A DNA stretch of 64,000 nt from NCBI GenBank assembly GCA_037043015.1, contig CM073321.1:28571010-28635009 (forward strand), read 5' to 3'. Origin of the DNA: Bryum argenteum. Its lineage: Eukaryota > Streptophyta > Bryopsida > Bryales > Bryaceae. The position numbers were made by a program, and so were the translations under genes. The notes under the pieces are model-generated. The model was not told the origin of the DNA. It saw nothing but the letters and a program-made list of their open reading frames with translations, and ran no database searches. This document shows positions 1 to 64,000 of the stretch, one piece after another (position 1 is the stretch's first letter; every line of letters begins with the position of its first letter).

Positions 1-443
1 CACTGTCTTCACCTTGCCTGACTCTTTGATGTTGTTCTTGATCGCGACGTAGAATACTCCTTGACCTTCCATGTAGCCAACATCTCGAAAGTGATCTTGG
101 AGCCTGGCTTTGTCGGATTTCATCTCTGGCCTTACAACTGGCAGCCCCAGCATCCGATAAAGCGGGATACACATCCGGGATTGGTGAACTGATTGAAAGC
201 GCAACTGCTGAATTTTAGAGACACTCTTTGTAATTTCAGAACGGACAAGGCTGTTCACCTCCTTATTCACATCGCCTCCGATAGCACGTCAACATCCGTT
301 GGTTCCTCACGTTCGACCTCGAGAGCTGGGAACTCGTCGGGAGGAAATCCTTGATCCGCAGCGTCGGACTCCGTTGCGACATCGCTGTCAGCATCGTCCA
401 TAGCAACATCACCAACCATACCTCCATCTCCAAAACAACACAT
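1..443 (-). pseudogene. Partial gene with acidic leader, running off the left edge
   Basis: Not recognised. Reading right to left, an ATG at 443 opens 58 codons rich in Asp and Glu, ending at a TGA at 269-267. A frame one base away then stays open to position 1 for about 90 codons. It has balanced composition and plausible coding character (segments such as RMCIPLYRMLGLPVV and VGYMEGQGVFYVAIKNN). The simplest reading is one gene with a single-base frameshift near 270, or a short unrecognised intron there. The acidic leader followed by a charged helical part resembles the first exons of other element genes in this window. Start and frame change are inferred; function is unknown. Confidence 0.4.
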
Positions 444-469
444 TCGAGTTGGAACAAAATTTGATTGAT

Positions 470-2650
470 CAAATTACAAGGACGTAAAAGCAAAAACAGA
501 AATCCTCGGCAATGTCGGCAATGGTGCAAACAGGGCAGCTCCCAATCAGCTAGGCGGCAAGCAAGGCGACTCTCGACTCTCGATCACCAATGCCGGGGCA
601 ATGCAGCCAAGCAGGGGTCCTCGGCAAGCAAGGGTCCTTGGCAAGTAGGGACCTCAAAAAACGTAGGCAGTTCTGTAGGTGAGACGCAATGCCGATACTC
701 TACTATACCTGAGTGGCAGTAGAAACTTGTTTCCATGGTGTCAGCCACGGAGTGCCAACGCTTCCGACGTATTGTCGGCACTCTCGAGGTGAACGCCGCC
801 TCCGGCTGAGGCTCAAAAAACGCCGGCAATTCTGTAGATGAGAAGACGCAATGCAGATACTCTACCTCCCCAGAGTCCCAGTAGAAACTGGTTTCCACGA
901 TGTCCTCGTGGTTCCACGGTGTCCACAGTGTAACGACTCCCGACTCTAATCGTCAATGTCGGCGCAATGCAGTCAAGCAGGAGTCCTCGGCAAGCAGGGG
1001 TTCTCGGCAATGCCGACAACCAGGAATCCTTGGCAATGCCAGCAATGGTGCAAACAGGAAAGCTCTCGATCCGCTAAGGCAGCAAGCAGGGCCACTCCCG
1101 ACTCCCGATCAACAATGTCGGGACAAGGCAGTCAAGCAAGGGTCATTGGCAAGCAAGGGTCTTCGGCAATTGGGTCCTCATAAAACGCCGGCAGTTCTGT
1201 AGGTGAGAGACGCAATGCCGATACTCTACCTCCCCAGAGTGGCAGTAGAAACTAGTTTCCACGGTGTCCACGGTGTAACGACACCCGACTCTAATCGGCA
1301 ATGCCGGCGCAAGGCAGTCAAACAGGGGTCCTGGGCAAGCAGGGCTCCTCGGCAATGCCGACAACTACAAATCCTCGGCAATGCTGGCAATGGTGCAAAC
1401 AGGGCAGCTCCCGATCAGCTAAGGCGGCAAGCAGGGCGACTCCCGACTCCCGATCAACAATGCACGGGCAAGGCAGTCAAGCAAGGGTCCTCGGCAAGCA
1501 GGGGTCCTCGGCAATGCCGGCAACCTGGAATCCTCGGCAATGCCGGCAATGGCGTAAAGAGGGCAGCTCCCGATTGGCTAAGGCGGCAAGCAGGGCGACT
1601 CCCGACTCTCGATCAACAATGTCGGGACAAGGCAGTCAAGCAAGGGTCATCGGCAAGCAAGGGTCTTCGGCAATTGGGTCCTCAAAAAACGCCGGGAGTT
1701 TTGTAGTTGAGAGACGCAATGCCGATACTCTACCTCCCCAGCGTGGCAGTAGAAACTAGTATCCACGGTATCCTCGTGGTTACACGGTGTCTATGGTGTA
1801 ACAACTCCCGACTCCCGATCGGCAATGCCGGTGCAAGGCAGTCGCGCGGGGGTCCTCGTCAAGCAGGGGTCCTTGGCAACGCCGGCAACCAGGAATCCTC
1901 GGCAATGTTGGCAATGGTGCAAACAAGGCAGCTCTTAATTTGCTAAGGCGGCAACCAAGGCGACTCCTGACTCCCGATCAACAATGCCGGGGCAAGGTTG
2001 TTAAGCAGGGGTCCTCGGTAAGCAGGGGTCCTCGGCATGCAAGGTCCTCAAAAAACGCCTACAGTTTTGTAGGTGAGACACAATGCCCATACTCTACCTC
2101 CCTATAGTGGTAGTAGAAACTTGTTTCCGGGGAGTGCTCGCCCTTCCGACGTCCTGCCGGAACTGCCGAGGTCAACGCCGCCTCCCGCCGAGGCTCAAAA
2201 AACACCGGCACATGCAGGAGAGAATCGCCATGCCGGCCTTCTACCTTCCAGATTGGCAGTGGAGAGTTGTTTCCACGGGTCAGCAGGGGCTATGCGTGTG
2301 TGTGTCGGCGCTGCAGAGAGGACTGCCGAGGCTTTAACGACTTACAGCCGGCAGTGCCGAAGTCAACGCCGCCTCCGGCTGAGGCTCCAAAAATACCAGC
2401 ACATGCAGGTGAGAAAAGCCATGCCGGCACTCTTCCTCTCCAGAGTGGCAGTGGAGAGTTGATTCTACGTGGTCAGCCGGGGCTATGCGTGTGAGTGTCG
2501 GCGCTGCAGGAAGGACTGCTGGGGCTTTAGCGAGGCATCACGACGTACTGCAGGCACTGCCAAAGTCAATGCCACCTCCAGCTAAGGCTCAAAAAATGGA
2601 AGCACATGCAGGTTAGAAAAGCCATGCCAACACTCTACCTCCCCATAGGA
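470..2650. repeat. GC-rich tandem repeat block built on GGCAATGCCGGCAA-like units
   Basis: The block repeats a module of about 370-500 bp. Each begins near CTCAAAAAACGCCGGCAG, continues with GATACTCTACCTCCCC and GTGGCAGTAGAAAC, and then carries many copies of TCCTCGGCAATGCCGGCAA and GGCAAGCAGGG. Module anchors lie near 653, 809, 1178, 1681 and 2049. A shorter related form with ACATGCAGGTGAGA follows at 2190, 2385 and 2590. CGGCA-A-TGCCG is itself an interrupted palindrome. Several frames stay open for 70-170 codons because the repeats lack stops, but the same peptides recur in different frames, so none is a gene. Confidence 0.85.
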
Positions 2651-3735
2651 TGACAAAACTAATGAAATTACTTGATATGGCAGCATGATAAGTACGCATT
2701 GCAAGATTTCATGCAAAATGATTCAATTTGGACATGTAGTTGGCTTTTACAGGCCGACAAGGGCTCAAGTGACTCTCAAATGCTCACAAGAAGCCCAAGG
2801 CTCTCTTCTCCTTGCCGGCTCCGTTGCCATATCCCAAACCCATGTCACACCGAAGAAGCTTGATGATCGGACCGCCATATGGGCACCGGAATGCCGGCAC
2901 TGGTGCTAACCGCATCCAAAGTTGTCTTGGTACCGTGGCCAATGGAGTGCCGGCACTGCTCGTTGACAGACCGAAGGCTGAACTTGGAACAATGTGATAG
3001 GCATCGGAGTGCCGGCACTGCTGCTTGACGTAGCGAAGGCTGTTGTGATGCTTGGCAAAGACATCCGAGTACAGCAACGGAAGGAACACCACCTCCTTCA
3101 GTTGTTCAATGTAATGTGCCAACCCCCCAATTTGTTCAAATCCCGCCGTGTCATCCACCTTTACATGCCGAATATCTGCCCCTCCTTTTGAGCTTGAACC
3201 TGCTGTTTGCACCCCACTTCCTCCTACCACAATCATCGCCACAAATATAAGTTGCCATTTTTTCCAGCTGAGAATTGGGGCGCGCTATACAAAAAGCCAA
3301 TACTACCAAAACAAGGATATCAGACCGCAGTGAGTAATAAGTCCATGTTGAAAGCGCAAACGAGGGCTTCACAATCGCATGAGCAGCATTGTACCACTTC
3401 TACCTCAGGCATCCAAGCATTCTTCCCATCCGGAATCTTTGAATGCAAAACTGAATGACATGGCGTAGTACTTAAGACCACGATATGTTCAATACCTGGT
3501 GTGGTAAAACCTCAATGGCTTCCGGGTTGGCCCAATCCGCTAACACCCGTACCGAGAGGTTCCAGACTCGTACTACAAGTTACTCGACGGGACTCCGGAG
3601 TGCCGGCGCTACCCCTTGCCACAAACAATGCTCAAGCTGGAACCGGAGTGTTTGGCACTGGTACTGCAGCTTCCCGCACTCCGTCCGAAGGCTAATATTC
3701 GAGATGCGTGTTGGGCACCCAAGTGCCGGCACTGC
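2420..3735. repeat. Dispersed 12-bp palindrome AGTGCCGGCACT
   Basis: Exact copies lie at 2946-2957, 3008-3019 and 3722-3733. Near-copies lie around 2430, 2890 and 3599-3610. They sit inside loosely repeated units of about 60 bp (for example the two copies at 2946 and 3008, each next to CCGAAGGCT or GCGAAGGCT). This is a palindrome family distinct from the block to its left, although both share the CCGG core. No coding role is apparent. Confidence 0.7.
3045..3242 (-). pseudogene. Exon fragment of an ATAD2/Yta7-type AAA+ ATPase
   Basis: The minus frame reads KGGADI, then KVDDTAGFEQIGGLAHYIEQ, then LKEVVFLPLLYSDVFAKHH. This matches the segment just before the Walker A motif of the plant ATAD2/Yta7 bromodomain AAA+ ATPases, nuclear chromatin factors, in which GADI..VD..F..IGGL..YI..LKE.VFFPLLYP.FF is a hallmark. 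The match stops exactly where the Walker A exon should begin. Beyond that point the frame runs into the AGTGCCGGCACT repeats. There is no ATPase core, so this is a broken or captured exon rather than a working gene. Family assignment is from memory of the motif; the truncation is seen directly. Confidence 0.65.
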
Positions 3736-4189
3736 TCCTTGCCTCAGCAATTGCTGATGTTGGAACCGCAATAACCGCAGCTCCATGTCCTGGACGTTGC
3801 GAACTCCTGGTCCCACGAGTCCTGCCCCTACTACGCTACAACCATAGTACACTTGTATTCAATGACATCGATAGACATATCTTACCAGTATTAGCATCCT
3901 CCTTGTCCTGATGTTTGGCAAGTACGCATAGTGTACTAGCCACGAATCCACGCGAGGGCACATTTGAATCATCGTCGTCGTCTCAAAATTGGTCAGGTGA
4001 TCCGGTCAAATCGATCTTAACGGCGCAAGACTGCGTTGTCCGGGCAGGGTCGTGATTGGACGGCGACCTCTGTGTCATACCTTGCTCTGCATGGAAGTCA
4101 ACAATAACCTGTAAGTCGTCCATACGCACGGGTGAACAACTCGTCGCCAAACTCACAAATGCAAAATCCAATGGCGGTCTCGATACTGC
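3243..4189. other. Intergenic, no supported gene
   Basis: This stretch holds two AGTGCCGG(C/G)(A/G)CT palindromes with flanking repeat sequence (3590-3740) and otherwise unique sequence. Short open frames on both strands show no family signal. Confidence 0.5.
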
Positions 4190-4690
4190 TGAAATGGCGA
4201 TACTAGCGGCTCCGGATCGGCAATGCCGGGGAAGGCAGTCAAGCAGGGGTCCCCGGCAATGCCAGCAACCTGGAATCCTCAGCTATGCCCACAATGGTGC
4301 AAACAAGGCAGCTCTAGATTAAATAAGGCCGCAAGCAGGGCGACTCCCGACTCTCGATTAATAATGCTAGAACAAGGCAATCAAGCAGGGGTCTTCGGCA
4401 AGCAAGGGTCCTCAACAATGCCAGATAATGGCGCAAACAAGGCAACTCCCAATCGGCTAAGACGGCAAGCAGGGCGACTCCCGACTCTCGATCAACAATG
4501 CCGGGGCCAGGCAGTCAAGCAGGGATCCTCGACAAGTAGGGGACCTCCGCAGCTCCCTAACGGCAGCTCCCTAACGGCAATGGGGCATACACGGCGACTC
4601 CTGACTCCCGATCCGCAATGGCGAACACGGCGACTCCCGATCGGCAATTGTTGTAATCGCGGAAGGGCTTCTCTTGATCGGCAATGGCGG
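4190..4690. repeat. Second, partial copy of the GGCAATGCCGG repeat block
   Basis: The sequence repeats the module seen at 0.5-2.1 kb (GGCAATGCCGGGGAAGGCAGTCAAGCAGG-type text, then GGCAAGCAGGGCGACTCCCGACTC), ending in shortened CGGCGACTCC units. It stops at the 5' end of the LTR at 4698, so the LTR appears to have been inserted in, or recombined next to, this block. Confidence 0.8.
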
Positions 4691-4697
4691 CATGATA

Positions 4698-6201
4698 TGT
4701 CACATCCCTTCCCAAAGGATGCCCGAACACCGTGGTGAGCCAAGAGGACCCCAGGAGTGACGCCCCGGGCTTCGCAAGAAACAAGATGAGGTGACAAAGG
4801 AGAGTCCCAAGCAAACAGCACGCCATGGCATCGTGCTCAGGACAAACTTGGTCGCGTGCCTTACATGGTTAAAAACCTTGTTCAAGCACGCACCCATGGG
4901 TCCAAAGAACGCGCAATTTGGAGTTGTGAGTCATGAGATATGGCTCTCCAAAGTTGGAGCGCGTTCCGGGACACTCCGGGACTCAACAGTGTTGTCTTTC
5001 GGGACTCAATGTGTCGACCTTCGTGGAGAGCAACATGTTGCATATTGCTAGAAAGTTAATGACAAGGGCTTTCTAGAATGCTAAAGCTCATGATGAGCAA
5101 AACAATAGTCTAGGAGATATGGCTCCTCAAAGTGGTCGGGACTTCGGGACTCGGGAATGTTGCCTCCCGGGACACCGAATGTTCAGAGGGGCATATCTCC
5201 CTTAGAACAGCTTCAATTGGGGCCAATAGGTAGTCCGTCTATATATAATCAAAGACTAGATGTTGAAAATGGGCTCGCACGTCCTATTTGGATACCTGAG
5301 CTAGGAGCTAGCCTAAGGAGAAGTTACGGCCCGTTTTTGAGACTAAGGCAAAAACGGGTGGTCTTCCAAAAAGAATGTGTGTCACGGAAGGCCCCTCAAC
5401 ACAAGAGGGGGGGGTCTACCAAAGACTCCAGAGAGTACTATGAGGAGGGGTGGTCTCCCTCCTCACTTGCACATGTTGCCATGAGGAGCCGGGGTGGCTT
5501 CAAGGGGTGAGGCTTGGGATGGGGCCTCACTCCCGCACCTTGTGGAAAATGGAGAGTGATTTGGAGCATCTCTAAACATGGGGTTGGGAAGTGTCCCTCT
5601 CCAAGTTAGTCCCTGTGATAAATAGTGCCGGTACCTGGAAGTGACCGGGAATGGCTCAAAAGGGTGAGGCATGGAAATGAAGCCTCACTCCCACACCTTG
5701 AGCATTGTAGAATGTTCTTGAGCATCCCGCAACATTGGGTTGGAAAGAGTCCCGCTCCAAAGTAGTCCCCGGGAAAACTAGTATTGGATTCCGGGACGGT
5801 TTCTGGCAAAGTCTTGAATGGAGTGATAAACAAGAGTGGAAGGGGACTAGTAAGTAGTTGGACAATGGATAAGGGCGGTTAGCTCCGGGGGTGATTAGTG
5901 TCACCCTTGGGAGCTTAGGCATTTGTGGAAGGCCGCCCCGAGCCACCAAGTGGCATGCCCATGTGTTGGTGGGAGTTCCGGGTTGGCATGCCCATATGTT
6001 GGTGGCAGTTCTGGGTAATGAGTTATGGAGTTAAGGTGGATTGGACACCTTGACTTAGAATGGTGCTAACATTGTGTGTATGGGGCACATGCAAGTGTTA
6101 GCTAAGTCGTCGCTGGTTGCTACCAACTAAGTGAGTCGGGATTCGGCTACCAAGTAAGGCTTATTAAGAAAAAAAAAGTTGGAGTAATTAGGGTCGCGAC
6201 A
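4698..6201 (+). mobile_element. Solo LTR of a retrotransposon
   Basis: The unit begins TGTCACATCCC and ends GGGTCGCGACA. These are near-perfect inverted termini of the TG..CA type used by integrase-mobilised LTR elements. Its first 960 bases match, in the same orientation, the sequence from 63039 to the right edge, including blocks such as GGATGCCCGAACACCG and GAGATATGGCTCTCC. Length is about 1.5 kb. No primer-binding site follows and no gag-pol lies downstream, so it reads as a solo or recombinant LTR. The five bases on each side (TGATA and CTGCA) do not match, so no target duplication is seen. Two GTGAGGC..GCCTCAC inverted motifs lie inside near 5510 and 5665. Open frames inside it occur in both LTR copies but look non-coding. 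Confidence 0.75.
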
Positions 6202-6470
6202 CTGCAGGCTTCGCATGCAAAACATTACTCTCACAATAGCTCGTAGTCAATGCACCGAAGGGTCTTCACGACAGACTACCGGGGCTTCACACATAGCGGT
6301 GTCGGCAGTCGAATGGCAGTCTCGGCAAACCTCTACGCAATTCATAGAGACATCGACGGAGCTATGACCTCAGCAGACCTCGACTCGCGCTAAGACCTTG
6401 GCGACCTCGACTCGAGCTACGACCTCCGTCGGTCCTACTTATTTCTAAATAGACCCGGCTAGGTGCTCAC
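6202..6470. other. Short intergenic stretch
   Basis: GC-rich sequence with a doubled GACCTCGACTCG phrase near 6385 and 6410. I see no gene and no retrotransposon primer-binding site after the LTR. Confidence 0.4.
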
Positions 6471-7039
6471 CTTCATCATCGTCGTCGCTGTCGCTACTTG
6501 CCACTTTCTCATTCTCCCAATTGAGATTACCGGTTTCATCTTCGTGATTCTCCATGTTGAGAGTGTTTTCAAGCTCTACCTCACTATCCAGCATATCCGT
6601 TATCAATTTAGCATATCTGTACTAACAGTTAATCCCACATATTAGACAATATGAGCAGTCATGCCTGATTCTTGCGCCTGCAGTAGGTGGTTAGAGCACG
6701 CCCCATCACTGAATCCGATCCAATGTTCTCTAAAATTGGAAGTAAAGCTTTTGTTGTATCGCCTAGATCAACTGAGCTGCCCCTACTGTCTTTGTTCTTC
6801 ATCTGCCTCACACTCGATCGGTTTTTTGAGAAATACAACCGTCCCCCAGGTACCCTCTTTTTCCGCCTCTTACTTCTAGCACTCTTGCTACTTTGATCAT
6901 ACTCAGCTGTATTTCGCGGCATCACAAAGACATACCTCCTAACCTGCAAAGTCCGGCAGATGCTCCGATTCTTAACTCCAGGAGGTGTCCAATAAGTATT
7001 TCTCACACTAGGCGGACTCAAGCCTTTAATTCCATGCAC
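6471..7039 (-). pseudogene. Possible two-exon fragment with basic then acidic segments
   Basis: Not recognised. On the minus strand a frame from 7039 to about 6660 encodes a strongly basic stretch (SARSKRRKKRVPGGRLYFSK) followed by a helical segment (LLPILENIGSDSVMGRAL). Downstream, a splice-like acceptor (GTTAGTACAG) at about 6617 precedes a 146-base open exon whose peptide is acidic and ends in a run of Asp and Glu. It stops at a good donor, GTGAGC, at 6470-6465. The join between the two parts is not clean. Basic-then-acidic leaders are common in transposase proteins, but no catalytic domain is visible. Confidence 0.3.
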
Positions 7040-7059
7040 GTTTTCTTTGAAAACGGCGC

Positions 7060-7990
7060 AGTTTTCTAATTAGTTACGAGGCGTGCTTGAAACAAACCGC
7101 CGCCTCTTTTACCCAACTCTCATTAAAACTTCAAAATAGCCGTCCTTCTTTGTAAGGCCTCAATATATTTTACTCTGCATAGAGGGCCATCAATGACTAG
7201 ATCTGAAATGAAACCGCCAATGGGATTTATTAAGCCATAGTATCCTACATCCTCTATTTTTGCCATAGCCCTTCTAATACCATTGGCGGCCCATGCTTAT
7301 TTCAATGATCTGTCAGATTACTGGATTGACGTCCATAGAGTATGCTTCTTGGGCCATCAATGTCGATGGATGTAGTAGGGATTTTGCCCTAATCTAAACT
7401 ACTTTCAGTATAGTGTGGTTCAACGGTGGAAAAGCAAAATAGTCTGTCGTATTGTGACTAAGGTCACATGTATTCGCGGTATAAGTATAACTATGTATAA
7501 ACGTACCTGAGGGCTTGTCTTGCGGCGATTCACTCTTAAACCCAGGGATCACTCAATTTGGGTTACTGTCATTACCAATGCACTATATCTAGACTCAATG
7601 CAGTCCCAGTACTGTCTAGTATTCTAAGGGAAGTCAATAGTTCTGGTCAATAGTTCAAGTTATGTCAATAGACCCAAATGCAGACTATCACCTAGTCAAA
7701 ATGCCGATATAATATTTTGAAATAATACACATAAATATTTAGTCAATAGGTCCAGTCCCAGTGTATTACATACAATACTATTTACAATATGCCTATCGGG
7801 CAGTGTGTCAATATATCCAGGTGCAAGGAATGATTTAGAATCTGCCTACCTCTGTGCAGCTCTCCAAATCTCTCAAGTCAATAGGTCTTGTACACATGCA
7901 GTATGTATGCAAATATGCCCTGCTCTTCTTGTGATCCGATCGAACCACTTCGATCTGCTTGGCTTTCTCGCAAATTAATGCTTCTGTAGC
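7060..7990. other. Intergenic stretch with repeated GTCAATAG motif
   Basis: No gene supported. GTCAATAG or a one-base variant occurs six times between about 7640 and 7885, all in the same orientation, in otherwise unique AT-rich sequence. The same octamer is half of a perfect inverted repeat at 9492-9513. The region could be part of a decayed LTR, but I found no matching partner. Confidence 0.45.
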
Positions 7991-8489
7991 TCTTGGTTCG
8001 AAGAGGATCCACGATTGTACTTCAACTCATGAAATTTGGTCTCAAGCTTGTCCGGTGCAACCTGCAGCTCTTGAGTGATCAGAGTGATACCTGTCGTTCA
8101 CTTCGACTTCAAACTCCACTCCCGCTCGGCTGCTCTCTGATTGAAGTTTACCCTCTTGTCACACAGTCCACGGCTTCAATGATCACAGAATCCCCATCGA
8201 GCTCACTGTTCCTACTTTACATCCCACGATCACCTTCCAGCCTGATCGAAGAGAATCTTCCGAAGCAGGGGCTTAGTCTGTGTGATCTGTCCGCTTCTCT
8301 TCAAATTTCAACTGTGCCTCAGTTTGCACAGCCCCTTCCAACAATCTCATACCACGCCCATCAGCGTAGCTGTGTCGTTGTTCTTATCGAGGGCGTCTAC
8401 TGCGGCTCCAGCTTCATGCAATACCTCTACACCTTTCACTTTTCTTTAACCCGATGCGAAGTCAATTATGTTCGTCCCCCAACAATGTC

Positions 8490-8690
8490 CGAAGTATCGA
8501 AGCAACACTCAAATTCCAACTGTCACGGTGTAGAATTTCACATTCAAAAACTTCTATTCTGGAGAGCAATGGCAATTCCTCGGAATCGAACCTGAGAAGT
8601 TGAAGCATCGATCAGGAGGTTATTATCTGGAGCCACTGGTGGGTAATAATGTAGCTTCTCCGAATTTCCCAGAATTCCAGAATTCCCTAC
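8490..8690 (-). mobile_element. Probable tRNA-derived SINE head
   Basis: On the minus strand an A-box-like TGGCTCCAGATAA (near 8625) is followed about 45 bases later by a good pol III B box, GGTTCGATTCC (near 8585). That spacing fits a tRNA-derived SINE promoter. Cloverleaf pairing is not evident, so a functional tRNA is unlikely. The body and tail towards 8490 cannot be bounded, and the open frame that crosses this part is probably read-through of the SINE. Confidence 0.4.
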
Positions 8691-8885
8691 TTCCTGGTAC
8701 ACCCTTATCGCATTCGTCCGACTACTTGCCATCGTTTGGTCACTTCGCGAAATGGCTGCTAGAAACGGGGAAGCATCCTCCTGTAGTTTAATAAGTTCGT
8801 CGATACAGTCAAAGACAGAGTCGACCACTCCGTCGCCTCGTGCACTCCGCAACCAGTCTTCGATCGGCTTTCCCGACTCCCTCAC
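8690..8885 (-). pseudogene. Short coding-like fragment
   Basis: Not recognised. The minus frame encodes about 65 residues with helical, balanced composition (segments such as KPIEDWLRSARGDGVV and CIDELIKLQEDASPF) and then enters the SINE-like sequence. It could be the front of a retroelement polyprotein or a captured exon. No start context, splice site or partner domain settles it. Confidence 0.25.
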
Positions 8886-9303
8886 CGCTGGCTGCGTCTT
8901 CAGGCTCCGGTTTCACTCCTTCGATCAAATGACCTCTTCGTCCAGAAAACCTCACTCGACAAATTACTTGGGAAACTCAGAGTTGGTTGCTCAAATCACA
9001 AGCTATACATGCTACCAGCAGCGGATTCCATCAACAGCGCTCCAAACTCACGACAAGGCAATCTCTCATACACACAACAAAACTACACACTTCACTCTTC
9101 ACGCAATTACACCAGATTGTGTTAACACCAAAAATAATTGAGCACAAGTACAAGAACAATTCTCACGACGCGGATTTCATAGGAATGCCGTCCTTTTTAT
9201 AAAATTCGGAACAGTTTTATACAGACTCGCGCGCCCGTTTGCGAGCGACGCGACTTCTTCATCCAACCTGGATTTCTCATCCATCGGCTTCTTTTTCATC
9301 CAT
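8886..9303. other. Intergenic, no supported gene
   Basis: Left flank of the retroelement that begins at 9308. It holds no frame with family signal and no repeat that I can see. Confidence 0.4.
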
Positions 9304-9307
9304 CAAT

Positions 9308-9473
9308 TATAATTACTTTTACTAATTTCTATCAGCTTACCTTTATTGAAAGCTTTCTATTTTTTTAGCTTTTTAAGTAACTTTTTGATACTTTTTCGCA
9401 TCTATAATATTATATCTATTTAAAAAGTAAAAAGTTTTTAAAGTAGTCCTAAAATAATAAAAAATGAGTACTA
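9308..9473 (-). repeat. Downstream terminal repeat of the compact element
   Basis: AT-rich repeat, 3' with respect to the encoded protein. On the minus strand it begins (TG)TAGTACTCA next to the purine tract and ends GTAATTATA. It contains AGCTTTTTAAGTAAC-type sequence shared almost base for base with the copy at 11859-12024. Its ends are not the canonical TG..CA. Confidence 0.75.
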
Positions 9474-9475
9474 CA

Positions 9476-9513
9476 TAGCCCCCTACTAATCCTATTGACG
9501 CCCTCGTCAATAG
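9476..9513 (-). promoter_or_regulatory. Polypurine tract and hairpin over the stop codon
   Basis: Between the terminal repeat and the coding frame, the minus strand reads TAGTAGGGGGC, a plausible plus-strand primer for reverse transcription. Next to it, 9492-9513 is a perfect 9-bp inverted repeat, CTATTGACG with a CCCT loop and CGTCAATAG, which overlaps the stop codon at 9509-9507. It could act in termination or 3'-end formation. Confidence 0.45.
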
Positions 9514-11747
9514 TATCTAGGTCTAGTATTTCTAGTGTGATCCATCTGTCCCATCCTCTTCTTGTACTCCTTATCTGACATCTTCTTTATATCCTCGTGC
9601 TGGTTCAGCAGTGTAAGGTTCTCTTTTCGTTGACTCTGTAACCAAGTAGTCACTGGAAGGTAACGAGTATCGGGAAACTCGTTGATAAAGCACTGGTGAG
9701 GTCCTGATAAGAAATGGGTAATGGCCATGATCTCCAGTACACGTACCCATCTCGTACAGTGGTAGTGTAGCTTAGCCTGTATAATAAACTCCGGTCGGAC
9801 AACATCAAACTGGTTGACGTTGATCACGACCTTATGGGTCGCACACATCATCCTCAGGAAGCCACAAAATACTGCTGCTCTGAAGCAGACTGGGTCTGTG
9901 TGAGCAATATGTTCCTCAAAGAATGCTCCATAAGCTGCTGCACAAGCCTCATGAGTATGAAAGGATGTTGGAATCTTCGGCCAGTTATACTCCACCGAGT
10001 CAATAGTGGCGTCTGGTCTCCACTTGTGTCTCCTATCACAGGGACAAAAGTGACCATTGGTCACTACTGCAGGTGGTGGGTCTACCCTCCAATCACTCGA
10101 AATCCTGGAATACATCCTGTCATATGGCTCCATCTCCATCACTGATAATCCATAATCCTCCACTAACCACTCCAGAGCCTTCCAAGAAGGTACATGTTTC
10201 TCTACCACCATGTCCTCAAACATGTTAGTATACTGTCCTAGGAATCTGCAAGTGAGTGGAGATCCTTGGACCGGTACCTTCGTGCACATCCAGACAGGTG
10301 GCCTGTAGGTCGGTCCAGGCAGTCTGAATATAGACATCTCTCTCGTATCATGATGTGTAATAGTCTTCTCCCTCGCATATGAATCCAGACTTGTACACAG
10401 TCGTACAAAAGCCTGGTGCATCTGATATAGATAATGACTCACAGTCATTTCTCCACGCCGAGCAATTGCCTCCCGCTCCATCACAGCCGCTATAAGGGAC
10501 TGAGGGCGAGTCCTCCTACTAGGTATGCTCGTCACCTGCTCTTGTAACTCTGTAAGTCCGGCCTTCCACTTCTCTCGAGTCAACTGGGAACAATATATCT
10601 CGGGATCAATGTGCTCTCGATGATCTGTAATAACTACTCGCCTCTGAAGCTGGGCACCTGAATCCTCTGCTCTCCGATGGTCAAGCTCCTTCTCTAACTC
10701 CACATCGTAAAGTAAGGCTCTGACTCCCAGATCTCCAATAGGGTAGAATAACGGCGACCAATCTGTCAATACTAGATCACCTCGTACCAGCATGTCACAA
10801 ATCAGGTTTTGCATATTTGCAAAACCATCTGCTGTCTTCCATGTCTCATCAAACTGCTCAGCTGATATCACCTGTCCTCGTGTGAAGGTAAATATACTCA
10901 AGAAACTGTCTCTGTGAAGCTCATAAGCTCTAAATAATGAGAATGTCAGAGCTGAATCACAATGGTGCTGCCACATACAGTGTCGTAGACCAGTAATAGT
11001 GGTCTCAGCGGTCTCCAACCTCTCGTGTAGCTCGTCGTTGGAACTCACCAACAGACGTACACTCTCCTCCAATCTCTGAATGGTCTCACTGCTGGCAGGA
11101 ATCTCAGCAGACCTCGAAGTCATCAATGAACTCAACTGTGCCTGAGTCTGACTCAGCTCACTCCGCAATGATTCAATCTCTGCCTCCAGCTTCTCCCTCT
11201 GTGTGCACATAGAAGCAAGGGCCTCCTTGGTCTTCTTACTCTCAGCCACGAAGTCTCTATGCCTCTGATGTAAAGTATGGAATTCTTTGGTCTTTGACAC
11301 CAAAGAATTTGACATCTCCCAAGATAATTTGACAGCCTCTAATCTGGCAGTCTCCAACTCTCTGGCTCGTACCTCCCAAGCAATCTCTTTGGTCTTGTAC
11401 GCATCAATCTCCAGTCTCATAGATCTCTGCATCTCTCTGTACTCCGAAATCTGTCGTAATAACTCAACATGAGACGGGTCCATATGTGACCTCGGTATAG
11501 ATCCTCCGCTAGCTGGTGTAACTGAAATAGGCACTGTACTCTCCTGCTGACTCGGTATGGATGCAGGAATAGATGAACTATCTCTCGGTGATGTCATGAA
11601 TACTGGCTGCCTCACTGCCAAGGGCTCAACTGCAATATATGTCGGAGCTCGAGCACAAATCATCGATAAAATCGGGGCTGAAACCAGAGTAATGGGGTTA
11701 CGTTTCTTCTTCGCCGCTAACTCCCGAAGAAGAAAATCGTAAATCAA
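9507..11747 (-). CDS. Element-encoded coiled-coil protein, 746 residues, function unknown
   Basis: One uninterrupted frame fills the element. An N-terminal Ser/Pro-rich stretch (about residues 30-90) leads into a long coiled coil (about 95-255, with heptads such as REKLEAEIESLRSELSQTQ). A globular C-terminal half follows, with several Trp, Cys and His residues (segments such as HFCPCDRRHKWRPD near residue 560). No RT, integrase or protease signature is visible. The frame is also open upstream of 11747 into the terminal repeat without an ATG; the first in-frame ATG is at 11663 (residue 29). So the start may be that ATG, or translation may enter from further upstream. A structural Gag-like role is inferred from position alone. 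The lack of stops over 2.2 kb argues for recent activity. Confidence 0.65.
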   Translation of the reverse strand: MIYDFLLRELAAKKKRNPITLVSAPILSMICARAPTYIAVEPLAVRQPVFMTSPRDSSSIPASIPSQQESTVPISVTPASGGSIPRSHMDPSHVELLRQISEYREMQRSMRLEIDAYKTKEIAWEVRARELETARLEAVKLSWEMSNSLVSKTKEFHTLHQRHRDFVAESKKTKEALASMCTQREKLEAEIESLRSELSQTQAQLSSLMTSRSAEIPASSETIQRLEESVRLLVSSNDELHERLETAETTITGLRHCMWQHHCDSALTFSLFRAYELHRDSFLSIFTFTRGQVISAEQFDETWKTADGFANMQNLICDMLVRGDLVLTDWSPLFYPIGDLGVRALLYDVELEKELDHRRAEDSGAQLQRRVVITDHREHIDPEIYCSQLTREKWKAGLTELQEQVTSIPSRRTRPQSLIAAVMEREAIARRGEMTVSHYLYQMHQAFVRLCTSLDSYAREKTITHHDTREMSIFRLPGPTYRPPVWMCTKVPVQGSPLTCRFLGQYTNMFEDMVVEKHVPSWKALEWLVEDYGLSVMEMEPYDRMYSRISSDWRVDPPPAVVTNGHFCPCDRRHKWRPDATIDSVEYNWPKIPTSFHTHEACAAAYGAFFEEHIAHTDPVCFRAAVFCGFLRMMCATHKVVINVNQFDVVRPEFIIQAKLHYHCTRWVRVLEIMAITHFLSGPHQCFINEFPDTRYLPVTTWLQSQRKENLTLLNQHEDIKKMSDKEYKKRMGQMDHTRNTRPRYY

Positions 11748-11858
11748 TCCAGACCAATCGTAACGCTCGCCACCCCAGGCTGCCCATCCAACATGTATAA
11801 CCTCGTCGGTAGCGATGTGTGTCTGAGATGCACAGAAAATCCTCTGGTTTAGATAGGT

Positions 11859-12024
11859 TATAATTACTTTTACTAATTTCTATCAGCTTACCTTTATTGA
11901 AAGCTTTCTATTTTTTTAGCTTTTTAAGTAACTTTTTGATACTTTTTCGCATCTATAATATTATATCTATTTAAAAAGTAAAAAGTTTTTAAAGTAGTCC
12001 TAAACTTATAAAAAATGAGTACTA
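11859..12024 (-). repeat. Upstream terminal repeat of the compact element
   Basis: Direct copy of 9308-9473, 5' with respect to the encoded protein. The sequence just inside it on the minus strand (ACCTATCTAAACCAGAGG) is not an obvious complement of initiator-Met tRNA, so the primer is unknown. Confidence 0.75.
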
Positions 12025-12272
12025 CAATGGAGCCTCCACTTCGATGGTTTATAGTAATATCACTTTTAGCTCTTATTTTCCTCGTCGGCTACTATGGTTC
12101 AAAAATTACTCGTGCTTCGAAGCAACAGCGTACATGACTTAGTCTTGCTCTTTGCATGCCTTCTTCGCGCCTTGTATTTTTGTCGCGAATGGCGACTATT
12201 CGAGTAGATGTTGGGCAAGCCCCTTTACGTGTACTACCGCAATCTGATGGTTGCATTGTTGTGACTGCTTGA

Positions 12273-15200
12273 ATGTTGTCTGCAAAGTTCAATTTGGGAT
12301 TAGATTCGATTGTCCTAGAGGAAGAAGTCATAGATGATGTTGGCAAGTTGTCTTACAGTGTGCACATGGAGCTCTTTGTCGAGATAGATGTATTTAGGAT
12401 ATTACAATCGTCGCAGTATCGTGTTCAGGGTGTTGTCATCCAATCTCATTCGGTAGTTGCAACGTCCGTGTCGGAGTGTGAGATCGTCCGGTCATGTGCA
12501 ACGATGACTCCTATTATCAAGCTAGATGATAGTGATGTTGAGTCTACGAGGGAGACCGATGTATCAGCTTCCGAGGATTCTTAGCTATTGGAGACTAATC
12601 GGACTACGTCGGTAACACCGTCTCCTTCTGAGTCCGAGAGTTTAACCAGAAAGCCTCCGCGTCCACCATCCAACACAAATTCTGTGAGTGCCGTCACATG
12701 CATTCGGAATCTGAAGTTCAGGAAGGGGGCCAAGAGCAAACTCAGTAGGTTAGATCTAAGTATGTTTCGGTACTCATTTGTTCAGTTCTTGCCGGCCCAG
12801 TGTGACGGCAATGTAATTTTCGAGTTTCTGCCTCCACCTGTGGACACCAAGACAAACTCTGCAAAGATACTATCCGCGATGGACAAGCAATACGACGGTC
12901 ACACATCGTGCCATTTGCAGACTTGTAACATTCAAAATGACCATGGTCTTACATTCCGCACAGCTTCTTGTGCTGGTCAATTGCGATGTGAGAATCCAGA
13001 GTGCGGATTTCTTTGCAGGCCGGGGCGGGCGGACGAGATTAATGAGAAGTTGTGGGATGGCTTTGCAAAGAAGCCGTTCCTAGGGAGATGCACAGACTCT
13101 GAGCTGACACTGATGTGCGCTATATGCAAGGCACCACCGACTTGTATTCTGCAATGCTCTGCTTTCATGTATTATGTCACAGGTGATACAAATATAACCA
13201 GAGCATGTATCCACGTTGGATACCACACTCACCCGGTACGACAAGGTACTTGTAGGAAGTCCTTAGAGCTCCGCGACCAATTGTTAAAGGGTACGCTTGA
13301 AAGATCACCGAAGGCCTCACCCTTTGCAATTGCACTATTTGCAAGCTCTGAGTTCCTTGGGGATTACCTATTGAAGAAGGATGGCGAGTCTCAGTCATTT
13401 TTAACAGAATCTGAAATGCAGAATGTTCTGTTCAAGTTCGAGAGCTTCACAAGTCTCACAATTTGATACAATGTGTCTCACTTCAAAAGGATGGGAAAGA
13501 AGGGCATAATCGATGGAGTGTGCAAATTGAGAGGCACCTCTCGGTGGCCCTATGTGCAAGAGAACAGAATTCCTGGCCATGGTAGGAAGATGGACAAGAT
13601 GTTTGTCTTCAAAATGTCGGAGATTGGATCGGGATTTGGCGTTGATCTCATTAAGAAAATGCAACCTGGAGGGGATCTAGAATACGCATGGGTGATGTTC
13701 GATCACGTCAAGCGCATCAAACGGTACGCAACTTCTGTCTGGCACGTTTACGACTCAGCGTATCGCAAGGTGATGAAGATTGCAATTTGCGACATGATGT
13801 CCAAAACCCAAGATGCACAATCATACCTGTAGAGAGGGATCAATGCCGTCATGGCTGAGCACGGGGTTCACAACATCAATTTTGGGAGATTCATGGTTGA
13901 CAGCGCGCAGGCTAACTGGACTGTTGTCCGAGAGATCTACGGTTCAGGTGATAAATCCGTTCCAATGCCAAATAAGGAACGCTCATGTCTACTACATTGG
14001 ACTACTTGCATGCCGAGAGCAACAAACCCTTACATTAAGCCTGAACTTCGAGACGAGCACAAGCGAATCTGCACCCAGTACAAGGACGCGCGCACAGCTG
14101 ATGAAGCGGAATCTCGATGCATGGCGATCCGATCATGGTGGTCTACGAGTGGAGCAGCAAGTGACTGTGACATCCGTGCGCTCGACAACTGGTTGGCATG
14201 GTGGCACTTTTGATATTGGCAGTGGGGCGGATACATGAACATGGTACGATCTATCGCGATTCATCATTTAATTATGAATATTCAGTCATTTCATACATCA
14301 CTGAGAAATATGGTCCTAGGTTTGTTGTTCAGTTATCCCAAATTAACGACTTCGATTTGATGATGCAGGATCTCACGGTGGATCCAAGGGCGGAGATGCC
14401 GATGTGCAATTTGTCAGAGACTGTACATGCCTCACGGAGCAAGCAATCTGGCAAAGCGTGTGATAACATTTTTGAGGTTTCTATTGAAGACAATTGTCGT
14501 GCCTTTGCTCAATGCACCTGATAGAATGCTTACGACAAAGGTCGAGGATCAGGTACTGGTCCCACCAAAGAGGAGGTGCGCTTCGGCTACTACGACTGGT
14601 AATTTGAAGTCAATATATCGGGCAATGGACCTCATCCTCGGGGCAAGGGAATTTCTCAGTGGAGCAACATCGTTCGGAGGAGAAGATATTTTCGGATCCA
14701 CGAAGCGGAGGCTCCATGCCGAACTAGGCTGCGACGACGACTCTCACCGGTTCGACAAGGTCAACTTTTCGCAACCAAAGACAATGAAAACCCGGCATCA
14801 AGGTTTGCCTTCTACTCCAATTCGCCTTAAGGATAATGGTGACGACAACGATGATGTAATGTAGTAGTGGAGACAATACCTGTTCGATCACAACCGGTGC
14901 AGCACGTCACAAAGGTTTTGGAAGAGGACTGCTCACCAAAGATGTCGCACATTTGCTGCATGCCCTTAGTGTGTTCGTGGATATGTACCGCCATAATTCC
15001 CGACTCCAACCGAAAGTGCAATCATGGGCTTCAAAGTGGTGATCATGCTCCAGCATACCACGACGTGAAGCATGTGTGCTCTAAAAGCAAGAATCATCAA
15101 CAGTTCTTCTATTTCTGTGCAAACAATGCCGCAGGGTGTGTAGCGGGGAAGCGGCGGAAGTGGTTCCCTAATTCGCCTAAGGTTCCACGTATTTGCCTGG

Positions 15201-15796
15201 TGTTAAAGAGAACTAACCTCACGACGCAGGAGATTTTGACTTTGGAGGAGGCACGATTCCAGCTGCAACAGAGACCACCTATGCCGAGCGAGAGGCAGTT
15301 TGGAGACGACATGGCAATTGCAGCCAGTATTGCAAGTATTTCGGCATTAAAAAAACCCGTCAAGTTCCTCAACATATGAAGCTCTCGTCCTTGTCGTTAC
15401 AACGCTACAAAGAGGGTGGCAACTAAGCAATTAAATAAGTGAGAATTGGCAATGCTACTCGATGTCCAGCTAACTCGGATTATGTTGGTGCCGAGCCCGG
15501 GACTCGGGGCCGTCGTCGATTTCATTTCCAAGAAGGGTCCTGAACAGGATGCTCAGAAATACAAGGTCAGCATTAGTACATTTCCTGAGTGTACTTGTCC
15601 TAGTTTTACAAGCATGTACGTCAAGTTCAAGTCGCGTGGATCCTATGCTAATTACAAGCACCTGTACTACATTTACCGTGTGGTTTGTGGTCTTTATAGA
15701 GAGAGTGATCAATTTGTCCATGCTCCAACTCTTAGCTTCAACGAGATCAAGCGACTTCTCCTAGGTGGAATTATCCAATGTATTCCACGCACTTGA
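12273..15796 (+). pseudogene. Mutator-like (MULE) transposase gene, copy 1, inactive
   Basis: The parts run in MULE order. First comes a Ser/acidic leader, then a Cys/His cluster (about 12880-13180, motifs CHLQTC, CENPEC, CAIC and HVGYHTHP). A DDE-type core follows (about 13600-14215, with HVYDSAY and FMVDSAQAN), then a WQWGGY segment, a second Cys-rich part (about 15050-15150) and a SWIM finger (about 15590-15665, CTCPSF). From 12273 to 14213 a single frame is broken by four stops: TAG 12582, TGA 13464, TAG 13830 and TGA 14211. A probable intron runs 14244-14368, at the same site as in the second copy at 54-58 kb. Later parts are in shifted frames. MULE transposases cut and paste DNA through a DDE nuclease; this copy cannot make an intact one. 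Terminal inverted repeats were not found. Confidence 0.75.
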
Positions 15797-15927
15797 TGTT
15801 CTTCTAGAGATTACGTACGACAATGTAGAGAGCTTTTAGTTGATATTGTGATTTAAACAACATCCCTCATTAAATGTAAAATGTTGCACCTGTTTTGATA
15901 TCGAGTCACTTTATACTACTTTATACT

Positions 15928-15929
<2 letters not shown>

Positions 15930-15983
<54 letters not shown>
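15930..15983. repeat. (TA)n microsatellite
   Basis: About 27 uninterrupted AT dinucleotides just downstream of the Mutator-like pseudogene. Length is likely to vary between individuals. Confidence 0.95.
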
Positions 15984-15985
<2 letters not shown>

Positions 15986-16082
15986 AGCCATACTATTTTA
16001 TGTCGACTAACATACTTCACACATCTACATTCACATACAAATTGTACTCACTAACGGATACTGTTATCTTCAATACATTCGT

Positions 16083-16361
16083 CTACGGCATCTCCCGAAT
16101 GGATGGTGATAGTAGAAGGTCGTAGCTCTTTGCTGTGTCACGGAACTCTTCCCATGTCTTGGTCAATTCGGAGTACGTGGTGTTGTCACAACTGAGGCAC
16201 TCTCAAATCTCTGCAAAGCGTTGGATCATTAGTATGTACTCGTCACCTTTGTTGTCCGATACACAAGCTGTACACCACACCTTCGGGCACGTTCCAGAGC
16301 TGATCATATTGTAGTGATGGTCGAAGCACCAACTGCAGTACTCTTCCGTCCCAGCCTTATT
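16083..16361 (-). pseudogene. Cys/His-rich zinc-finger-like exon fragment
   Basis: The minus strand reads as one frame with a single internal TGA (16205-16203). It contains CSWC, HH, CPKVWCTACV and, after the stop, ECLSCD, followed by a charged helix ending SIREMP. The Cys spacing (CxxC .. HH .. CxxxxCxxC .. CxxC) looks like a cross-braced zinc domain of the RING/PHD/ADD type, though I cannot choose among them. It lies antisense and immediately downstream of the Mutator-like pseudogene, so it may be a host exon carried by that element. The domain reading is inference from Cys spacing. Confidence 0.4.
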
Positions 16362-16439
16362 CTACTGAACACAAGTGGAACACGAATTAGACTTGTTGTG
16401 AGCATTCATTCACTAGAGGAGAACAGTGATTTGTCTAGT

Positions 16440-17215
16440 GTTATTTAGCGTCAAAAGTAACGTTTATCCAGACTAGTCAAAATTAGTATGGGTAACTTGA
16501 CCACAGTGACTTTGTGCATGTTAAACGGTTTAACATGCTTCTGTCACTATGACTATGGTTTAACAACGAGTGTCATAGTAACACTCATAAATTTTGGAAG
16601 AACGGAACCGCGTTAAAAACAACACAACCACGTCAACGTTGACATGTACTCCCCTGGGGGGTCACTTTAGCACTTCCTTCATTACCCTCTAGTAATATTT
16701 ACGTGATTAAATATACCTATGATCCACATCAGCACATTTCTTTTAATATACATGACGTTTAAAGTGACATGGACGACGTTCAGTGTGTTACTTTTGACAT
16801 ATTCATAACTCCTACGTGGAATGCCTAGGTGACGTGGAAAGCTTATGAGGAGGATAGGGGTGACTAGGACAAGTTGGTGTTTGGTCCCACGTGAATGTCA
16901 ATAGTGACGCTGGCGTTTAATTTGACGCACAATTGTGTCAACGTGTGTTTAAGGAAATGTAATGACACAGCTCACGTGACAAGTGCATTTATGGTAGGGT
17001 GATGTGGCTGTTAAAGTTTGACTTGGTCAATAATCCCAGAGTGTCAATGGTGACATAAATGTCAAAAGTAACCTAGGACTTTTTAAACTGTGCATGAGGG
17101 TTAGGCGGCGGCTAAGGTTTGACTTGCGTCAAAAATGACGCGCGTGTCTAAAAAGACATAAACCTCAATTCCGTTAAAATGGCGTTATTCCGCTAAAATG
17201 GCACGATTTTGGGGT
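16440..17215. repeat. Cluster of GTCA/TGAC inverted motifs
   Basis: There is no gene here. Short inverted repeats of GTCA-type cores are unusually dense. Examples are TGTCA-ATGG-TGACA at 17042-17055, GCGTCA-AAAA-TGACGC at 17126-17141, and GTCAACGTTGAC near 16635. A 23-base palindrome with 11-bp arms lies at 16516-16538 (arm GCATGTTAAAC). The right end (17162-17205) carries CGCTAAAATGGCACG and a 22-bp stretch found inverted at 48864-48885. Confidence 0.6.
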
Positions 17216-17413
17216 GAGAAAATGAGAAAAACATGAAGAAATATATGTGATATGGGGACGTTTTGGGGATAATATAGAAAAAGGGAGTCAATTTGGCAGA
17301 ATTGTCAAGCAGAAACCAAAAAACTAATCAAGAATTTGGCCAAAAAGACCAAGATTTACATAGTTCATGAGGAAAGCATCGGAAAGTTTGTGCGGTATGC
17401 ACTAATTGTCAAA

Positions 17414-17920
17414 CACATTATTGAGAATCATCACCAGTGTATTGAACTGCAGTCTGAAAACAATACTCTGAATTGGAATTTTCAAGTCTTGTTTCCTAAT
17501 ATAAGTGGTACTACATCTCCCTCCTCTATCCTATAATAGTACCCTCCATTAGAATTGATGAACCCAACAATTTCAAGTCTTGTTTCCAACACATTCTTGA
17601 GAATCACTTCATGAGCAGTGTTTCCGAACCGCAGTCCTGAAACATGACTACACGGTACAGGAACTTTTAAGATTTATTTCCTAATATAAGTGCTATTACA
17701 CCTCCCTCCTCTATCCTATAATAGCACCCTCCATTAGAGTTCATGAACCCGACAATGTATAAATTAAAGAAGAATATAACAAAGATAAGGTGAATTTCGA
17801 CACATTCTTGAGAATCACTACATCACCCGCGTTTCCGAACTGCAGTCCTGAAACATGATTACACGATACTAGAACTTTCAAGTTTTTTCCTAATATAAGT
17901 AGGCTGAAGTCATCGTGTCT
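17414..17920. repeat. Three diverged tandem units of about 175-210 bp
   Basis: Units start at about 17414, 17590 and 17801 with CACATT(A/C)TTGAGAATCA. They share CTGCAGTC(C)TGAAA, CCTAATATAAGT and CTCCCTCCTCTATCCTAT. Open frames over them are short and unrelated to known families. Confidence 0.7.
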
Positions 17921-18407
17921 ATATCTTTTTTTTAACCAGATGTTGCGCAACAGAAAACACGAGTGTACCGAATCATCTAACATGCTGAGTCCCAAGACGC
18001 ACAACAAGAAGCCCTTCAAAGCTTCCATATTCAAATATTCAGCATATATCAAGTCACTACACATCAGTCACCCAATCATCTTTTGCATCCATGATATCTA
18101 AGGAACCCCAAGCTAATCCATCAAGAGCTAAGAGAAAGGATACAACGATTATTTTAATCAATATCGAGAGAACGTGCGTGGAGTGTAACCTGATTTGACT
18201 AAGTAAAGTAATAAGCATGAACTGATAATCATCACCTTGTGGTCACCACGGGACGGAGCTGACGGGCTACACGAGGTTTGTTTTACTCACTTTGTTATGT
18301 TCCATTGCAGCACATGTAAGTTCTACTGGAGCTTTTGTTCCGAATATGACTTTGTCCTTTCATATGTTCTTTGACAGCACCGAAGCTATCCGTATGGCGC
18401 AAGGTGA

Positions 18408-18704
18408 GATTGCACTACAGAGTATGGAGTCGGTTCCTTGTTTCCTCGTTTGAATGTGGACATCTCGAAGTATCTGTCTTCAAAAGAATCAACAACAAGG
18501 AGAGCAGATGTGAAGTGGAGATGTTCGGATTTTGTGCTGAATATGCTGGAAGAAGGAATTCCCACGGATATCACAATCTATGCACGGGGTGGTTCTACGG
18601 AAGCACACGGGAATGTGTTGAGTTGCGTTTGTCTCGTTTTGTACACTACCAACGAAGCCGACGTCCAAGTGCCGCAGTTAAGTGGTGCCATCGATCAACA
18701 TTAA
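18408..18704 (+). pseudogene. BTB/POZ protein fragment, At1g21780-like
   Basis: The frame contains DVKWRCSDFVLNMLEEGIPT, then DITIYARGGSTEAHGNVLS. This follows the pattern of plant BTB/POZ proteins of the At1g21780 type, where LxxMLEE-I-TDv-I---GG---AH-avL leads into the BTB fold. BTB proteins of this kind are adaptors for CUL3 ubiquitin ligases. The canonical AHRAVLA(S)SPVF motif is degraded, the frame ends after about 40 residues of the BTB part, and nothing downstream continues it. A possible acceptor (TTTGACAG) lies upstream near 18380. I read it as a decayed exon; the family call is moderately sure. Confidence 0.5.
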
Positions 18705-18727
18705 TATGTGAGCTTTATGTGGCAATG

Positions 18728-18795
18728 AGAGTCTTTAAAGTGGAGAGTAGACTTGGGTTTGTAATTCTTCTAGCTCTGGCCAGGAAATTCAACCT
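18728..18795 (+). repeat. Copy of the exon start found at 20245
   Basis: AGAGTCTTTAAAGTGGAGAG and the following 45 bases match 20245-20310 with scattered changes. Both encode R-x-F-x-VESRL-x-x-V-x-L-x-ALA. This is a partial local duplication. Confidence 0.55.
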
Positions 18796-18799
18796 TTGG

Positions 18800-20170
18800 C
18801 GTTGTTGGCATCAGTATACGACTTCCTGACAGTGCCGAGCATTTACATTGCAAAGTTAAGTCAGTAGCAGTGAAACTTGTTACAACTATAAACTTGGAAA
18901 TTACGACAAAGTTATCTGGGTACTTGTCTTTCTTGAGCAGATGAAGACCAACAGCAAGCAACTTATTTGCTTTAGAGCGAGAAGTAAGTACTTTCGGACC
19001 GACAGTTGATCTACAAGGAGGTTTTATGTTTGGAACTTTAGTTCATACCGAACTTGAACGCATTAATCAAATCAAGTCATAGTTTTTCATCTCGAGGCCG
19101 AGGTTGTAAATATCTTGTGTTTTAGAAATTCAACTTAACTAGTGTTGTTTGTGATTATAAGAAACTAAGGGCGTTTGTGGGAGCGGAGATGTGGAGGCAT
19201 CTGCAATTATGATTCTGCAATACAGTTTGTTTGCATGCTTTGAAGAGAGGTTGTTAACCAAAATTTGAAAGACATTTGTTTGTTTCATTGATAAATCTGA
19301 CTGTGATGGCATTCTGGATGGAGATCCGAATGTGGTTTGGTTCCCAAACCTGCTTAGTACTAGCTCTAAATTTTATCACCGCGACCGAGATATTGCAAAG
19401 AGAGCCCGGATTGAAGCAGTAACGAGTGTGATGACTGGAATGTCGATACGCAACTCTAAGATATTCACCTTATTTTTATTTGTTATCGGAGCTAAGGAAA
19501 TATGATGTTATTGAGCTTGTCAACGTATGCTTGGCAGTTCTTTAGATTGACATACAGATTTTTCAGCTTTTGAACGACAGTCGAGAACCATAAAAGTCAG
19601 CGAGGTTGAATCTACGAGGGCGTGCTAGATTAGGGTCGCCATGGACCAAGACAGGGAACTCCTAAACGACAATGGAGAACCATGATGCTCATAAAGTACG
19701 AGTCACGACGGCGTTTTAGTTGAGGGTCGGCACAGGAGCACGCAAAAGAAGATGTGAACGGCCGCTCAAAAAATTTGAATGTCGAGAGTCGGGTATTAGG
19801 CGGAACAGAAGCGAGATACAAGCAGAGAAGAGCAGAAATGAGACCAATAGGCGAAGAATTCCACGCCTCGTGTGCGACCAAATTTATTAAAAATCATCAA
19901 GTCCAACTTGCTAGTAGCTCGAGATTTTAAGAGAATGTGATACAAGCAAGTTAGGGGAGAAATAAAACATCTTCTTCTCCTTCACCACAACTCCATCCCA
20001 ATAACTATAAGACTCAGGTCTGTAAAACTTGTCTGCCTTAAGTTGTTCCATCTCCACTGCCTGTAAATCTGGAAAGTCTTTAATTGTTTACAGATTAGCG
20101 TCCGTAACCATGTGATGTTGAGTTGATCCAAGGCAATGATCATAACACTAAGCTTAAAGAGCAATTTCGA
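18800..20170. other. Intergenic, no supported gene
   Basis: Moderately AT-rich sequence with only short, unrelated open frames on both strands. A coding-like patch (18780-18860, peptide LALLASVYDFLTVPSIYIAK) has no recognisable family and ends in stops. Confidence 0.4.
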
Positions 20171-20175
20171 GTATT

Positions 20176-20267
20176 TACTGGTTTTGAGGATTTTTTAAGT
20201 TAATGAGAGACTTTGAAGTGGTACTGGTTTTGAGGATTTTTTAAGTTAATGAGAGACTTTGAAGTAG
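20176..20267. repeat. 46-bp perfect tandem duplication
   Basis: TACTGGTTTTGAGGATTTTT and the next 26 bases occur at 20176-20221 and again at 20222-20267, differing only at the last bases. The near-identity points to a recent duplication. It forms the upstream edge of the pseudogene that follows. Confidence 0.9.
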
Positions 20268-21130
20268 AGAGTAGACTTAGGATTGTGCTTCTTCCAGCTC
20301 TCGCTCCGTACTTACACCCAACGGATTGCAGACTTCTCTATCGGGATTCCCTAGGTGTCGAGCACTTGGATTACAATATCAGTAATATTGAACAATTATT
20401 CAGTGCTATTGATTCTGTAATCCAAGAGATCAGCACGGAGGAAATCTGCCATAAAGAAGTCAGCAATTCTTTGAGTGTAAGTACAATGCAAGAACAGGAA
20501 GGAGCACAATCCCAAGTCTACTCTGCACTATGAAGTCTCTGATTGCATCAAGACCCCTTACGTTCTAGGGGCAGAGGAGAATTAGAGACTCGAAGGTTGC
20601 AGGTATTAGATGGAGATGTGATGATCTGCTAGTTTAGGGTCATTCCGGACCATGTGTCTACGCTACTCGAACAGATATGGCGAGTGCTAAACATTAGTAC
20701 TCCTACTTGTTTCGTTGCTTACGAAGGCCCGCTGGAGAAGAAGAAGGTCAATGATCTCCATACAATGACTATACAAAAGCAAGTGGAATAGCAGGACAGA
20801 GGAATTTTATTATTGACTATAGTATATAAGGTTGATAATGAATTCCAGAAACTGGCAAATTCCACGCGCCAACATGCTCCTCTAAGTCAACAACTTTCTA
20901 AACGGCCGCTCAGGAAGATGGTCGTCGCCCACAATCCATCTCGCAGAAGTATCCCAACAAGTCGTCGAAACTCCGGGGGTCCTAATAAATTCCTGTGGGA
21001 TAGTTGTGAAGTACGTGGTATGAGGAGGGGAGAGAGACATGAATATGGCAACATGCATAGTCACAAACGAGGAGAAAGGGACGAGGAAGTGCACGAACTA
21101 GTAGAAGGCAAAACTCACCGTCAGCGTTAA
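20249..21130 (+). pseudogene. Unrecognised two-exon pseudogene
   Basis: Exon 1 (20249-20476) encodes a helical segment (HLDYNISNIEQLFSAIDSV) and ends at a strong donor, GTAAGT. Exon 2 starts at 20603 after GGTTGCAG in the same phase (0) and continues with segments such as LLEQIWRVLNISTPT. In-frame stops fall within it near 20630 and at 20788-20790, after which the frame is open again to 21130. The coherent splice sites and phase suggest a real former gene. No family could be assigned. It runs towards the minus-strand phosphatase-like pseudogene. Confidence 0.35.
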
Positions 21131-21283
21131 GCATCCAAGGCGATGAGCATCCAAGGCGTCACATGTCCGTCACTGCACCGTCGCCATCGGAGGAACCGGC
21201 GCCTTCCGCGGTGTCCAGGACGGACGAACCCTGGAACCTAGAATATCGACGATGCCGTCGAGAGGACCGTGCTTCACACTGCA

Positions 21284-22255
21284 TTAGAGACGAGGCATTA
21301 CTGCGGGCACCCTGCGAGGAGTAAAATAGTCGTCTCCTCTCTGTGAGTGCGTGGACGGAATATAATCCAAGTTCTCCAGTTCAAGGGATCGGTCCGTGTA
21401 CTTGGCACAAACTCGGACTTTACTAGCGAACGCCGTGGCACGTAGCGAACACGTATCTTGGCCTTTGTATTTCCATGTGAAGGCCATGTAGCGCGGAATA
21501 CTTTTTCCGGACTTGACGATGTGGAAAATGTACTTCGCCACAGACTGGCGGAGCACCTGATCGTTGGGATTGCCCTTGTAAACGATGGGGAATATTGCAT
21601 TGTATCGAGGATTTAGCAGTGCCGATTTGGAGCTGGAGTCTATGAGGAGGGTGTTGGACGCATTTAGACATATATCGGGCTTACAGAATCTGGGCTAGCC
21701 CCACACCATCTTGTGAAGGACCTTAACGTGCAGCCTATCTCCTGGGTGCCCGACATGCTAGACGTAAGTCCTTTCGGTGGCCATGAGGTTAGGCCGCAGT
21801 GTAGAGGGGTGACCTAGACATGGATATGGGCGCAACCAACACTCTCTAACCGGACATCGACACTCCGACTGCGGCCTGGTTTCAATGATGTGAGTGCAAT
21901 CTTCAACAGAGAGGATATCTCTTGGTTGCGTCAGTCCCTGGAAAAGAAACCTGACCATACCCTTCGTGATAATCCTCGGCATCCTAGTCCAAATACCAAC
22001 GTGGCAAACGCTAGTGAGAAACGCGAGGAATTCCCGCACTCCCGGTCGACACCTAAGGACGTAGTCTTTGAAGATAGTTCGGGTCTGGGGACGGAAGTCC
22101 GCCCCCTCAGAGAAGGATGGCTGAACACAATGCAAGGGCGGGTTCTGAAGAAACCCATTGTCGTGCTCGATATCACAGAGCACGCCGTCAAGCTCCAAGA
22201 TAACAAAATACTTCATGAACTCGGGTTGTATTTTCTCGTACGCAGGATATGTGAC
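21284..22255 (-). pseudogene. HAD/FCP1-like phosphatase pseudogene
   Basis: The order of motifs follows FCP1/SCP (NLI-interacting factor) HAD phosphatases. These are YFVILELDGVLCD (motif I region), RPGVREFLAFL, VGIWTRMP (motif II region), and NTLLIDSSSKSALLNPRYNA (motif IV region). The frame is constant from 22255 to 21284 but carries TAG at 21760-21758 and 21697-21695. The catalytic DxD of motif I reads E-L-D, and the usual DD of motif IV reads D-S, so both active-site acids are altered. A TTGCAG acceptor precedes 22255, so an upstream exon existed. It is related to the better preserved gene at 49-51 kb. Confidence 0.6.
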
Positions 22256-22539
22256 CTGCAAATACTATGGCCTTGTAAAAATAGGCAGCCCAGGATCCAA
22301 CTAGAAAGCAAAAGCAAACATGAAGTATCGAGAACCGACGTGATCGACCATGCAATAGAGGGAGGCACGCATTTTCTGGACGACCGTTTTGAATAAATGT
22401 GGGTAGTGAAATTCGGGGATGGCCGGTGAGCAAAACTGGGGAAAGCGATCACAACCATCTGAAGACGTCGTGAGTCATCACATCATCTTCTGGAACGACT
22501 TGGAAGGAATGACTTGTTATGTACTATAGAGGAAACTAT

Positions 22540-23330
22540 ATGGCCGCCCAGAAATCCCATGCTTGGAGAGAATCTGGACGGCCGCCAAGAAATCTGAGGG
22601 ACATATCAAGAATAGCCCGGGGGGGGGGGAGTTGGTTCACTGGTCAAAGGCGAGGGTCATATATGTGAAACGCAGTCCAAAGCGTGTCATGGGAAGGAAC
22701 CCAGCGCTCCTCGAAACATTGAAGACTGGAAAGAGGACGACACTATACTATCGCCTAGTGCTCCCAAGCATGCGGACAATCTTGGTGGCCGCCCAGAAAC
22801 ACCAAGCTTGGAGAGAATCTGGACGGCCGCCCAGAAAACCGAGGGGGGCGAAAAGGTACGATTCTATGCTAGCGCCTAGTGATCCCAAGCATGGAGACAA
22901 TCTGGGAGGCCGCCCAGAAATCCCAAGCTTGGAGAAGATCTGGACGGCCGCCCAGAAAATTGAAGGAGTCTTAAAGATGAGCAGTGAGACGAGTGGTTGC
23001 ATGGTCGAAGGCGAGCATCATAAATCTAAACCGCGGTCCTAAGATCATCATCAAAGGAACCAAGCGCTCCTCGAAAAACTCTTCGATAGGGAACGATACT
23101 GTACTAGCGCCTAGTGATCCCAAGCATGGGGATAATCTAGATGTTCGCCCAGTAACCCCAAGGTTGGAGATAATCTCGATGGCCGCCCAGAAAACCGATT
23201 GGGCCGAAAAGGGTACGATACTATGCTAGTGCCTTGTGGTCCCAGTCATGGAAATAATCAGAGAGGCCGCCCAGAAATCCCAAGCTTGGAGAAAATGTGG
23301 ACGGCCGCCCAGAAAGTTCCTTGCAATCAT
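22540..23330. repeat. Palindrome array GGCCGCCCAGAAA, left of the ParB-like gene
   Basis: About ten copies of (G)GGCGGCCGCCCAGAAA or close variants lie near 22545, 22577, 22787, 22822, 22906, 22944, 23146, 23178, 23263 and 23301. They come in pairs about 35-38 bp apart. Between the two members of a pair sits a second small palindrome, CCAAGCTTGG or a variant. Pairs recur every 90-240 bp with similar linkers (GCGCCTAGTGATCCCAAGC). The array ends a few bases downstream of the gene's stop codon. Confidence 0.85.
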
Positions 23331-23351
23331 CAAACATGACAAACAGTTGGT

Positions 23352-26300
23352 TCAGAGAATAGACGCATTGCACTGCTCGATAGGAGGCCTAACCTGTGGA
23401 GGCTGAGTCGTAGAGGCGGCTAGCGCTCGAGAGTTGTCAACTGGGGAGACTACCGGTAGAGCATTTGCAAGAGGTTCTAACGAAGCCGACTGTGCTAGTG
23501 GGCAATCCTCAGTTCCTAGCCGCTCCTGAACACGCGCAGCTAAGCCCGTGATCGCCTCATGGCCCTGTAAGATATTGCAGCGTAATGAATTGGATTCTGA
23601 GAATCTACGACAAGGGTCACGTAGGAAAATAATTCTTTTTTCGCATTAATCAAGATGAGCGAGCTCAGGAATTATACATTGATATAAGCGACTCGCTCTG
23701 ATTCTAGGGGAACGGCCCCACTACACTGGTACAGAAATAATCTACACCAAGAACTCATGAACGAATCAACCCGGAGGATTCTAACCCCGGTGGCAGACTA
23801 TGATAGATGGGAACCCACCGAATCAATCTTGTTGTCTACGTCTACCTCCGCGCGATCGATAGCAGCAATCGCCTGAAAATGACATACGAAGAGTTCCAAC
23901 ATGGGAAATCATGGTCAATCGATAATCAAGAAGAATTCCAAACAATGAGGCATTCCCTTGTTGGTGCAGGGTTTAATCACCTGCTGATTCTCAATGTCGT
24001 ACTGCGTAAGGTGCAGATCCTCTGGGTTGGAGTCCGGCTCAAATCTCACCGGGGCGGAGGCGCTGGAATCAGGGACCGTTCCGAGGGAAGGCGCAGGGGC
24101 CAAGGGCGCTAGGGCCGGAGCGGGAGACGGGGGAAGTGTTGATGCAGGAGGCACCGGATTTGTGGCCGGGGATGGGGGATCAGGCACTGCGACGACCTGG
24201 TGTGTGGTAACTTCAGTGAGGAAGGCGGCGTCTGCACTCGGTGCGGCGCTGGCTTGGACTGAAGGGTTCCCCACAGGAGGATGAATCATTGCCGGAGGAA
24301 GGATCATCCCCGGAGGAGGGACCATCCCTGCAGGAAGGATCATTCCCGGATGAGGAATCATCCGCGCATGAGTGATCATTCCCGGATGAGGGATCATCCC
24401 AGCAGTAGTGATCATACCGGCAGGAGATGGCATCGTTGGATATACGCCAGGTGCGTAGCCGTAAGAAGCAGCATAAGGCATTGCTTGTGCTTGTGCAATC
24501 TTCACACTCTCCACCATGGCTTGCATTTGCTTCTTCATATTCTCCATCATGTTCTCCATTCTCTTATTCAAGTCAATCTTCTCATCTTCGTGTTTCTTTA
24601 TCACCCCGTCGAGGGTGCTGTAGACCTCGATGTACTTCGAGGCCTCCTGTGCCCTTAGTTTCTTTAGAGTGGCTGCAATCACATCAGCCTGCGGCTTGAC
24701 GTCGGGCTTGAATGCCGAAGACGAGCTCTCGGGAATCTTAGCCCGACTTATCTCCTCCAGGATGACTTCCCTGTCGTGAGCGTGGAATTCCTGTCGCAGC
24801 TGAATCCTGCTCTCAAGCGAGGGTTCGTCCACGGCATCCAGATCAATGACAGTCTCGGACGCGGTTCCGCGGCTGTCCACACTTTGTGAGGCAAGCTTCT
24901 CGGCCTTCTCCTCCGCCACCTTGACCCGCTCTTTCAACGTATTGATGTACTTACGAACTGCTGGAGGAAGGACTTCTGCAATTGAATCGACGGTACGAGC
25001 AGGATTCCGTTGTTCCACAAGCACCTCCAGATCATCCGTAGTTGCGTCCAGCACTGGGACATTGGATGTTATTTCTTGCTCCACGCGTGGCTCCCGAGGA
25101 GTTGGCTCCTGGGACTCAATTCCGTAGTCGTCCCGAAGAGAAAGCGAGGAGTCAGCCATGACATCCTCCGAGTATTCTCCATGCTCCTCCTCCCTTCGCT
25201 GTGAATCCCCCAACTCAACAACCGTACGAGCGTGCTGGTAATGTGCACGGCTCGCGTTGCCAGTCCATCTGTCGTCAATGCCGCGGATTTCGTACCCCTC
25301 ATCGTCCGTTGTAGTCGGCCTCCGGATCTGGGATCTCAGCCGCCTCGATTGTTGCGATGAGGAGTCGCCCCTGGACACGGTAGCTTCCGAGTCTTCCATC
25401 TGAGGATCACCACCGCCGAACTCGTCATCCGAGTCGTGTTCCGCCGGCACCATCACGTCGATCGACTGGCCCTGCACAGGGTCCGCCTCGTTGTCGTCGC
25501 TGGAGTACTGTTCCTCTCCTTCCATGAACTCCGAGGGAATAAGATTGCCCTTTGTATAACGCTGTAGCGGCAATATCTCCCTGTTGGCAGCTTTAGAGTT
25601 TGGGATATCATCCCAACTAAACTTGAGGAACTCCGGTATCACAGCTTCCGCCCAGTAATTGCATGCTTTGTAGGCCACCGCCGTGTGTTCAGACAGATAC
25701 CGCCTGCTGCCTACCAGAAACGATACACTGGACTTGCAAAGCATCTGTAATAGGGCCACACAAACGAGTCAGAACGTATAGTCATGAGCGCAAACATTTG
25801 ACTGAAAGCGATGGTCGAATGTTTCTGGGCGGCCGTCCAGAAACATAGTGCAATAGAGAATGCAAGGGGATGTGTGCATACTGCTGAATCGAACCCCTAT
25901 GCAGAGCAGCCACGAGCTCAACAGCTGAGAGACAAATGTTTCTCGGGCGGCCGCCTGAAATAAGCGGGGTAGTGAAGGAAATTCACATCAATGGTAAGGA
26001 GGCACTTACCGCGCATGCCGTCAATGCTTTGAGCCCGAAGAAGTACAACAACACCGATCCACTGGGTCTGCAGTATTTGTCCAGGAAGTTCATGTAAACC
26101 TCCGTCCTCAACTCGCACCTCGCAACGAAATGCCTATGATCGTTGCGATAGGTCTCGATGCTATCGGCGGTTTCGTCCAGTGGTTCCAATTCTGAGTCCG
26201 GCACATTCAATCGAGGGGTTTCGGTAGTATTTTCCTCCTCCACCATCTGGTCACACGTCTTAACTCTTCTATCCACGGTCTGGACGTACAGGATCCGGAT

Positions 26301-29300
26301 CTCCTCCTTCGTGTTCTGAGGAGGCTCGCCCTTGCCGGCCTTGTACTGTACCGTTGCGTGATTTGTGTGGTTGGGGAAGTACTTGGATACGATCCGCTTT
26401 ACAGAGTCCTCTGTTAATCGCGAATAGATCAACATCCAAGTAGCGACTTCATCGAAGTGTTCTGAGAGAAGATCGACCAAGCTGCTCACGTACACGTCGT
26501 ATCCTTGGTGCAAGGATACCTCTTCTCCGAGACCCGGCAGCATCTTGAAGTCGAGGATGCCAACCTCGCACATGTTGACAATGGCGGGGCCTTGGTCGTA
26601 CAGAAATACCTTGCCCCCACGCGAGCAGAAGTGATTGTTGGAGAACATCCGTTGATCGCTCTTCCATATCCTGAAGGAATGGTCCGCTGCCCGTAAAGTG
26701 ATCATGTGACGCACCCGGTTGTTCAGCATCATCCTTACCACGCTGTCACCTGCCGGAGGCAGGGGGGTCCTGTTCTTCCCTTGCGTGATCTGATTTTTCA
26801 GCCATTCCTTGCCAACTACGCGCATGGCATGGTCAACGTGGAATGTGCTGACGCTGAGGTACTTCTTCGCTACCCACCAGAATTGTAGGACGAATGCGTC
26901 GGAGGGGATGACTTGTGTCACCTTCGAGTTCTTGTTCTTCATGACCATTCCCATCACCATCTTGATGATCACAACTTTGAACTTCTTCCTCTGGATCCAC
27001 GATTGCATCCGTTGGGCCCGGGTCCAAATCTTTGGAAATTGCTACCTCATTATCCCAAGGTAGACCTTGGGATCATCCGACAGAATGTGGTCTGCCAGCA
27101 GTTCGAGTTGAGAATTATCAAGACCTACGAGAGGTCTCAAGAACGTCGACGAGATCTCGAAGTGAGGGTACTTGATCTTGTTTCCCCTGTCGTCCCGCAG
27201 ATCCTTCAGCGGCTGCTTTGTGTCAGGATCGTGGAGCTCAAGTGTCTGGTACTTCGAGAAGACCTGAACCCACTTAGCATACGCCGCATCTGATGACATC
27301 ACGAGCCGAATCTCTCCAAGGCTATTCAAGACGATGTTCTGCGTCTCCCCCTTCTTGTTCTTGGCATTTCTAGCGGACTCCAAAGTCTCGATGGCTTGCT
27401 CTTTGAAGCGCTGCACAGATTCACATGTCAGAAGGCACTGGATTGTAAACACACGCTACTGCAGTCTAACCCAGAAGCTTTGACTGTGTCAGCTAGGTAC
27501 TTTCGTAATAAGCAATAAACGAAGATATAGTTCTAGGCTTCAGAATACGAGATAGTTCTGGGGGGCCGCCCAGAAACATTTCTCGATAAATCTGAAGCTG
27601 TTGTTCAAGAAGAAATAGTCTGGCGGGCGCCCCGAAATATATATTTCTTGTTAGTGCTTGAGGCTACAGAGAAAGAGGAACTAGTTCTGGACGGCCGCCC
27701 AAAAACATTTTTTGATAGAGCTGAAGCTGCTGTAAAAGAAGAAATAGTTCTGGGCGGCCGCCCAGAAATATTTCTTGTTAGAGCAAGAGGCTACAGATAA
27801 AGAATAACTAGTTCTGGACTGCCGCCCAAAAACATTTCATCTTAGAGCTTGAAGCTATACATGAAGAGGAATTAGTTCTGGGCGGCCGCCCAGAAACATT
27901 TCATGTTAGGGCCAAAGTAAGATGATGATAGCATTCGTACCTCATATGCCAGATGTTGCGCTTCTTCTTCCGATCCCTTGGCGTACTTCATGTTCTTTCT
28001 GCACATCTTGGATCGGAGATGGTTGCACCAGATTTCGCGGAGGTGCATTACAGTCGCAGGTGCGGACGTCAGGTATGGTTGCTCGTCGTTGCCGTCGTTG
28101 CATTTGTACGACAGCTTGTGCAAGTGTGATGTGTTATTCGACCACACTATCTCGCACGTCCACATCTTAAGCCGGTCTTTGATGCTCTTATCACTAACTT
28201 TGATATGTCCGTCAAGTATACGTTTAGCCGCTGCCCAAGTGTGTTGGCCGTTGATGATCCAAAAAGGACCTGCTCTTACGCAGTCCAACCAGCTCTTCGG
28301 CCTCGTCGATGTGTTTAGCATCACAGTCAGAATCTGCTTGTTGAATTGCAGAGTGACCATGTTCTTCAGGACTACAGCAACGCCTGCTTGCTCCAAAGGC
28401 CTGTAGATCCTCCCGGACTTTGGATCACATTTTTCCATGTCCCCAACCTCCAGCTGGAAGTACCGCCCTTGACCGAAGATGTACATGTACTCGGCGTTTT
28501 TCTTGAACATTAAGTTTGCCGTTACATGTCCTTGGAGCTCCTCGTACAGTTGAAGCTCTTCTGCCTTGTCCGCAGCCTTTTTCTTCGTCTTCATCTTCAC
28601 AGACAACTTATCCAGAACCATGTCCGGGTTGAACGGAAGCGTGTTTGGGTACTCGCTCCATCTGCCACCGTTCAGATACGTCCCCATCGAGGTCTTCTTC
28701 ACCGCGGTAATCGAAGCGGTCGCCTCGTCGACGACCGTCACGAGTTCTTCAGGGATTTCAGCTCTAGGTTCCTCGCTAGCTTCCTGCATTGGCTCTTCCG
28801 TTGCCTCGCTGGAGTGCCCTCTCTCCGCTTCAGTCGCCTTCTTCCTCTTAGAATTATTCTTCTTTGACGCCTTTACCTTGTCACGGGCCCTTTTACGGGT
28901 GAGAGCGGCAGCGGTCGACTGTCGCGCTCGTTTGGGACAATGTCGGCCACACCGTCGTTTCTCTGATACACGGTACGCGGTGGGGGCATTGTACCTGCTC
29001 CGGGTAAAGCAGATCGAGCAGGAGGGCGGCTACGATTTCCTGCGGCAGGCGCACTGGCTGGCGTCGTGGGCAGATCCCTTGCAGATCCAATCGACTGCCT
29101 TGCATCGGTTTGGGCATTGCGAGATTCACCTTTGTGGCGAGTCCCCGAACCTTCTTCGACGGGCGTGGACGGAGTGTCCATTGTCGGAGCAGGAGTTCTT
29201 TGCTGGTCCGCTGCCCTACTGGATGTGGATTGTGGTGACGGAGGCACAACCTCCTTGCCCTTGGATGTCGAGGCGGGAGTAGAATCATTGGTCGGATGAG

Positions 29301-29877
29301 GAGACATACAAGAGTTCCGCTGCAAGCGCTTCGCCTGCAGCTCTGTTGCTTTCCTGATTACCCCCTTGGCAGTCTTGAAGTCGCTGTTGATGAAGACACG
29401 TAATTCCTTGTACTTCTGCAACCAATCGCCTGGGTTGATTAGCTCCAGTTTGTTTTGAAGGAATGCTTCACAGGATGTTCTGTAGTTTAAATCCGTCAGT
29501 AGCCCCGAGGATATCTGTAGATAGTACACGTCAAACTCTGCACAGTCTTCGGGATAGAGAATGATGCAACCACTGACTTCTACATCCATGTTAACAACGT
29601 CGAGGAAGACGTGACCTTCGCGGAGATGCATTCCAATCACTGTGATCATTCTGAGTTGTCGCCACTTATGAGATCCCCCAGCGTTTTTAAAGCCAAGGCA
29701 AAGAGTGAAGTAGGGAGATCCATCTCCATCGTGCACTTCGACGGACCAGGTACTGTTCTTGGATACAAGACGCAATGGAACCTTCGTTTCTAGCAGTTCA
29801 TTCCATAGTCCTAGATCTGACTCGTCTTTTTTAAGGTATCCGACTAGTGGTGGCGCGGATTCATTAAAAGACTCCAT
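23352..29877 (-). CDS. Four-exon gene with ParB-like and degenerate DNA-methyltransferase-like segments
   Basis: Exons are 29877-27941, 27410-26010, 25744-23981 and 23564-23352. Donors are GTACGA, GTAAGT and GTGATT, acceptors are CAG, and all three introns are phase 0; the product is about 1770 residues. Order: an unrecognised N-terminal domain (1-190); a Pro/Ser linker; a ParB/sulfiredoxin-like signature FWIINGQHTWAAAKR (about 540); a segment like the C-terminal half of N4/N6 DNA methyltransferases, RPSGSVLLYFFGLKALTACA (about 1090-1115), where D-x-F-x-G-x-G is degraded to Y-F-F-G-L-K. Then come an acidic stretch, a coiled coil (KKHEDEKIDLNKRMENMMEN) and a Met/Pro-rich repeat (PHPGMI). Two defects are seen: a one-base shift near 28880-28900 and an in-frame TAG at 27044-27042. 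Domain names are inference from motif shape. Palindrome arrays flank it and lie in introns 1 and 2. Confidence 0.6.
23636..23850 (-). mobile_element. Possible SINE inside intron 3
   Basis: The minus strand carries a B-box-like GGGTTAGAATCC (near 23785), a unique body, and a 3' end AATGCGAAAAAAG resembling a SINE tail. The A box is weak. It lies wholly within the third intron of the ParB-like gene (23980-23565), in the same orientation as the gene. Confidence 0.35.
25800..25965. repeat. Palindromes and tRNA-like head in intron 2
   Basis: Intron 2 (26009-25745) holds two copies of the palindrome family, GGGCGGCCGTCCAGAAAC near 25830 and TCGGGCGGCCGCCTGAAA near 25945. Between them, on the minus strand, is a tRNA-like head with A-box-like TGAGCTCGTGGCTG and B-box-like GGTTCGATTC spaced about 20 bases apart. 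Confidence 0.6.
27540..27900. repeat. 64-bp tandem palindrome array in intron 1
   Basis: Six copies near 27558, 27621, 27689, 27748, 27812 and 27876 give a period of about 63-68 bp with similar linkers (GCT(G)AAGCTG.. and GAGGCTACAG). Two are perfect 20-bp palindromes, TTCTGGGCGGCCGCCCAGAA, at 27748-27767 and 27876-27895. Each contains a NotI site. The array fills most of intron 1 (27940-27411) and stops at the exon. Confidence 0.9.
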
Positions 29878-29939
29878 CTGCGCACACTTCAAACGTGGGC
29901 ACTTACGTTATAAAGATGAAGCGCAGAGATTAAATAAAT

Positions 29940-31540
29940 CAGGACGGCCGTCCAGATTTATTTTCACTACCTTAAAGATACAGCCTTAGTACTAGTCCTT
30001 ATCTTCCACTGTCTATTTCTGGACGGCCGTTTAGAAAGATCAAGCATGTTTGGAATGTCATAGCCAAGTTTAGTTGGACTTCAGAGGCCGTTGTTTTGTT
30101 CTAGACAAACCGCAACAGCTTCTGTGGATTCTGTAGCAATTAGTTCTGGACGGCCCTGCCCCGCTGTTTTTTCTGGGCGGCAGTTTAGAAATACGATACA
30201 TGTATCGTATTTCTAGTACTCGGGGACAAACTGGTATCGACTTAGATCTCTATCGGATTCTAGACCTATATGTAGTTCTTCTTCCTGATACGTTTGCACT
30301 TCTACTGAGCTGTTCTCAATTTGATCAAATCTGGGCGGCCGTTTAGAAAAAACTCGCAAGTGATGGATGTTTTAGTTAGTGTTCACACTCCCCATTATAT
30401 ATATCCAATTCTTATGTCAAAAGATTCTGGGTGGCCGTTCGTATAAATAGGTGTCGTATTTTTATTTGGAATCTCATTCTCAACAGCGGATTGCACCTAA
30501 TTTTCCTGGGCGGCCGTCCTGAAAGTTCATCCCATTGTGTCATCTTGCATTGCGCTTATTATAGATATAATTTGCCTCTGATAATTGTGGTAACTTCATT
30601 TCCTAACCAACGAGCACAATTCGATTTCTTGGCGCCAGTTCAGAAAATCTACTAGTTTGATTCAGCCTGCATTTGTATCTCATATATTTCTACTACATGT
30701 TTTTTCTGGGCGGCAGTTTAGAAATCCTAGTCCTTACATTTGTTAATCCCTAAATTAATTAATCACATATGTTTAGAAAAATTATTTCTGGGCGGCCGTT
30801 CAGGAAATTGAGTCCCTTTAATCTTTCTGCATTTTTGTTCTCATCAAGCTTGAGAATAATTTTTCTGGGCCGCCATTCAATTTTGTCCCTTTAATTTATC
30901 TGCATTTTTCATCTAAAAAAGCTTGGGAACAGATTGTCTCTGGACGGCCGTCCAAAAAAATTGTAAACTATAAATTGGATTTATTTACGAACTACGACAC
31001 TTCGATTTCTGGGCGGCCATTGAGATATCTTGGCCTCCAGAAATCCGCATTTCATTTCTACTACCGAGGACAGCTTGTTTCCAGGCGTCCGTTCAGTATA
31101 CTAAGCCTTCTCACGCGCATTTCTGTTCTAAAATATCAAAGACAGCTTGAATTTTGGGCGGCCGTTCAGAAAACTTAGCCTTCTCACGCGCATTTCTTTT
31201 TTTAAAATGCCGAGGACTACTTGTTTTCTTGGTTGCCGTTTAGAAAACTTAGCCTCCTGACGCGCATTTCATTTCTTAAATGCCGGGGACAGCTAGTTTT
31301 CTGGGCAGTCGTTCAGAAATCCTAGCCTCCTGAGGCGCATTTCATTTCTAAAATGCCAAGGACGGCTAGTTCTCTGGGCGGCCGTTCAGAAATCCTAGCC
31401 TCCTGAGGCGCATTTCATTTCTAAAATGCCGAGGACGGCTTGTTTTCTGGGCGGCCGTTCAGAACTCTTAGCCTCCTGACGCGCATTTTTTTCTTGAATG
31501 CCGTGATGACTTGTTTTTTGGGCGGCCGTTCGTAAAACTT
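29940..31540. repeat. Long palindrome array upstream of the ParB-like gene
   Basis: About twenty copies of TTTCTGGGCGGCCGTTCAGA or variants occur. From about 30706 to 31530 they are evenly spaced by 68-80 bp (near 30706, 30786, 30861, 30938, 31006, 31078, 31153, 31224, 31297, 31371, 31445 and 31516). In the last part the linkers are also repeated (GCCTCCTGA(C/G)GCGCATTTC). Towards the gene, linkers diverge while the palindrome is retained. The array begins about 60 bases upstream of the start codon, so it probably contains or neighbours the promoter. Confidence 0.9.
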
Positions 31541-31684
31541 AGCCTCGCCCTCTCAAAGCAAGAGTTATCCCTAGCCCATGGATAACATGGCGAACAAAAA
31601 ATACAATTTACGAATCCTATATCTACATACGACGTAGATTTTAGAATTCAACAATTCTAAACCAATTCCAACCAAATCCAACCA

Positions 31685-32510
31685 ATTCGAATAAGTTCTT
31701 CATGGGAAGCAAAAACAAATAGGAATGCAAGCTCACCAGAAAGATTGCTTGTGATGGCTTGATGTGCTTGAAAAGTAAAACCCAATGTGATGCTGAGTAC
31801 AGTGAGTAACCGGACTTGCAACACCTCAAAAGAAAAAACCTAAAACAACAAAAGCAAATTCGACTGAATCAGCTCAAAACCCTGGTACCAATTCGCAGCT
31901 ACTACATTGGTCAACATAAAATTACGCTATCTGCACACGTCTAGCAATTTCAATTCATAAAAATGCTAAAACGCAGCCTGACAATGCCAAAACGCAACCT
32001 CAGAACTAGTAACTCCACTCTATTCAAGCAAAGTCTGTACAAAAATAAAAAACTAGAAAAGGTCTTGTTCTAACTACAGAAACCGCAAAACCTAAAATGC
32101 AAAAGCAAGAGCGAGAGAATCACCGAAGCAGAAGCAAGAGAGTCACCGAAGTGCGCAACGAGTGAAGCGGCGAAGGGAAGGAATGTGAAGTGCACCAAAG
32201 TGTGCAACTCGGACAGGGAAACGCAAAGTTCGCAGTTACAGGAGCTGGTGAGCTGTAGAAAGAAGGAAACACAAACTAAACCCAAAGCCGCACAACAAAA
32301 GGAAACACGAACATAGCAAATACACTTGGAAGCTCACCTGAATGAATGCAAAGTGAAGGTTTGATGTGCTATACGAAAGTAAAACCCAATTCGATGTTGA
32401 GTTCAGTTATATACTAGACTTGCAGCGCCTCTGAACCAGAAATCTTCATCATAAAAAGCAAATAAAATTGAATCAGCTGAAACCCTAGCACCCATTCACA
32501 GCATCAATGC
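31685..32510. repeat. Two diverged direct repeats of about 200 bp
   Basis: 31710-31900 and 32310-32510 share GAAGCTCACC or GCAAGCTCACC, TTGATGTGCT, AAGTAAAACCCAAT, GACTTGCA and AATCAGCT in the same order. No gene is seen in them or between them. Confidence 0.65.
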
Positions 32511-33205
32511 ATACAGCTCTCGCAAAGTCAATTTCTTGAGAAAAAAAATCTAGTCAGGAAAAGTACCGAAACAAATTCGAAGTATGATGGGCGCGTACGG
32601 TGCTGTTCGAGGCTGCTGTCGGTAAGTCCAGTAGACGTTCCTCAAAACTGTAGCGTGAACCGACTGTACTACGACTCTCCACCACACCTCAGAATCCAGC
32701 TTTTCGCACCCAGTTCCGTCACTAGTTTATGAGAAAGCACAGAGAAGAGAGCTCGAACGATAGGGGTAAAACCTATACGAAGCTCTCTCACAACCTGCAA
32801 GCGCTCTCGCAATGTACACACTCAGGAAAAGCGCCGAACGAACGAGGACGAGGAGTAGGAAGGGCAACGAGCACGAGGAGTAGGAAGGGCAACGAGCACG
32901 AGGAGTAGGAAGGGCAACGAGCACGACGAGCAGGAAGGGGAGAGGAAAAGCAAGAAAAGCAAAGAACGAACGCAGGAAAACGACGAGCACGACGAGTGAG
33001 GAGGAGGACGATTAGGAGCGACCAAGGCAAAATGAGGATCTCGGAGGAGCAAGTCATGGAAAAGCAAGTCATGGAGGAGCGACGGCGAAGTTCGACAGAG
33101 AAGCGGAAGCTGCGGAGCTGCGCATGGCGGGATGAAAACTGGAAGCGAGAGGGGAGGAATGACGGCGGAGGGGGGTCATCATGACCCCGTACCATCATTA
33201 CACTC
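32511..33205. repeat. 25-bp tandem repeat and purine-rich tract
   Basis: GAGGAGTAGGAAGGGCAACG plus five bases is repeated three times exactly (32850-32874, 32875-32899, 32900-32924), with a fourth partial copy. It lies within a purine-rich tract running to about 33180. The 25-bp period is not a multiple of three, and reverse-strand frames are Arg/Ser/Leu-rich repeats, so I call no protein. Confidence 0.8.
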
Positions 33206-33285
33206 ATGGCCATGCCCATGATGATGTGTATGGGCATGGTCATGTACATGACCATGTCCATACACATCATCATGGCCATGGCAAG
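33206..33285. repeat. 80-bp near-perfect palindrome
   Basis: Arms of about 40 bp meet at TCATGTACATGA (centre 33245/33246) with about two mismatches. The arms are built from CATGG, CATGCCCATG and ATGATGTGTATGG. It could extrude a cruciform or fold as a hairpin RNA. It marks the boundary between GC-rich sequence to the left and a long AT-rich stretch to the right. Confidence 0.85.
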
Positions 33286-33299
33286 TTTTTTTCTCAAAA

Positions 33300-34730
33300 A
33301 TTATATTAGGATACTTTCTATCATTTTTCATCTAAGTTCGCTTCTATCTAATTTACACGTACACTAATTTCCACGTACACTAATTTGCATGTACACTAAT
33401 TTAGGTATTGTTTGTTTAGATTCTAGTTCTCTACATTACTTTTAGAAAGTTTGTATTCAAGGTTTAGTATTCTAAGTCTAGTTTTCTAAATTAAGTTTTT
33501 AGTTTTCTTCTAATTATTCCACGTACTTAATTTATTAGAAAGAATAGTACTCTAAGAAAGTTATTCTCGCTTTGATAAATTGTCTTGTTGACATATGAAT
33601 ATAAAGTTTGTTATTTAAAACTTGATTCTTAATTTCAAATATATTCTTCAACTAAAATTTCTTGTACATGTATTTTTGAATGCTTTCGTTGTCCAACTTT
33701 GTTACTAATATTAGTACCGCCCTTAAGTTTAACTTTGGTAACAATTGGCTAGTTTATTGAGGCTATAGGTTTTTGAAATAAATCATCTGGTACTTTTGAA
33801 GTAAATGTATAAAAAACCACTTAATTGTGTTCAAATTATTCATTAAATTTGAATTTAAGAAAAGATAATGCGTACCCTTGTCAATGAGCACTATTCCTCT
33901 TCGACGAAAATTTAACAAGCGAGAGATATCTTCAAACTTTGAATACTATGATTGTATAAAAAGGATTTTAAGCAAATAACATGTCCCTTATCATTTAACA
34001 TCTATATTTCCTTGTATTTTTAGGAGCTTGAAATCCAAAACTACGACTTTTAGTCTCTATAGACTCTCGGAGGTACATAACAAATATATGTATTTTTGTA
34101 GACTTCCAACCGTAAGATCTTGAACCACCCAATTTTGAGGTATTTTTTCCGAAATTGACAGTTGAATGTATTTCATTTTTGATTTCATAACGTTCGAAGT
34201 TGGAGCAACACTTCCTTCTTTAAGTACAATATGTATCCATTTATAACAATTTCATTTCATTTACACTAGCTACTTAAATTATAGTCAATTTCTATAGAAA
34301 ATTATTTAAGTAATAAATGTTGACTAAGAGCATATTAGAGCTGTAAATTGAATATAGTAGAATTATTTTAAACATTTTCTTCAATAACATATCATTAATT
34401 GAAATTTGATTTAAATAGAAACTCAGAAATCCTTGGAAAAGCTATGAACTTTGTAATTTTTACTGTTAAATATATATTAAAATTTATATAATATGAACAT
34501 TTACTTTCATTGTAGTAAACAAAAAATGTACATTTATGAAATGCAAGATTATTAAAGAATACTTTATATAAAACAATACCATTATACATATGTATTGACG
34601 ATTTACAGTCCAAATACAAATCCAAATTTATATACAGAAAACAAAATATTCAACATTGTGCATTTCTCTATACACAAAGAAAAGTAAAAAGAAATAAAAT
34701 CTAAAAAGAAGCACCATAAAATACTTCGAG
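33300..34730. other. AT-rich intergenic stretch
   Basis: No gene found. Three tandem copies of (A/C)CGTACACTAATTT-like units lie at about 33358-33405. The rest is unique AT-rich sequence with no open frame above 80 codons that has any family signal. Confidence 0.5.
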
Positions 34731-34734
34731 GCTA

Positions 34735-36171
34735 ACCAATCGCTAGTTAAACGGTCATTGATACCGTCCACGTAGCTTCATTGCAATAGATGATAACCTT
34801 GAAAAAATGTAGACTTCAAACAACGCAATACCCAGGTTGTCCAAATGATCCAAAGAGTCTTGAATAATGAACTATATCATTGCTCTTGCACGAAGAATAT
34901 CTCCTATAGCAGGATTAAAATAGTACCCAAGAGCTGGAAAATAAAACCTCGTTTCATTTCCAGCATCATCTTCGGTACCTACATTCAAAAAATATAACTA
35001 CAATTAAAAACTTAGAAAATTTAAAAACAGAAAAACAAAAATATGTATCGTAAAGTTTTAAGAATACTTACCAGCAGCTCCCAACCATATAAAAAAGCCG
35101 TAGTTCAGATCTTCATCGTCGGTATGAGGGTTACAAGAATAATCCTTCGTAACACTTATTGCTGTGTAAGGAGATTCACCAACTCTACCAACACCAGCTG
35201 GTAAATTCTCTTTTGCCCAAATCATCTACGACTGCTCCAAGACTGTTGGAAATAATGACTTCAAATGGTTGTAGAGCATAGAAGCTAGCTTATCAGCATG
35301 AAGGTAACACAAAGAGTCATCTTGCTTAAATCTGCAAAAAACATTTCTTAAGAATAATATTTATATAAAAATCATTATAAAACATTAAATAAAAAATTAA
35401 CAAGAACAAAATTTGAAAAAAAATATAAAAGTATTATTTGAAATAATATAACTTACCTTCCTATATAGCCGTGGGCATGGCGAAAACCATGGTACATCAT
35501 TCTCGTGCCACCTTTTATTTCTTCTTTCCTTGGATCCTTCCTCACAGCATTACCATTCTTTTCAAGGTACAATGCCAAAGAGGTCATCTCCTGCAGATCA
35601 GTCTCATTGAATTGTCCATTCACAATCTGAAGAAGAAACTCATTTGTACATTTGGATAGGATAGTGGTTGGAGCTGTAAGTTTCTCATAACTCCCCATGG
35701 CTGCATGTAAATCGAAGTTCTTCCAAAACTGCTTGGTATGCTTTGCTCCTTGGTTACCATAAATAACCTTTGGTAATTGAGAACCTCTCAGATCTTTCAA
35801 GGCGATGGAGCTAGGTAAACAAAGTTGAACAAGAGAGAAGTGTTTTTGAACACATGAAGTTCGAGCTGTTCGTAATGTGCCGGCAAATTCTCCCTCTGGC
35901 AGCACTCCTTGGAGCACTTGAAACTCTTTCTCCCTTCCATCCAACTCAGACCTTGTTTCAAGAGAAAAGGATAAAACAACTCCAACTTCTCCATGTTCTT
36001 GTGAATTCTTCCCTTGAAATGATTATCAAGTCCTTGTCGAAGAAAATGTTTTGCTACATGCGAATGTAAGAAATCTTCATTTTCTCCTAATATCAAATCT
36101 TCACCACTCGGTAAAGTAATATTCTCACGACGCCGTTTAGACGGTCTCTTTCCTCTTCTCTTGCTCGCCAT
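34735..36171 (-). pseudogene. 2OG-Fe(II) oxygenase-like pseudogene
   Basis: Three exons can be placed: 36171-35457, 35331-35072 and 34978 to about 34735. Both introns begin GTAAGT and end in AG, and frames join correctly across them. The N-terminus is basic (KRRGKRPSKRRR). Exon 1 has a frameshift near 35940. Exon 2 carries TAISVTKDYSCNPHTDDED and GFFIWLG, and exon 3 RFYFPALGYYFNP and IGDILRARA. An HxD (HTD) after a beta strand, followed by a F-x-F-P..G-D-I-L strand, is the layout of 2-oxoglutarate Fe(II) dioxygenases, including TET/JBP-like enzymes that oxidise 5-methylpyrimidines. The distal His is not evident. TAG stops at 35228-35226 and in exon 3 disable it. The family call is inference; substrate is unknown. 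Confidence 0.45.
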
Positions 36172-36179
36172 TCTAAATA

Positions 36180-36690
36180 AAATAAATAAAAAACCAATTA
36201 AAATTAAGAACGAAATTTTAAATTTTTTTACTATTATCCGAATTAAATAATTAATTTAACAATAAATTTTAATTTTTTCCCCTTAGAAGAGAGATTTTAT
36301 TAATACTTTTTTAGATAAAAATAATATCTATTGTATACATCAATTAAATATTTATTAAATATTTGAACATTAAAAAGAACATTAAAAATCCGAACTGTCA
36401 ACATTTTTTAAAGACAATCCACCAAATGAATTCTCACATAAAATGTTCAAATAATATTTTATAATTTTGTCAAAAAACATCAAGAATCCAACTTATCAAC
36501 CTTTTTGGGAAGATAATCCATCAACCGAGTTCTCAATAACATTTTATATTTTACTAAAAATATAATTAAATAGAACATCAACTATCCGAAAAATCAACCC
36601 TTTTGAGAAGGCCATTCACCAAGTGAGTTCTTATATAAATTAAAAATAATATTTTATAATTTTGTCAAAGAACATCAAGAATCCAACTTA
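36180..36690. repeat. AT-rich tandem units of about 95-100 bp
   Basis: About three and a half diverged units share AACATCAAGAATCCAACTTAT, CAACC(C)TTTT, GAGTTCT and AATATTTTATAATTTTGTCA (near 36378, 36472, 36571 and 36661). Confidence 0.65.
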
Positions 36691-36936
36691 TTGGTAAAAA
36701 CACAATTTGAGCAACAACGTTACGCTTGCCTAGCTAGATTCCAACGAGAGTGTCAGGAGGAAAGTGATGACATACAAGATATTGAGATTGTAACTCAGAA
36801 GCTGCAGCTCATTAGAAATTGGACTCACCAACTCCTTATTCCCCGTTATCGTCCTGCAACACCACATCGTCATCAATCGAAACATATTTCAAGTGCCCGC
36901 CAGCCTCACATTCTCAAACAAAGGAAGAAATCATAG
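36691..36936 (+). CDS. Small open frame, 81 codons, unknown
   Basis: A Gln/Arg-rich, helical peptide (segments QQRYACLARFQRECQEESDD and VTQKLQLIRNWTHQLL) with better coding character than the surrounding AT-rich DNA. The first codon is not ATG, so it is probably an exon or remnant rather than a complete gene. No family is recognised. Confidence 0.25.
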   Translation: MVKTQFEQQRYACLARFQRECQEESDDIQDIEIVTQKLQLIRNWTHQLLIPRYRPATPHRHQSKHISSARQPHILKQRKKS

Positions 36937-36939
36937 TAA

Positions 36940-37238
36940 GATTTCAATTTATTTACAAATATTGCACAAGATTGCACAAACAAAACAACGTAATAACAAA
37001 AAACCTTCAAATGAATCTGCACACGTATTGTCGAATTCTGCAAACCCTAGGCAATAAGACTCAATAAACTCAAATACTCGAAAAACAAGAAGAATTCACC
37101 GTTCATAAGCAGGAAGCTCTAACAAGACTCAAGGTTGACACCAAGAGCAACAGAAGATGTGTTTGTAGAATGAGGCTCACCATTGGGTTTATATAGCTAG
37201 CTGGATAAGAGACTGTCAGTTAAACGTGGGGTGGAGGG
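36940..37238. other. Short intergenic stretch with TATA-like element
   Basis: GGGTTTATATAGC at about 37184-37196 resembles a plant TATA box and lies just upstream of the tandem duplication. No transcript can be assigned to it. Confidence 0.3.
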
Positions 37239-37586
37239 TGAAGCAGGTCGTGAAAGGGCCAAAGGAGGCCAAGTATCGTCTTGTGTAATTGGTCCTTTCA
37301 AGATTTTTTAAGAAGTGAACCAATCACATGGGAGGTTCCATTCACAATATTACTACCCATGTGAAGCGTCCATAATACTCTTGGGACAATCAAATGACCG
37401 TCTCTCAGTTAGGTGAAGCAGGTCGTGAAAGGGCCAAAGGAGGCCAAGCGTCCTCTTGTGTAATTGGTCCTTTCAAGATTTTTTAAGAAGTGAACCAATC
37501 ACATGGGAGGTCCCATTCACAATATTACTGCCCATGTGAAGCGTCCATAATACTCTTGGAACAATCAAACGACCCTCTCAATATAG
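37239..37586. repeat. 174-bp tandem duplication
   Basis: GTGAAGCAGGTCGTGAAAGG and the following sequence occur at 37239 and 37413 with only a few substitutions across 174 bp, including CACATGGGAGGT(T/C)CCATTCAC. It is a recent duplication. Confidence 0.9.
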
Positions 37587-37589
37587 TCT

Positions 37590-39110
37590 TTTTGACCTTC
37601 CAATGTATCGCTATTGCGTTTTTCTTTTTTTTCTTTTTTTTCTTATTTTTCTATTTTTCTTCCTTTTTTATCTTGGAAAAAAACAAAAAAGAACTAATTT
37701 CTTTTGTTCAATTTGACTTCTCGTGAACAATATGCTACATAGTGACTTTTTATATGCTACATATGCTACATAGTGACTTTTTATATAACTATCTTTATAA
37801 ATTTAAATATCTATATATTTTATTTTATTTTATTTTTTAATTTTTTAATTTTTTAATTTATTTTTTCATATATATTTCTACTTGTATGGGCATTTAATTG
37901 CGCTTTTTCATTCTATAGTAAGGAAGCACAGTAAATGCTTACTTTGTATTCAAATTTATCTTATAAACAATTGTATTTGAGTAAAGATACTATGTATTTA
38001 ACATCTATACCTGTATCGATATATTTCTTTATTCTCACTCGTATCTATATCTATATATGTATATAATTTAATATATTTATTCCTATATATATTTGAACTC
38101 GTATTAGCATGTAATTACGCTTATTTTATGCTATATTAAGATAGGACGATAAATGCTTAATTTGTTTTCAACTTTATCTTAGAATTAATATAATAGAATT
38201 AAGATTTGATGAATTTAACTTCTATACTAGTATCTATGTATATATACGTACTTAATAATCTATTCATATACATTTGAGTCGGTACACCTGAGCGTACTTT
38301 GAGCTTTGGAACTCACTGATCTTATTGCAGATGATTGACAAAGATGACATTCAACAGGCACTAAGCAAGTTCATTGGTCGCCGCACCGTTCTTTATTTAT
38401 CTATTCATATACATTTGTACTTGTGTATATATCTATATATACATATATTCATTTATTTATTTATTCATATACATACATATTTGAACTCGTATGGGCCTAT
38501 AATGGCGCTTTCCTTGTTCTATATTAAGATAAGACAATAAATGCTCATTATGTACTCAAATTTATCATATAATCAATTATAATTGAGTTAAAATATTATG
38601 TATTTAACACATTATGTATATATTGATGTATATTTATATTTATTCATATGCCCATTTATTTTTGATATTTTTATTGTATGTTAGTATTCTATTTTTTTAA
38701 GGTATTTTTTATTAGTAGTGTACCATATATTATAAACTTTAAATTTTAAGAATCACGTTGTTTACTTTTTCTTTGCAAATTTCTTAATCCATTACAAAGA
38801 TGTTTGGTTTAAATTTGGTATTCAAATTATTTTTGAAATATTTTAGATATTTTATCTAAGTGTACAATGCCTTTTCATTCTTTGTTTTTTTGTAGATTTT
38901 TTGACTTACTTTTGTACGCAAATGGAGTTCTGTTATCTAGGTAGTTCCCGTCTTAGTTGAGATTACAAGTCTATTTCAGGTCTGTTCTACATTGTTTTTC
39001 ACAATGAAGTATGTGAAGTACCTTTCTTTTATAAATAATTAGCAACTATACAAAATACAAATTTGAAAATTCCATATGATATATGCTAAGTTCAAAAGCT
39101 TATGAAAAAA
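37590..39110. other. AT-rich stretch with an isolated exon-like patch
   Basis: Long runs of TATATATCTATAT-like sequence and T-rich tracts. One patch at 38330-38395 stands out: after TTATTGCAG, an open segment reads MIDKDDIQQALSKFIGRRTV, with codon use unlike its surroundings. It has no partner exon that I can see. Confidence 0.4.
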
Positions 39111-39111
39111 C

Positions 39112-39145
39112 TTCGCTGGCGGCGGGCGGCTGCCTTCGGGCAGCC
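39112..39145. other. GC-rich stem-loop in AT-rich DNA
   Basis: GGCTGCC-TTC-GGGCAGCC forms a perfect short hairpin preceded by GGCGGCGGGC, in a neighbourhood that is otherwise strongly AT-rich. ATCATCATCG and CATCATGCTCCATGATG follow. It may mark an element terminus. Confidence 0.4.
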
Positions 39146-39149
39146 ATCA

Positions 39150-41150
39150 TCATCGAGCGACAACATCATGCTCCATGATGATATTTGATTTCCATATTTT
39201 TATGATTATAGTCATCATTGCTTGGATACACCGACTCTAAAATCAATCACTTCTCGCAACACTTATTTCTATTTACAAAATAGTATTTACATTTCTATTT
39301 CCACATTAATATGTTTCAATATTCACATATTTTTCTAGATTATTTAATACAAATGGTGCTAAAATGATAATCATCATAATGACATGAATATTGCACCAAT
39401 AGAGGGCATGTCATATTGGTGCTACAATAACAATTGTTAATAAGAGAATAAAATAATATCAAAATAATGGATTTAAAAATGGCGCCAAATGATATTTGTT
39501 ACCTAGGAGACATCAAAATAACACAAACAAAGCGTAACTATGCTACATCACAGCGAACATGACATTCATAATATTATCAAAAACATGAAATTAAAACATT
39601 GCATGTCAAAATGGCACTTACTTACATTCATTTTGAGAGCATCCAACATAACATCAAGCATTACATGATTGGTAAATTGAGCCATGAAAGGGCCGCGAGT
39701 TTCTCATGTTCTTGCAGTGCCCTCTATGCAATTTAATTGCCTCCACGGCATCTAACATCGTGATAGTGGAGAACGCGTCAATTTCGTGCTCAATTTCTTT
39801 CTTATGCTTTGACTATAAAGGATACCAGTCATATTTACAACATATTGACATCGTGTCGATTTTTACTAGATTGATGTTAAAATGACACTCAATTGGCAAT
39901 TTTCTGTCCAACATGATGGATACACAATAATTGAATTTAGAATGATATCAGAGTGATGTAAGAATGAAAGTCTTGTTTTTGGCATCGATATGACACAACA
40001 TTATGTGACAATCATGCACGTCACATTACAATGCCTAGTAATGAAGTTGACTTCAAATAAAATTGACTTCAAATAGTGTCATGGAACGAAGACCAACTCA
40101 TTCCTTGCCTAGGGGGATTCACTTGGAAAGCATTGTTTATATTTTCATATGAACAATGGATTTTTGAGCAAAACAAACAAAACCCGGGGAGGCAACTCAC
40201 TTATTATAGGCAGGGTTGTGCGGCATAATAAGTCAATTCATACTCGTTATTCCATTTATAATAACGCATAATTTGCATCTTTTGACGGAATCAAATTTTT
40301 TAATAAATAGAATCTTATTATGCTTTATTATAACTTTCTGTACAATAAAATATTTACCAACTAAACAAAGTGTAGCACATAAATACAACATAGATATTCG
40401 AAGTGTAATATATAATAACCGTATTATGCATTTATTATGCCCTTATTATAAATTTAATTTTATTATATTTATAATAAAATTTATAATATATCTTAAAATT
40501 TAAGGACCTCCTTGTCCTTACACCCTTGCATCATCAAATATCTTATTTTACACTTATTATATGTCATATCTTACTATAAATTAACAATTTTGAAACACAT
40601 GATACATATTCTAAAAGCTCTCAATGTCTACTTTCTTATGAACTATATATCATCATAATCATTAGTGATTAAGTCACAGTATTTTGTAAAATAAGACATA
40701 ATAAATCTTCTTATAATAATTAGGAGTTGTCTCCCTGGGAACAAAACATGACTTTCACAAGTTACATCATGGAACGAAACATATTTTTCAATGCGACAAA
40801 TATTGAGGAATCCAAACCTATTATTTATTACACATGTGCATGTCTAAGGTACGCACTAGACCTTAACTACACTCTTTGGAAAATAATGAAAATGCAAAGG
40901 TATCGCACAATCACAACGAAAGAGGGTAATTTGTAGGCATTTTCACAATATTGAGGAAACCATTATTTTGAAGAAACCAGATTCTCATGTGTTGATTCTC
41001 ATTTGTGGCCACTACGTGAAATGGCACTCCACTAGCGAGCATTCCGAGGCATGGCAGGCGGTAGTTATGGCTCATCAATTCACTCACGGCGCTCCGCTCC
41101 GTCACTCGGCACTGGGGATCAGCGGAGGAGACAGTTTCTCGCAGGGTTTT
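39150..41150. other. AT-rich intergenic stretch
   Basis: No gene supported. Open frames are short and Leu/Ile/Asn-rich, as expected from base composition. AAAATGGCAC or AAAATGATA-like phrases recur loosely between 39350 and 39960. Confidence 0.4.
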
Positions 41151-41244
41151 TCAGTTCTCTATCAAGGTCGACACTTGGATTACAGATTGGTGGTCAATCG
41201 TTGTGATGGCCGGTTAAGCCGCCTTCATTCAATTGGGTTCCATC

Positions 41245-42004
41245 ATCTGGTGCGCGTGGAGGAGGAAAGAATCCGTCATCGCTGCTCGAGATTTGTGTGC
41301 GGGAGATCGTCAATGTACGCATTCCTTTTTGTAATTGCGCAGGGTTTAACAATTTTCGATAAATTTTTTATTTTGCATGTGAATCTGATTTGGATTCTCT
41401 GGGTTGTAACGCTGCAGAATATTCACAGGCAGCGATCGTTTGACGGTGTGGCACACGACTTTATTGAGCAAGTTTTGGATGAACTCGCAAGGAGACAACT
41501 TCTTTGTCGTGCCACTCTGGAACTTTTCTCTAACTGCGCACTCCAGGTACTGCACCCTTGCATTTAGGTTATCGTATTCTTGTCGGTGAGGAGAATCTGC
41601 TGTTTACATTGAGAGCTTCGTCAATTGATCGGGGAGGGTTTTGTGATGAGTAAGTCTATTGTATAGTTTCAGTAGTGAGGGCTCTTTTATATGGCGATTT
41701 GTGCAGGATGTTCTGCTTCCAGAGTACCCGGGATTGGAGTACACGATTCAATGCTTCTCTAACTGCAAACTCACTGGTTCGAGTGAAAGATCGTTGTTGA
41801 AGCTCGTATTATTCCTCACATGATTAGGAACTGTCTACTGATTTAGCAAAGTCCTCGGTGACGAAAAGTATGATGAATTGTGTCAAGACAGATCTCTTGT
41901 GCTTGAAGAAATCTGGTACTGCCAATCGGAGCTTGGCTATGTTGGCAAGTCCTTGCAACCCACTTGGAGGCTGAAAAATCCGAATTTTGCACGAAAACAA
42001 GCAC
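41245..42004 (+). pseudogene. Exons of a plant LRR protein (FBXL14-like N-terminus)
   Basis: Four exons can be read with clean splice sites: to 41314 (donor GTACGC), 41418-41546 (acceptor GCTGCAG, donor GTACTG), 41707 to about 41760 (acceptor GTGCAG), and 41847-42004 (acceptor ATTTAG, donor GTAAGC). The first three join in phase 0 to read SSLLEICVREIVN-NIHRQRSFDGVAHDFIEQ, VLDELARRQLLCRATLELFS, NCALQ-DVLLPEYPGL. This is the conserved lead-in of plant leucine-rich-repeat proteins of the F-box/LRR 14 type. After PEYPGL the match stops and FSNC recurs, so the LRRs are missing. The last exon (VLGDEKYDELCQDRSLVLEE) is from something I do not recognise. It is a truncated or chimeric gene. Confidence 0.45.
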
Positions 42005-42009
42005 GTAAG

Positions 42010-42680
42010 CCTCATTCTAAGTAGCCTTTTAGCACACTGCCGTTGCCTCTTCATTTATGCTGCATAATACTTTACAATGCATCCAGAATGATTATGGTCC
42101 TCAATGCAAGATGCTAGCTAATTCCTGTAGTCGACTTTGGCTATCAGTCACAGATACTCAACTGTCTCGATGCATTATCTTAACTTTCTCATTTATGATT
42201 TTACTTCTACTTTTGTGTGGGTGAAGACTATCCATGCGTATCGGAGTATGAGTTGTACAGTGAACTAGTGAAACACTGCAGTAGGAACTCCTCAAACTTG
42301 CGTATCATTCACTATGTATTCAATGTAATCATGATTGTGACTGGACTGAGCGTGATTCGTGTTAGACGGTAGCAAATTATTTAGCCGTGTCACTAAAGTC
42401 AGCAACGCTAGTAACTGAAGCTCATGATTGTAGTTATCAAATCCATTGTGTCGCGGAGGGTTTTTGTTGGATAAATTTGAAGAAAGTAGTTTAGATGATT
42501 GTAGTAAAAGGCAGGACTGAAAAGCATTGTTGTCATGGATTGGAAGTGCCATGATCGTATCGCCTAATTTATGTAATTTAGTGTGGGTTCTTAAACACAT
42601 TTTGGGTAGTATACAATATTAGCCGATGAGAAATAATCAAATAAGTGAGGAATGCCATGTACTAATTTTTCTAGATGAGA
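42010..42680. other. Intergenic, no supported gene
   Basis: Unique sequence between the LRR-like exons and the palindrome array. Minus-strand open frames of up to 100 codons have no family signal. Confidence 0.4.
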
Positions 42681-42689
42681 AATATCTGG

Positions 42690-44260
42690 ATAGTGTCGAG
42701 GGCCCATGTTTCTGGGCGACCGTTTAGAATTATCTTCATAATTCGAAAGAGCCATGATTCTGTGCGACTGATCAGAAATAACTCGACACAGTGCATGAAT
42801 AATGAAGATGGAACGGAGTTTCATTTCTCCGTTGATTTCACCGATGCCAAATCTTTCTGGGCGGCAGTTCAGAAACATTTTGTCACAGGTGATGGATAAC
42901 GAAGTTCGACGACGTTTCATATGCTTATATAGCACCATGAGGTGGATATGCCTCACTGATGTATGTTCGACGATAACTGTTTCTGGACTGCAGTTCAAAA
43001 ACATCATGAAATAGCGAATGGATGATGTAGTCAAACGGAATATCGAGATATGTATCAAAACCAAACCGAGGACATACGTTTATAAGCCGTTGTTCAAAAG
43101 TATATTGCTTTTTGGGTAGTCATCCGATTTTTCTTGTCACGGATAATCAATGAGAATGTAGGAATGACTATCCGAAATATGCGATTTTAGCGGACGGCAT
43201 ATGTTTTTGGGCGGCCGTTCGTAAACATCTTCAAAGAGCAAGCAAATGATGAAGTTGATAGGACTTTCGAGACACGCTTGAATAATCCAACGCAAAGAAT
43301 GTTTTTGGACCATCGTTCAGAAATATCTTGAGCCCATTTATTGTGTAGGTGTGTGGATGGACTCTACAATCTTGAATGAGCCGATGGCAGGCGTTTATGG
43401 GCTTGATATCTGAGATATATTGTTGAAGCCTATTTCGGTTGGCAATTGTTCCTAGAGTGCCCGTCACTTATTGACTAGGACATCCAATGGGAGATGATTT
43501 TGAGGTCGGCCGTTTGGAATAATCTTGATAGTTCCAAAAGGCTATGTTTCTGTGCGTGTGTTCAAGAATAAGTTGACACAGCGGCTGAATAATAAAGATG
43601 GGACGAAGTGTAAATAATATATTGATACAACCGGTGCCAAATATTTCTAGGCGGGAGTTCAGAAACGTTGTGTCACAGCTGATGGATAATGAAGTTGGTC
43701 GGCTTTTCATATGGCTTTACAACCGATGGCAAATGTTATTGTGATGCTGCTGAGGAATATTTTAATTCAGCCTATGCACTATGAACTGGATCTGCCTCAC
43801 AGATGTATGTTCGATGACAAATATTTCTAGACTACAGTTAAGAAACATTATGAATTAGAGAATGGATGATGGTGTTTGACGGTATTTCAGATATGTATCA
43901 AAGCTACCGATGACATATGTTTGGGTTCTAGGTGGCTCTTCTGATTTCTCTTCTCCCGACCGACTGATGATAAAGTAGGACTCAATTCCGTAGATATGCT
44001 GATTTTAACAAATGGAAAATGCTTTTGGGCGGCAGTTTCGAAACATGTTCAAGGTGCATACAGATGATGAATTTGGACGGACTTTCTGACGTATTTTGAT
44101 TAACCCTTCCCACAATATGTTTCTTGGTGGTTGTTCAGTAATATTTTGAGAGAGTCGATTGTGAATGTGGTTGGTCGGACTTTCACGTATACTAAATCAA
44201 CTGACGGCAAGTGTTTCTGGGCTGCAGTTCAGAAATATCTTGACTTAGCATATGAATATA
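42690..44260. repeat. Palindrome family again, in two 0.8-kb tandem halves
   Basis: Variants of TTTCTGGGCGGCAGTTCAGAAA occur near 42710, 42856, 42980, 43207, 43303, 43650, 43830, 44024, 44125 and 44217. The halves 42690-43480 and 43485-44260 repeat the same order of features (AATAATGAAGATGG(A/G)ACG, GGTGCCAAA or GATGCCAAA, TCACAG(G/C)TGATGGATAA), so the block is a diverged 0.8-kb tandem duplication. Copies here are more mutated than those around the ParB-like gene. The array ends about 80 bases upstream of the DUF7869 frame. Confidence 0.8.
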
Positions 44261-44342
44261 GTATTTGGTTGTTAGAGTTATCTATGGGTTACATTTTTCT
44301 TACATTTATGAAGATAGTAATAGGTATCGATGCTAAGTTCTG

Positions 44343-47300
44343 ATGGGTGATGCGGGTAATGATTACTCCATCTCTGTCTTCAATTCCTGCATGGCGGTAG
44401 TCCTTTTAACGCGGGAGAGTTGTCAACGTGGTGTTGCAGGCATCATCCACCCGACTTGTAGCACACGTGACCCGCGACCGTATTCATCACTGTCGTTCGC
44501 ACGCAAGTTCCATCTTGGCAGTGTTCATTGTTCATCATGTCTGCATCGTCTGACTCGTCCTTCGACGACGACTCCACTGAGTCGTCCGCGACTGACTCGG
44601 TACGAGACCGCTATCATATTCTTGATGAGGGAATATGTCACGGAGTCTCAGCGGATTGATATTCATGCTGTGCAGGGAACCACAGATTACGATGAGCTCG
44701 ACTCCGAAGCTGACAGCAACGATGTCGCTGCTGATGCTGACCCCATTCCTGACTGTGAGGGAATCAGCATCGACGGTTGGTCAGGAATGGCGCTTGTCGC
44801 AAGACACGATGACGGGTTCCTCTTTGCGGACGTCATTATAGTGAATGTGGATCCAAACGCTTGTGTAGATAGCCAGAGGATGTTGGGAAAGGACAATGTT
44901 GGAGTAGTTGTCCTTGAAGTACACAACGGGGATGCTGACCTTGTAGATACACTGGTGCCCTGGCCAAAGCGGAGATCGTTTCATTGCGCTCCCGGTAATG
45001 AGGTGAGTGTCTACGACCACGCCATGAAAAGATCGACCTTGGACGAGGCAATTAATGACGGTGTGAGGAGTCCGGGCAAGCGCAGGTATCGCTATGAGTA
45101 CAGAACCCGAGCCTTACGAACTGGAGACAGGCAGAGAAAGTTCGTATCTGATGAGGCACTGTCCAGAGTGTATACGCAAAGATGCTGCAACCGTTCTTGT
45201 ACAAGGAAGTTTGGAGTAGGGATGGTGCGTGCATTACGCACCGAGATGCACCTGCAGTCGTTCCACATGAAATCCATAAAAAACCTCGAGGTTCATAGAG
45301 CCGTTCACGATGCATACGGCGGGAATGCTAAGGTTGTAACGCTGGAGGGCGAGGAAATATGTGTTAAAGCATGGCGAATAATCCACAAGGTCAGCCTGCG
45401 TACCTTCCAGAGGTACGCTGTGCGTGCGAGGAGGCAAGAGAGAGGGGCTCCACACGGAAATGCTTCAAAGTGTAAGCGTCGGAGCGGGACTATTCAAGCG
45501 GTGGAGACTCTACGGTCATTACTAGAGGCAAAAGCAGACCTCATGCCGCATATGCAATGCACTCTGCGCTCCGGCGAGAGGGTCGGCATGAAGGTTCTTC
45601 TAGCTGGAACTCGCTGGAATCAACTGCTTCCTATCGTTAATCAGGTGAGATTACATCCACTGTCCAACTGCATTTAAGTATCAGGGGTTGTGTGAGCACA
45701 TGTTTTCGTCCCGTTTTTTGGAATAAAGTTTGAAGGCGAACTTGTTTCCACAGCGCCCTCGTGACCTACGAGCAGAAAATTAATGTTTTCTGGACGTCCC
45801 GTCTAAAATAATACCACACATTGATTAATATGCATTAATGTTCAGATAGCTGCCCATTAAATTGTTCAGATCAGTCTAGAATCACTTGGCAGGAATAGTT
45901 TCTCGTCTACCACCCTCAATCGTTTCATTGGGATGGGTTTCTGGGCGGTAGTCCAGAAACATCACGTTAGAACGGTTTTCTGGCACTTGCCGTCTACATG
46001 CATCCCGCGGAAAAGGTCTCCAGTCAACCCAGGGAATCATTTAGCGGCGAATAGACCTTCGTTTGCTCTAGGTCGGCAACTAGGGTGTGGAAGTCCTGTT
46101 ATTGGTTCCATGTCTTTGGAGATGACGTTGTTGTAGTCTTCATCGTACGTGTGTCCTCATTACCAGGTGAATGAGGAACTTGGGCTTCACGCACTCTCTC
46201 AGCCTTGTTTCAGCAAGATGCATAGCAAACATTTCCAAGAATTTTCAATCAAGAGCAGAGGGGACGACTTCTCAAGGTGCAGCGAATGTGACAAGCTCAA
46301 GGGTATATGTGCAACATTTGTCCCCCGATCAGAGGAATACGACCGAGTTCATCGAAAGTTCCAACGACACCTCTTCATGCAAGAGGCATGTCGTCAGGCA
46401 TACTACGGCAGCAGATCGTTATCTATATATAGGCCTTCGAAAGTGCTGTCTATTATTCACGACAAGATGGATCACTCCAAGACAGCATGTTCGGCGTTTG
46501 CAAGGAAGACAAAGTCGGTAGACGGGTTCATGAAGCTACCTGTCTCAGTGATTGGAATGTTTGCACATGAGCATGCAAAGTACGCACACTACAGTCTGCC
46601 GGTATTCGACTCGGACAACAACTTCTCAGTGGGCTCAATTGCCAAGCTACTGCGAGATCTTGAGGAAGCTCCAGTCATGAGTTCACGTGTCTTGTTCAAA
46701 GGGGCCGGGAGCATGCCATTGTATTCAGCACTATTGCACGGCAATGAAGTTTGCAGAGCATCCCTCAAGGAGCCACCTGCGAGTCAAAGACCTGCCATGC
46801 CCCTCCCACCTGTGCTTCATATCCAGATGGACAACAGTTGGAAAGATAACAAGAACCAATATGTATTTTGCTTCTGGTCTCTGCTAGTTGCGAAGCGTAT
46901 CGTGAAAGAAGTGGTGGTCTCGTTCATGATGGTAGGCCACACACATGACGACATTGATGCATCCTTTGGGCGTTGGAGTATGCGACTCCGGGAGAAAGAC
47001 TATCCAACACTACCATTGTTGATGCAATCTTATATGGACATGGAAGAAGATGCCATGATTCCTCACCTGGTGGAGGAGGTGCCCAACTTCAAACACTTCA
47101 TAAAACCTTACATAGTAATCGGAGCAAAAAAGCTCGTCGGGCATGCCAAGGGACGACAGTTCAAGTTCTTCTTGGATGACAATGGATGGCCGATCATGAA
47201 ATACAAACTGAATTGCACGGTGAAAAACTGGTTGCCAGAGGCCGGGATCAAGCTCTGGAAGCAAGATGAAGACGGCCGCCCAATGCTGCCAGAAGGGCAA

Positions 47301-48032
47301 CCTCGTGCAGTCAGGCTGCACGTAATGAAGGGCGAAGCTGACATACTTCGCGGACTTGATGGATACATCAGGCACTGGAAGAGCTTGTTGGAAGAGGATG
47401 CTGGTGCTCATTACCGTGCACAAGTAGTACGATGTATCCAGTATTGGACAAGGGTGAGGAACAGCGTGATGAGAAGGGAGTACTTAACACAGTCTAGGGT
47501 GTTGAAATGTGGGTTTTGGCCCCATACGAGACAACCGGGAGACATGATGACAGACATCATGTACGACGGAGGAACTAGAGAAGAGATGGACGAGGACGAA
47601 CCGTACATTGGAAGTTTGGAGGGGAGGCCACCGCCTTCATATAGCGTAGCCGTCGATGCGCAAAAGGGGTTCCTCCTCTTTGTAAGACCTGCATCTGAGG
47701 CAAGGGAGCCTGTATGGCTGGGAATGGCTGAGGACAACCCGCAGTTTGATCCTACACGAGAACATTTTCGGGAGGTCCCTCTGAAGTGGTACATACCATG
47801 TGCAACCACGGGCGACGTCGAGCAAAGGTATCTCGGTTGGGACACGCATAAACGGTTCATGTGGAAGCCGGATCCAACATGCACCGTGGCAGACTACACA
47901 TCAACAGACAGCATCCTAGCGTCATGGAAGCCAAGGTCGACAAAGGACATACAAGTTGCACCGTGTGTCCAAGTAAAATTTGCCGTAGACAATTTACGGC
48001 GGATTGCAATCCAAGAGAGTCGAGGCATGTGA
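44343..48032 (+). CDS. DUF7869-type transposon protein, two main exons
   Basis: Exon 1 runs to 45644 and exon 2 from 46167 to 48032. They are joined through a phase-0 intron (GTGAGA..TACCAG), giving VNQ-VNEELGL and about 1055 residues without stops. A Cys cluster (RCCNRSC, about residue 280) and SRCSECDKLKG (about 455) precede the DUF7869 core (about 645-715): HIQMDNSWKDNKNQYVF, then MMVGHTHDDIDASFGRWS. The C-terminal part (VRPASEAREPVWLG, GWDTHKRFMWKPDP) resembles a small beta domain. DUF7869 proteins are abundant in eukaryotic mobile elements and are suspected, not shown, to be nucleases. The extreme N-terminus is uncertain: an ATG at 44537 in another frame encodes a Ser/Asp-rich leader that joins in phase through a 52-base GT..AG gap (44600-44651). 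Palindrome arrays lie upstream and in the intron. Confidence 0.7.
45780..45965. repeat. Palindrome copies inside the DUF7869 intron
   Basis: TTTCTGGGCGGTAGTCCAGAA lies near 45940, and a degenerate copy (TTTCTGGACGTCCCGTCTAAAA) near 45787, both within the 522-base intron 45645-46166. Exons lack full copies; a partial GACGGCCGCCCA at about 47271 encodes D-G-R-P. Confidence 0.7.
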
Positions 48033-48540
48033 AGGTCATGATTGAGAAACGGATTTTAGACGGAGGGGTTGTGCCTTCTATGAGGCATGGGGTAGTTTTT
48101 ATTAGACCAAGTGCGAGGCGTGGGAGTCGGCTAAAGTCAAGATGAATGCATGATAAAAGTAAGTTGAAGAAGTGAGAGAAAGGTTGAATTTCAAAAGAGT
48201 CGAGGGATGAGCATACTAAAAGGTTGTGTGAGAGACAATGAATGCTTTCAACCAAAGTAAAACGGTTGTCATGCCTAGCAAGGTTGCATATTAATGATTA
48301 TCTAGCGAACCTATATGATGAGTCTTGGTCTAGTAAGGTGTGAATACTAAATAGAACGTACTACAACGTCGAAGGTTGATGTGTAGAAATCCACTTAGGC
48401 AATACATAATAAGTAATAGCGACTCTTTACCGAATGAGATATAGAGAAATGTTGTGCATCCTGTGGCACAAGGTTTTGTATAGGATACTTAAAGTAACAT
48501 ACCCTTGTAATTATCTTGACATGATTGTACGAAGCTCTGG
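48033..48540. other. Downstream flank of the DUF7869 gene, no gene
   Basis: Unique sequence without coding signal. It contains none of the palindromes found upstream of the gene. Confidence 0.4.
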
Positions 48541-48544
48541 ACTT

Positions 48545-48735
48545 GTGATATTACAGAGGTTATGTGATATTACAGAGATAGTGTGATATTACAGAGATAG
48601 TGTGATATTACAGAGATAGTGTGATATTACAGAATGCATGTGATATTATAGGGATAGTGTGCTATTACAGAATTCGTGTGATATTACAGATTTACAGAGT
48701 GCATGTGATAGTACGGAGTTCATGTGACATTAAAG
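48545..48735. repeat. 19-bp minisatellite, about ten units
   Basis: GTGATATTACAGAGATAGT is repeated about ten times, with substitutions and one expanded unit near 48690. The first units are nearly identical and later ones degenerate. Confidence 0.95.
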
Positions 48736-48784
48736 AGCAACACTTAGTCCTCCCAATTATCACCCGCTCCACAGTTCTAGAAAT

Positions 48785-48895
48785 ATAACAAAATATGCCG
48801 CTAAAATGGCACGTTCCGCACAATGTGGCACTTTAGCTCCGCTAAAATGGCACGTGGAATGGTGCCATTTTAACGGAATTGAGGTTATATACATG
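48785..48895. repeat. Inverted-repeat module shared with 17.16-17.21 kb
   Basis: CCGCTAAAATGGCACG occurs at about 48791 and 48838. The second copy pairs with GGTGCCATTTTAACGG downstream to form a hairpin. A 22-bp stretch at 48864-48885 is the exact reverse complement of 17162-17183. Two distant sites with the same module in opposite orientation look like ends or internal repeats of one element family. Confidence 0.65.
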
Positions 48896-49071
48896 TGAAA
48901 TTTTGTATCAAACAGACATTTTTTTGTAATTAATACAGGCCTTTACTATTTTGCAGTTTCGACTCGAGCTTAACTGTTGCCCTTTTTCCTATCTGCTTCT
49001 TATTGGCTCCCATATTCTATTTCCTCCATCTTATTGTTTCCTGATTCCATGAATTTGTATTGCGCTGCCAG

Positions 49072-51172
49072 ATGTTAATTTGGATGACGAAGCAATCGAT
49101 GTTCCTGTCATGGATGATGTCACGCTTGAATGTTATCACCATGAGCGGGTTCCATCGGTGGAGGACACACTAAAAATGCATGATGTCTCACATACAGAGA
49201 ATGTTGTTGCTGTCCGTGATGAGATAGATTGCACTGAGCAGTCACTCGGGTCAATGGGTGTCCATGTTGACTTAGAGGAGAGCAATTATGATAATCAGGT
49301 ATTTTCTGTTCCACAAACACTGCTCACCCATGCCATTGTTGCGATGTATCTTATGTTTCTGACCTTGAATTCATCGCACCATTGACGAAAGCTCCCCAGT
49401 AATATTGTCGTGGTGCGCCGTTTTCATTTCAGGTCAACGAAGCATCGGTCAATGATTTAATATCTAGAAAAGACATAGGTCGGGTTCTAAGGAAATCCTC
49501 CGGTACTTGGTTAAATGTTGTTCTCGACCTCAATGGTATCCTCTGCAGTTGTACCCCATTTTGGGAAGCTCAAGGATACAGAAATCGTGACTTCCGTATT
49601 CACTCGGCCACGTTGCCAACCGGAGTGGGGAAGAAGCTTGTATGGGTGAGGCCCAACTGTAAGGACTTCCTCTCTCGGGTGGCATCGTTTGCTACCATTA
49701 CGGTTTGGAGTTCGATGATGAGAACAACCACAGAAGCCATTTGTGATTTTCTCTTCGGTCCTATAAACCCTATAAGGCCACTACGAATTCTTGGTCAAGA
49801 AGACTGTGATATGATTCCCTTGAAATCTGGTGGGAGCCGACCATTGTTCATAAAGGAACCGGGAACTCAAAAGTCTATCTTCCTTAAGACCTTGTCAGCT
49901 CATCTCTTCAATAGCTTTAATGCTTTTTATACAGAGGCTAATACGCTCATCATAGATGATAGTCCGGTTAAGCACGTGCTTAATCAGCGGGAAAATGTTC
50001 TTTTACTACCATCTTGGTCTCACAAGGACAATAGGGCACACGAGGATTCTATTTTGTTAGATGAGGTTTTGCCGTATCTGTTAGAGCTCCATGAGTTTGA
50101 CGGTCCCCTTAGCAAGTTTCGGTCATCCTTTCCATTTGGACGTGCCATGATATATGATGATCGTGCATCATTAGATCTGTATAATGATATACAAAAGGCA
50201 TTAATAGTATGAAGAGTTATTTTATATTCTATTGTCGATAATTTTCGACCCTTTGATTTTATTTGAATTTGTATGTTAGAATGTGAAGCTCCCGTACTAG
50301 ATTTGTAGGACTTTTCATAGGTTTCAGAATTTTGAGTTTCTGAATACAAAGTCTCTCTTGCATGAACTTTATGTACTCTAGATAATTGATGATTTGTTTG
50401 GAAAATTGTGGAAATAGATTACGCAGGGTGATTTTCGTGCTTCTGTGGATTCTTTGATGAATGCTACGGATTTCGGGCCTTCACTTCGGAGTAGTGGACG
50501 TTTATTGCTGTCTGCTGAAACGGCTCAATCTACCATGGATTTTGCGACAATGGCAGTAGAAGATGGAGTAGTTAACTGCATTGTCACTAAGTCATCACCT
50601 CCAAAGGTGTTGCAATCCGCCTCCCATGTGTCGCCTCGAACATTTAACCAAAATGGTTCTCTTCTTCAAATTACATTTACGCCTACGAAGCGTATGTTAT
50701 ACGACATTGACTTGGATATTTCTGAAGAAGCTTTCGTGAAGGTTTGTTCCTCGGTGTGCATCTAATGCTTTGAGTGTTTGCAAAAACGAATAACTATTTG
50801 TAGATCTACTGCTATACACTCTAATACGTTAGGGAATTCTTAGACATTGTACTCATATGCTATCTATTGCATGTATGTATCTATTCGCTCGTTCACTTAT
50901 AAGAAATGTCGTTGTTTTATTTTGTTCAGGATCGTGTTTTGGAGAGTCCAAAAGCATGTCCTTCGAAGTCTATGGAACGGGGAGCAATCAAGCCTTCGTC
51001 AGAAACCCGCCGCCACTCGCTACCTAAATCAAGCATTTAGGACCGGCGTCGCGAAAGACTGCAACGCCTTCTTGATAGTCCATTGATGCAAGACAATGAT
51101 TCTAGCTGGACTCGTCGGCGTCAACGAGCATTCATCCAATCTCGTGTTGTCGCTTATGGTGGAACTCCGTAG
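49072..51172 (+). CDS. HAD/FCP1-like (NLI-interacting-factor-like) phosphatase-fold protein
   Basis: Exons are 49072-49298, 49433-50206, 50427-50741 and 50930-51172. Donors are GTATTT, GTATGA and GTTTGT, acceptors TTTCAG, ACGCAG and TTCAG; all introns are phase 0. An acidic leader (VPVMDDVTLEC) is followed by the HAD core: VVLDLNGILCS, then VRPNCKDFL, VWSSMMR, ILGQEDCD, NTLIIDDSPVKHVLN and VLLLPSW. That is the motif order of FCP1/SCP Ser phosphatases. The second motif-I acid is Asn (D-L-N), which should weaken or abolish catalysis, while the motif-IV DD is intact. Exon 4 has an in-frame TAG at 51038-51040, then 43 more open codons ending in a basic tail. Upstream exons probably exist before the CTGCCAG acceptor. 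It may be a host gene, a retained relic or cargo of the neighbouring element. Confidence 0.6.
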
Positions 51173-51440
51173 TAGTTACATTTATTAGTTACCAAAGTAA
51201 TTATGTACAGATTTGATAGTCATCACTCTTGTATGACATATTTTGTGAATCATGATTGATATTTACAAGCGAATAAATGGAATATTCTTTTATTCCCATC
51301 CGTTTTCTATAGTTTGTTCAGGGCGGTGTCTCTTTTTACATATATTCATATCATGTTTGATATAGATCTAGTACTTTATGCTTAACATTGATCGATATTT
51401 TAGATGATTCTCTACTCTTAAATCTCCCAAAGTCCTGCAT
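51173..51440. other. Short intergenic gap
   Basis: No gene. The DUF7869 remnant begins at its right end. Confidence 0.4.
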
Positions 51441-51442
51441 AT

Positions 51443-52220
51443 GTCCCAATATAACGAATATGGGGTTAACTGGAATTAAGTTGTGGAGAGAGGACTCGGA
51501 AGGTCGTTGTTTGTGGCCACGTGGTGATCCAACTCCTACGAAGCTTCGTGCAATGAGGGGTGTGGAGGACATTCGGAAGGGCATATGTGGATTTATCAAG
51601 TACTGGGAGGCAATATCTGTTGAAGATTGAACTAGACAGTATAGAAGACACTATGAACAATTGTGTTCTATTGGCGCGCTGTGAAGGCAGCATTAGAGGT
51701 TCCCATTGAACCATCGAATGTTCTTCGGGACGGATTTTGGCCATTATCCTGAATAGATGCGACTTTGGAGGACCAATTTGCTGAAGATGGCGAACTTCGT
51801 GAGGAGTTTGGAGAGGATGAGGCCTATGTTGGAGAGATCCGAGATCGCCCTCAACCAACTTTTCGTGTAGCTCGTGATGTTTATGATGGATATTTTGTTG
51901 CTATTCGGCCCGCTGATGGTGACTCACGACCAGTGTGGATTGCTCGAGCGTTGTCAGATCCGAACATAAACCTCGAGAAGCCTAATTGCATCCTTATTCA
52001 ATTCTTTCGGCCTACATCAAGGGATCGGGATGTGCAAGAGACCTACAATGGATGGGATTCGGTCAAAGGATTGCGTTGGAAGGTTGATGATACTCAACCT
52101 CCTTTGTGGGAGAATACAGCTTCATTGATGACTTCATGGAAGTCAAAGGTCAAGAAGGATACAACCGAGTGCACTTTAAAAATTCCGGTGGATCAAATTA
52201 AAGTCATTCCGATACTATAG
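51443..52220 (+). pseudogene. Truncated second DUF7869 gene (C-terminal third)
   Basis: The sequence aligns with the C-terminal part of the gene at 44-48 kb. GIKLWREDSEGRCLWPRGDP corresponds to GIKLWKQDEDGRPMLPEGQP. EDEAYVGEIRDRPQPTFRVA corresponds to EDEPYIGSLEGRPPPSYSVA. GWDSVKGLRWKVDD corresponds to GWDTHKRFMWKPDP. The Cys cluster and MDN..K core are absent, a stop interrupts near 51630, and frames shift between 51630 and 51765. The last 150 codons are intact. It lies in the same orientation as the complete gene, just after the HAD gene. Confidence 0.7.
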
Positions 52221-52600
52221 TTGAATTTTCAAATGCTTGAAGGTCTTATATGTATTGAATTCGTATTTGTGTGTTGTAACAACTACATAGTCATGGCTCT
52301 GTTTTACGATTTAGAGATAATAATCTTTTGTTTCAAATTCAAAAGATCATAAGCATCTATAAATATAGAAGATATGTTAGACCAAATGATCTACAAGGAT
52401 GTGTGGTTTGGGATGTTGGTAGTATTGATAGGGTATGGAGTTTTTCAAGTTACTATGCTTGCTTCGAGCAACACTTTCTCGTGGTATTGGGATTCATTCG
52501 AAATCAAAAGTACATTGTACGCATTTATGAAATTATATCTCTATTATATATTACAGTGTAGGTTTGTTCTTTCCATTTAATACTTTTGTCGATTGATTTC
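52221..52600. other. Intergenic, no supported gene
   Basis: AT-rich downstream flank of the DUF7869 remnant. No coding or repeat signal. Confidence 0.4.
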
Positions 52601-52604
52601 TGTT

Positions 52605-52870
52605 ATTAAAAATGATAACATGTATTTAACTTGTTCTAAAAGGTAGTAGTGGTTAGCATCACTAATGTTTATGTGCGTCATACATGTCACAGTTAAGGGT
52701 ACGTAGCTGGTTGGTAGCACAAATTTTCCTGCCTGCCGAAGCTCACTTAGCAGTACCAAATCATGTGTAAATTTTAGCTGCTCAAACGAGTCCGATCGGA
52801 ATCGAACTCGGACCACCTTCGTTATACAGAGACTCCTTCTCATCCAACCACTGAGCTCATGACTTGGTGA
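52605..52870 (-). mobile_element. tRNA-derived SINE
   Basis: On the minus strand, TGAGCTCAGTGGTTGG (A box) near 52855 is followed about 45 bases later by GAGTTCGATTCC (B box) near 52800. These match the pol III internal promoter at tRNA-like spacing. A body of about 180 bp without tRNA folding follows, and the 3' end is AT-rich. The long tail argues for a SINE rather than a working tRNA gene. Target duplications could not be fixed by eye. Confidence 0.7.
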
Positions 52871-53115
52871 CCATTTTAAAATTACTCCGGCCTTTATATT
52901 AATCAATTGGAATTCCGACTTGGAAAGTCCACAATGCACAAACTTTCCCCCATAATATACTATAAACTGAATGGAAACTTTAAGATTCATAACTTTCTAA
53001 GTTATTTGTGTACAACAAAACATCAATCTAAAACCTCTCAATTTCATTTTGAGAGGATTATTTACTCTCAAATTAATGAATATTGTGCTACAGTATATCA
53101 CGTCAAGTATAGCAC

Positions 53116-53538
53116 TTAATGCAATCCCAGACTCGCATTTAAACTTACTACTCTTTTGATCTTTTTATCCGCGCTCTCACTTTCAAATTCTTGAGATCCG
53201 CTCCCGCTCTGCGATTGCTTTCTAGACTCTTGCTCCTCCCCTCCTTTGCTCCAATCAACCCGTTCTCCTTTGTCTTCACTCCCAGCATTCTCAGTAATGG
53301 CGTCCAAGTACAACGTTCGCATCTTTACATTCTTTCTAAACCTCCCTTGGAGGAACTCATCAATTGTTTCTTCTTTATCTTGCATATGATCATCATCAAA
53401 CACATGCGGTGCATCTTTCTTCCGCATCGCACTCCGTCGCAAAGCTTTTGATCCAGAAAACTTTGTGCCACCTCTTCTCTTCTTCTTCCCGCGTCCTCCA
53501 TCCTTCCCTCTCTCTACTTGACTAGTGTCACCCTCCAT
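53116..53538 (-). CDS. Lys/Arg- and Glu/Ser-rich protein, 140 codons, unknown
   Basis: An ATG-initiated frame encodes a basic leader (GGRGKKKRRGGTKFSGSKAL), then DEFLQGRFRKNVKMRTLYLD, then an acidic Ser-rich tail. F-x-G-R-x-x-K-N faintly echoes FKGRIHKN in the oxygenase-like pseudogene at 36.0 kb, so it may be the first exon of a related element gene. No catalytic domain follows on the minus strand. Confidence 0.35.
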   Translation of the reverse strand: MEGDTSQVERGKDGGRGKKKRRGGTKFSGSKALRRSAMRKKDAPHVFDDDHMQDKEETIDEFLQGRFRKNVKMRTLYLDAITENAGSEDKGERVDWSKGGEEQESRKQSQSGSGSQEFESESADKKIKRVVSLNASLGLH

Positions 53539-53539
53539 T

Positions 53540-54110
53540 GCAAAAAATTACAAACTCCTACCGCTACATCTAGAATGGGAGACTCTGAGAATACAACGAG
53601 ATCATACAACCCAAACTCAAGACACTAACGTCTGCAGAAACAAAGAGGATTATCTCTTCTAACCCGATGACTTTATACTCTTTGCATGCCCATATAGTGC
53701 AAAATCAATTATTGTGAATCCGTGTTTTACAATACATATTAATCTATTTTCATGCAGCCTTTTTTGCCCTCAAATACTTTGACAGAGGCGGCCGCCGTCA
53801 CAAATTCAAATCTCAATTCCTTAATTAGTGGCCCCATCTTTACATGTGTTCTTATTAAATGCATGTGTTCAATATTCAAACAATGTGGTTACATAATACG
53901 TTTTAAATACGTATACATCTAGGAGTTTGTACTTCCAATTTTACCCCTTCAGTCACCCCGTTCTAATATCTTCAACTAAATTAAGTTGCAACTCTTTTTT
54001 ACATTTACTAATTACATTAGTACATTGTTTGAGTATATAAACATCGCCACAGGAACTCATTATCACTTTCGTACCACTCGTATGTCCAATCTCTTGCACT
54101 AGCTTCTATC
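53540..54110. other. Intergenic, upstream of the second Mutator-like gene
   Basis: No gene. A single GGCGGCCGCC core lies at about 53786 without the rest of the palindrome family. TTGAGTATATAAACA near 54030 is a plausible TATA box for the plus-strand gene that starts at 54111. Confidence 0.4.
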
Positions 54111-57100
54111 ATGGCTTCCTCCTCTAAGTCTCTTTGTCCGCTTTTGATCAAGATTAAGTCCGTTGCCTCTAATGTCCCTGTCTGCCTTCCTCCTGGCCAT
54201 GATGGTGTGGTTGAAGTCACCCCTTCCTCTTCTGAGCCTCCTTGTCCGGATTTGATCGAGATTAAGTCAGTTGCCTCTGATGTCCCCGTCTGCCTTTCTC
54301 CTAGCCCTGATGGTGTGGCTAAAGTCACCCCTTCCTCCTCTGAGCCTCCTTGTCTGAATTTGATCGAGATTAAGTCAGTTGCCTCTGATGTCTTTGTCTG
54401 CCTTCCTCCTGGCCCTGATGGTGTGGTTGAAGTCACCCCTTCCTGGCTTGCAATCGCTTTGGCTATGATGTCTCTACATTGTGGTTAGAAACTGATGTTC
54501 TTAATCCACATACTTATCATGTCGTGTACTCCGCGGTTGTAGAACCTGTCGTTTTAGATAATATTGCTATCCATGTGGAAGCTGAAGTCAGGAAAGTATC
54601 GCCTATATGGTTTGACAAAGTCTGTTATGAACGCCTCCACTCAACTTCTGACACCTCGTAGTTCTTCCACGATCTCTACTGTTGGTCCCCTCTTTGCTCG
54701 TGTCAAGATCGAATCACGCAAGCGTGTCAATATCGATATATCAGATTCATCCGATGACGAACGAAAGCCATCCGTTCCACCCCGTCATTCTTCTGCGAAG
54801 CTTCCTTCCATCTCCTCTAATTCTCAGAACTCTACTCTATCAACGCCCTCTTCCTTAGCGTCTCCCTCACCATCTTCTCAAACACAAAAACATTCTCCCA
54901 TATCTACGCAAACTTGGTAGCATGCCTGATAGCAAGAATATACTCAAGAAACTAGACTTCAATTATTCCATCCCTACCCACACAGTATCTTTTGCGCCTC
55001 CATCTTTCAACGAAGATGCCCTATATGTCCTCCCTCTCATACTTCCTTCGGCTGTACGCAAGAATGCAAGCTCAATGGAAGGGATGGACAAACGGTATGA
55101 CAGACATGTTTGGACTAGGACAATGACAACTAACATCAGCAACACCCGGGCTTGTCATTACGGTATTCGAATTGCTTAGGTCATCTCCAATGCCACAATG
55201 ACAAGTTTCCTTTCTTAGAACGCCCGGATTGTGCGACGGGAGTCAATGAGGTGGAGTTTAAAGGTATCACCAAAGAACCTTTCTCAGTAAGCGAACCGCC
55301 CCCCTCATCGTCCACCATGTTCTGTAAGATTTGCAAAGAACCTCCAGTCTGCGTTGCTATGTGTCCTGCCAAAATCTTCTACATCTTTAGAGATGATATT
55401 CAAGAGCGTGCTTGTGTGCATATCGGTACCCACCAGCACCCTGTCAAAGTCGGAGACTATAGATGCGCACATCAAATGATAGATGAGTTAATCGAACATC
55501 ATGTTAATCGCAACCCCCAAGCAACAATTTCCAAAATTGTCTTGGAGACTGGCAAAGACGTAGTAGGTAACAGTCTTCTACGTGACAAGATGACCCTAAA
55601 TCCGGCGACCTAACTCTTGAAGAACTTGAGCCAGTCTTTGATCGATGTAAACTCTTGAACTCTCCAAGCTTGCGGAATCGTATGTACTCTTTCAAATACA
55701 TGCGCAGATTTGGCATCCTTGATAGCATCACGAAGCAACTGGGCATATGTGCAACGCAACATGTTCCCGGGCCAAGGAGACGATTCTGACAAAGTCTTCA
55801 TTTTTAAAATGTCAGAAGTTCGACCCGGTAGTGGTGTTGACCTCGTCCGTCGGATGCAGCCTAGAGGCAACCTCTCCAATGCGTGGATGATGTTTGACCA
55901 TGTCAGACGGGTCAAGCCATGGACTACCATGACGTGCCATGTGCATGACCCCAATTACCAGCGCATTCTAACCATTGCATGTTCTGATTTTCAATATGAA
56001 GATACTCAAGCTCAACTCGTCTTTTGGAGGAATCTCAACCACGTCATGGCTAGGCACGGAGTACCCGAGCCTAAGTTCCAAAGATTTATGGCTGACAGTG
56101 CTCAAGCCAACTTGAACGCAGTGCGCATCGTTTACGGCTCTGGAGATCCTTCAATTCCCATGGAAGACCAAGAATGTACTTGTTACTTTCATTGGACGCA
56201 ATTACTGGAGACCCTCACTAAGAAATACATCGTCCAGGAATTGCATGATCAACATAGGGTCCTCTATAAGTAATACAAGGATGCATGTTCGTCCGATGAA
56301 GCTGAGACCCGAGCAGGCGAGCATGGTGGTTATCCTCAAACGCCACCTCCGGAAATGGCCTCTACCAACTAGGCCTATGGCTTTCGTACTGGCATCACCG
56401 CTACAGACAGTGGGGTGGATTCATGGAACTGGTAAGTATATGCTTACCACGGTAATTTTCAAGTTCTAGTAACTTTAATTTTACAATTAATTTGGGTAAA
56501 AAGTAAATTAATTGTTCCAGTAATGAAATTTTTTAAAAAAATCTAGTATTAGGAGGCAGTTTTGTCAACGAAAGTGCCTCTTCCTACACCTCGAGCTTGA
56601 CATCAATACTTATGTACCTTGCAGGAATAAACATTATCTGCAGAAGAGCTAGCTGTGATGCCATCATGCAACCTTGCGGAATCTATCCATAACAAATGGT
56701 TGCAAGCATCGGGAAATAAGGGTGGTGATCTCTATATGGCAGCTGTTGATGATTACGTTTGTGCTTTTCTTCAAGTAGTGGGTTACTATCAATACACCAA
56801 AGGTGCAGCGGGTGGACATGGTCCGCCTAGGGAGGAACTCCGACTTCGCACTGCCCAGCGCAAGGCTCATAGAACCAGCGATCCATCGGCTCTCAATAAG
56901 GCAGTAATAGAGTTCCCGGAGGCTGAAATATTTTGTACTCGCGACGCTCACTTGGAGGGTGCCGAGATTTTTGGTTCGAAGAAACGTAAGCGTGATGTTC
57001 CAATTGGAGCAGAAAAGGAAACCCATAGGCCTGACACTGTCAATTTTTCGCGTCCTCGAATCAACAAAAGGGTTACCCGAGGTCGTGGTGAGAGTCTGAC

Positions 57101-58066
57101 AACTATTTATGAGGACGATGAAGACAAAGAACGCCTAATCGGACCTTCTAGATCCGCTGGTGCCTCTATTAATCGTGTGACAAGTGTACAAGAGACAAAA
57201 GTGAACAAGAAGTTATAGGATATTGCTTGATTGAAGGAGTCCTCAGTCAAGTCCTGTTGGGCACACCATGCAGTGACCAAGATGAAATGCGAGTCCTGCA
57301 TTGCGCAGAACGAGAAGTCCTCACGTGCACCAACTTACACCGGAATATAGATGCCTCCTCAAAATAGTCACCGCAAGAAGGTGGAAAATGTTTATTTCTG
57401 CCCCGACGATATTGAGAGGTGTGTGAAGGGCACTCGTCGGAAGTGGATAGAGCCGTTCTTTAGAACTCAAGATCAACCCCCAATCCCAACAATCTGGCCC
57501 GTGAAGATAGGGACAAATTAGACACGTTCGGAGATGGAGGCGTTACATAATGCTGGTTTCCGACTCCCTCAGAAGGAGAGACTTCCACTCAACTGCACTT
57601 TCAACACTGCCTCTGCGCCACGGGACCTGTCACATATTCCAGTGCCGGAGAATAAAGATGTCTTCTCAAAATCAAGGAAGTCAAAGAACCTCCGGCGCAT
57701 CTCCAACGTAACTCCCAAGCACACACAGAATATTGATTCCGCCCGTGCGATGCTAGCGAAGATACTAAAGGTCACTATGGTCCCGTCGCCAGGGATTGGA
57801 TGCATTATATCTATGGAGTTAGATTCGCAAGCAATTTATCAGCTATCAATAGGTGCATTACCAGATTGCACTTGTCCGGTGTTTACAAGCACAATTGCAA
57901 AACTAGGGCAGAGAGGAGAATCGTATAGACCTTGCAAGCACCTAATTATACTATGTCTTTGTGTTAGTGTGCAAGTTTGAACCATATAAAGACCTCTTCA
58001 TCCATGCGCCTACCCTAAGTTTCAACGACGGAGGTGAAGATGATCATGGAGAGAGGCATTCTTGAG
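54111..58066 (+). pseudogene. Mutator-like (MULE) transposase gene, copy 2, inactive
   Basis: The layout matches the copy at 12.3-15.8 kb. An ATG at 54111 begins a leader with three 40-residue repeats; then come a Ser/Pro-rich part, a Cys/His cluster (CKICKEPPVC, HIGTHQHP, about 55320-55440), the DDE core (about 55800-56270, KMSEVRPGSGVDLVRRMQ, FMADSAQANLNAVR, CYFHWTQ) and QWGG. An intron (56432-56624, GTAAGT..CTTGCAG) follows, then the MPSCNLAESIHNKW region, a nuclear-type basic stretch, and a SWIM finger (about 57860-57950, DCTCPVF and PCKHL). It is disabled by frameshifts near 54900, 55170, 55620, 55710 and 57960, and by stops including TAA at 56628-56630 just after the intron. Intron position and phase are identical in both copies. 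Confidence 0.75.
54119..54460. repeat. 120-bp in-frame tandem repeat (three units)
   Basis: Three units of 120 bp encode 40-residue repeats with IKSVAS(N/D)V, VCLPPG.DGV and VEVTPS. Units are over 85 percent alike by eye. The reverse strand is also open, which is a by-product of the repeats. They form the start of the second Mutator-like leader and are absent from the first copy. Confidence 0.85.
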
Positions 58067-58069
58067 CAC

Positions 58070-58800
58070 GCCACAATATAGATGTCATAGTTTTCCACAC
58101 TAAACTCCCTATTCACCCTAAACCTAGACTGTGTAGTTAACACGTTGTGTGACAATATTTTGCAATATTGATTTAAAAAAAAATATATTAGTATCTATGT
58201 CCACAAAATTGTTTGACTCATGTCACACCATAAGTGTCTCCATGTCTTTTGAATGTTGTTGAAGTTTGCCAAATTTCGGATTTTTTTCCCTTAGTTCCAC
58301 GGGTTTGGGTTCCAATTCCACAGTAATAAAGTCAAAAAATTCGAATATTCTCTAGAATATTCTGTATAAATTTAGAATTTATATATTTGTAGTAAATTTT
58401 TCCAAAAGCATGTTCTCACCACCGCTCTCCAATCTGAATTTCTCCGCTCTACGCCCACGCTCAAGAACGTTCAGATTAACATATAGTCCACGGGTTAGAT
58501 CAAATTCTCTATTAGATCGAAACTGCCGCTTAGATCGAATTCTCTGTTACTTGCAGCAGTGAGACTATACCTCTTGTAGGAATTTCACATGAAACGAATT
58601 ATTTCCTCGGTTAAGTATAAACAACTACTCATCCTTCACACACACCCCACTCCAAGCCCACCATGTACCTGCGTGTAAATTTACCCAAGCGTGCGTCATA
58701 CCAGAGAGCTTTAGGATCAAGCAAATCAGATCACCCCAAAACACTCAAATATATGCATATATGCCAAAGAATACTCTCTTCTTGCCGACCGCACATCACG
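58070..58800. other. Intergenic, no supported gene
   Basis: Flank of the Mutator-like pseudogene. A phrase TTAGATC(A/G)AA(T/A)TCTCT is repeated near 58495 and 58530. No coding signal. Confidence 0.4.
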
Positions 58801-58899
58801 CACTCTGTCGCAAGCCCCGAGGAATAAAACTGCCGTCTCTCCGAACGTATACTCATGACAGCTAGTGAGTACCGACACACCGAAACAGTGATAATGAAC

Positions 58900-59705
58900 T
58901 TTCAACCAATCCCTAGCAAAATGATCATGACCGTACCCACAACAAAAGCATTATCATCTACCTACTTCGATGGGTGTGGGAAGGCCATGCAAGGTCTGAA
59001 GCCAGCCAAACGAAAGGATACAAGATGCAGAGAGATCGATGGGCTGGACAAACACATCAACACCTACAAACAGTAATCTAATCCGAACAATCTGGTCCTT
59101 ACCAACAAATTTGTACCCACAATGCTCGCATGTCACTTGGCTCAAAAGCATAAGCTGTGGGCACATGCATCAAAACTAAAGCGGAACATCAGATTTATTA
59201 AGGGCTCTTCGCACCGGCAGGTACAAAGAAAAAGGGAGGGGTGATACAAAATAAACTGTTCATACAGAGGAAGGTAATAACTTTATTGAGCTTCGGCATG
59301 AGCCTCCGAAAGATATGTAACGCATCAGGTATGTGCAAAGTTAGAGCGTAAAGGTCGGAACGATTGTTATCTCCTCCATCTTCTGAATCTGTTCATTTGA
59401 AAATAAGCGAAGTGTAGGTTGCAAATCGTGCCTTGAAAGGCCATTTAACTTTATCTCATGCTCATAGGTTTGCGAAAACACTAGCCGCATGCTACGGGAG
59501 TGGTAAGTGGTATGTACGAACATTTAATTTGTAACTGTTGTGTTTACTATGCTGTGAAGATAGGGCTTAAAGTGCAAGTGTGAAAGCTATCAGTACTTTT
59601 TGGTCTGGAAGATGACAGCTACGTACCTCGAGGTGTGAAGTGCCCTTTAGTGAAGTAGTCTCTTTCGGAGCACCTTCTTCTTTACCGACTCTGCTCTGAC
59701 GCATC
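58900..59705 (-). CDS. Possible small split gene, weak evidence
   Basis: A minus-strand ATG at about 59703 opens a 26-codon exon (segment RQSRVGKEEGAPKETTSLKG) ending at a consensus donor, GTACGT. Further along, a short exon between CCCACAG and GTAAGG (about 59150-59095) encodes VTCEHCGYKFVG, a CxxC knuckle. Another lies between TTTGTAG and GTAGGT (about 59070-58970). I could not join them with confidence or name the product. The upstream side holds a telo-box and GC-rich DNA, as expected of a host promoter. Confidence 0.25.
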
Positions 59706-59767
59706 CCCACGCCCGCAGCTCCGCCTCCACAACCGCACACAACCTCCCTACCAAATTAAATTCTTGC

Positions 59768-59776
59768 AAACCCTAA
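59768..59776 (+). promoter_or_regulatory. Telo-box AAACCCTAA
   Basis: AAACCCTAA lies just before ACACCATGG at 59777-59785. In plants this motif is common near transcription starts of growth and translation genes. It could serve the plus-strand frame that follows (60 codons, no family) or the minus-strand candidate gene 65 bases away. Confidence 0.4.
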
Positions 59777-59809
59777 CACCATGGCCCCCTTCGAACCACA
59801 GAGCGCATG

Positions 59810-59990
59810 CCTGTGCGCAATAACAATCAAAATCAATGGAGAGCAATGCTACAAACTTAAATTTCCGTGCGCGCAAATACAGACAGAATTGATGACAAGG
59901 GGCAATGCTAATAACCTAATTGTGTTCGTGCGCAGAAATACAAAACAGAATCAATGGCGATAGGTGATGGTAAAAACCTAATTGGAGTTG
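59810..59990. repeat. Three tandem units of about 60 bp
   Basis: Units begin GTGCGC(A/G)(C)A(A)ATA and contain CA(G)AAT(C/T)(A)ATGG and AACCTAATT(T/G). They start near 59814, 59870 and 59930. They produce the 60-codon plus-strand frame, which is therefore probably not a gene. Confidence 0.6.
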
Positions 59991-59999
59991 GGCAGGGCT

Positions 60000-60640
60000 G
60001 GGCTGGCATGGGGATGGAGCAACGACAATGGCAATGGCTATGGTGATGATGATGCCGATCGAAAGAAGGTGCGGTGTTGGTGAAGGCGCGGCCCGCGAGT
60101 GATGAAAATGAAGGGAAGCGTCACTTGAAACAGCAAAAGCACAGCAGATAATGGCGAGTTTCTAGGCTTGCATTGCTTCCAAGTCCCCCCATCCCCATGC
60201 ACAGGTCACCCTGAAACTGCACTTTTATTTACTCAACGTTGTTCGTGCTTGGGCGCATTGAATTGTCAATTTTGTTACTTTGATGGATGTGCGCTTTTGG
60301 CGTGGCGTGAAGAAATGATTGCGGTGAGTGTGTTCTCATCCATTTTATCTTGGACAGAAGACTACTTCGCTCACAAAGTTTGAATGCAAGTTTGAGTAAC
60401 CTCCGCCTTTACTAGTTTTGGAGTGAACAACGGTTTCATCAAAAGTGCAATTTAGTATGTAAAAGTGCACATGAACAAAGTATAGTAATTTCATGAATGT
60501 CAATAAAAACATGAATTATTTTTGAAAATCTTAGTCACAAAGAAAGAACATACATAGATGCTCATTTGAGAATGGTTACTTGCCAAGTTAGAAATTGTGG
60601 CAGCATTCTCTTTCTTTGAGCATGGGGATCTTCATTATTG
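60000..60640. other. Intergenic, no supported gene
   Basis: GC-rich to about 60110 (possible promoter or leader of a neighbouring gene), then AT-rich. No coding signal. Confidence 0.4.
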
Positions 60641-62655
60641 AGATAGAGGGTGTCGCATATGCCTCACCCCTTCTATCATTAACAAGTTTAATTGTCCATA
60701 TGAAAAGTGTAGGAAGTGCTTTATCTTTGAGAACACAATTACGGAAAATCATTCAATGAAAAGTTTAACATGCATTGTCTTCCAAGGAAAGGTAGGCTTT
60801 CGGGCTTTATGTCTTACCTTTGTTTTTCAAATCATGTGGTACCTACACGATAAGAAAGAATAAATGATATAGTAAGTGAAAGTAAAGATGTGCATTTCCA
60901 AAAAGTTGATTAGCTTGACGACTATAGTTCAGAGTCAATATGATGTATTTGTTTTTATTATAAGGTTGGAATTGAGAAGCCGCTTAAATGTTGGCATGTC
61001 TACCTTACTAAGGGTGTGGCATATGCCTCACGCTGTCACATAGAGCAAGACCAATTTTTGTTGAGGAGGGTGTGGCATATGCCTCACCTTCTTGTTAAAT
61101 ACATGTAAACTGCAAGACTATCAACTTAGAGCAAGGGTGTGGCATGCGTCTCACCCTCTTTTTAAATACATGTAAACTGCAAGACTATTTGACTTGTGTA
61201 AGGCACATGTCTCATTCCAATATCAGTTCATTTTGAATGTTATAAGTTGTGAGGTATAGGATTGGATTTACAAGATGTGAATCTTTTGGGTATGCAAGAA
61301 TTCAAGGAATGTTATTTTTTGTGATATCAATTAACAACTTAAATTTACTTAGACTCTTTGAAATGTGAAATACAATTTGTAAGGAATATGTGGTCTAAAC
61401 TATTTAGTATCCAAAACTAGTTTATTTGAAGAAGATTATATAGGAATTTTCAAGACGTGGGTTTTGGGGTGAGGCATGTGCTATACGCCTTTAAGCTCTT
61501 GCAATTTTCATGCTTTGAAGCATGATGTATGGCATGTCTCTCACCCCTTATTTCAAAATTCACATATTTGGTGTCCATAATATAGAATAACAAAAGTACA
61601 ATGTATCAAAACCTAGACTAATTTCTCATGAGACATTTATAGCAGTTTTCCAATACCCTTTAAAATTTTTATTTGTTGAAGCATTCTAATTAATTCATTT
61701 AGCTGTATAGTGACATTGAAAAAAGCTTTTGAGCTATTACAACAATATGATAATGTTCTTTAGCTTGTATATGTATTAAACAAAATGGTATTGCTACTGG
61801 TACTTTTGTTACAATTATCTCGCAAAAGCGTCATATTTAAAAATGAGATACTTGAATCAAAACAATAATTAAGTTGCTATTAGAGTTGATCAGTAGGAGT
61901 TGACTATTCAAGAATTTTAAAAGGATTGGCAATTCTCATCTTTTGATTGGGATTGGACCAAAATCACAAAGTGTAGGTACTAAGTGAGGCACATATTCCT
62001 CTCATTCTTATATAACTTGTTGCTGATAGATGTGGTTCTTAGGGTGAAACATGTGTCACACTTTTTTATTTATTTCTTGAAAATCTAATTTATAGCTAGA
62101 ATATTCGACTTGTGTCTCACCCCTATTTCAAGTTTGAAATTTTTGCAAGTGCTTAAACTCTTGGTTGAAACACATGATAGTGTACTTTGGAATCATGTGA
62201 ATATTTGTTGAATCATATTAGAAAAAAATTCATTGTATTACTATTAATACAGTAACTAATCAATTATCTAAGTAATGGCTTCATAGCCATGCATGAGTAT
62301 AATGAACAAATATTTCATGCATGCCAACCTTTAGATAATATAGACTTTTCTTTACTATTGGCTTCAGGTTTATTGGCCTCTATGGTTTACATTTCTCTTC
62401 ACTAATAATATAAAAGAGAGAGAATAGGTCTTGGGTGAGGCACATGTCTCACCCCATTTAATAATGTTCCAACTTACATATTTATGCTCCAACAAGTTTG
62501 GGACAAGACATGTATAGTATTCCCTTTGTAAATTGTAGGAATATTCGAACTTCCACCATAGAGGTTTGTCATGTGAATTATCTCTTATCTTGATACTCGA
62601 AATTTGGTTTATGCTTTACTCAAGTGAGGCACATTACTCTCCCACTCAAGATTCA
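60640..62655. repeat. Dispersed GTGAGGCACATGTGCCTCAC-like motif in AT-rich DNA
   Basis: About a dozen copies occur of a motif built from GTG(A/T)GGCA(C/T)(A/G)TG(T/C)CTCACC. They lie near 60648, 61013, 61066, 61135, 61200, 61465, 61530, 61988, 62042, 62115, 62435 and 62625. Several are close to perfect palindromes, such as GGTGTGGCATATGCCTCACC. Spacing is irregular (60-450 bp) and no gene is present. The same core occurs as spaced GTGAGGC..GCCTCAC inverted pairs inside both LTR copies. Confidence 0.7.
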
Positions 62656-63038
62656 TAGATTAAAAAGTTAAAAGACAATGTAATCATGACAAGTATATAT
62701 TGAAGATGGCTTTTTTGGACTTCTTTAAAACCAATATTTTTTGAATTGAAACTAAACCAAAGTATTAACTTGTTGCATATACATTCAAGAAATTGTGATT
62801 ATTATACTAAGAAATATTCCAAAAAAAAAGTGCACATTTCAATGGGCAGTTTTAATACAACCGTTGTTGGTGGCCATTCTAATTAACCTCTTCTACATTA
62901 TACATGCGGAGGTTGCACTAGTTAGCATATGTTGCTAACTTTTTAGATAGTACGTTATTGCTCATTGGAAAAAGCTAAGCTGGTGGAGGAGAATGATTCT
63001 TGCAAGTTGTAGAACTTAAAAAGTTCAAGCCTCTTTCG

Positions 63039-64000
63039 TGTCACGTCTCTTTCCAAAGGATGCCCGAACACCGCGGTGAGCCAAGAGGACCCCGGAAGTG
63101 ACGCCCCGGGCTTGGCAAGAAACAAGGTGAGGTGACCTAGGAGAGTCCCAAGCAAACAGTACGCAATTGCGTCGTGCTCAAGATGAACTTGGTGGTGTGC
63201 TTTACATGGTTAAAAACCTTGTTCAAGCACGCACTCATGAGTACAAGGAACGAGCAATTTGGAGTTGTGAGTCATGAGATATGGCTCTCCAAAGTTGGAG
63301 CGCGTTCCGGGACACTCCGGGACTGGGGAGTGTTGCCTTTCAAGACTCAATGTGTCGATGTTTGTGGAGGGCCGCGTGTTGCATATCGCTGAAAAGCTAA
63401 TGACAAGGGCTTTCTAGAATGCTAAAGCTCATGATGAGCAAAGCAATAATCTAGGAGATATGGCTCCTCAAAGTGGTCGGGACTTCGGGTCTCGGGAATG
63501 TTGCCTCCCGGGACACCAAATGTTCAGAGGGGCATATCTCCCTTGGGACAGATCTGATTGAGGCAAGCAGGTAGTCTATCGATATTTACTCAAAGGGTAG
63601 ATGTCGAAAATGGGCTTGCACGTCCCATTTGGATACCTGAGCTAGGAGCTAGCCCGAGGAGAAGTTACGGCCCGTTTTTGAGACTAAGGCAAAAACGGGT
63701 GGTCTTCAAAAAAGAAAGTGTGTCACGGAAGGCCCCTCAACACAAGAAGGGAGGGGGGGCTACCAAAGACTCCAAAGAGTACTATGAGGAGGGGTGGTCT
63801 CCCTCCTCACTTGCACATGGTGCCTTGAGTAGCCGGGGTGGCTCCAAGGGGTGAGGCTTGGAATGGAGCCTCACTCCCGCACCTTGTGGAAAATAGAGAG
63901 TGCTTTGGAGCATTTCTAAGCATGGGGTTGGGAAGTGTCCCTCTCCAAGTTAGTCCCCGTGATAAGTAGTGCCAGTTCCCGGGAGTTACCGGAAATGGCT
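63039..64000 (+). mobile_element. Second LTR of the 4.7-kb family, cut by the window edge
   Basis: It starts TGTCACGTCTC and matches 4698-5660 in the same orientation along its whole visible length, with substitutions and small indels. The GTGAGGC..GCCTCAC pair near 63852 is present. It may be another solo LTR or the 5' LTR of an element lying to the right. The 58-kb gap and unrelated contents argue against the two LTRs bounding a single element. Confidence 0.75.

Follow-up and report, generated by a model that had tools for sequence, protein, structure and literature searches.

The window analysed in this work, a stretch of 64,000 nucleotides from the moss Bryum argenteum, contains a copy of a large DNA transposon, recognised by its inverted repeats, by target duplications of 4 bp at two other copies and by the many copies present (Table 1). 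Its main genes form a divergent pair, constituted by a DUF7869 gene, presumably the transposase of the element, and a gene whose product, as supported by profile comparison, has a ParB-like domain; a NIF-phosphatase-like gene is also present. Based on the co-divergence of protein and sites among element families, and on the placement of the sites, the ParB-like protein very probably binds those palindromes that belong to its own family of elements. A preliminary description of this DNA had offered such a protein-site pair and an undescribed DNA transposon of about 9 kb as alternatives; both are supported together, and the transposon measures about 32 kb.

Table 1. Features of the transposon copy and of its palindromes, in window positions.
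Feature	Positions	Strand	Remarks
Whole DNA transposon copy	17161..48886		31,726 bp, including nested repeats; in the longest copies, homology begins and ends within a few bases of these positions
Left terminal inverted repeat	17161..17191	+	31 nt, 90% complementary to 48856-48886
Conserved box, apparently non-coding	20579..20731		19 places; common to distant family D at ~76-82% identity
NIF/HAD-phosphatase-like gene	21287..22264	-	PF03031, E=6.3e-05
Palindrome array, 3' side of ParB-like gene	22534..23314		38-bp units in part
ParB-like gene, last exon	23918..25745	-	~20% identical to family D over parts
Palindrome in intron 2 of ParB-like gene	25823..25842		weaker copy near 25941
ParB-like gene, middle exon	26010..27413	-	methyltransferase-like region of the preliminary description
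Palindrome array, intron 1 of ParB-like gene	27556..27895		64-bp units
ParB-like gene, first coding part	27941..29876	-	frame changes near 28.9 kb; hhalign match to ParB_N
ParB-like box IINGQHTWAAAK	~28226-28261	-	inside first coding part
Palindrome array upstream of ParB-like gene	29938..31535		73-bp units in outer part
Other nested repeat	33763..36691		8 copies elsewhere at 86-96%, plus two in copies of the element
Palindrome array upstream of DUF7869 gene	42710..44234
DUF7869 gene, putative transposase	44337..48032	+	two open frames; PF25273, E=7.2e-41
Palindrome between the two DUF7869 open frames	45939..45958		further site at 45788
Right terminal inverted repeat	48856..48886	-	31 nt

The boundaries of the window copy are also the positions at which the inverted repeats end. 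The left repeat was present, slightly altered in some cases, at all 10 other left ends fetched, and each of the 7 other right ends fetched had the right one. Target duplications of 4 bp (TAGG and TTAG) were found in both of the other copies of the same family (family A) for which the two ends were fetched; the window copy has none (flanks CATA and ATAT), and both its flanks correspond to other repeats. A member of the distant family D, named D2 (C2:11994729-12020251, 25,523 bp), displays an inverted repeat of 47 columns at 89%, and a target duplication (ATGC) was observed in the single D copy considered. Furthermore, a DUF7869 homologue occupies the matching divergent position in family D, with 69% identity between A and D over its core, and the conserved box was aligned to D2 and D8. 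Target duplications of 4 bp are also a trait of other eukaryotic DNA transposons, such as Sola; the element resembles these in this trait, in its inverted repeats and in having a gene that may be of DDE type.

Neither the NIF/HAD-phosphatase-like gene, broken by stops in the window and open over 326 aa in the copy at C1:35.14 Mb, nor the ParB-like gene is intact in the window copy. The middle exon of the latter carries an in-frame TAG near 27042, where other copies, for instance those at C1:35.14 and C11:6.68 Mb, have an open frame of 490 aa. The gene had been described as having four exons: the two palindrome-bearing introns stand, both with GT..AG letters. Near 28.9 kb the frame changes, in the copy at C1:35.14 Mb as well, and either a frameshift or a short third intron may be the cause.

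The ParB-like reading of the preliminary description was supported by profile comparison. Alignment to ParB_N with hhalign gave 87% and then 91% probability (score 45.4), with the boxes aligned, whereas 60 column-shuffled controls reached a score of at most 20.0 and a probability of at most 2.5%, and the reversed profile scored 12.8. The NGQH...A of the box is kept in 8 of 8 aligned members, and two of the three ParB-region proteins scanned gave weak PHROG matches (E=0.0053 and 0.09) to partition proteins of ParB-like type. Conversely, no Pfam family, PF02195 included, was matched by the ParB region of the window copy (E up to 1) or by that of one B and one D copy (E up to 10). PDB searches with both query profiles returned chance-level matches alone, and a structure model of the window region by itself (mean pLDDT 37) was too poor for fold comparison. 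With the D ParB region as query, phages yielded no relative and plasmids a single chance match (E=8); no viral contig was confirmed for either profile, a weak negative because a true ParB likewise gave none with this tool. The likeness to bacterial ParB/parS and to phage ParB-like proteins (PF02195) consists of the profile match over the box region and of palindromic sites; the differences are GQHTWAA in place of GERRxRA, the lack of a Pfam hit and the setting in a eukaryotic transposon.

The proposed methyltransferase-like C-terminal core was not supported. Against five phage ParB-methyltransferases, its probability was 0.1-0.2% and did not exceed that of shuffled controls. These phage enzymes all have DPPY and F.GSG, for which the ParB-like protein reads GILDFR and FCGLKA. 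In a comparison with one phage methylase part the probability was 1%, and the ParB region gave 11% against the whole phage proteins. In phage ParB-methyltransferase fusions, too, a ParB-like domain precedes a long second part; the second part here, however, displays no N4/N6 methyltransferase profile match, DPPY or F.GSG; a very remote relation may exist, given the few and very similar phage sequences compared.

Regarding the palindromes, the arrays are real: the window has 19 places that match the motif with up to 3 mismatches, where shuffles averaged 0.00. A slightly degenerate form of the motif (up to 4 mismatches) matched at 49 places within the element (single-base shuffles: mean 0.5, largest 2), none of them in the element's 9,383 coding bases, whose intervals we set from open frames and homology; the exons are thus free of palindromes, as had been noticed, and introns 1 and 2 do contain them. 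Of the two arrays said to begin about 60 bases from the start and stop codons, the one on the start side does so (62 bases), and on the other side some 600 bases separate the stop codon (23915) from the 3' array. The array upstream of the DUF7869 gene and the sites at 45788 and 45939 were missing from that description. Family A has its sites upstream of the two main genes, within introns and on the 3' side of the ParB-like gene; the termini hold few and poor sites, and the repeats are not mainly subterminal. The palindrome appears to be the part that is kept, since tandem units of differing length (38, 64 and 73 bp in family A, a spacing of 36 bp in family D) each contain it. Between two close copies, palindromes were not clearly better preserved than spacers (419/438 versus 2039/2189 matches, p=0.054). 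CpG retention gave a mixed picture, being higher in the 5' and DUF7869 arrays of A (1.01 and 1.02) and in the upstream array and intron 1 of D (1.77 and 1.41), and low in the 3' array and intron 1 of A (0.76 and 0.69) and on the 3' side in D (0.77).

Throughout the genome, exact palindromes of families A, D and F numbered 60 (41 on the plus strand, 40 on the minus strand, 21 on both), 151 and 875, respectively, and reversed control patterns had no occurrence. Fifty-nine of the 60 A palindromes are close to a gene match or to element DNA, and the other one (C11:5554299) has no known element nearby. Of the 151 D palindromes, the 50 listed are all at most 5.8 kb away from a match to the D gene; the first 50 listed of the 875 F palindromes (C1:0.1-8.6 Mb) were near none of the F gene matches identified.

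Proteins of these families have diverged widely, with about 25% identity between D and A and 22-23% between F and D, and families D and F possess palindromes of their own, TACGAACGGCCGTTCGTA and TTCAACTCGANTCGAGTTGAA, positioned as in A. It had been suggested that homologues lacking the palindrome would speak against a link; distant homologues do lack the A palindrome, yet carry a different one at matching places. At up to 3 mismatches, the A motif was counted 44, 1, 0, 0 and 0 times in elements A, D2, D', F2 and F1, respectively, the D motif 0, 25, 10, 0 and 0 times, and the F motif 0, 0, 0, 19 and 19 times, so that elements of different families share hardly any sites; the palindromes of A and D have the centre alone in common. 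Sites upstream, in intron 1 and in intron 2 occur in all five elements, and 3'-side sites in A, D and F. For family F, a prediction was written down before its elements were fetched, and it was correct in placement and wrong in the GGCC/TGCA centre; the F palindrome is of odd length and was found by counting repeated 11-mers, an even-length palindrome scan having given no shared one. All 21 F sites are non-coding in each of two loci, and the 9.9 kb preceding F2 gave no match to DUF7869 and contain retrotransposon-like frames. The genome also has plant-type TTTAGGG repeats, in keeping with a plant source. In D2, 23 of 26 sites are non-coding and three were scored as coding with rough exon borders (two at borders, one within the last exon), and with such borders the difference between coding and non-coding DNA was not significant (p=0.079). 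Sites are few in family B, whose middle exon is 45-51% identical to that of A; they are of type TCTGAGCGGCCGCTCAGA and lie in introns and also in the last exon; exon-free placement is therefore no rule for B and D.

A comparable arrangement is reported for the VANDAL transposons of Arabidopsis, which encode VANC anti-silencing proteins and in which VANC21 motifs form tandem repeats in VANC and VANB introns and upstream of the transposase VANA (PMC5735166), and motif and protein diverge jointly between families (PMC5735166, PMC10398659). The moss element shares with VANC/VANDAL an extra gene beside the presumed transposase gene, a mainly non-coding motif (in its own introns and upstream of the transposase gene), growth by tandem repeats and protein-motif co-divergence between families (PMC5735166, PMC10398659). 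This layout is clear in A; in D2, 23 of 26 sites are non-coding but just one is on the DUF7869 side, and in F all 21 are non-coding with no DUF7869 gene seen. The systems appear to differ in the ParB-like part, with no Pfam hit here; in the palindromes of 18-21 bp as against a 9-bp motif; and in the DUF7869-type putative transposase and 4-bp target duplications.

An explanation that we regard as reasonably likely is that the element encodes a ParB-like DNA-binding protein that would mark the element's own sites, for anti-silencing or regulation. The protein would bind its family's palindromes in the non-coding DNA of the element and coat it, so that the genes may stay expressed despite host silencing, as in VANC/VANDAL, or at least be regulated; coating seems most likely because sites occur at both promoters, in introns and on the 3' side, and have multiplied in tandem. 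Each family would evolve its own protein/site pair, and no cross-activation between families is therefore expected. Whether the role is anti-silencing, rather than plain self-regulation or another one, we judge to be an even matter. Plain autoregulation of both promoters by the ParB-like protein, as repressor or activator, agrees with the sites at both promoters in A; it is possible but rather doubtful, as the intron and 3'-side sites of A, D and F would be superfluous for simple promoter control.

The palindromes could instead be internal or subterminal binding sites of the DUF7869 transposase, the ParB-like protein having another role. The family A array directly upstream of the DUF7869 gene, the site inside that gene and the joint occurrence of both genes in A and D favour this reading, which we nevertheless consider unlikely in view of the few and poor sites at the element ends, the single one of 26 D2 sites on the DUF7869 side, and a DUF7869 core with 69% identity between A and D, where the palindromes agree at the centre only. 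Bacterial parS sites are palindromic, and parABS pairs ParB with such sites; the protein might likewise be a clamp of ParB type, loaded at the palindromes and spreading from them to segregate or protect an excised circular form, which would match this resemblance and the conserved NGQH...A. Such a role is very unlikely: no ParA-like gene was seen by eye among the printed open frames, the GERRxRA of ParB is replaced, and many dispersed arrays would fit silencing control better. Finally, that the palindromes are passive repeats, tandem or hairpin, to which no protein binds is highly improbable; slippage expands tandem arrays anyway, and close copies display no clear constraint, but three families carry three palindromes at matching non-coding places, and the coding bases examined in A and F have none.

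The literature searched had no paper on DUF7869, or on ParB with transposable elements in bryophytes, and no description of a ParB-like transposon/palindrome system is apparent in the titles and opening abstract lines of the best-matching moss, giant-transposon, Sola and ParB reports. That different palindromes occupy matching places around the gene in related families suggests selfish DNA that the element itself marks and perhaps protects. More tentatively, and with rather low probability, a superfamily of large eukaryotic transposons might have recruited a ParB-like, possibly CTP-dependent protein that would load at family-specific palindromes in the non-coding DNA of its element and spread, for parS-like self-marking against silencing in a plant-type nucleus, independently of VANC. 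If the favoured reading of own-site marking is true, this would be a second, independent case in which a transposon encodes a self-recognition protein that evolves together with the element's DNA motif. The protein involved would be a different one, and a role in the eukaryotic nucleus would be added to those of ParB-like domains. With three protein/palindrome pairs in one genome, and sites hardly shared among them, the joint origin of protein-DNA specificities would become directly testable.

The palindrome arrays of the window were found to be parts of a transposon copy, the family A element, whose extent and genes are collected in the table below, the exon borders being our own. Motif scan and tandem-unit analysis established that the arrays claimed in the preliminary description are real, and its alternative of a DNA transposon of about 9 kb held as to the transposon, not as to the size. 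The element ends were set at 17161 and 48886 because two independent facts coincide there: the longest other copies start matching at the former position and stop matching at the latter, within a few bases in both cases, and the arms of a 31-nt inverted repeat sit at precisely these positions.

Features of the family A element in the window
Feature	Position	Strand	Basis
Transposon copy, family A	17161-48886	.	ends of copy homology and inverted repeat
NIF/HAD-phosphatase-like gene	21287-22264	-	
ParB-like gene	23918-29876	-	open frames, homology
DUF7869 gene	44337-48032	+	PF25273, E=7.2e-41

The two further A copies of which both ends were read measure 28.7 kb and about 28.6 kb, and carry the 4-bp target duplications TAGG and TTAG. 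The window copy, which contains nested repeats, has no target duplication (CATA/ATAT at the flanks) and is bordered on both sides by other repeats, each ending at the element border; therefore, it has probably been rearranged. Among the copies listed, the repeat abutting the left end exactly (16411-17160) has about 30 and that abutting the right end exactly (48887-51467) has 5. Immediately to the right of the element lie another NIF-phosphatase-like gene (49403-50209) and a fragment from a DUF7869 C-terminus (51753-52220; 34% to that of the element itself), probably the remains of a related element. Open frames at 12585-15379 and 55134-57980 resemble, by eye, an additional pair of transposon genes whose ends are rich in cysteine and histidine, and a Pfam scan of parts of them gave no match.

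The near edge of the upstream array stands 62 bases ahead of the start codon of the ParB-like gene, in keeping with the earlier estimate of about 60, while the 3' array lies some 600 bases past the stop codon instead of about 60; the arrays of the earlier account stood, its distance to the stop codon did not, and its count of four exons was not confirmed. An in-frame TAG interrupts this gene in the window copy, and the same exon is open for 490 aa in, for example, the copies at C1:35.14 Mb (the window's contig) and C11:6.68 Mb. The divergently oriented DUF7869 gene is a putative transposase gene, as suggested by its domain, its conservation, and its co-occurrence with inverted repeats in families A and D. 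A 150-bp box (20579-20731) is 76-82% conserved at 19 places, with indels that break any frame, and most of these places are only a few kb away from genes of the distant family D, although the proteins are only about 25% identical; an Rfam scan of the whole window at gathering threshold, box included, returned nothing, and the box may be a regulatory element or an RNA under conservation.

Pfam and NCBIfam models gave no meaningful match to the scanned protein parts, and PHROG gave weak matches to two ParB-like partition families in two of three ParB-region proteins. The ParB-like reading was supported by profile-profile comparison with a ParB_N reference of seven sequences (six phage proteins, all matching PF02195, and one Spo0J), which gave 87% for alignment A2 and 91%, score 45.4, for alignment A6, which adds families D' and F. 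The aligned stretch runs from residues before KQILTVM to beyond IINGQHTWAAAK, the counterpart in the alignment of the IVAGERRFRAAK-type box. Sixty column-shuffled A6 trials reached at best 2.5% and a score of 20.0, and reversed A6 scored 12.8; against whole phage ParB-methyltransferases the region aligned at the same place with 11% only. The methyltransferase-like C-terminal core proposed earlier found no support, its 0.1-0.2% and scores of 15.3-15.6 falling within the range of 30 shuffles of alignment A5 (mean 15.5, maximum 29.2).

The genome search (258.8 Mb in 25 contigs, all copy counts being lower bounds), for which a 211-residue stretch from the middle exon (26010-27413) served as query, returned at least 63 matches: a close group of at least 11 at 76-97%, counting the window's own (100%) and hence 10 without it; an intermediate group, in which one match on C10 reaches 52% and most of family B lies at 41-47%; and a distant group, for the most part at 22-26%. 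Of the 11 close matches, the window's own included, 6 are on contig C1, where the window spans 28571010-28635009.

Places matching each family's motif at up to 3 mismatches, by element (D2, D element at C2:11994729-12020251; F1 and F2, two F loci; the D' count in the D row is for its own family's motif)
Motif	A	D2	D'	F2	F1
A	44	1	0	0	0
D	0	25	10	0	0
F	0	0	0	19	19

Across the sequences compared, protein and palindrome diverge together between families. Between A and family D (e.g., C2:12.0 Mb), identity is 42% in the ParB-like region and 25% in the middle exon; for the DUF7869 protein it is 69% in 135 core residues, with 37% and 25% in other parts. The D element, 25.5 kb long, has inverted repeats, a target duplication (ATGC) and the same divergent gene pair, and it lacks the A palindrome save for one A-type place at 3 mismatches, the single off-diagonal count of the table. 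Instead, TACGAACGGCCGTTCGTA and close variants occupy 26 places there. Fourteen lie upstream of the gene, some of them spaced 36 bp apart; the rest are spread over introns 1 and 2, the 3' side, the last exon (one), exon borders (two) and the DUF7869 side (one). In family D', which shares 56% identity with D, the D palindrome occurs upstream and in introns 1 and 2. Family F, 22-23% identical to D, has an unrelated palindrome of odd length, TTCAACTCGANTCGAGTTGAA. Both loci hold 21 places each, upstream, in introns 1 and 2 and on the 3' side, and none in their 3,754 and 3,784 coding bases. Distant homologues, as D and F show, lack the A palindrome and bear other palindromes in the same places. 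Predictions for D' and the two F loci were written down before their sequences were read, and the predicted GGCC/TGCA palindrome centre was wrong for F. Few sites are present in family B and the C10 copy, which stand nearer to A, and these sites are also nearer to A's (TCTGAGCGGCCGCTCAGA, TCTGAGCGGCCGCCCAAA); in family B they occur in the last exon too. Plant-type TTTAGGG telomere repeats lie about 2 kb outside the palindrome array in both F loci read (L083:9883-9945; outer ends of L081 and L082).

Exact palindromes occur genome-wide at 60 places for A (41 on +, 40 on -, 21 on both), 151 for D and 875 for F, with none for the reversed control pattern of each. As to whether they are scattered independently of the gene, 38 of the 60 A places have a gene match no more than 7 kb away and 21 more are inside element DNA or at most 5 kb from it, C11:5554299 alone being near neither; for D, none of the 50 places listed (of 151) is farther than 5.8 kb from a D gene match. 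For F, the 50 listed places (of 875) fall at C1:0.1-8.6 Mb, a stretch with no F gene among the matches listed.

In the mechanism proposed, the ParB-like protein would bind the palindromes, spread once bound, and lead to demethylation of the element. Between two close copies, extra conservation of palindrome sites relative to the spacers was not significant, and CpG retention at the arrays was mixed; neither result helps the proposal. Structure prediction from the single window sequence gave a model of no use. The closest parallel that we found in published passages is VANC, a protein from the VANDAL transposons of Arabidopsis. Its VANC21 motif is described there as lying mainly in non-coding regions, with tandem repeats in VANC and VANB introns and ahead of the transposase gene, and the VANC proteins are described as evolving together with their motifs (PMC5735166); VANC binding at non-coding regions is described as leading to loss of silent marks (PMC10398659). 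As far as these passages go, the site layout of the bryophyte element is alike, whereas its protein looks different and its sites are longer and palindromic. Such a layout around a different protein points to a likely co-evolving self-recognition system, whose most likely purpose would be anti-silencing.
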